DNA of 32,414 bases from the IMG/VR virus record IMGVR_UViG_3300027582_000011, positions 1 to 32,414 of that record; one strand, given 5' to 3'. The position numbers were made by a program, and so were the translations under genes. The notes beneath the pieces are model-generated. The model ran no database searches, was not told the DNA's origin, and saw only the letters and a program-made list of their open reading frames with translations. The DNA is from a virus. Positions 1 to 32,414 of this stretch are shown here, one piece after another. Each line of letters starts with the position of its first letter. Position 1 is the stretch's first letter.

Positions 1-1697
1 TAGAGATTACAGGAGATGTCCCAGGATTAGCTGATAAACTTATTGGTGATGTTTCAAGTGCTTCAACAGATTTAGAAAAAATTACTGGTACAGCACCATT
101 AAATGGTAAACTAAAACTAACTATTGGTTCTGGTGCACCAGAGGCTGTTGCTCGTGCTCTGAAACTAACTGCCTCAGTAACAGCTAATGATGTAACAGGT
201 GTATTACAAAACTTGGCACCAGCACGTGCAGCTGGAGCTATTGGTAGAATAGACGATACTATTAATAGTGGTATCTCCTTTTCAACTGGTTTTGGTTCAG
301 CTTCTCTTAGATTTACTGTAAGTTTTACTAATCTGTTAGGCTTCTTTGGTGGTGATCTATTCACTAACCTTATTAGAAAAATTAATTCAGAATCAGATAG
401 AGTATTAGATGGCTTATTATCTGGTACAAAAGTAGACAAAGAGGAAGTTATTAGTCTAGTCACTAATGATAAAAAGAAAGAAGCTGTTACACTTATAACA
501 GATAATACAGAACTAGAAGTTGAAGTTGTAGAAAAAACAATTAATAGTCTTAATTTAGATCCAGCAGTTGCGGTAAAAGAAGACTCACAAATCAAACGTA
601 GTGTTTTACCTCCTGTAAGAATTGGTGATAACGAATCTACATGGACTGGTGGTAAATCAACTGAAGGTATGTTTACTTACTGTGATGGTCCTGAAGAATT
701 GATTTCTGAGATGAGAAATACAAGTAGGCTTATTAAAAAAGTAATTGTACACTGGTCCGAAACATATAATGGACAAGACATTGGTTCAGAAGAAATAAAC
801 GACTGGCACCTTGATACACCTGGTGATGGTGGCATTGGTTACCATTATGTTATTAGACGTGATGGTAGATTACAAAGAGGTAGACCTATAGGCAGACAAG
901 GTTATCATGCAAAAGCTGGTAATAATGATGCTGAATCTATTGGCATTTGTATTGTTGGTGGCTATGATTGTTTACCAAGAACACCTAATCCACGAAAACA
1001 TCTTTCTTCAAATAGTTTTACTTCACAGCAAATGAAATCATTTAAGATGTTTATAAGATCCTTCTATGATGTATGGCCAAGTGGCGAAGCCTTTGGTCAC
1101 AGTGATGTTGATCATAATGCATTGGACCCTGGATTTAGTGTACCACAATATATACTTGCAAACTTTAATAGAAGAAATTCTGGTGATCTTGTTGCAGTTG
1201 GTTTAGCAGCATTAGAAAGTAAACCACGGCAAGTCAGACTGTCTGCTGAAATACTTGATAATGATCCTGAATTTACTGCAAGACTTATAGCAATGATGGT
1301 TAGGTTCCCTGGATTAACAAGAGAAGAACTATATAGAGTTATAAAAGGTGAGAGTAATTATATTCTTAATGCCAGAAATTCAAAAACAGATGCAGCAGGT
1401 CTCTTCCAATTTATTCCATCAACTGCAGAAGGTTTAGGGCATACAACTGGTGAAATAAGAAATATGACTGCAGCACAACAATTAGAAGTGTATGAAAGAT
1501 ACTTAGTACAAAACAGCTACCCAGGTGGCCAGTTAGGTATTATGCAAGCCGCTCCTGCATATGCAAGAAGGGGTGATGACTATGAAGTATATAAACCTGG
1601 CACTAGAGCATACGAACTGAATCCACCATGGCGTGGACCAGATGGCAAGATTACTGTTGGTAGTATTAATGCTTACTACGCAAAACAACCATTTTAG
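1..1697 (+). CDS. Tail-associated peptidoglycan hydrolase: amidase plus lytic transglycosylase (5' end outside window)
   Basis: The frame is open from the left edge (first full codon at base 3), so the gene starts upstream; the in-frame TTG at 213 is not a credible start. About 564 codons are visible, counted from base 3. The N-terminal part is Gly/Ser/Thr-rich and unassigned. Residues about 245-385 match a type-2 N-acetylmuramoyl-L-alanine amidase of the T7 lysozyme/PGRP fold: VHWSE (zinc His ~250), GYHYVI (Tyr/His ~280-281), a late HSDVDH (His ~366) and DPGF (Asp ~375). Residues about 437-510 match a lytic transglycosylase, with GESNY (catalytic Glu ~450) followed by AAGLFQFIPSTA. It sits 11 bases before the spike-like gene, so it probably acts on the cell wall during injection, the role of the T4 gp5 lysozyme domain. 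Domain calls are strong; the exact virion position is inferred. Confidence 0.85.
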   Translation, partial: EITGDVPGLADKLIGDVSSASTDLEKITGTAPLNGKLKLTIGSGAPEAVARALKLTASVTANDVTGVLQNLAPARAAGAIGRIDDTINSGISFSTGFGSASLRFTVSFTNLLGFFGGDLFTNLIRKINSESDRVLDGLLSGTKVDKEEVISLVTNDKKKEAVTLITDNTELEVEVVEKTINSLNLDPAVAVKEDSQIKRSVLPPVRIGDNESTWTGGKSTEGMFTYCDGPEELISEMRNTSRLIKKVIVHWSETYNGQDIGSEEINDWHLDTPGDGGIGYHYVIRRDGRLQRGRPIGRQGYHAKAGNNDAESIGICIVGGYDCLPRTPNPRKHLSSNSFTSQQMKSFKMFIRSFYDVWPSGEAFGHSDVDHNALDPGFSVPQYILANFNRRNSGDLVAVGLAALESKPRQVRLSAEILDNDPEFTARLIAMMVRFPGLTREELYRVIKGESNYILNARNSKTDAAGLFQFIPSTAEGLGHTTGEIRNMTAAQQLEVYERYLVQNSYPGGQLGIMQAAPAYARRGDDYEVYKPGTRAYELNPPWRGPDGKITVGSINAYYAKQPF

Positions 1698-1708
1698 GAA
1701 TATAAGAT

Positions 1709-3790
1709 ATGACGACATCAAGAGATGGATATGAAGATAGAATCCGTAGGTTTGGTCAAGGCTTTACTGATGGGCAGGGTACAGAAGGAGATGCTTGGTC
1801 AGATCCTAATAAAGAATATCCAGACAATGATTATGATAATCAACCTACCACTAATAAAACATCAAGAGCAGGGCAGCAACACCAACTTTTTGTTGGTGCT
1901 GGTATAAACTTAACACCGTTAGGTTCTACTGCATATAATAGTTCTGATACTAATGAAACAGTCAGTGGCCATGTATTTGAAATGAATGATACACCAGGTG
2001 CTGAACGTATTCTTATAAAACATAACACAGCCCATGGTATTGATATTAGACCAGATGGTAGTATTGTTATTGTTGCTGGTGCTAGAAGGGTAGAAGTTGT
2101 TCACGGTGAACAAACTGTTGTAGTAGAAGGCGATGGTACACTTACATATAAAGGTAATCTAACACTGAATGTAGATGGCGACTTTGAGGTCAACTGTAAT
2201 AACTACAAAGTAAATGCCAAAGGTGATAAGAAAGAAAATATTGAAGGCAATAGTAGAACAAGTGTCTTTGGTAATTTTGGTCATAAAGTATCCGGTAACT
2301 TTTCTCAGACTGTCGCTGGGTCATCAGTAAATACGTTCTTAGGTAACACTACGAACGCAGTTAAGGGAACATACAAGACTGCAGTAGAAGGTGATATTAT
2401 ACAAGCGGCTTCTGGTAATATGGAACAAACCGCTGAAGCTAAACTTATACAATCTGCACCAGATATTAATATGGCAGCACAGTCACTCTCAATATTTGGT
2501 GATACTGGTACTATCGGTGGTCAGAATATTATTATGTACAACTATAATATGCATACAGAAAAAACAGTATGGTCTGAAACGGTTAGTACAAACGTAGTAT
2601 ATGGTGACCTAGAAGGTAATGCAAGAACAGCAACAACTGCTGGTACATCATTACATCAATCCTATCCTGATGGAAGTGCTGCTCCATCTACATACACACC
2701 AAGTGTTGGTGTTAATCCAGAATATACTGTGGATGATACAGCACGCGATATAAAAGCTACTGCTCTACCCACGGGTGCACTTCTGACTTCTTATCTCACT
2801 CAAGGTGATAATGGAATAAAGGAAGTTAAGATTGATGTTGATGACTTCCTTAGAAATGCTCTGAGACTGCGAAGACTTTCTACAGGTGATGTAAGATCCA
2901 AGATGAGAGATCCAGCCAACTCTGGTAATAGTGAATTTACTACAGAACAAGTTGGAAAGGGTACTCTTTCTCCTGAATTTGCAACTTCAGCGCCATTTAT
3001 GGGGTTCGGTAGAGTAAGACCAGCCAAAGGAACAACTCAAACTAATAGTGAATACTTTGGTAATATTGATCCTAGTCGTAGGGCTAAGACATTTAAATCA
3101 TATCAGAATAAACAAACATATACACTACTGAATGACTTCACAAAAGGAATTGATGAAGCAACTACTATTAGCAACTTAACACCTATATCGCAAGGTATTA
3201 CTTTATCTAGGTTTATTGGTGGTGTTGATACTGGACCTTTTGTGTACTTAGACCTTGCTGAAAGACAAACCATTGCAAGAAATTATATTGCTCATATGGA
3301 ACTTACCAAGAGATGTATGGGTATTACATCTAAGTGGGCAGAACATGAGTTAAGAGTTATCGAAGGCTATTATGCAAAAGAACTATATGGGCTAGGACAT
3401 CCGTCTGGTCTTTCACCCGAAACAATAACACCTAATAGTTTACTTGATCTAAGAACCAAAGGTAGAGCTGTCGTATATGAATTATATGGACCAGATGGCT
3501 TTATTGATGCAGAAGGCACATTTGATCTGGCAAGTGAGCTAGCAGATGTTGGTTTATATGATAAACTTATATTAGACTATGATTCATATGATCCATCTGG
3601 CGATATTAATGTGCAACTTATCGTACAGATACCAGAAATACCAAAAAACTATACTATTAGATATGAACAAATTTGTCAAACGATGTTTAATAATTATCCA
3701 CAATCATTGAATACGTTTGTTGAGCCAATCTTTGATACAGAGGCTGCTGAATATATACCAAAATTTATGCCAACAAGAAGAACAGTCTAA
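1709..3790 (+). CDS. Baseplate spike-like protein with gp5-type beta-helix repeats
   Basis: The product has 693 residues. After a polar N-terminus, residues about 105-270 form short repeating beta strands rich in V, N, G and T (for example VSGNFSQTVAGS, then VKGTYKTAVEGD). This is the pattern of the C-terminal trimeric beta-helix needle of T4 gp5 and VgrG proteins. Residues about 330-693 form a globular-looking region I cannot assign. The gene lies between the cell-wall hydrolase and gp25, where the central hub/spike is encoded in T4-like phages. In T4, lysozyme and needle are one chain (gp5); here they appear to be two adjacent genes. The start is the ATG 11 bases after the upstream stop. 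The structural class is fairly sure; the function of the C-terminal half is unknown. Confidence 0.7.
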   Translation: MTTSRDGYEDRIRRFGQGFTDGQGTEGDAWSDPNKEYPDNDYDNQPTTNKTSRAGQQHQLFVGAGINLTPLGSTAYNSSDTNETVSGHVFEMNDTPGAERILIKHNTAHGIDIRPDGSIVIVAGARRVEVVHGEQTVVVEGDGTLTYKGNLTLNVDGDFEVNCNNYKVNAKGDKKENIEGNSRTSVFGNFGHKVSGNFSQTVAGSSVNTFLGNTTNAVKGTYKTAVEGDIIQAASGNMEQTAEAKLIQSAPDINMAAQSLSIFGDTGTIGGQNIIMYNYNMHTEKTVWSETVSTNVVYGDLEGNARTATTAGTSLHQSYPDGSAAPSTYTPSVGVNPEYTVDDTARDIKATALPTGALLTSYLTQGDNGIKEVKIDVDDFLRNALRLRRLSTGDVRSKMRDPANSGNSEFTTEQVGKGTLSPEFATSAPFMGFGRVRPAKGTTQTNSEYFGNIDPSRRAKTFKSYQNKQTYTLLNDFTKGIDEATTISNLTPISQGITLSRFIGGVDTGPFVYLDLAERQTIARNYIAHMELTKRCMGITSKWAEHELRVIEGYYAKELYGLGHPSGLSPETITPNSLLDLRTKGRAVVYELYGPDGFIDAEGTFDLASELADVGLYDKLILDYDSYDPSGDINVQLIVQIPEIPKNYTIRYEQICQTMFNNYPQSLNTFVEPIFDTEAAEYIPKFMPTRRTV

Positions 3791-3799
3791 TAGAATTGT

Positions 3800-3807
3800 T
3801 ATAAATA
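3800..3807 (+). promoter_or_regulatory. T4-type late promoter element TATAAATA
   Basis: TATAAATA, in the wider form TTATAAATAA, lies in the 41-base gap before the gp25 gene, 24 bases from its ATG. This is the canonical -10 element of T4 late promoters, read by the phage late sigma factor gp55. The gap also holds an AGGA Shine-Dalgarno at 3822-3825. It probably drives gp25, gp6 and the following gene. Confidence 0.75.
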
Positions 3808-3831
3808 AAAGAAAATGTTTTAGGAAATTAA

Positions 3832-4272
3832 ATGTCTCGTGTTCTTTCCATTGAGGATAAAGATACAAACTCTCCAGCTTTAGTTACTGCTCGTACCATT
3901 AACTATGTGGATATAGATTTATCTTTTGCAAAGCGTCCGAGTGGCGACATCTATAAGAAGACGGATGCTGCTGCAGTAAAACAATCAGTAAAGAATATAG
4001 TTGCAACTAACAGACTTGAGAAACCTTTTAATGATGACTTTGGTGCAGATATAACAGGTTTACTTTTTGAGTTAGCTGATGACGAAACAAGTCAACAGAT
4101 TAGACAAAACATTGATAATGCAATATACATCTATGAGCCAAGGGCAGAAGTCTTAAACATAGATGTATCTGATAGAATAGATACAAACACAATAAATGTG
4201 ACAGTTACCTTTAAGGTAGTAAGTACAGAAGAAGTCGTCACACTCACTTCAGTCGTTTCGAGGTTAAGATAA
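3832..4272 (+). CDS. gp25: Baseplate wedge subunit gp25 (GPW/gp25 family)
   Basis: This 146-residue protein matches the gp25 family in size and pattern. The N-terminus is variable and is followed by DIDLSFAKRPSGDIYKKTD, then AVKQSVKNIVATNRLEKPFN, GADITGLLFE, an R-x-N helix, and a C-terminal beta strand that ends at residue 146. gp25 is a wedge component at the baseplate-sheath junction and starts sheath assembly in contractile tails. The ATG at 3832 has an AGGA ribosome site 6 bases upstream and a late promoter before it. The gp6 gene follows after one base, so the two are probably co-translated. Confidence 0.92.
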   Translation: MSRVLSIEDKDTNSPALVTARTINYVDIDLSFAKRPSGDIYKKTDAAAVKQSVKNIVATNRLEKPFNDDFGADITGLLFELADDETSQQIRQNIDNAIYIYEPRAEVLNIDVSDRIDTNTINVTVTFKVVSTEEVVTLTSVVSRLR

Positions 4273-4273
4273 C

Positions 4274-6103
4274 ATGACTACTACAATTTCATCAACAGAA
4301 CTTGATTTTAATAATATTAAGACAAGTCTTAAAACCTTTCTTGCTGCTAAGGAAGAATTTAATGACTACAACTTTGAAGGTGCTGGTCTTAACAATCTCC
4401 TTGATGTTCTAGCATATAACACACACTATAATGGATTGATTGCTAACTTTGCTTTGAATGAATCATATCTTTCTACAGCTCAGATGAGATCCTCTCTTGT
4501 CTCTATTGCTGAAGGTATTGGTTATATTCCAAAATCAAAGGTTGCATCATTTGCTAGTGTCCAGTTATCCGTAAATGTAGGAGCACTTGCTAACAGACCT
4601 GTTACACTATCTCTACCATCTGGTACACAGTTTACCTCCGTTGTAGATGATATCACATATACTTTCCAAACAACACAAACAGTAACTGGTACAGATAATG
4701 GCTATGGCCTTTACCAAATGCTTACAATAGATGGTTCTAGTAATATTACTATTAAAGAAGGTACTGCAAGAGTTAAGACTTTCTTTGTAGGTGCTGATAG
4801 TCTTGATGATGTCTATGTGATACCAGATAATTCTATTGATACTGAGACAGCTGTTGTAAAAGTATTCGAATCACCGTCTGATACTGCCTTTACTTCTTAT
4901 ATCAATATTAATACAGCAACACAGATTAACGAGAACTCCCGTTTGTATATTATGAAAGAAGCACCAAATGGTTTCTATGAGCTTACATTCGGTGATGGTA
5001 ACACTCTTGGAAAGACACCAGTTGCTGGTAATAAAGTCACAATAGAATATCTTCAAGTAAAAGGCGCTGAAGCTAATAACGCAACTTCTTTTACTGCAGT
5101 AAATAAAGTAACACCTATTGTTGGTGGAGATTCGTTTGATATTAATGTTCTTACAAATATTAAATCTATTGGTGGTGATACAGTTGAGTCACTAGCATCT
5201 ATTCGTAAGAATGCACCATTTCAATATGCTGCACAGAATAGAATGGTTACAGCAGTTGATTACTCTACACTTGTTCTTAAAAACTTTGGAACACTTATTA
5301 AAGATATTCAAGCATTCGGTGGGCAAGATGCACTTAAACCAGAATTTGGTGTGGTGTTCTTATCTATTGCCTTTAATGATGATGTATCTGCAGATGCAAT
5401 AACTGCAACTAAAAATAGTATTTTAGACTTGACTAAACAACTATCGGTTGTTGGCTTTGGTGTAAAGTTTGAGGATCCAGTTAAGACATTTATTGAAACC
5501 GAAGTATTCTTCCAGTTCAACCCTAAGTTGACTGCACTCTCTATTAATAATGTCCAAGACACAATACAAAATAAAGTGTCTTCATACTTTGCTTCTAATG
5601 TAGGCAAGTTTGGTCAATCATTCCGTAGATCAAATATGCTATCTCTTATTGATGAAGTGGATTCAGCTGTTCTGTCTTCACGTGCTAATATTAAACTACA
5701 GCAGAGAATGGTTCCTAACTTAGACATTCTTGAAGATACTACACTTAGATTTCCAGCAACTATTGCTGAACCGGATTCTAAAGAATATAGTGTTATTTCT
5801 TCATCATTCCAATACCAAGGTGAAGTATGTATTATAAGAAACAAACTAAATACAACTAAATTAGAAGTATTAGCATTATCTTCACAGACTATCTTAAATG
5901 ACAACGTTGGTTCATACCAGGCGTCAACTGCTACTGTTAGTATTGTAGGTCTTTTAGTAGAAGAAATTATTGGTGGTACTGACTATATTAAAATTACTGT
6001 AACGCCAGCTAATCAGTCTGCTATTAGCCCTATTAGAAATGACGTCTTAGAATATGATGCTGGTCCATCATTCTCTCAAGGTGTTATTGTTACATCAACA
6101 TAA
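4274..6103 (+). CDS. gp6: Baseplate wedge subunit gp6 (baseplate J-like)
   Basis: The product has 609 residues, close to T4 gp6 (about 660). The N-terminus (STELDFNNIKTSLKTFL, then LLDVLAYNTHYNGLIANFALNE at residues ~37-58) is typical of gp6/J-like wedge proteins of marine T4-like phages. It is followed by repeated beta-rich domains and NRMVTAVDYSTLVL, the usual J-family helix-turn region. gp6 dimers form the inner ring of the baseplate with gp7 and gp53. The gene starts one base after gp25, the conserved order gp25-gp6. I see no break or odd composition. Confidence 0.9.
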   Translation: MTTTISSTELDFNNIKTSLKTFLAAKEEFNDYNFEGAGLNNLLDVLAYNTHYNGLIANFALNESYLSTAQMRSSLVSIAEGIGYIPKSKVASFASVQLSVNVGALANRPVTLSLPSGTQFTSVVDDITYTFQTTQTVTGTDNGYGLYQMLTIDGSSNITIKEGTARVKTFFVGADSLDDVYVIPDNSIDTETAVVKVFESPSDTAFTSYININTATQINENSRLYIMKEAPNGFYELTFGDGNTLGKTPVAGNKVTIEYLQVKGAEANNATSFTAVNKVTPIVGGDSFDINVLTNIKSIGGDTVESLASIRKNAPFQYAAQNRMVTAVDYSTLVLKNFGTLIKDIQAFGGQDALKPEFGVVFLSIAFNDDVSADAITATKNSILDLTKQLSVVGFGVKFEDPVKTFIETEVFFQFNPKLTALSINNVQDTIQNKVSSYFASNVGKFGQSFRRSNMLSLIDEVDSAVLSSRANIKLQQRMVPNLDILEDTTLRFPATIAEPDSKEYSVISSSFQYQGEVCIIRNKLNTTKLEVLALSSQTILNDNVGSYQASTATVSIVGLLVEEIIGGTDYIKITVTPANQSAISPIRNDVLEYDAGPSFSQGVIVTST

Positions 6104-6112
6104 GAAGTAAAC

Positions 6113-7087
6113 ATGGCTCAAGATAAAACAAGAATTGATAATAACAGACGAAGTCTATCGCTACTGGATACACGTTCAGTAAAGAGTATTCTGCCTGCTT
6201 ATTTTCTACAAGAATATCCAAAGATTGTTTCTTTTCTTGAGGCATACTATGACTATGATCAAGACAGTGCGTCTCCTACTCGCTACTTAGATGATCTATT
6301 CAGAACAAGAGATATTACTGAAGCTGATATAGAATTGCTTTCTTATATTGAAGACGAGTTACTACTTGGTCAACAATACTTTGAAGGCTTTGAAAATAAA
6401 AGAGCTGCAGCAAAATATTCTAATACACTCTATAGATCAAAGGGTTCCCTTTATAGTATTCAACAATTCTTCCGTACATTCTTTGGTGTCTCACCAGATG
6501 TTGTATATACAAAAGAGAATGTGTTTATTGTAGGTAATAGAGATGACATAGAAGCATCAAAGATTGGCCCTGAGTCACAAAAGTATCTTACAGATGATAA
6601 GTTATATCAAGAGTTTGCTGTTCTTATTAAAGCAGATCAGCCTATCTCAAGTTGGTTAGAAGAATATAAACTATTCGTCCACCCTGCAGGTATGTATGTT
6701 GGTGGAGAAGTTCAAATTGTTTCTGATAATCCTGATAATAATAGTATTATGCCATTTGCGATACCAAACATCAACCCAGATCCAATCTTGATATCCGTAG
6801 CTGACTTTGATCCAGTACCAACACAGCTTGATATTACACAATTGTTTGCACTATCAGATGATTCAATGGTAAGAACAGACGTGAGATCAACAGTTGAAAG
6901 ATATAATACATATACATTAGAACAGATTGATAGAACATACGATGACCTTGCAGAGTTTGCAAGTGTTACTTCTCCAACACACGATGAAGATAGTGCTGGA
7001 ATTGACTTCCGTGTACCAAGAATGGATATTGATCTTGAGACATTTGATAAAGTTAATTACGTTTGGTACGATTCAGACTCAGCATAA
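6113..7087 (+). CDS. Putative baseplate/tail structural protein
   Basis: This 324-residue protein carries near its N-terminus LPAYFLQEYPKIVSFLEAYY (residues ~27-46), a signature seen in structural proteins encoded next to gp6 in marine T4-like phages. A helical region follows (ADIELLSYIEDELL, then RAAAKYSNTLYRSKGS), and an acidic C-terminus. It starts 9 bases after gp6 and ends just before a late promoter. By position it could fill a wedge role such as gp7 or gp53, but length and sequence do not let me name it. The structural role is likely; the identity is open. Confidence 0.6.
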   Translation: MAQDKTRIDNNRRSLSLLDTRSVKSILPAYFLQEYPKIVSFLEAYYDYDQDSASPTRYLDDLFRTRDITEADIELLSYIEDELLLGQQYFEGFENKRAAAKYSNTLYRSKGSLYSIQQFFRTFFGVSPDVVYTKENVFIVGNRDDIEASKIGPESQKYLTDDKLYQEFAVLIKADQPISSWLEEYKLFVHPAGMYVGGEVQIVSDNPDNNSIMPFAIPNINPDPILISVADFDPVPTQLDITQLFALSDDSMVRTDVRSTVERYNTYTLEQIDRTYDDLAEFASVTSPTHDEDSAGIDFRVPRMDIDLETFDKVNYVWYDSDSA

Positions 7088-7091
7088 CCAT

Positions 7092-7099
7092 TATAAATA
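7092..7099 (+). promoter_or_regulatory. T4-type late promoter element TATAAATA
   Basis: TATAAATA, again as TTATAAATAA, lies in the 40-base gap between stop 7087 and ATG 7128. The distance to the start (28 bases) resembles the element before gp25. It probably begins a late transcript for the fibre-like gene, gp8 and the large tail proteins. Confidence 0.75.
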
Positions 7100-7127
7100 A
7101 AGATAACAGATTTAAACGAGAGTTAAA

Positions 7128-8129
7128 ATGGCAAGACAAATAGTAAACACAGGCACTACTGCTAATGACGGAACTGGTGATACACTCCGTATTGCAGGTC
7201 AAAAATTAAATGATAATTTTGTCGATATTTACTTACTACTAGGTGGAGATTCCGATCAGCTTGCATCAGGAGTAAGTCTTACTGATCAAGGTGTTAAATT
7301 TGAAGGCACTAATGTAGATCAGTGGGAAACAACACTAGTTGCAAGTAACCCATCGAGTGATATTACTCTTGCTCTACCTGCAGTAGGTACACAAGTTATT
7401 TCTAATACAGCAACGCAGACAATGTCTAATAAGACTTTGACTTCTCCTATTCTAACAACTCCACAGTTTAATGATACGAGTGCAGATCACCAGTATATTG
7501 TAGCTGTAAGTGAATTAGCGGCAGATAGAAATATTAATCTTCCTCTCTTGACTGATAGTGATACATTTGTATTTAATGATCATACTCAAACTCTTACAAA
7601 TAAAACTCTTACCTCACCAATACTAAATACACCTAAAGTTGGTACATCTATCAATGATTTAAACGGAGCAGAGCTTATCGAAGTTACTGCAACATCATCT
7701 GCTGTTAACCAAATTCTTATTGGTAACGCAGCAAGTGGTACTGGCCCATCAATATCTTCAAAAGGTTTTGATGCAGACATTGATCTTAGATTTGGTTCTA
7801 AAGGTTCTGGACAAATTGCTCATGAGAATGGTGTTAGATTTAAAGCTGAAAAGATCACTGCATCTGCACAAGCTATGAGTCTTACAGTACCAACTACACA
7901 CTTTGCAGGAACATCTAATCTTACGGGTATTACACTAGCCAATGGTAACGCTGGAGATGCTGGTGCTGGTGAGATTAAATACTTTTTTAACAGCGGCGCA
8001 GGAACTGTTGTGATTACACCTACTAACTTACGTGGTGCATCATCAGTTACTGTTGCTCAAAATGAAGCTGGTTTCTTTATATGGTCCGGCTCTAACTGGC
8101 ACTTGGCATCGAAAACAGTTGCTTCATAA
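7128..8129 (+). CDS. Tail fibre-like structural protein
   Basis: The product has 333 residues. The N-terminus NTGTTANDGTGDTLRIAGQK (residues ~6-25), followed by LNDNF, is a widespread N-terminal cap in structural and fibre proteins of marine T4-like phages. Two copies of NKTLTSPIL (about residues 102 and 158) form short fibre-type repeats. The C-terminus is Gly/Ala/Thr-rich and ends in a beta-strand pattern with WSGSNWHLAS. No enzyme motif is visible. A late promoter lies directly upstream, and gp8 starts 9 bases downstream. It is probably a fibre or a fibre-attachment component; the exact role is not determinable. Confidence 0.6.
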   Translation: MARQIVNTGTTANDGTGDTLRIAGQKLNDNFVDIYLLLGGDSDQLASGVSLTDQGVKFEGTNVDQWETTLVASNPSSDITLALPAVGTQVISNTATQTMSNKTLTSPILTTPQFNDTSADHQYIVAVSELAADRNINLPLLTDSDTFVFNDHTQTLTNKTLTSPILNTPKVGTSINDLNGAELIEVTATSSAVNQILIGNAASGTGPSISSKGFDADIDLRFGSKGSGQIAHENGVRFKAEKITASAQAMSLTVPTTHFAGTSNLTGITLANGNAGDAGAGEIKYFFNSGAGTVVITPTNLRGASSVTVAQNEAGFFIWSGSNWHLASKTVAS

Positions 8130-8138
8130 GGAAAAACA

Positions 8139-9512
8139 ATGGCGGCGATAATTACAGATAAACTTAAAAAGCAAGTTTTAGAAAGCATCATTACTGATAT
8201 CGACAGTTCTGATAATAACTATTATATTGGTATTGGTAAATCAGAAGTCTGGAATGGAACAGATACTGCACCAACACCAGAGAATACTTTACGAGAAGTT
8301 AGAAACCTTGGTTTTTCTCTACAGTCAATGAAGACAGTAGCAGATAAAACGTTTGTTGTTCCAAGATATAATTGGTCCTCTGGTTCTATCTATTCGGGCT
8401 TTAATGATGATCAAGCTGGCCATCCTAATCAATCATATTATGTATTTACTGATGAAAACCATGTATACATTTGTTTACAACCAGGACGTAATGCGGCGGG
8501 GGCTTCTGTTATATCCACTGTGAAACCCACAGGGACTGCAGCAGGTGCATTTAAAACGTCTGATGGTTATGTATGGAAATTCTTATACTCACTAGGTGCA
8601 CTTACTGTTTCTAAATTCTTAGCAGCTAACTTTATGCCTGTGACTAAGATTTTATCAACTGATGGCAATTCATCAGCATCAGAAGTGGAACAATTTGGTA
8701 TTCAGAATGCAGCAGTACCTGGGCAACTTCTAGGATATACAGTAACAAATGGTGGTTCTGGTTATACATCTTCACCTGCTGTTACTATTGCAGGTGATGG
8801 TACTGGAGCTAAAGCTGTGGCAACTATTGCTGGTAACATTCTTACTAAAGTCGAAGTATTAGAATCAGACAATACAATGGTATTCGGTTCTGGTTATAGC
8901 TATGCTGATATTACTATCACTGGTGGTGGCGGCACAAGTGCAGCCGTAAGACCTATCTTTGGTCCAAAAGCTGGTGTCGGAGCAGATCCAAGAGATGATT
9001 TAAGATCACGTGCACTAATGTTTAATGCCAAACCAGATGGAACTGAGAGTGGTGACTTTATTGTTGGTAACGACTTCCGTCAGATTGGTCTTATTAAGAA
9101 TCCTAAGATGCATGCAGACTCAGACTTTACAGCAGAGACTGGTATTGCATTACCATATCTACTCTTTGATTTGTCTACTATTACTTCAGCCTTTACAGCA
9201 GACAATGTTATTGTAGGTGGAACATCTGGAGCTAAAGCATATGTTGATAGCTTTGACTCAGATAAGATTTATTATCACCAGACAGAAGACACTGGCTTTT
9301 TAGCATTCCAAGAAAATGAACCTGTTACTGAACAAGGTAGTGGTGCTGGAGCAGGTACTTTAATATCTGCAAGCTATGATGCAGATACAAGAGCATTTAC
9401 ATACTCTGACGTAAATCAATCATCGGGTGATGTTCTCTTTATAGATAATAGAGCAGCAGTAACAAGATCAGCTAATGCAGCAGAAGATATTAAAATCGTA
9501 ATTCAAATATAA
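8139..9512 (+). CDS. gp8: Baseplate wedge subunit gp8
   Basis: This 457-residue protein aligns by eye with T4 gp8 (334 residues). It has YYIGIGKSEVWN (29-40; T4 has ITFGRSEPW), VVPRYNWSSG (73-82), YICLQPG (110-116), DGYVWKFLYSL (142-152) and FMPV. The C-terminal part has FRQIGLIKNPK and LFIDNRAAVTRS and ends in an IKIVIQI strand, matching FRQISIITNP, IYMENRPPI and INILFTF of T4 gp8. Residues ~198-274 are a Gly-rich beta insertion (GGSGYTSSPAVTI, GGGGTSAAVRPI) absent from T4 gp8. gp8 links the inner wedge to peripheral baseplate proteins. The next gene starts 12 bases downstream. Confidence 0.85.
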   Translation: MAAIITDKLKKQVLESIITDIDSSDNNYYIGIGKSEVWNGTDTAPTPENTLREVRNLGFSLQSMKTVADKTFVVPRYNWSSGSIYSGFNDDQAGHPNQSYYVFTDENHVYICLQPGRNAAGASVISTVKPTGTAAGAFKTSDGYVWKFLYSLGALTVSKFLAANFMPVTKILSTDGNSSASEVEQFGIQNAAVPGQLLGYTVTNGGSGYTSSPAVTIAGDGTGAKAVATIAGNILTKVEVLESDNTMVFGSGYSYADITITGGGGTSAAVRPIFGPKAGVGADPRDDLRSRALMFNAKPDGTESGDFIVGNDFRQIGLIKNPKMHADSDFTAETGIALPYLLFDLSTITSAFTADNVIVGGTSGAKAYVDSFDSDKIYYHQTEDTGFLAFQENEPVTEQGSGAGAGTLISASYDADTRAFTYSDVNQSSGDVLFIDNRAAVTRSANAAEDIKIVIQI

Positions 9513-9524
9513 TCGGTAGAAAAA

Positions 9525-12500
9525 ATGAGTACAGACCTAACAAAAAATACATTTAGTTCAACCTATAAAGATGATTTTCTGGATAGTGATAACTATCATA
9601 GAATCCTTTTTAACTCAGGTCGTGCTCTACAAGCCCGTGAGCTTACACAAATGCAAACTATTACTCAGTCTGAGATTTCTCGGATGGGTAGACATATGTT
9701 CAGAGAGGGTGCTGCAGTTAATCCTGGTGGCACTACTATTAATACTGGATATGAATTTATTAAACTTGTTGGTAATCTACCAACTGGAAATATTATAGGC
9801 TTAAACTTAACTTCAACCAGTAATAGTATTATTGTAGAAGTTCTTGAGGCTGTAGAAAGAGTATCAGCTTCCGAACCAGCAACAATTTATGTTAAGTATA
9901 TAAGTTCGTCAGGTGGAACATCCGGTTCTACTCCTGTGAGAGTTACTGCAGGTGATACACTTACCGGTGGTGGAGAAACACTTACTGTACAAACTACAAA
10001 TACTGTTGCTAATCCAGCTACAGGTACAGGTACTCGAGTATCCATTCATGCTGGTGACTTCTTTGCTATAGATCGTTTTGTCTATGCAAGAGAACAGTCA
10101 ATGATCTTATCTAAATACACCTCTGACCCAGATGCTGTAATTGGATTTAAAGTAACTCAAGACATTGTTACTGTAGATGATACAACTGCACTATATGATA
10201 ACACAGGTGCAACACCAAACATATCTTCACCTGGTGCTGACAGATATAGAATTAGACTTAATATAGCAAATAAAGCTGATCTTGCAGCAGATGATAACTT
10301 TGTATATGTTGCTAAAGTTGTTGACGGTATCATAGTTACACAGGTTGATGGTACTGACGATTATAATAAAATAGAAGACAGAATGGCTCTTAGAACAAGT
10401 GAAGAGTCAGGTAACTATATTGCTAAAAGGTTTGCTATTAGTTTTGATACTAATGATTCAGACGAAAGTGTATTAGACTTTGATATTTCGCCTGGTGTTG
10501 CATATGTAGATGGATATAGAGCTGTTATCAACTCTCCAGTTAGAATTGGAGTAAGTAAACCTAGAACAACTCAGACAGAAAATAATGAAGTAACAGCCGC
10601 TGCGTATGGCCAATATGTTATAGTATCTGCTAATAAAGGCTTACCTAATATTGCATCATTCCAAGAAGTTACACTATTTCCGAATACTGCTGGTACTGGT
10701 ACTGCTATCGGTACAGCACGTGTAAGAGCTGTAGAGGAAGACGGATCGAACTATAGAGTATATCTGTTTGATGTACAAATTGCTTCTGGTAAAAATAAAA
10801 GAAATACAAAATCAATTGGTACTGGTTCTACAGACTATATGACACTAGTGCTTGAAAATAGTCTTGCAGCATTTAAAGATGAAGCATCAACAAGTCTATT
10901 ATTTCCAGTTCCTGGGGATAGACCAAAGACTATTACAGATATTAGTCTTACAGTACAAAGATATAGAACAGCAAACATAAGTAGTGGATCTGCTACTATT
11001 ACAGTAACCAATACAGGGGAAACTTTTGCTGACACTAGTGATTGGATTGCAGCACATGCTGACTCTGATATTGATGTTATCTTTACAGCATCTGGTGCTG
11101 GTACTGCTGCATCTAACTTAACTGGCCAACAAGATGGTACTTATGAGATCCTTACTTATGTAAATAAGAGTGCAGGGTCTGTTAGAACCAAAACACTTAC
11201 AGAAGTAACAGAAACAATCACACCGGATGGCTCTGGTAATCTAAACTTTACAAAGGCTGATGTAAGTAGCATCACTAGAATTACTCTTGCTGACTCAGAT
11301 GGTGCTGACTTAACAACGTTATACGATTTAGATAATGGTCAACGTGACTTTGCATATCTAAACGGTAGAATGGTTAAGAAAGCTGGAGCTGCTACACCAG
11401 GATCTGATGTGTTTGTAAGATATAAGCACTTTGTCCATGGTACATCTGGAGATTTCTTTGCGGTTAACTCTTATACAGGTCAAGTTGACTATGAAAACAT
11501 TCCGTCATACACACAAGCAAATGGCACTGAAGTATCTCTAAGAAATGTATTAGACTTCCGTTCAAGTGTTAACAGCTCAGGTAACTTTGGTTCAGGTGCT
11601 AGAATTAATGAGATGCCTAAGAATACAGGTCTTATCACATTTGATGCAGAATATTACCTTGGTAAAAAGGTTCGTGTGACGATTGATAAAAATAGTTTTA
11701 TTGATACTATTAGTGGTGCAGCTAGTGTTAATCCTCAATTACCACCAGCTCCAAATAACTCGCTGGATTTATTCCATATTGATATGAATCCATATACAGT
11801 TAGTGATACAGATATCACTTCAACTACTATTAAAGCTAAAAACTTTACTATGAGAGACATTGGTAAACTAGAAGAAAGAATTGATAATGTTGAAGAGGCT
11901 ACATCACTAAGCCTTCTTGAATTAGATACATCATCATTTGCTGTTCTTGATGCTAGCGGCAATAATAGAACACAGTCTGGTTTCTTTGTGGATAACTTTG
12001 CTGATCAAGCTAGGTCATATATGTCTGCAGATTATAATGCAGCTATTGATCCAGAAGCTAGGATTATGCGACCATGGTTTGAAGAAAATAACCTTAGACT
12101 AATTTATGACTCTGATCAATCTAGTAACACAATTCTTAAAGGTGATAGTGTATACCTAAAACATGATAATACAAATTATGTTGATCAACCTCTCGCAACA
12201 GAAGCAATGAATATTAACCCATTTGCTGTTATTCTAAATGAAGGGTTTATTGATCTCTCACCATCATCAGATGAGTGGACTGCTGTTGATAGATTACCAG
12301 ATCGTGTGGAAGATGGTGGAACAAGACTTGTTAATAATGGTGCATTACTATGGAATACATGGAGATGGAACTGGATAGGAAGAAATGATACACCAAGGGC
12401 AAATCTAACAGCCAGAGATACAGCAAGAAATAATATATTAGCAGTCAACAGAGTTGTTGCTTCAGAAACAGTACGAGAGTTTGTTAATGATCGTGTGTTA

Positions 12501-14576
12501 GATGTTGCATTTATTCCGTTTATGCGATCTAAGAAAGTTTTCTTCCGTGCACAAGGTCTTAAACCTAGCACTCAAGTGTATGCTTTCTTTAATAACAAAC
12601 CAGTTGCTGATTGGGTAAGATCAGAAACATTTACTAGATTTGCTACTACTACTGATGATTTTGGTAATAGACATAATAGAGCAACTGAACATCCTGATGG
12701 TAAGTCAACACTTACAACAGGAACTGATGGTTCTATTGAAGGTTCATTCTTTATACCTAATACCGATGCAATTAAGTTTAGAACTGGTACACGTGAGTTT
12801 AAATTACTTGATATTAGTGTACCTAATGATGAGAATGCAACATCAATTGCAAAAGAACCTTTTGCATCAACAGGTGTATTAGAGACTAGACAAGCAACAT
12901 TTACAACAACTAGAGTGCTAACTATAGCAGCTCCACCTCCACCTGTTCAACCACGTAGACGTAGACGACGTAGTTCACGAGACTTTGCTATTGAAAGAAA
13001 TCCTCAGCTTGATCCAAGGAATCAACGTCGTAGAGATCCTTTGGCTCAGACATTCTTTATTGATGAAAATGATGGTGCATTTATAACTAGAGTTGGTGTT
13101 AGATTCCAAACTAAAGATACAACAGTTCCAGTAATGTTGCAAATTAGATCAACCGTAAATGGTGTTCCATCAGCAGATGAAGTTATACCTAATGGAGTTA
13201 AGGTTCTTTCACCTTCTGATGTAAACATATCAGCTGACGCAAGTGCAGTAACTTACTTTGAGTTTGATGAGCCAGTTTACTTGAATGGTAACATGGAATA
13301 TTCTATTGTTCTACTTGCTGATTCTATAGACTATAATGTGTATGTAGCCAAAGCTGGTGATCTAATGCTTAACTCTACAGAACTAAGAGTTGCTAAACAA
13401 CCTACACTAGGTTCATTGTTTAAATCTCAGAATAGTAGAACATGGACACCAGATCAAGAAAGAGATTTAACATTTACTATTGATCGTGCTAACTTTACTG
13501 TAGAAAGTGGATATGTTACATTAAACAATGCACCAATCCCACCAATCTTATTGGCAAGTAATCCATTAGATTCTACAAATTCAAGTGCTACAGTTAAGGT
13601 TCTTGCATTTGGTCATGGCCTTGTAGTAGGTGACTCAGTAACAATTGCAGGAGCTGCAACATTCGGTGGAATAGCTGCATCTAATATTAATGGTACAAGA
13701 GCAGTCACTAAAGTAGATGGTACAGGCTTCGAGTTTGTTGCAGGTAATTCAGATACTGCAAATCAAGCTGTAGCTGGTGGTGGTGATAATATTACTGTCA
13801 CGAGAAATATTATGATGGATACAGTAGTACCATATGTTGAAACACTTTCTCCAGCACAGACTTTAATTTCGCACTCAGCTAAGTTTACATCAGGTAAATC
13901 ATTTGCTGGATCTGAAACTGCATATTCTGTAGATGGTAGTTATCAAAGCATATCAAATAGAGATAATAATACCTTTGCAAACCCTAGGTTAATTGCTTCA
14001 AGTGAGAATGAAACGGCTTCCTTATCAGGTAGTAAATCATTAACATATAAAATTGATGTGTCTACATCTACTGATATAGTAGCACCAGTAGTTGATCTTC
14101 AACGTGCTTCTGTAACAGCCGTAAGAAATTTAGTTGATCAACAAGTTGCAAGTGGTACTGGTGGTAATATTCCACTAGAGTATGTTGCTGAAACAAATCC
14201 AACCGGTGGTTCACATCTATCTAAACATATTACCTCACCTGTGGTTCTTGATGAGTCAGCTGTTGGGTTAAAGATTATGATTGGTGCAAACAGACCATCT
14301 GCAGCAAGCTTTGATGTTTACTATAGAACAAATGCTTCAGATACAGCAGCTGCAGGTAACTTACTTGATTCAACTTGGGTACTAGCTACACTTGAAACTG
14401 AAATTCCTTCTGATCAAAATATTAATGTATTCAGAGAGTACAGATATTTGGTAGGTGGTGATGGCGGAACCATGGATGCTTTCTCACAATTCCAAGTTAA
14501 GATAGTATTAAAATCAACTAATACTTCAACTCCTCCAGTTATACAAGACCTAAGAATAATTGCTCTGAGTGTATAA
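9525..14576 (+). CDS. Giant DUF4815-type virion protein (1683 residues)
   Basis: The N-terminus has YHRILFNSGRALQARELTQM (residues ~24-43), a hallmark of the DUF4815 family common next to gp8 in marine T4-like phages. The rest is beta-rich and fibre-like. Around residues 1136-1149 a proline stretch (PPPPVQP) leads into six consecutive arginines (codons 12954-12971). A conserved-looking domain follows, with DPLAQTFFID, FITRVGVRF and VPVMLQIR. A Gly/Ala-rich beta module lies near 1350-1430, and the C-terminus ends in a VIQDLRIIALSV strand. It has no visible catalytic motif. It is probably a large baseplate-periphery or short-fibre protein. Its last base is the first base of the next ATG (TAATG), so translation is coupled. 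Confidence 0.75.
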   Translation: MSTDLTKNTFSSTYKDDFLDSDNYHRILFNSGRALQARELTQMQTITQSEISRMGRHMFREGAAVNPGGTTINTGYEFIKLVGNLPTGNIIGLNLTSTSNSIIVEVLEAVERVSASEPATIYVKYISSSGGTSGSTPVRVTAGDTLTGGGETLTVQTTNTVANPATGTGTRVSIHAGDFFAIDRFVYAREQSMILSKYTSDPDAVIGFKVTQDIVTVDDTTALYDNTGATPNISSPGADRYRIRLNIANKADLAADDNFVYVAKVVDGIIVTQVDGTDDYNKIEDRMALRTSEESGNYIAKRFAISFDTNDSDESVLDFDISPGVAYVDGYRAVINSPVRIGVSKPRTTQTENNEVTAAAYGQYVIVSANKGLPNIASFQEVTLFPNTAGTGTAIGTARVRAVEEDGSNYRVYLFDVQIASGKNKRNTKSIGTGSTDYMTLVLENSLAAFKDEASTSLLFPVPGDRPKTITDISLTVQRYRTANISSGSATITVTNTGETFADTSDWIAAHADSDIDVIFTASGAGTAASNLTGQQDGTYEILTYVNKSAGSVRTKTLTEVTETITPDGSGNLNFTKADVSSITRITLADSDGADLTTLYDLDNGQRDFAYLNGRMVKKAGAATPGSDVFVRYKHFVHGTSGDFFAVNSYTGQVDYENIPSYTQANGTEVSLRNVLDFRSSVNSSGNFGSGARINEMPKNTGLITFDAEYYLGKKVRVTIDKNSFIDTISGAASVNPQLPPAPNNSLDLFHIDMNPYTVSDTDITSTTIKAKNFTMRDIGKLEERIDNVEEATSLSLLELDTSSFAVLDASGNNRTQSGFFVDNFADQARSYMSADYNAAIDPEARIMRPWFEENNLRLIYDSDQSSNTILKGDSVYLKHDNTNYVDQPLATEAMNINPFAVILNEGFIDLSPSSDEWTAVDRLPDRVEDGGTRLVNNGALLWNTWRWNWIGRNDTPRANLTARDTARNNILAVNRVVASETVREFVNDRVLDVAFIPFMRSKKVFFRAQGLKPSTQVYAFFNNKPVADWVRSETFTRFATTTDDFGNRHNRATEHPDGKSTLTTGTDGSIEGSFFIPNTDAIKFRTGTREFKLLDISVPNDENATSIAKEPFASTGVLETRQATFTTTRVLTIAAPPPPVQPRRRRRRSSRDFAIERNPQLDPRNQRRRDPLAQTFFIDENDGAFITRVGVRFQTKDTTVPVMLQIRSTVNGVPSADEVIPNGVKVLSPSDVNISADASAVTYFEFDEPVYLNGNMEYSIVLLADSIDYNVYVAKAGDLMLNSTELRVAKQPTLGSLFKSQNSRTWTPDQERDLTFTIDRANFTVESGYVTLNNAPIPPILLASNPLDSTNSSATVKVLAFGHGLVVGDSVTIAGAATFGGIAASNINGTRAVTKVDGTGFEFVAGNSDTANQAVAGGGDNITVTRNIMMDTVVPYVETLSPAQTLISHSAKFTSGKSFAGSETAYSVDGSYQSISNRDNNTFANPRLIASSENETASLSGSKSLTYKIDVSTSTDIVAPVVDLQRASVTAVRNLVDQQVASGTGGNIPLEYVAETNPTGGSHLSKHITSPVVLDESAVGLKIMIGANRPSAASFDVYYRTNASDTAAAGNLLDSTWVLATLETEIPSDQNINVFREYRYLVGGDGGTMDAFSQFQVKIVLKSTNTSTPPVIQDLRIIALSV

Positions 14577-14794
14577 TGTTAAAGGTTGATGGACATTCTA
14601 ATCTAGTGAGGGACCCAAAATCGGGTGCCATAATTAATATAAATAGAAGTGAAATAGAAGCAGCTCGTGAGAGAAAAAGATTACGATCTGCAAAAGCAGA
14701 CGAAGAAAAACAACTGAAGGAAGATGTAAGTTTATTAAAAAATGAAATGAGTGAAATCAAACATCTCCTCGGTAAACTTGTAGAGAAAATATAA
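14576..14794 (+). CDS. Small coiled-coil protein, function unknown
   Basis: This 72-residue protein begins MLKVDGHSNLVRDPKSGAII. Residues ~25-72 form a charged helix with heptad-like spacing (EIEAARERKRLRS, then LKEDVSLLKNEMSEIKHLLG), so it is probably a coiled coil. Its ATG overlaps the stop of the giant structural gene by one base, and the next gene starts on the base after its own stop. Small proteins of this type between tail genes are common in marine T4-like phages, possibly as assembly factors or minor virion parts. I cannot assign a role. Confidence 0.65.
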   Translation: MLKVDGHSNLVRDPKSGAIININRSEIEAARERKRLRSAKADEEKQLKEDVSLLKNEMSEIKHLLGKLVEKI

Positions 14795-16273
14795 ATGGCC
14801 AGAACAACAGTCAATCTAACAGATACAGTAGCCGTCTTTAAAGATAAAGTAAATGAGATTTCCTATAAGGTAGGTGATCTTGATCTTATGTCTACATCAG
14901 GGACTGACAGTGATATAGTTCAGGCTATTAATTCACTAGACTCAGATATAGGTGGGATTGCTAATCTTACAACAACAAATAAGTCTAGTGTTAAAGCAGC
15001 TATTAATGAGATAGATGCTGAGATTGGTAGTGCGGCTTTAACAACTAGTGCATCTACACTTAGAGGCGCAATCAACGAACACGAAACACAAATTAATAGC
15101 CTTGATAGTGATTTAGGTACAAGAACATCTTTAACTACAGATGCTGATCAAAACTTAGTAGTTGCTATTAATGAAGTTGATGCTAATGCTTCAAGTGCAC
15201 TATCAGCTTCCACATCTAATACAAATAAACTAGGTACAATTACATCTGGTGTTATGGGTACGACAGCAAGTACAGTAGGTCCTGCTATCGGTGAAATCCA
15301 TGGACAATTAGATAGTGCTCAGACAGTGGTGGGTCCTCTCGGCGATCTACTCACAGTAGCTAAAAATAGTATTGTTGGAGCTATTAACGAAACTTACCTA
15401 CAAGGTATTGACTCTGATACCATTATGGAAATATTCTCTGCAGCAAATAGTGGTACAGGATTTGGTTCTCTTGCATATGGTAACAATGGAGTTTACACAT
15501 ATAGCAAAGTAACCAATGCTAATATCAGAAGTGCTATTTCAGCAGGCGAAGGTATAAACATTTCAAGTGGAGTTATTTCAGGCGAAGATGCTACAATTTC
15601 TAATAAAGGTATTGCAGAATTTGACTCAGATGGCTTCACAGTTACAAGCGGAAGAGTTTTTCTAAAATCAGGAGCTATTGGAGCTGGACAGATTTCTGCA
15701 GGTTCTATTGGAACAACACAACTAGCAAATCTTGCTGTTACTACTGCTAAGATTGCAGCCAGTGGTGTCACTACTGCTAAGATTAATAACTCTGCCGTTA
15801 CAACCGACAAGATCAACAATACTGCAGTTACTACTGCTAAAGTTGCAGATGATGCTATTACATATGCTAAACTACAAAACTTAGTTACAGCAGATAGAGT
15901 GTTAGGTGCAACAACCGCAGGTATTATAGGTGAAACTCAGGTAGTAACAGACATGATTGAAGCTGATGCTGTTGATGGAACCAAGATTGCAGATGATGCT
16001 GTCGGTTCAGAACACATCAAAGATAATGCAGTAGGTGAAACTGAAATTGCTAGTAATGCAGTTACTGCCGCAAAGATTGCTTCTGGTGCTGTTGGTAATA
16101 CCGAACTTGCAGCTGATGCTGTTGATGGAACCAAGATTGCAGATAATGCAGTTGCAATAGAACATCTTGCAGATGATGCTGTTTCTTCAGATGAACTAAA
16201 AGATGTTGTTACATTTGTGGTATATAGTAGTGATGGTACAGCTCTGAAGACACTATATGGTGCAGGAAGTTAA
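14795..16273 (+). CDS. Repeat-rich tail fibre-like protein
   Basis: The product has 492 residues. The first half has repeated segments of the type AINEIDAEIG and INSLDSDLG with leucines at regular spacing, suggesting trimeric coiled-coil fibre stalk. The second half contains two runs of ten-residue repeats: AVTTAKI-type (15734-15883) and DAVDGTKIAD-type (15965-16204). The C-terminus VTFVVYSSDGTALKTLYGAG resembles terminal caps of marine phage fibres. Such repeats usually build elongated beta-structured shafts. It lies directly after the coiled-coil gene and 4 bases before the next gene. It is probably an adsorption fibre or a fibre-attachment protein. Confidence 0.65.
   Translation: MARTTVNLTDTVAVFKDKVNEISYKVGDLDLMSTSGTDSDIVQAINSLDSDIGGIANLTTTNKSSVKAAINEIDAEIGSAALTTSASTLRGAINEHETQINSLDSDLGTRTSLTTDADQNLVVAINEVDANASSALSASTSNTNKLGTITSGVMGTTASTVGPAIGEIHGQLDSAQTVVGPLGDLLTVAKNSIVGAINETYLQGIDSDTIMEIFSAANSGTGFGSLAYGNNGVYTYSKVTNANIRSAISAGEGINISSGVISGEDATISNKGIAEFDSDGFTVTSGRVFLKSGAIGAGQISAGSIGTTQLANLAVTTAKIAASGVTTAKINNSAVTTDKINNTAVTTAKVADDAITYAKLQNLVTADRVLGATTAGIIGETQVVTDMIEADAVDGTKIADDAVGSEHIKDNAVGETEIASNAVTAAKIASGAVGNTELAADAVDGTKIADNAVAIEHLADDAVSSDELKDVVTFVVYSSDGTALKTLYGAGS
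15734..15883 (+). repeat. Five tandem 30-base units coding decapeptides (AVTTAKIxxS type)
   Basis: Five in-frame 30-base units encode AVTTAKIAAS, GVTTAKINNS, AVTTDKINNT, AVTTAKVADD and AITYAKLQNL. The DNA core GTTACTACTGCTAAGATT recurs with a few changes. The repeats belong to the fibre-like gene and probably form a regular shaft. Confidence 0.85.
15961..16144 (+). repeat. Exact 34-base direct repeat, copies at 15961-15994 and 16111-16144
   Basis: The two 34-base copies are identical, start AGCTGATGCTGTTGATGG, and lie 150 bases apart (five decapeptide units). They are more alike than the intervening units, which suggests a recent internal duplication or recombination within the repeat array. 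Confidence 0.85.
15965..16204 (+). repeat. Eight tandem decapeptide-coding units (DAVDGTKIAD type)
   Basis: Eight consecutive 30-base units encode a pattern of D/N/G-A-V followed by a hydrophobic residue at position 8 (for example DAVDGTKIAD, NAVGETEIAS, GAVGNTELAA). The period is exact, with no insertions. It is separated from the first repeat run by about 27 non-repeat residues. Confidence 0.85.
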
Positions 16274-16277
16274 TTAA

Positions 16278-17195
16278 ATGGCGGTTAGAACACCTCTTAC
16301 ACTCGATGGGTCTAATAACCTTAAAGAGATGACAACAGCTCAGATAAATGCTGTTAAGGATAGGGTTAGATACCTATACGGAGAAAACCCCTCAGTAATT
16401 CTATCAAGACAAAACAGTGGAGGTAACCTTGGTGGTCTTAGTGATACCAGAAAGCAAGCTGGCGCTTCTACAACCGATGTAACAAACTTTCACACTGAAG
16501 CAGAAACACCTAATATATCCACAGTGACAGTAGAATATAGTTGCGTCCATCAGGGATTTGCCACTGTTGGTTATCCAGCAGATACAAATAATGTTGCCTT
16601 TCCAATCTATCAGACAAGTGGTAATATTAGAGCCATGACTAGGCAAGATGTGGAAGATACATTTATCAGACCAGCTTTTAATACAATGACAGGTGCTGCA
16701 GGGCAACCAGGAACATATTACATTCATACCAGTTCAACCCTGTCAGGATATACAGCAATATCAAATGATGCAATATATATTGATAGTAGGGCAAATGTTG
16801 GAGCATATACTGCTGGTGGTATTGGCGAACAACAAGACCAGCCAACTAATATTCAGGGTTATTATCTATTAAAAGCTAATAATATTTCTGCACCTAGTAT
16901 GGTGCAGATGCTGTTTATCCGTAATGCAGATGCAAACATTGAGCAATACACTCAAGCTGAGATGGATGCTTGGCTAACCCAATCTATTCAAGCCGAAGCA
17001 AGATCACATCTAAGTTATAACTTCAACGGTAGTGGAATAAACCTTGGGTCTGGTATGACAGATACTATCCTTAATGGATCCGGTAATTACCAAACACGCT
17101 ATGTAGGTCTTGATGACTACCGAACACAAGAATTTCCTAACGGTTCAGCCGTTGTAGCTGCAACCCACAGACTTAAAATGGAGACTACAACATAA
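16278..17195 (+). CDS. Putative virion structural protein
   Basis: This 305-residue protein starts MAVRTPLTLDGSNNLKEMTT. The middle is beta-rich with many Asn, Gly and Tyr. The C-terminal part has LSYNFNGSGINLGSGMTDT and GSGNYQTRYVGLDDYRTQEF, a sequence style I associate with structural proteins of marine T4-like phages. There is no catalytic motif or membrane segment. It starts 4 bases after the fibre-like gene and shares one base (TAATG) with the next gene, so it belongs to the same late transcript. The structural role is an inference from context and composition. Confidence 0.55.
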   Translation: MAVRTPLTLDGSNNLKEMTTAQINAVKDRVRYLYGENPSVILSRQNSGGNLGGLSDTRKQAGASTTDVTNFHTEAETPNISTVTVEYSCVHQGFATVGYPADTNNVAFPIYQTSGNIRAMTRQDVEDTFIRPAFNTMTGAAGQPGTYYIHTSSTLSGYTAISNDAIYIDSRANVGAYTAGGIGEQQDQPTNIQGYYLLKANNISAPSMVQMLFIRNADANIEQYTQAEMDAWLTQSIQAEARSHLSYNFNGSGINLGSGMTDTILNGSGNYQTRYVGLDDYRTQEFPNGSAVVAATHRLKMETTT

Positions 17196-17704
17196 TGACT
17201 ATACATAACCTAGAAATACACACAGCTCATTTTGTTAACAATGAACGCACAGAGATAGAAGTGCTATTTCTTTCTGATAAATCTACTGATGATAATATAG
17301 TTATGATTCCTTATATTATTGAAGCTAAAGAAGGTGATGCTGATTATGAATGGTTAATTAGTAAGATGGATATTGACAAAATTCATGAGAACACATTTAA
17401 TAAGTTTCGCAGAGAAAATGAAGAGTTTCGTGAAACTATTATTGCCACTGGTAAAGAGATGGGTCTTATCTTTGATAACAATGGTGTGAACAGTAATCTA
17501 TATGAAGCACTTGTAGATACTTTGTTTGAGCCATTCGTCGAAGAAGACATGAAAGAAAAATTATTTGTAATGAAACTTAAACTCTTTGAGGTAGAGGCTA
17601 TTAAGTCTAGTAAAGATAGAGAACTAAAGGCTAAACTAAGAAAGTCAAAAGACTTCTTATCAGCTATTAAGTATGCAACAATGATTGCACTACCCGAAGA
17701 ATAG
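17195..17704 (+). CDS. Acidic protein of unknown function at the end of the structural block
   Basis: The product has 169 residues. The N-terminal ~70 residues are beta-patterned, followed by Glu/Lys-rich helices (NKFRRENEEFRETIIATGKE, then EEDMKEKLFVMKLKLFEVE). No known domain is recognisable. It is coupled to the previous gene by a one-base TAATG overlap. Its last 15 bases overlap the 3' end of the oppositely oriented glycosyltransferase gene. It could be a tail-assembly factor, but nothing in the sequence proves this. Confidence 0.6.
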   Translation: MTIHNLEIHTAHFVNNERTEIEVLFLSDKSTDDNIVMIPYIIEAKEGDADYEWLISKMDIDKIHENTFNKFRRENEEFRETIIATGKEMGLIFDNNGVNSNLYEALVDTLFEPFVEEDMKEKLFVMKLKLFEVEAIKSSKDRELKAKLRKSKDFLSAIKYATMIALPEE

Positions 17705-18466
17705 ATCAAATTTCTTATGAACAAAATGTAAGAAGTGTGCAGCTGCAGTCATGTTCTGTTCATTGTGATCTAGTATAAAATTCCAAGGCATTCCAATATT
17801 AGTAAATGGTACGTTGTATTTCTCTATTATATAAGAGAATATAACCTCGTTGTTTAACACCCAATTCTTAGAGATTGGTTCTGGATAAAGATTATCTTCC
17901 AACGAATCATTAAATGTACATACAGCTTCTACTGATCTCTCAGCAAAATTAAGATTACGAACACAGTCTGCATTCATTACAATAACGGCTGTATTGATAC
18001 AACTCTGAGTACCATTTATATCATGTAAGAGTAACATGGCTTTTTTATTATGAGCCTTTGTATACATATCCATGGAATTCCATTCAAAGTTATCATTAAA
18101 CCTTTCACGTAATTGCTCATTATCAATATCTGCAACTTCTATATCAAAGGCACATACTTTGTTTAGATCAAATCTTTCAAAGATGTTTACTGTAGTATTA
18201 GGTATCACATCAAAGTCGATATACATTATCTCGTCATATTCATTACGCAGCTTTTCGAACATATTAAGTTTCTCAAACTGTACATCAATATAATCTGTTG
18301 AATACGGTTTAAACAGTTTGTAGTCAGCACCAACAGCTGTGGCATAGTCTCTATGTTTTTGCTCGATATGATATGCATATTTCCTAAACTGTTCTCTTTT
18401 AAATATGGGAACAGATTCGTGATCAGCAAGATCATTTCTATATAAGCTGAATATTATTCTTTTCAC
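17690..18466 (-). CDS. DXD glycosyltransferase, GT-A type (copy 1 of a tandem pair)
   Basis: This 258-residue protein has a GT-A nucleotide-sugar transferase pattern. It begins with MKRIIFSLY and QKHRDYATAVGADYKLF (residues ~36-52). The metal/sugar-nucleotide motif is DEIMYIDFDVIP, with DFD at 84-86. A later acceptor-side region has NNEVIFSYII and a MPWNF segment. It is paralogous to the next upstream gene (same N-terminal layout and DVIP motif) but ends earlier, at HKKFDLFFG. It is the last gene of the - strand operon. Its start lies inside the preceding gene (29-base overlap), and its 3' end overlaps the convergent + strand gene by 15 bases. Donor and acceptor are unknown. Confidence 0.75.
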   Translation of the reverse strand: MKRIIFSLYRNDLADHESVPIFKREQFRKYAYHIEQKHRDYATAVGADYKLFKPYSTDYIDVQFEKLNMFEKLRNEYDEIMYIDFDVIPNTTVNIFERFDLNKVCAFDIEVADIDNEQLRERFNDNFEWNSMDMYTKAHNKKAMLLLHDINGTQSCINTAVIVMNADCVRNLNFAERSVEAVCTFNDSLEDNLYPEPISKNWVLNNEVIFSYIIEKYNVPFTNIGMPWNFILDHNEQNMTAAAHFLHFVHKKFDLFFG

Positions 18467-19292
18467 ACCATTGCCTTACATAGTCAAAGTCTTTACTCAC
18501 ACAGTGAATAAACTTTGCATTCTTTGTTATATAACTCCATTTATCCATAAAGAAGTGCCACTGTTCTCCTAAGACTTGATACTCGACTTCATTCATATAA
18601 GTCTTATATCCCCATATAGTTTCGTTATCATATCCAAACATATAACTTATAGACTCAGGATAGAAATCTGGATCTGATATCATATTAGACATTAGACCTA
18701 ATGTCTCTTCAAAGTTATCAAAGTATCCTAGCTTATCTAAGTGTTCTTTTCTTGCACCTACTATTGCTGTATTAAATACATCTGGTTCATCTACCCACAT
18801 TCCACTTTCACCAAGCATACATCTACTGTTCCACATCTTAGCCATAGGTGATCTTACATGGTGTGTATAGTTATGAGTCTGTAGTTTGTTTATAGGTTGC
18901 TGACCTGTGGCAGTACCAGTCATAAGAGCAACACCTTTTGATAAGTCTATTTCTTCAAAGAAGTTAAGGTCAGTCACAGGTATCACATCTATATCTAAAT
19001 ATAATACCTCATCATATGTTTCAGATAAATTGTGTAATAGTTTTATCTTCCAAAAATTAACTATATTATAATATGATACATCTGGATAGTTATCATTAAA
19101 CCATTTAGCATATTCATCAAACTCTTTATCTTTTACAAAATGTTTATAGTCGACACCAATTGATTCAGCATATCTTTGTTGACTTGCTAGTAACCATTCA
19201 TAGTTATCAGCGAACTTGTCCTTAGACTCATGATGCGATACAAGTTTTTCTTTAGGTATATCTATGTAGAAACTGTATATAACCCTACGCAT
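18438..19292 (-). CDS. DXD glycosyltransferase, GT-A type (copy 2 of a tandem pair)
   Basis: The product has 284 residues. RYAESIGVDYKHF (residues ~40-52) and YDEVLYLDIDVIP (DID at 100-102) match the neighbouring 258-residue protein, so these are tandem paralogues. A segment NTAIVGARKEHL and a C-terminal FIHCVSKDFDYVRQWCEKN follow. The start ATG has an AGGA ribosome site about 4 bases upstream, inside the end of the preceding gene (8-base overlap). By family it should move a sugar from a nucleotide sugar in the cytoplasm; donor and acceptor are unknown. Confidence 0.75.
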   Translation of the reverse strand: MRRVIYSFYIDIPKEKLVSHHESKDKFADNYEWLLASQQRYAESIGVDYKHFVKDKEFDEYAKWFNDNYPDVSYYNIVNFWKIKLLHNLSETYDEVLYLDIDVIPVTDLNFFEEIDLSKGVALMTGTATGQQPINKLQTHNYTHHVRSPMAKMWNSRCMLGESGMWVDEPDVFNTAIVGARKEHLDKLGYFDNFEETLGLMSNMISDPDFYPESISYMFGYDNETIWGYKTYMNEVEYQVLGEQWHFFMDKWSYITKNAKFIHCVSKDFDYVRQWCEKNNIQLI

Positions 19293-20604
19293 ATCCTATC
19301 ACCATAAATCTTTTATACCCATTTGGCATATCTAAAGAACCTTTATATAATATTTCTTTGAGACCAGTATTCTCAACTAGCTCATCTTCACTATTCACAC
19401 AGTTGATATGATCTGGTACATGGAACATATTATTACTTTGTACAGCAAAGAGACAGTTGTCTTTATATTCTTTCTTTGCTAGTATAGTATGTAATGGTGG
19501 CATATGTTCAGATGATGTGTTAATAACCAAGTCAGTATCAATATCTGTTTTATGTTTATCTAATACATCTGCACAATGAGTATCTAATACATGAAGATAT
19601 TTAAGGTGAGAATTTAATAACCTGCAATAGTGTAGAGCGTTATCATCTATGTCGAGATTAGTTATTCTATTGACTGAGTATAAATCATTTACAAGCATAG
19701 AGGATATAGGGTGAGCAAACCATCCACCCCATAACTGAACTTTGTTTATACTAAGCTGATGATGTTCTTTAACATTTTCTATTAACCATTGCTTAGATGC
19801 AACTTGATTAGGCGACATACTGTCTAAGAAATGTTTAGTATCACCACCTGAATACTCACACTCCCATAGAGCTTCCCAAACTCTTGTATCAATACCCGTA
19901 AAGTTATCTTTACCATTCCAGTAATGTTCCATACCTTTATAGCCATAGTCATCTAACAGATACTTGCCATCTTTCTTATCACGTCTCCAACCATTAAAGA
20001 TACATACTGTATAATCTGGCATACCATAGTATCCCTTAAAGTCGCCATATGTGTAACAGTTATCTTTATCAATACCAAATAGTCTGGAGTAGATTAGCTT
20101 TTCTGGAAAGGTGTTTATATCTTTTATCTCATGGTATAAGAAGCCGTCTATGCCATTATATGCCCAAGTATAGTGATCAATGTCTTCTTTAAACTTATTC
20201 CATATATGAGATAGATCGCCACTCCAAACCATAACTGAAGAGTTATAATTCATATCATTACCTTTTAGCTCATAGTCTTTCCAAAAGGCTTTTACCATAC
20301 AGAGCTTGTTAGGTCTTATGCTATCAATAATAGGCTGTAGATTGTTTTGTATAACCACATCAAGATCAAAGAACATATGTTGATCTGGTTCTTGGTCGAA
20401 TAGAGTTAGTTTCCACCACCAGTTTTCTAAACCTAAAGAAGTATCTAAAGGTTTTATTTGTATATCTTCATGTATGTTATCTGAGTTTTCTGTATGACAA
20501 ACAAATGTAAATGGTATGTCTATGTTATTAGATACCATTGTATATAATCTATTCACGTGTTCGTGACTAAACTTGTTACCCCATTTTACGCATGATATAA
20601 TCAT
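19285..20604 (-). CDS. Fusion: GT-A glycosyltransferase and SAM-methyltransferase-like domain
   Basis: This 439-residue protein appears to hold two domains. Residues 1 to about 240 look like a GT-A glycosyltransferase: MIISCVKWGNKFSHEHVNRL, then ENWWWKLTLF and the DXD motif FFDLDVVI (DLD at 80-82). Residues about 285-400 resemble a class I methyltransferase: WGGWFAHPISSML (292-304), an acidic strand end NLDIDD (317-322), and DLVINTSSEHMPP (358-370) in the position of motif IV. The linker is about residues 245-280. It overlaps the carbamoyltransferase gene by 29 bases and the next gene by 8. A joint sugar-transfer and methylation role is inferred; the methyltransferase call is less certain than the glycosyltransferase call. 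Confidence 0.65.
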   Translation of the reverse strand: MIISCVKWGNKFSHEHVNRLYTMVSNNIDIPFTFVCHTENSDNIHEDIQIKPLDTSLGLENWWWKLTLFDQEPDQHMFFDLDVVIQNNLQPIIDSIRPNKLCMVKAFWKDYELKGNDMNYNSSVMVWSGDLSHIWNKFKEDIDHYTWAYNGIDGFLYHEIKDINTFPEKLIYSRLFGIDKDNCYTYGDFKGYYGMPDYTVCIFNGWRRDKKDGKYLLDDYGYKGMEHYWNGKDNFTGIDTRVWEALWECEYSGGDTKHFLDSMSPNQVASKQWLIENVKEHHQLSINKVQLWGGWFAHPISSMLVNDLYSVNRITNLDIDDNALHYCRLLNSHLKYLHVLDTHCADVLDKHKTDIDTDLVINTSSEHMPPLHTILAKKEYKDNCLFAVQSNNMFHVPDHINCVNSEDELVENTGLKEILYKGSLDMPNGYKRFMVIGYA

Positions 20605-22084
20605 TAATTACTAATATATCCATTTCAGTTCTATTAAAGGTATCTATAGCTTCCTCTGGAGTCTCTACAATAGGCTCTTGACAATTAAAGCTAGTGTTAA
20701 GTAACATCGGCACTCCAGTAATCTTATAAAACTCATTGATTAGATCATAAAACTTCTCATTCTGTTCTCTGTTCACTGTCTGAATACGAGATGTATTATC
20801 AACGTGAGTCACACCAGGAATCTTATTAGACTTTACTTTTACTATTCGAGACATATAAGGGCTTGGTGATTTAGTATCAAAGTAATCTTGATAATGTTCT
20901 TCAAGTACAGATGGAGCGAAGGGTCTGAAGTCTTCACGTTGTTTTATTGTGTGATTGATAATACTTTTTATTTTAGGATTTCTAGGATCTGCAAGAATAC
21001 TTCTATTACCTAATGCTCTGTGTCCACTTTCAGACTTACCTTGAAACCAACCAATGATCTTGCCATCAGCAATAGCTTGAGCAACTTCTTTTATATCTAC
21101 TTTCTCATCACCAATAAATTCATACTCTTTACCTGCATACACATCTGGTATATGAATATTGTTATTAAGAGTATAGTCAGCATGCATATATGTTCCAAGT
21201 GCTTGGCCTTCATCACCAGGAGCAGGTGGAACAAAAACATTCTTCCATTCTTCTGTTAGTAATTCATTCATATATCCATTATATGCTACACCACCTGTGA
21301 CGCACAAGTTGTCGCTAGTCTTATATTTCTTTACAGCATCCATAATTCTTTCTTGAGTTGCTTGCTGTAAAGTATATGCTATATGTCTTGGATTTTCTTG
21401 CTGAACAATTTTCCATAATTGATACCAAATTTTCTTATCTTTTCTATCTTCCATACTCCAAAACTCATCTAACAGCATATAAAGTTTCATAAGTATTTTA
21501 CGTGACTTGCCATAACCTACCAATCCCATAACTTTACTTGCGCCAAGAGTGCCAAAGCCTAATTCTTTTGAAAAATAATCCCACAGTTCACCTATAGATA
21601 AGTTTAAGTCATGAGGTGTGCCATTCTTATCAAAGAACACTGTATTGTATTTGTACCCTCGACCATCTATAGCTAATATGTCTGACTCATCAAAACCGGA
21701 ATTTAAGTATGCATAAGCTGCATGTGATTGATGGTGATCTATGTAATAGATGTTTCCATCTTTCTTATAGTCCCAAAGGTTATTAGGCTTCCAATCCATA
21801 AATTCTGTTTTTAATTCAAGATCAGGCATTTGAGTAACACCGCCTATGGTTGTTGTATAAGCAAATATATTATCGTCTTCTATGTTCCAATACTCGTTAT
21901 AAAATTCTTGACCTGAAGTATTATCTTGTCTATTCATTTTATCTACTGTAGTATGATGAGGATATGCATCATAGTGCCAAGGTATATTATGCTTACGACG
22001 AGTATATCTTTCCCTTTGGTTATGCCAAGTTCCATCATATGTATTATGATCGTGAGGACCAAATGCTGCACTAAAGATTTTCAT
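20576..22084 (-). CDS. Carbamoyltransferase (NodU/CmcH/TobZ family)
   Basis: This 502-residue protein has the full family layout: an N-terminal RERYTRRKH, HHQSHAAYAY (117-126, metal-binding histidines), LAIDGRG (137-143), CVTGGVAYNGYMN (261-273), VPPAPGDEGQALG (285-297), SGHRALGNRSILADPR (353-368), REDFRPFAPSVLEEHY (383-398) and PMLLNTSFNCQEPIV (459-473). These enzymes form carbamoyl-adenylate from carbamoyl phosphate and ATP and pass the carbamoyl group to a hydroxyl of a sugar or antibiotic. A variant is ESGH before RALGNRSI, where EFGP is common. The gene overlaps both neighbours (14 and 29 bases). Carbamoylation of a sugar used by the adjacent glycosyltransferases is the likely role. Confidence 0.88.
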   Translation of the reverse strand: MKIFSAAFGPHDHNTYDGTWHNQRERYTRRKHNIPWHYDAYPHHTTVDKMNRQDNTSGQEFYNEYWNIEDDNIFAYTTTIGGVTQMPDLELKTEFMDWKPNNLWDYKKDGNIYYIDHHQSHAAYAYLNSGFDESDILAIDGRGYKYNTVFFDKNGTPHDLNLSIGELWDYFSKELGFGTLGASKVMGLVGYGKSRKILMKLYMLLDEFWSMEDRKDKKIWYQLWKIVQQENPRHIAYTLQQATQERIMDAVKKYKTSDNLCVTGGVAYNGYMNELLTEEWKNVFVPPAPGDEGQALGTYMHADYTLNNNIHIPDVYAGKEYEFIGDEKVDIKEVAQAIADGKIIGWFQGKSESGHRALGNRSILADPRNPKIKSIINHTIKQREDFRPFAPSVLEEHYQDYFDTKSPSPYMSRIVKVKSNKIPGVTHVDNTSRIQTVNREQNEKFYDLINEFYKITGVPMLLNTSFNCQEPIVETPEEAIDTFNRTEMDILVINDYIMRKMG

Positions 22085-22838
22085 GTATAAATTCCATAAT
22101 TAATCTGTGTCCTATTTTATTAGGGTGACCATCATGAGGTCCAATTACATAATCCTGGGGAACATCTTTAGCGCTTTTAAAGAATGAGCTATCAGGATTA
22201 TCGTTAGCAAGTTTATGAAACTCACGCCATTGTTGATGAACTGTATGATCTCCAACAACAAAACCACCGGCTTCATTATAGATAGGCCATCCTATAAAAT
22301 TACTCTTATCTATATGAAAGAACTGTGGCGATTCATTAATATATTTTATACAGTCCAATCTAGTTTCTTCATATGCATCTGAATGATATTCGGATATATA
22401 ATCCATAAATAGAGAAATCATTTGAAACTGCTTATATGGTAAATTATGAGTCTCACATAGCATCTGTAAGTTGTAAAAGTTTCTTATACTTTTTCTTATA
22501 AAGTGGTATAATTCTCCTCGTGGGCTTACTCGAGTGTTATGCCATGTTCTAGGCAATTTTCTACTAGAGTGATGCATAACAAGTTCATAGTCCATTCTCT
22601 CTGATTTAGACCAAGCAGCAACAACCATTCCTATATTTTCTGGATTGTTTTTGCATACATAGTCTTGTATAGAGGAATATATCTGCTCGTTGCCTGCTCC
22701 TGATTGAGCTAAACACACTAGATCCATATCTAGTTTTTCAGCTAATAGAATAGGCCATGTTACAATGTCTGTTCCATCATAAGAGTTACAGCGCTGATCA
22801 GAAAAACTATCACCGCCTACTAACAAGGTCTTTCTCAT
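22071..22838 (-). CDS. SGNH/GDSL-type hydrolase-like protein
   Basis: The product has 255 residues. Block I is LLVGGDSFSD with the candidate nucleophile Ser11. A Gly-bearing block II is SGAGNEQI at about 45-52, and block V is DGHPNKIGHR with Asp236 and His238. These are the catalytic elements of SGNH esterases and acyltransferases. There is no signal peptide or membrane helix, so it probably works in the cytoplasm. In a glycan-type operon such a protein could remove or transfer an acetyl or acyl group. It overlaps the radical-SAM gene before it by 4 bases and the carbamoyltransferase after it by 14. Confidence 0.7.
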   Translation of the reverse strand: MRKTLLVGGDSFSDQRCNSYDGTDIVTWPILLAEKLDMDLVCLAQSGAGNEQIYSSIQDYVCKNNPENIGMVVAAWSKSERMDYELVMHHSSRKLPRTWHNTRVSPRGELYHFIRKSIRNFYNLQMLCETHNLPYKQFQMISLFMDYISEYHSDAYEETRLDCIKYINESPQFFHIDKSNFIGWPIYNEAGGFVVGDHTVHQQWREFHKLANDNPDSSFFKSAKDVPQDYVIGPHDGHPNKIGHRLIMEFIHENL

Positions 22839-23653
22839 AATACAGCTCCAGCTTCCATTATTCTCAGTATTTGTTCTTGAGGTCTTTTATCTATGTATTC
22901 AGTACAGCCTATACAATACTTCTCAAAGCCAAATAGTTCAAAATTCATCATCTTTTGTAGGTTCTCGTATGTTACATCAAACTGTTTAGAACCTTTGATT
23001 ACTTTCTTACTGCAGTGTCTTATCTTTTGTATCTCAAAGTCTATCACTGGTACCTTCGGAAAGGCAGCACACATACGTCTATCAAATTCTGGTGCTTGTG
23101 TTGTTTCAGTCCAATCTGGAGACCTTGAATTAAACTCTTTAAGTAAAGTGTTCTTATGATCTATCTCAGATAAGTCATGGTTATCTCTATGAGCAAAGTA
23201 TCCTGGTGTCTTTATAACAAGATTATAATTGTTCATATCATTCTCAGCAAAGAATGGAAAGTTGCCTAGCTTCTCTATCTTATCTTCATGGAAATCTAAT
23301 ACCAGATGCTCAACATAATAGATGTTAGGATCTTCCAAAACATATGGATGAAACTTTCTTACAAGAGAATTAGAAAGCACAGATAGTTTTATGTTGTCGT
23401 ACTCTTTAATCTTAGTAATAACTTCTTTAAGGTTCTTGATTAGCCCTGGCTCGCCACCAAGTAAATTAACATTAACCTTATGCCCATCAAAGCCATCAAG
23501 TGTTCTAGTGAGAAACTCCATATCAACATGAAGGTTACGCATCTGTAAAGTCCAAGCAGTGCAATAGTGACAAGACTTATTACAAGACTTAGACAAATAG
23601 AAGTCAACACCAAGGTAACCCTGTTCTCTTATTTGTTGTATGTTAGGTATCAT
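22835..23653 (-). CDS. Radical SAM enzyme with additional C-terminal cysteines
   Basis: This 272-residue protein has the radical-SAM cluster motif CNKSCHYC (Cys24, 28, 31) and the SAM-contact motif LLGGEP (Gly66-Pro69). The C-terminal third has further cysteines (MCAAF, IRHCSKK, YCIGCTEY) that may bind an auxiliary iron-sulfur cluster. Radical-SAM enzymes cleave SAM to a 5'-deoxyadenosyl radical and modify peptides, sugars, RNA or cofactors; the substrate here is unknown. The gene overlaps the preceding small SPASM-like gene by 4 bases and the SGNH gene by 4. It differs from the split radical-SAM pair members of this operon, being a single chain. Confidence 0.82.
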   Translation of the reverse strand: MIPNIQQIREQGYLGVDFYLSKSCNKSCHYCTAWTLQMRNLHVDMEFLTRTLDGFDGHKVNVNLLGGEPGLIKNLKEVITKIKEYDNIKLSVLSNSLVRKFHPYVLEDPNIYYVEHLVLDFHEDKIEKLGNFPFFAENDMNNYNLVIKTPGYFAHRDNHDLSEIDHKNTLLKEFNSRSPDWTETTQAPEFDRRMCAAFPKVPVIDFEIQKIRHCSKKVIKGSKQFDVTYENLQKMMNFELFGFEKYCIGCTEYIDKRPQEQILRIMEAGAVL

Positions 23654-23988
23654 GTTTCTTTTATATAACTTTCTTTACCATCATCATTATAAAAGGTTTC
23701 TCTTTTATGTTGTGGCGAATTTCTTTTCTTACATACTAAATGGCATATTGTAAACCCTTTACCATTTTTTAGATTTTCTTGAAACTCAAGCCATTCGTCT
23801 GTTAATAGAATTTCTTCTATCGAGTCGTAGTCGTAAATATAACTAGCTAATAGTAATTTTATATAATCAGGGTCTTTTCTATTAACTTGATTGTCTAACC
23901 AACAACAAGGTATGAGTTCGCCTCTATTAGTAATAGCAAATGCTTCTTGTCTTCCATCAAGACATTTTGGATCTAGTTCATCCATCAT
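23650..23988 (-). CDS. Stand-alone SPASM-like cysteine protein, partner of the preceding radical-SAM gene
   Basis: The product has 112 residues and no radical-SAM core. The cysteine pattern is Cys9, Cys28-Cys29 (ELIPCCWLDN), Cys82 and Cys86 (TICHLVCKK), with a DSIEEILLTDEWLEFQ helix between. Such patterns occur in the C-terminal SPASM domains of radical-SAM proteins, where they bind an auxiliary iron-sulfur cluster. Its ATG overlaps the end of the radical-SAM core gene (11-base overlap, ATGATGGATGA), so translation is probably coupled. It is a near-copy in layout of the protein at 27243-27530. A split enzyme made of two chains is the simplest reading; a frame error is possible but less likely given the second pair. 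Confidence 0.7.
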   Translation of the reverse strand: MMDELDPKCLDGRQEAFAITNRGELIPCCWLDNQVNRKDPDYIKLLLASYIYDYDSIEEILLTDEWLEFQENLKNGKGFTICHLVCKKRNSPQHKRETFYNDDGKESYIKET

Positions 23989-24622
23989 GTAAACTCAAGC
24001 TATGTTCCTTTGATGGTCTATACTCATCATTCTCTCCTAGCCATCGTGACGAGTTTACAATCATAAATTGTACTTCTGCTTTTTTAGCCATTTCATATGC
24101 TTCTTGTATATGATCTTCATTATATTTAAATACTATGTATTGCCATACAGGAATTTGTTTTAGATATTGTTTGGCTTCGACCATTATATCAAACAGTTTT
24201 TCTCCATCTTGGTTTATTCTATATTTATGACTCTCGTTAGGAAGCCCGTCTATTCCAAACCACCAACGAGCATTAGGATTGGCTTGAAAGGCCTTTGGAT
24301 ACCACTTTCTAGGTTTAGCTGCAGTAGCATGATGTACAGATACAGTATTATTATTTTTATATAACAGTTCTAAAAACTCAGTGAATTTAGGATGATGAAC
24401 AGGATCAGATACTTGCCCACAAAAGTTAATATGTGTAAAGTGTTCAACTATTTTACTAAATTCTTTTATACTCATATCATGACCTGGCACTTTAAGACCT
24501 TTGGACGTAAACGATGTAGCACGTTGGCATCTAGGACATTCAAGAGGGCATCGATGAGTGATATCAAGATTAACAGCTTGTCGCTGTAACATAGTTAAGA
24601 TAGCATTAGAATTGTATTGCAT
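23978..24622 (-). CDS. Radical SAM core protein lacking its own SPASM domain
   Basis: This 214-residue protein has CPLECPRC (Cys25, 29, 32). Instead of GGEP it has FCGQVSDPVHHP, and later GIDGLPNESHKYRINQDGE, WQYIVFKYNEDHI and SSRW. It is clearly paralogous to the protein at 27533-28261, sharing DGxPxESHKYRxNQDG and WQYIVFxYNE. The chain stops at SLSLHDG, where larger relatives would continue into a SPASM domain; that domain is encoded next at 23650-23988. It starts inside the DegT aminotransferase gene (28-base overlap). The substrate is unknown. Confidence 0.8.
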   Translation of the reverse strand: MQYNSNAILTMLQRQAVNLDITHRCPLECPRCQRATSFTSKGLKVPGHDMSIKEFSKIVEHFTHINFCGQVSDPVHHPKFTEFLELLYKNNNTVSVHHATAAKPRKWYPKAFQANPNARWWFGIDGLPNESHKYRINQDGEKLFDIMVEAKQYLKQIPVWQYIVFKYNEDHIQEAYEMAKKAEVQFMIVNSSRWLGENDEYRPSKEHSLSLHDG

Positions 24623-25677
24623 ATTTTATCTATTTCTTCATCAGTTAGCCAAGCATGTATAGGCAAAGACATAACAGTATCAGAAGCTATGCGAGAATTT
24701 GTGCAGTTATCTTTTCTATGGTGCTCTGTTATATATAATGAATTTTCGGATAAAGGCTTTTCATAGTGAATACTTGCATTAAGACCAATTGACTTTAATC
24801 CATCTTTAACTCTTTTACGTTGTTCTTTATCTTCAAATCTTATAACAAACTTATGAAAGTTGTGTTCTAGTGCCACTGGAATATTCTGGCATATAACATC
24901 ATACTTTAATTCTTTGGTATAAATGGCAGCTATCTGATTACGCTTCTCTTGCCACTTAGGCATCTGAGTTAATCTATACTGTATAATATCTGCATTGGTG
25001 ATAAACATCTTTGAGTTATAACCTAGTTCAGCAAAGTCTTTATCTTTACCATGGCGTCTTACTCTTTTTACATAGTCGGCATGTTCTTTGTTATCAGTCA
25101 TAAACATACCACCGCCAGATATACCAGCAACAACTTTATTACCATTGAAACTATATGATGAACATTCTCCGATAGTACCTGCTTTACGTCCACCAAGTGA
25201 TGAGCCAAGAGACTGAGCAGAGTCCTCTATGAATCTAATACCATTATTGATACACCAATGTTCTATCTCTTTTGTATCAGACATACTACCATAAAGATGA
25301 GTGTAGATTAGTGCCTTAGTTTTATTAGTCGTCATACGTTTAATGCTATCGAGTGATATATGATAGCTATGTAGACCTATATCACAAAACACTGGAGTTG
25401 CACCTACCATAGAAATGCAAGATGATGTAGAGATCCATGAGAAGTCAGAAACAAGAACCTCATCACCAGGTCCTATTCCCCATAAAGAAAATCTAAGAGC
25501 ATCTGTAGCATTAGCCACAGCTACACAATATGATCGTCCCGTGTATGAAGCAATTGCTGATTCTAAACCTTCGGTACTACCTTCAACTTCTTTGACCATT
25601 GCTTGATCAAAAAGTATATGATACATCTCTCTATTTTCTTGGTACTCTCTGTCCCAACCATTATATGATATTTTCAT
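24595..25677 (-). CDS. DegT/DnrJ/EryC1/StrS-type PLP aminotransferase
   Basis: The product has 360 residues, near the family size. It has NATDALRFSLWGIGPGDEVL (56-75), DFSWISTSSCISMVGATPVF (78-97), IEDSAQSLGS (150-159, with the cofactor Asp152), and SFNGNKVVAGISGGGM (176-191), where Lys181 is the expected Schiff-base lysine. These enzymes aminate keto-sugars on nucleotide diphosphates using glutamate. The gene begins inside the end of the preceding gene (17-base overlap). Amino-sugar synthesis fits the glycosyltransferases and carbamoyltransferase downstream; I see no nucleotide-sugar dehydratase in the window to feed it, so host sugars may be used. Confidence 0.88.
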   Translation of the reverse strand: MKISYNGWDREYQENREMYHILFDQAMVKEVEGSTEGLESAIASYTGRSYCVAVANATDALRFSLWGIGPGDEVLVSDFSWISTSSCISMVGATPVFCDIGLHSYHISLDSIKRMTTNKTKALIYTHLYGSMSDTKEIEHWCINNGIRFIEDSAQSLGSSLGGRKAGTIGECSSYSFNGNKVVAGISGGGMFMTDNKEHADYVKRVRRHGKDKDFAELGYNSKMFITNADIIQYRLTQMPKWQEKRNQIAAIYTKELKYDVICQNIPVALEHNFHKFVIRFEDKEQRKRVKDGLKSIGLNASIHYEKPLSENSLYITEHHRKDNCTNSRIASDTVMSLPIHAWLTDEEIDKICNTILMLS

Positions 25678-26512
25678 ATGCCCTCACTATCGGTTCTATA
25701 TTTGGAGTTTTTGGTTCCCTATTCCAATAAACAGAACCACCATCTTGTATTGACTTATCTCTCAAATATATTATCTTTTTATTATAATACTTACACTCCA
25801 TAAAAATTCTAGGAGCTGGATCAAAGGTAGATTTGGTATAAACATATGTACCAAACTTTCCTAGTAAGTTATTTATAGGTACAAATACATTGTTTAGTTT
25901 AGGATTAATATAGTCATCGTTATATGTTATAATACCATGATCGTCATAATCTTTAATTACCTTCTCAATATCTTTATAGTATTCTCTATTCGTACCTAAA
26001 AACAAATATTCAAAGTCTTTATCGTCTATAGGATCTTTATATAATGAGAAGTTAATTGTTTTCTCAAAGTGTGTACCAACTCCATTAGGATATACTTCAG
26101 TATCACACAGATCCACTATTTGTTTTGTTTTAAAATAATCTAATGCTGGTTTATAATTTTCTGTATCGTTCTCAGAATATACCGATATCAGTTTATTCTT
26201 AAACAGTTCATGTAAAAGTAGTAACTGATCCATATTGTAGTTGGCTTGTTCTTTATAGGGTATTGATACCATACTACGACCAAGAGTCATAGAAACATCA
26301 TCTGGTTCTGGCCAGTAATCGTCGTTTACTACATTCTCAACATACTTATATTTCTTATCTAATGATTTTATGTAGTCTTTGTGCTGATACTTACCTCTAG
26401 GTATAATAACTACACGTGCTGGTACACCGTTAGCATTAAGCTGACAGCAGTATTCATAGCTATAATGCAATAAGCCATCAACTGGCTTGCTTGTAACAAC
26501 AATGTTGATCAC
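25661..26512 (-). CDS. Possible GT-B-like glycosyltransferase, otherwise unknown
   Basis: This 283-residue protein starts with a GTG that overlaps the stop of the PP-loop gene (GTGA). The N-terminus INIVVTSKPVDGLLHYSYEY looks like the first beta strand and helix of a Rossmann-type fold. Near the C-terminus, YTKSTFDPAPRIFMECKYY (about residues 225-243) is reminiscent of the donor-binding helix of GT-B glycosyltransferases, where a Glu contacts the sugar. No full family signature is present. Its place between a PP-loop ATPase and a sugar aminotransferase supports a glycan role, but the identification is tentative. Confidence 0.5.
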   Translation of the reverse strand: MINIVVTSKPVDGLLHYSYEYCCQLNANGVPARVVIIPRGKYQHKDYIKSLDKKYKYVENVVNDDYWPEPDDVSMTLGRSMVSIPYKEQANYNMDQLLLLHELFKNKLISVYSENDTENYKPALDYFKTKQIVDLCDTEVYPNGVGTHFEKTINFSLYKDPIDDKDFEYLFLGTNREYYKDIEKVIKDYDDHGIITYNDDYINPKLNNVFVPINNLLGKFGTYVYTKSTFDPAPRIFMECKYYNKKIIYLRDKSIQDGGSVYWNREPKTPNIEPIVRAYENII

Positions 26513-27246
26513 GTCTCAAATGCCCATTTCTTTTCATTACACCAGAAACATTTACCACAACCTTTGGTAAAATATTCTGTATCTCTTTCGCTACCCACAC
26601 ATGATGACGTAAAAGGATATAATTTATCCATTAAGTTATGGAACTTATATACTCCAGCCACAAACTTCTTATCTACATTTACATAGGGTTGATACAGCTG
26701 ATTATAAAACCATGGAGAAACAGTTCTATCATCCCTGCGCCGTTCTGCCACATTATAAAAATTGTATTTGTGTTGTTCTTCTACAGGTGGATTTGCAGTC
26801 ATACCTGTAAGTATCCAATGATCTGGATATTGTTTACGGAGCCTTTCTGTATTCTTTCTAAGCATTAGTATTTTAACAAGACCGGAGAGTTTAGGACATC
26901 TATCTATTTTTGTACCATCTGGTAAAGTTATCTTTTCTTCCTCACGCTTTGATGCAGCATATTCTCTCCATTCTGGATCCATAATATCAAATGTATATAC
27001 ATCATGGTCTCTTATATTTACAGTAGGAAATGTTTCTCTCATATACTGCAATATATCTTTAGCGCATTCATAATCCATAGGAGCTGTAACATCTTGTCCT
27101 GTATATGGCACTATCTCTGTATCAGGAAAATGGAAACATATAAGATAGAATAGCGAAGCTGAGTCTAATCCACCAGACAAAGATAGTAAAACTTTATCAG
27201 GGCATTTGAAATCTATTGTTTGATCACCGTATGTTATTTTCATCAT
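26509..27246 (-). CDS. PP-loop ATP pyrophosphatase, QueC/ExsB-like
   Basis: The product has 245 residues. The PP-loop LSLSGGLDSAS (SGGLDS at 24-29) binds ATP and activates a substrate by adenylation. Four C-terminal cysteines (216, 230, 233, 236) in SSCVGSERDTEYF and CGKCFWC match the zinc site of QueC, which makes 7-cyano-7-deazaguanine. I recognise no other queuosine or deazaguanine-synthesis gene in the window, so a different amidation or adenylation substrate is possible, for example a sugar or a peptide. It overlaps both neighbours by 4 bases (ATGA and GTGA types). The fold call is firm; the substrate is not. Confidence 0.78.
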   Translation of the reverse strand: MMKITYGDQTIDFKCPDKVLLSLSGGLDSASLFYLICFHFPDTEIVPYTGQDVTAPMDYECAKDILQYMRETFPTVNIRDHDVYTFDIMDPEWREYAASKREEEKITLPDGTKIDRCPKLSGLVKILMLRKNTERLRKQYPDHWILTGMTANPPVEEQHKYNFYNVAERRRDDRTVSPWFYNQLYQPYVNVDKKFVAGVYKFHNLMDKLYPFTSSCVGSERDTEYFTKGCGKCFWCNEKKWAFET

Positions 27247-27530
27247 TTAGCCTTACAAAATTCTTTACATATTTCTGGTGAATTTTCTGGATCTTTAAAT
27301 AAGTCTTTATAAAAATTCTGCCATTCATCAGAGTTAATAACAGCTTTTACTTGTTCAACTGATTCAAGGTTATCCACATGAAACTTTTCTTGAAAGAAAC
27401 CTAGCAGTTCAAACTCTTTACGAGAATTTCTAGTGTCACATTCGCAGCAAGGTAAAAAGTATCCTCTGCTTGTAAACATAAGTTGTTTTGCAAATTCAAG
27501 TCGTAAGCAATCTGGAGCTATCTTTGTCAT
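27243..27530 (-). CDS. Stand-alone SPASM-like cysteine protein, partner of the radical-SAM gene before it
   Basis: This 95-residue protein has Cys8, Cys28-Cys29 with Cys31 (YFLPCCECD), Cys88 and Cys92 (ICKEFCKAK). The spacing matches the 112-residue protein at 23650-23988: one early Cys, a CC pair after about 19 residues, a DEW helix, then C-x3-C. It is the auxiliary-cluster type found at the C-terminus of radical-SAM enzymes but here it is its own gene. Its ATG is 2 bases after the stop of the radical-SAM core gene. A -1 slip on the A7 run just before that stop would read straight into this frame, giving a fused protein. It overlaps the PP-loop gene by 4 bases. Confidence 0.72.
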   Translation of the reverse strand: MTKIAPDCLRLEFAKQLMFTSRGYFLPCCECDTRNSRKEFELLGFFQEKFHVDNLESVEQVKAVINSDEWQNFYKDLFKDPENSPEICKEFCKAK

Positions 27531-27532
27531 AA

Positions 27533-28261
27533 TTATTTTTTTAATCTTTTAGTTTTAGGGTCTATGTCTGACATATTAATATGAAACATTCCATTTGTGA
27601 TTGTTCGTCTTTTAGCTATATATTCTTCTGATGGTTTTAGATGGTTGGTTAATGGCCACCATCTAGTGGAGTGTATTAAATCAAAATTCATGCCGTAATT
27701 TTTTGCCATCTGCATACAGTGATCAATATCATTTTCATTATAATTAAAAACAATATACTGCCAAGTTATCTCGCAGCCCATTGATCTTCCTAACTTCATC
27801 ATCTCCCACACATGAACACCATCTTGATTTACTCTATACTTATGAGACTCTTCAGGCACACCATCTAAAGCAAATATCCATTCAGTACCTACACGTCTTG
27901 TTTTAAATCCTTTGTTTGAATGTTTATTTGTTAATGAGAATGCTTTCTTCCACCAGTCTTCAGTCATTCCACTGCCATTAGTAGCCACTTCTAAACACTT
28001 ATTATTGTCGTTTAGATATTCTATAGTGTCTAAAAAATCTGGGTGATAAATTGGATCGGAGTGATTACCACAAAATACAAATTCATAACCAGCTTCTAAT
28101 ATAGGTTTATAATTGTCTAACCTATAAACATTAGCTCCTTTTAATACTGTAGGGTTGAATGTGCGCGCACAACCTGGACACTTCAATCTACAAGTTATAC
28201 CCGCTTCAAAGTTAATACCTTGATTTATAATCCAATCAGCTGTAGGGTTAGTCTGAAACAT
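27533..28261 (-). CDS. Radical SAM core protein lacking its own SPASM domain (second paralogue)
   Basis: The product has 242 residues. CRLKCPGC (Cys24, 28, 31) ligates the iron-sulfur cluster. FCGNHSDPIYHP takes the place of GGEP. ALDGVPEESHKYRVNQDG and WQYIVFNYNENDI are shared with the protein at 23978-24622. It ends DPKTKRLKK with the codons TTA AAA AAA TAA, and its SPASM-like partner follows 2 bases later. The gene starts 14 bases inside the 417-residue radical-SAM gene. It probably modifies the same kind of substrate as its paralogue, possibly at a different position; the substrate is unknown. Confidence 0.82.
   Translation of the reverse strand: MFQTNPTADWIINQGINFEAGITCRLKCPGCARTFNPTVLKGANVYRLDNYKPILEAGYEFVFCGNHSDPIYHPDFLDTIEYLNDNNKCLEVATNGSGMTEDWWKKAFSLTNKHSNKGFKTRRVGTEWIFALDGVPEESHKYRVNQDGVHVWEMMKLGRSMGCEITWQYIVFNYNENDIDHCMQMAKNYGMNFDLIHSTRWWPLTNHLKPSEEYIAKRRTITNGMFHINMSDIDPKTKRLKK
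27536..27542 (-). promoter_or_regulatory. Candidate slippery heptamer A AAA AAA before a stop codon
   Basis: On the - strand the radical-SAM gene ends TTA AAA AAA TAA. The seven A's form an X XXY YYZ heptamer. Slipping back one base reads ATA ATT ATG ACA AAG, the frame and start of the SPASM-like gene. The geometry is read directly; whether slippage happens is not known, and a homopolymer length error is an alternative. Confidence 0.4.
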
Positions 28262-29501
28262 TATAATATTCTTCTAGTTCAGGAAAGACATCAAATAACT
28301 CCATCTCCCATTTGGTACCTCTATATGCTTCATCGCCTTTCATTAAATAGTTGCATATTTCTTTAAAGTTTGCATCATCCTCTTCAGGTAATTCTAAGGC
28401 CTTTACTACATCTGCATATTTTGGATTATCTTTATAATATGGTATTAGTTTATCTTTTAATGGTTTAGGTAGATTATTTATTCTAAGCTGTTTTGGATCC
28501 TTTATTAACCAGTGGCTGTTATCTCTTATGTGAGGATTGTTCTTAGTGTATTCATCTATCTCATGAAACCGTAGTATGCCTGGAACCGATAGTGTAGAGT
28601 TTAGATTTATTACAACATTATTATATTTTGAACACGCTTCTATATTATCTTCAATTTCTTGGAATGATGATCTGCGTCTAATATAATCATTATACTTACC
28701 CACGGCATCAATAGAAACTGTTATAAGAACTTTTTTAAAATGGGGAATATAATTTAAAAAATTGTGTTTACCATTCTTTAACTTGGTTAGATTTGTTTGA
28801 TACTTTATTATAATGTTTTTAGATTCGCCGGATTGCACTAATCTATCCAATACAGAATAGTATTGCTTCATAACAAGAGGCTCACCTCCAATGATTTTTA
28901 ACGTCTTTACATATGGAGCTAATTCAATCATCTGATTAATAACTACATTATCATCTACCTTATCTAAGTTGGCAGTCATTGATAATTTCTTAGAACGATC
29001 CATATCATACCAAACAGTATCATTCCATACACCTTTATCGTATGCCATTTTCTGTCTAGTTGTAGAGCTAAAGTGATGGCACATATAGCAATCTAGGTTA
29101 CACTTAGATCCAAAAACTCTAAGCTGTAGTTCTAATATTCTTTCATCAAAATCATAACCAACAACTTGGCTCATCTTAACAGATCGAGTTATTATATCCC
29201 AGTAATCTTTTTTTCTTTTTGCTTGAGTTGTAGTATCAAGTCTTCGAGACCAGTCATATCTTTCTTCATCAAACTTACATTTCTGGCAGACTTGGTTTAC
29301 TAACTTATGATCAGAATTAGGATCAAGCATCTCAGATCGAAGTTGATTCATCTTATCACTCTGCATCCATTCTGTTATAGATGTGTTATCAACACCCATA
29401 TTCTCGTCAGGCACAGCAAAGTTGCAAGGACCATATTTGCCATTATCATGTGCATAAACCATAGTCCATGGTGATATACAAAAGAAATTATCACTATCCA
29501 T
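28248..29501 (-). CDS. Radical SAM protein with N-terminal twitch-like domain
   Basis: This 417-residue protein is the first gene of the - strand operon. An N-terminal cysteine region (FFCISPWTMVYAHDNGKYGP with Cys8, then Cys26, and VCQKCKF with Cys72 and Cys75) precedes the core, as in the class called twitch domain-containing radical SAM proteins, where the auxiliary domain comes first. The core motif is SKCNLDCYMC (Cys134, 138, 141), with KIIGGEPL (GGEP at 205-208). The C-terminus is acidic. Its ATG lies at the edge of the 43-base divergent gap. The substrate is unknown; in bacteria such proteins occur in varied modification clusters. Confidence 0.8.
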   Translation of the reverse strand: MDSDNFFCISPWTMVYAHDNGKYGPCNFAVPDENMGVDNTSITEWMQSDKMNQLRSEMLDPNSDHKLVNQVCQKCKFDEERYDWSRRLDTTTQAKRKKDYWDIITRSVKMSQVVGYDFDERILELQLRVFGSKCNLDCYMCHHFSSTTRQKMAYDKGVWNDTVWYDMDRSKKLSMTANLDKVDDNVVINQMIELAPYVKTLKIIGGEPLVMKQYYSVLDRLVQSGESKNIIIKYQTNLTKLKNGKHNFLNYIPHFKKVLITVSIDAVGKYNDYIRRRSSFQEIEDNIEACSKYNNVVINLNSTLSVPGILRFHEIDEYTKNNPHIRDNSHWLIKDPKQLRINNLPKPLKDKLIPYYKDNPKYADVVKALELPEEDDANFKEICNYLMKGDEAYRGTKWEMELFDVFPELEEYYNVSD

Positions 29502-29544
29502 TATTAACCTATATATAAAGTATATAGTTATATATTAAGGAAAT
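29502..29544. promoter_or_regulatory. Divergent AT-rich promoter region of the island
   Basis: These 43 bases separate the first genes of the - strand operon and the + strand arm. The self-complementary TATATATA at 29510-29517 could serve as a -10 element on either strand: TTATATATA on - differs at one base from TTATAAATA. Ahead of the + strand gene, AAGGA at 29537-29541 is a ribosome site 3 bases from the ATG. No exact TATAAATA is present, so the promoter class is uncertain. Confidence 0.4.
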
Positions 29545-30489
29545 ATGATGATTGAGAAAGCAGTCATAGAAATATGTGGTTCATGTAACTATACTTGTAC
29601 CTTCTGCCCACATTCTTTTGAAGGTGGTAGAGAAAAATCATTTAAAAGAATGATGAACTACCAGATGTTTGTCAATATGTTAGATCAGTTAACAGATACA
29701 GAATGTAAAGAGATTTATTTGGAAGGTTCTGGTGAGCCAACCATGAATAAGAAACTGCCTGACTTTGTGAAAGCTGGTACTGATAGAGGATTTAAAATGT
29801 CTTTTATCACTAACGGCTTCTGGTTTAAAGATGATCTTATGAAAAGAACCATTGATGCTGGTATGCACTTTGCTCGTATATCTGTTACCGGATATAATCC
29901 TCTATTGTATAAAGAACAAATGAGCAAAGATGCTTTCTATGAAGTTAGAGATAATGCAAATGCAGCTATTGAGTATGGCGGTAATATAGGTTCATATCAT
30001 TTAATCTTAGATAACGATAATGTAAACTATGAGTGTAGTGAATACATATGTAACTGGATTAAACATGTTCCTGGGGTTAAGGCTTCTATATGGAAAATGC
30101 ATAACTGGTCTGGTCAACTTGATGTCGACTGGAGAGTTGGTAAAAAGAAAAGAAGTTGTGGTAGACCTTTCTCTCCTGATCTGATTGTAAGAGCAGGTGG
30201 TAATAATGGTATGACTGGTGCTGTTGTTCCTTGCTGTATGGTTTTAGGTCAAGATAGTAAAGGAGTATTAGGACACTTATCACATCAGACTATTGAGGAA
30301 GTATGGTATGGAGATGAATACAATAAACTAAGAAAAGCACATGAGATGCATGAATTTGATTCTATAGATTATTGTAAGAACTGCGATATGCTATATGATG
30401 CACCAGAGGCTTTGGTTTGGTCCAACTTTGATGCTGACTATAATACACTCACTGGTTCTTCTTTTACTATGGAACAGTATAGGAAATAA
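29545..30489 (+). CDS. Radical SAM/SPASM protein, single chain
   Basis: The product has 314 residues. SCNYTCTFC (Cys14, 18, 21) is the radical-SAM motif and LEGSGEP (residues 59-65) the SAM-contact motif. The C-terminal SPASM region has SCGRPFSPDL (Cys205), VVPCCMVLG (Cys230-231), then TIEEVWYGDEY and YCKNCDM (Cys277, 280). This is the full-length form of the domain pair that is split into two genes elsewhere in the island. It starts the + strand arm with AAGGA 3 bases before the ATG, and the next gene starts one base after its stop. The substrate is unknown; SPASM enzymes often act on peptides, but glycan-cluster members also exist. Confidence 0.85.
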   Translation: MMIEKAVIEICGSCNYTCTFCPHSFEGGREKSFKRMMNYQMFVNMLDQLTDTECKEIYLEGSGEPTMNKKLPDFVKAGTDRGFKMSFITNGFWFKDDLMKRTIDAGMHFARISVTGYNPLLYKEQMSKDAFYEVRDNANAAIEYGGNIGSYHLILDNDNVNYECSEYICNWIKHVPGVKASIWKMHNWSGQLDVDWRVGKKKRSCGRPFSPDLIVRAGGNNGMTGAVVPCCMVLGQDSKGVLGHLSHQTIEEVWYGDEYNKLRKAHEMHEFDSIDYCKNCDMLYDAPEALVWSNFDADYNTLTGSSFTMEQYRK

Positions 30490-30490
30490 T

Positions 30491-30982
30491 ATGAAAACAA
30501 TTGTTATAGATGACTACCTAGACAAAGGCGTATATGATATGTTGTATAAAATGTATCAAAGCACTAAAGTTGGAGACGATGTAAAGAGAACTATGTTTGA
30601 TCATGATCCTACTCCTCAGATTGCTGATCTGATAAATGAGTTTACCAATAAAAGAGAATATGACAAACTAGCTAAGTTTATTCATACTGCTGCAACTCCT
30701 CCTAATTATCATCATAGAATACACGACGAAGCAGAGTTTAAGATTATGTCTGCCATTGTTTATATCGGACCAGAAAAGGCACCAGGCACTACATTCTATA
30801 TTGATGGTAAGGAAGACACGATTGAATGGAAACCTAACAGACTGATGGTCTTTTGTGGTGAAACTAATGTTACTTGGCATGATTATAAATCAGATGATAA
30901 TATGAGGTTTACATATAATTATTTCTTAGTTGATCCTACAAAGATTGAGAACGAGACATATAGAAATTATGTTCTATATTAA
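30491..30982 (+). CDS. Possible 2OG-Fe(II) dioxygenase-like protein
   Basis: This 163-residue protein starts at the ATG at 30491, chosen for the AGGA at 30481-30484 and because earlier in-frame codons lie inside the previous gene. The layout fits a small double-stranded beta-helix oxygenase: RIHDEAEFKIMSAIVYIG (possible metal pair His78 and Glu80, an HxE variant of HxD), GTTFY, PNRLMVFCGE, TWHDY (possible His130) and MRFTYNYFLV (Arg139 for 2-oxoglutarate). Such enzymes hydroxylate proteins, sugars or lipids. The metal triad is a reading of a short pattern, so the call is moderate. It overlaps the next gene by 14 bases. Confidence 0.55.
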   Translation: MKTIVIDDYLDKGVYDMLYKMYQSTKVGDDVKRTMFDHDPTPQIADLINEFTNKREYDKLAKFIHTAATPPNYHHRIHDEAEFKIMSAIVYIGPEKAPGTTFYIDGKEDTIEWKPNRLMVFCGETNVTWHDYKSDDNMRFTYNYFLVDPTKIENETYRNYVLY

Positions 30983-31778
30983 ATTTGATGAAAGAACAGT
31001 TCAGGCTCACGCAACTATTATGAGCCAATTCTGCCATGTGTTATGGCGGATTCAAAGTATGTGTGAAGAGGGTCTTATAACAGATAAGGTAACTATAAAG
31101 GTGTTTGTACCTGATTGGTTACATAATGGTAGCCATACATTAAATCACCAATATACATTCGAAGAACAGATTAGATGGTTTATGGATAGCTTTGAAGAAC
31201 CTTCTTGTGGCATAGAATGGATTATGGAGTTTTATCATGAAACCTGTGAAGTAACTTCTCCATGGAATGCACAATGTATTTGGCCATTTAAGAAACAATG
31301 GTTAGGTGGCGGTGGATATATCACTCTGCAGAAATATAAGAATCCCAAAGGCGGAAATAATTACAACAGAAATATAGCAGAGCAATCTGGTCAACTAGAT
31401 ATAATAGAAAATATAGAACAGTATTCTGATTATCCAGTTAAGATAGTTGACTATGAAATGCACCCTAGTGAACTAATTGATACTCTTATACATTCTGAGA
31501 AACACTACACCTATATGGGCGGCAGTTATTATACTGCAGCACTTATCAACTGTCCTACAATATGTTATGGACATCCTATAGATAATGTTTATCCTGATTC
31601 GCTCGAGGGTAAAGGTATGCCAGGTAGTGCATGGGGATCTGTTATGGGTAATGGATTCTCTACAATATGCCAATATGATTTTGATAAAACCTATAACGGG
31701 CCTCAGACATATGTTACCCATGCATCATCAGTAAATGAGCTAAAAGGATTTCTATTGGAGTTACCACTACCCTTATAA
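30969..31778 (+). CDS. Protein of unknown function, weak GT-B-like C-terminus
   Basis: The ATG at 30969 gives 269 residues. An upstream in-frame TTG at 30930 lies deeper in the previous gene and is less likely. The N-terminal half (HVLWRIQSMCEEG, KVTIKVFVPDW) looks like an alpha/beta domain. Residues ~180-201 (YTYMGGSYYTAALINCPTIC) recall the donor-side loop of some GT-B glycosyltransferases, in which a GG/SG-containing turn precedes a helix and a P-T-I strand. No complete family signature is present. It is the third gene of the + strand arm, and its stop codon overlaps a late promoter element. A glycan role is suggested by context only. Confidence 0.5.
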   Translation: MFYIKFDERTVQAHATIMSQFCHVLWRIQSMCEEGLITDKVTIKVFVPDWLHNGSHTLNHQYTFEEQIRWFMDSFEEPSCGIEWIMEFYHETCEVTSPWNAQCIWPFKKQWLGGGGYITLQKYKNPKGGNNYNRNIAEQSGQLDIIENIEQYSDYPVKIVDYEMHPSELIDTLIHSEKHYTYMGGSYYTAALINCPTICYGHPIDNVYPDSLEGKGMPGSAWGSVMGNGFSTICQYDFDKTYNGPQTYVTHASSVNELKGFLLELPLPL

Positions 31779-31781
31779 ATA
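31774..31781 (+). promoter_or_regulatory. T4-type late promoter element TATAAATA overlapping a stop codon
   Basis: TATAAATA, as TTATAAATAC, overlaps the TAA of the preceding gene (31776-31778). It is the first of two such elements in the 119-base gap before the structural gene at 31898. Being 116 bases from that start, it may be a secondary start site. Confidence 0.6.
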
Positions 31782-31855
31782 CTTACAGTATTATTATAAC
31801 AGGTTTTGTGGGAATGTAAACCCCTAATTTAACTTTTTTTAGAGTGCAAAATCTT

Positions 31856-31863
31856 TATAAATA
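31856..31863 (+). promoter_or_regulatory. T4-type late promoter element TATAAATA before the 117-residue gene
   Basis: TATAAATA, as TTATAAATAA, lies 34 bases before the ATG at 31898, similar to the spacing at 3832 and 7128. It marks the return to late structural genes. The rest of the 31779-31897 gap shows no gene; a T7 run at 31834-31840 follows only a weak hairpin. Confidence 0.75.
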
Positions 31864-31897
31864 ACACTAATAACTCAGTTGATGAATATGGGAAAAT

Positions 31898-32251
31898 ATG
31901 GCACAGGAAGAAACATTTACTATTGATCAAGGCGCGGATGTTGCCATTCAACTCTATCTGGTTAATACAGACGGCTCACCAAAAAACTTAACTAACCATT
32001 TAATAACTGCTAAAATGAAGAAAAATTTTAACAGTGATAGTGCAGATACAACTGAATTTATCTCAGCGGTTATGACTCCACCAACTGATGGGATTATAAC
32101 TTTAAGTCTTACTAACACGCAAACAGATCAGCTAAAATCAGGCAGATATGTATATGATGTAGAAATGTCATATTCCGACAGTGATTCTAATACTATTATA
32201 GAGCGGGTGCTTGAAGGCAGAATTGCAGTTTCACCATCTGTTACGAGGTAG
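31898..32251 (+). CDS. Small beta-rich virion-type protein
   Basis: This 117-residue protein has the alternating beta pattern of small phage baseplate/tail proteins with an Ig- or BppU-like fold: FTIDQGADVAIQLYLVNTDG, then KNLTNHLITAKMK, DGIITLSLTNTQTDQLKSGR and YVYDVEMSYSDSDS, ending RIAVSPSVTR. Proteins of this look occur with structural genes in marine T4-like phages. It has its own late promoter, and the next gene starts 4 bases after its stop. The structural role is inferred from fold pattern and context. Confidence 0.6.
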   Translation: MAQEETFTIDQGADVAIQLYLVNTDGSPKNLTNHLITAKMKKNFNSDSADTTEFISAVMTPPTDGIITLSLTNTQTDQLKSGRYVYDVEMSYSDSDSNTIIERVLEGRIAVSPSVTR

Positions 32252-32255
32252 TATC

Positions 32256-32414
32256 ATGGCTTCAAAAGTAGGATTTAGTGGAGTTGTTGGATCAGTAAGA
32301 ATTGCTGGTTCTACAACACAAATAAAAAAGATAGTAGTAGGTACACCTATTAGACGGGTTGCATCTGGTTCTTTCAACGTAAATAATTTAGGTGGAATTG
32401 ATACCACCGGAGCC
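32256..32414 (+). CDS. Start of a structural-type protein, cut by the window end
   Basis: The ATG at 32256 opens a frame that stays open to the last base (53 codons). The visible part is Gly/Val/Ser-rich, beta-patterned and without charge clusters (ASKVGFSGVVGSVRIAGSTT, then VVGTPIRRVASGSF). It follows the preceding gene by 4 bases. Too little is visible to name it. Confidence 0.6.
   Translation, partial: MASKVGFSGVVGSVRIAGSTTQIKKIVVGTPIRRVASGSFNVNNLGGIDTTGA

Follow-up and report, generated by a model that had tools for sequence, protein, structure and literature searches.

Why would a T4-like phage carry a long run of radical-SAM and sugar-modifying enzymes inside its tail module, and what might such a run make? 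The question is raised by the window analysed here, a 32.4-kb IMG/VR virus fragment from a T4-like phage (32,414 nucleotides), in which positions 17690-31778 are filled by 17 genes, named A to Q from left to right. The island is probably the sugar-decoration part of the host recognition cluster of a marine T4-like phage, a reading that we hold with moderate confidence when it is taken jointly with the two-layer pathway and the host-surface target described below.

Layout of the island and its flanks

The 14 minus-strand genes A-N (17690 to 29501) form a single operon and are followed by three plus-strand genes (O-Q). Consecutive genes of the operon overlap at 12 of 13 junctions and the remaining gap is 2 bp (from A to N: -29, -8, -29, -14, -4, -4, -11, -28, -17, -4, -4, +2 and -14 bp), so that the original prediction of 14 overlapping or nearly touching minus-strand genes, with three more on the plus strand, was borne out by the open reading frames and junction lengths. 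The predicted location inside the tail module, between structural genes, also agreed with the flanks: VrlC/fibre genes on the left and a fibre-assembly gene on the right. The T4-like baseplate set in the first 17 kb of the window comprises gp25, gp6, gp8 and a gp9/10-like protein, together with a fibre and a homologue of VrlC. The last of these (9525-14576) lies to one side of the island; the window stops short of gp14. Phage C48C1 and Pelagibacter phage Mosig are among the top-scoring isolate matches to this homologue. A small tail-side ORF (17195-17704, plus strand), conserved beside the island in many relatives, flanks it, and the right boundary is a tail fibre assembly protein (31898-32251, plus strand; phrog_3304, E 7.7e-17). 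The junction between island and tail genes was repeated in independent, near-identical contigs from other metagenomes (loci L015 and L252/L253), and is therefore not an assembly artefact. Scans for Rfam families, tRNAs and promoters gave nothing exceeding chance.

Sugar-enzyme genes

Genes A-E, I and J, all on the minus strand, encode proteins putatively involved in sugar modification and transfer. The two paralogous GT-A transferases that had been predicted were recovered (27% identity): A (17690-18466), a GT8-like GT-A glycosyltransferase with a DxD motif, matched PF01501 under the cut-off (E 7e-4), and B (18438-19292), a GT8 glycosyltransferase, over it (32.9 bits, cut-off 24.3). C (19285-20604) was assigned by motif or fold as a fusion of a GT-A-like domain and a methyltransferase, as first proposed. 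The whole protein had no Pfam match, the Mosig homologue of its C-terminal half weakly matched Methyltransf_11, and the two halves were fused in 8 clusters of related viral loci but encoded by separate genes in 69 others, for which reason C is considered a real fusion.

The predicted carbamoyltransferase and DegT aminotransferase both scored over the Pfam cut-offs. D (20576-22084), an O-carbamoyltransferase of the NodU/TobZ type, matched PF16861 (231 bits) and PF02543 (71 bits), carries both the Carbam_trans_N and Carbam_trans_C domains, and has GdmN, the novobiocin carbamoyltransferase and TobZ as relatives in the PDB. I (24595-25677), a DegT-family sugar aminotransferase (PF01041, 262 bits), is related to scyllo-inositol transaminase, QdtB and WbpE, with scyllo-inos(it)ose aminotransferases among its PDB relatives. 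The assignment of E (22071-22838) as a putative SGNH-type hydrolase or acyltransferase comes from motifs (GDS and DxHP), and residues S11, G47, G49, D236 and H238 were invariant across 20 relatives; the motif part of the prediction of an SGNH hydrolase stood, but there was no Pfam match, and a profile search of the PDB was likewise empty. J (25661-26512) is predicted to be a compact GT-B-fold protein (AlphaFold2 pLDDT 92.6). The folds closest to the model were UDP-GlcNAc 2-epimerase and WaaC, T4 alpha-glucosyltransferase was also among the matches, and a PDB profile search found no sequence relative of known structure.

Radical-SAM, Twitch/SPASM and PP-loop genes

Five proteins (F, H, M, N and O) carry the CX3CX2C motif, the number of radical-SAM cores expected. 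N and O scored above the Pfam Radical_SAM cut-off (PF04055), F just under it (28.4 vs. 29.5), and H and M weakly, though these two fall by alignment in a family with an invariant CX3CX2C. F (22835-23653, minus strand) combines this motif with auxiliary cysteines of a C-terminal Twitch domain (one auxiliary cluster). The four-cysteine pattern, C-x18-C-x32/35-C-x2-C, was present in 30/30 relatives, as in the BtrN-type dehydrogenase, while the sequence match to BtrN itself was confined to the radical-SAM core (E about 0.006). Assignment of F as a viperin was rejected (35 bits vs. a model cut-off of 180, with matches spanning the radical-SAM core only).

Two minus-strand genes encode the expected stand-alone SPASM-like proteins: G (23650-23988; PF13186, E 0.0096, under the cut-off), which pairs with H, and L (27243-27530; PF13186, 22.8 bits, over the cut-off of 21.5), which pairs with M. 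H (23978-24622, minus strand; PF04055 20 bits, invariant cysteines) is a short radical-SAM protein without an auxiliary domain of its own, and M (27533-28261, minus strand; phrog_21308, E 1.5e-14, CX3CX2C) is its paralogue (32% identity). Among the relatives, 90/90 stand-alone Twitch/SPASM genes adjoin, or are fused to, a radical-SAM gene of the H/M type. N (28248-29501, minus strand) has an N-terminal Twitch domain (N_Twi_rSAM; NF033640, 278 bits vs. a cut-off of 170, nearly full length), and O (29545-30489, plus strand) a radical-SAM and a SPASM domain, both over the cut-off (PF04055 57 bits, PF13186 38 bits); the latter gene is rare (6/108 clusters).

K (26509-27246, minus strand) contains the PP-loop motif SGGLDS and, in the pattern C-x13-C-x2-C-x2-C, the Zn cysteines of the QueC type. 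The top fold match of its model (pLDDT 94.3) was QueC (3bl5), in agreement with the QueC-like PP-loop ATPase of the original prediction, at a TM of about 0.5, which makes the relationship distant; K scored 12.7 bits against the NCBIfam QueC cut-off of 150.3 and had no match among isolate phages. A queuosine/deazaguanine pathway was rejected for K, QueD being present in 0/15 related records. The members predicted with less certainty fared unevenly: the GT-B fold holds in the model of J, P (30491-30982, plus strand) is a possible 2OG-Fe(II) oxygenase with weak matches (phrog_274, E 3e-7; a relative weakly matches PF13640), and Q (30963-31778, plus strand), possibly a GT-B protein by eye, had no family match.

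Co-occurrence, gene order and fusions

A scan of 2.9 million viral contigs yielded 202 relatives of J and 216 of F, with numbers above 450 for K and above 500 for H, and the loci were dereplicated at 95% identity into clusters. Since the loci were fetched by means of J, F, K and H, raw co-occurrence is biased, and the scan from a tail gene (at 16278), an anchor which presupposes no island, is alone free of that bias. Where the sequence extended for 7 kb or more past this anchor (31 clusters), F and I occurred together 11 times, F without I never and I without F once (Fisher p 1.4e-7). D co-occurred with E, I and F (p 1.6e-4 with I, 5.8e-4 with F); the related phages are not independent, and all these p-values therefore overstate the case.

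J, I, F and D were encoded on one strand in 85 clusters, in the order J-I-F-D in 85/85; 26 different gene strings occupied the J-I slot and 26 the I-F slot, and F and D were directly adjacent in 57/71. Full-domain fusions joined K to N (9 clusters), J to N (4), J to L (3), a radical-SAM protein to a Twitch protein (7), N to D (1) and K to H (1). Such fusions between island members tie the radical chemistry to the glycosyltransfer and carbamoylation steps. The synteny comparison across viral genomes that accompanied the original prediction thus found the genes not to be independently scattered, and their working as a joint set was supported by the unbiased co-occurrence, the constant order and the member-member fusions.

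A backbone and its cassettes

Pairwise-distance correlations (rho) among I, F and D were 0.68-0.74, and 0.53-0.59 for J. The distances of B correlated with those of F and D (0.74-0.78), and those of the tail-side ORF at 17195-17704 with I, F and D (rho 0.61-0.76). By contrast, H gave 0.26-0.37 and K -0.01 to 0.10 against the backbone, values which H and K paralogues may lower. We read these correlations as a sign that the backbone is passed on together with the tail region whereas the cassettes are mobile: J, I, F and D are co-inherited, and the cassettes freely swapped. In most cases the C methyltransferase comes after the backbone, and many relatives also have the B/A GT8 enzymes there. The interchangeable cassettes, held in two slots, would comprise the pairs H-G and M-L, K-N and the SGNH enzyme E.

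Distribution and origin

Of the bacterial and archaeal genomes scanned (84,980), 2 contained J, each on a 7.5-kb contig that is itself a phage island, and neither F nor B (GT8) occurred in 296 other genomes from the taxonomic order to which the Pelagibacter MAG belongs. In the searches made, J and F were found in phage DNA only. An origin as host-derived auxiliary genes was rejected on these grounds, the two genome matches of J being short phage-gene contigs; within the reach of the searches, the pathway is thus not a copied host operon. The original prediction had called the pathway self-contained, and this was not supported: of 15 related records, none encoded an NTP_transferase/nucleotidyltransferase (PF00483) and only 7 encoded an SDR epimerase, so the activated sugar is probably supplied by the host.

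Proposed pathway and alternative explanations

What we infer, as regards reaction order, product and target, is a two-layer sugar pathway whose decorated sugar would most likely be placed on the surface glycan of the infected cell, a reading that is somewhat favoured overall, jointly with the placement in the host recognition cluster. F would turn a hydroxyl group of the sugar into a ketone by BtrN-like oxidation; BtrN, a Twitch radical-SAM enzyme with a four-cysteine auxiliary cluster, converts an alcohol into a ketone in this way (PMC9012708). I would aminate the ketone made by F, and the tight F-I link fits this oxidise-then-aminate order, given the chemistry of BtrN and the sugar/inosose aminotransferase relatives of I. 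In desosamine synthesis the aminotransferase DesI is followed by the radical-SAM deaminase DesII, and by analogy the reverse order, with I acting first and F as a radical-SAM deaminase, may apply. In the proposed pathway D would then carbamoylate and C methylate the sugar, J, B and A would transfer it to the glycan, and the cassettes would add or alter further groups; they are predicted to change the decoration rather than to build the scaffold. The host surface is the most likely target by comparison with the O-chain modification proposed for host recognition clusters (PMC7029224). This glycan being the phage's own receptor layer, virions would not be trapped and rival phages would be excluded. 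It is conceivable, though we lean against it, that the fixed aminating and carbamoylating backbone and its swappable cassettes amount to a virus-only combinatorial chemistry, giving sugar derivatives unknown in cells and a lineage-specific surface mark.

The main rival, which we regard as rather unlikely yet worth weighing, is that the same pathway glycosylates the tail fibres or baseplate proteins of the virion. GT8 and GT-B enzymes are present, the island lies within the tail module and the backbone distances track the tail-side gene (rho 0.61-0.76), but linkage with host-range genes explains this position equally well, and no protein-glycosylation signature was found. A chance pile-up of unlinked morons at a recombination hot spot is unlikely. 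It would account for the histories of the H and K cassettes, independent of the backbone, and for the other gene sets that occupy the island site in some relatives, but not for the backbone order (85/85), the co-occurrence from a neutral anchor or the member-member fusions.

Hypermodification of phage DNA, with a modified base directed against host restriction, is very unlikely: the T4 alpha-glucosyltransferase among the fold matches of J and the QueC-like ATPase K point that way, but sugar-type aminotransferase and carbamoyltransferase predominate, and the 15 related records held no thymidylate-synthase-like hydroxymethylase (PF00303, 0/15), no QueD (0/15) and a GTP cyclohydrolase in 2/15 only. 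Least probable of all is a RiPP maturation cluster acting on a small peptide. SPASM/Twitch radical-SAM enzymes are often peptide maturases (PMC9012708), and weak NCBIfam matches exist; against this, the rest of the island consists of glycan enzymes, and the overlaps at 12/13 junctions and the single 2-bp gap leave no space for a separate precursor ORF inside the 14-gene block.

Comparison with known systems

The region itself is already known as the pelagimyophage host recognition cluster (2020), which lies between VrlC and gp14 in T4-like phages and for which radical-SAM cassettes and GT8 enzymes had been noted and host O-chain modification proposed (PMC7029224). The island shares with it the VrlC-side place, the tail fibre genes, the GT8 enzymes and the radical-SAM cassettes; in the available passages of the paper these cassettes are touched on briefly, and neither a fixed J-I-F-D backbone nor radical-SAM/Twitch pairs nor QueC-like fusions are mentioned. 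An ocean genome of the T4-like type, described in 2017, has 12 radical-SAM genes, and ocean phages of this type rich in radical-SAM genes have been noted repeatedly, with no unifying account (PMC5332604, PMC7029224). In the literature searched, nothing joined radical SAM, carbamoyltransferase and tail fiber, and no earlier description was found of the invariant backbone, the cassette logic or the fusions. The phage-only fixed backbone with exchangeable cassettes gives a testable pathway for these phages, and the naturally split radical-SAM/Twitch pairs and the PP-loop/radical-SAM fusion are material for enzymology.

Campylobacter phages CP220/CPt10 carry an interchangeable module of several radical-SAM genes, described in 2010 (PMC2853527), which resembles the island in these genes and in two GT-like genes, but has no backbone homologues, includes a glycine amidinotransferase and shows distant radical-SAM similarity only. 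The BtrN/BtrS route of aminocyclitol biosynthesis shares with the window the combination of a Twitch radical-SAM dehydrogenase and a DegT aminotransferase; F, however, lacks clear sequence membership of BtrN, and no cyclitol synthase was seen in the window. The closest counterpart is in a cultured phage, Pelagibacter phage Mosig EXVC030M (host Pelagibacter ubique HTCC1062; MT647606, about 60990-71305), where several island genes are annotated as molybdenum-cofactor enzymes. Mosig lacks K, L-M, N and O-P-Q and has nitroreductase-like genes, but homologues of J, H, G, E, I, F, D, the methyltransferase and GT8 lie in a single block (about 29-60% identity) with an identical backbone order, so that this phage carries the core and can be used for looking at the pathway.

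The most common extra genes of the related islands were those encoding nitroreductase-like flavoproteins (e.g. L105:2510-3208, L151:8045-8830 and their relatives), which fell into two groups: the first, assigned by motif only, was present in 60 of the 108 dereplicated clusters, and the second, which matched PF00881, in 39. The window carries none, though they are frequent among related islands. One related locus encoded a natural fusion (966 aa, L238:3264-6164) of an N-type radical-SAM enzyme with a carbamoyltransferase.

Two contigs assigned to bacterial MAGs, L250 (PAFP01000047.1, Pelagibacter) and L249 (NYSS01000204.1, Planctomycetota), were made up of phage island genes, and are probably viral contigs that were mis-binned.

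On the baseplate side of the window, a single chain (3-1697, + strand; ORF open at its 5' end) combined two wall-cutting domains, Amidase_2 and transglycosylase SLT.

In Pelagibacter phage Mosig, the GT-B homologue of J and the radical-SAM protein H (L010:9563-11061) are labelled “molybdenum cofactor biosynthesis enzyme” in GenBank, a label that looks wrong for the J homologue. A second gene block (L010:2702-8955), encoding Asp/Arg hydroxylases, a desaturase, a dioxygenase and a peroxiredoxin, adjoins the Mosig island and likewise lies beside fibre genes.
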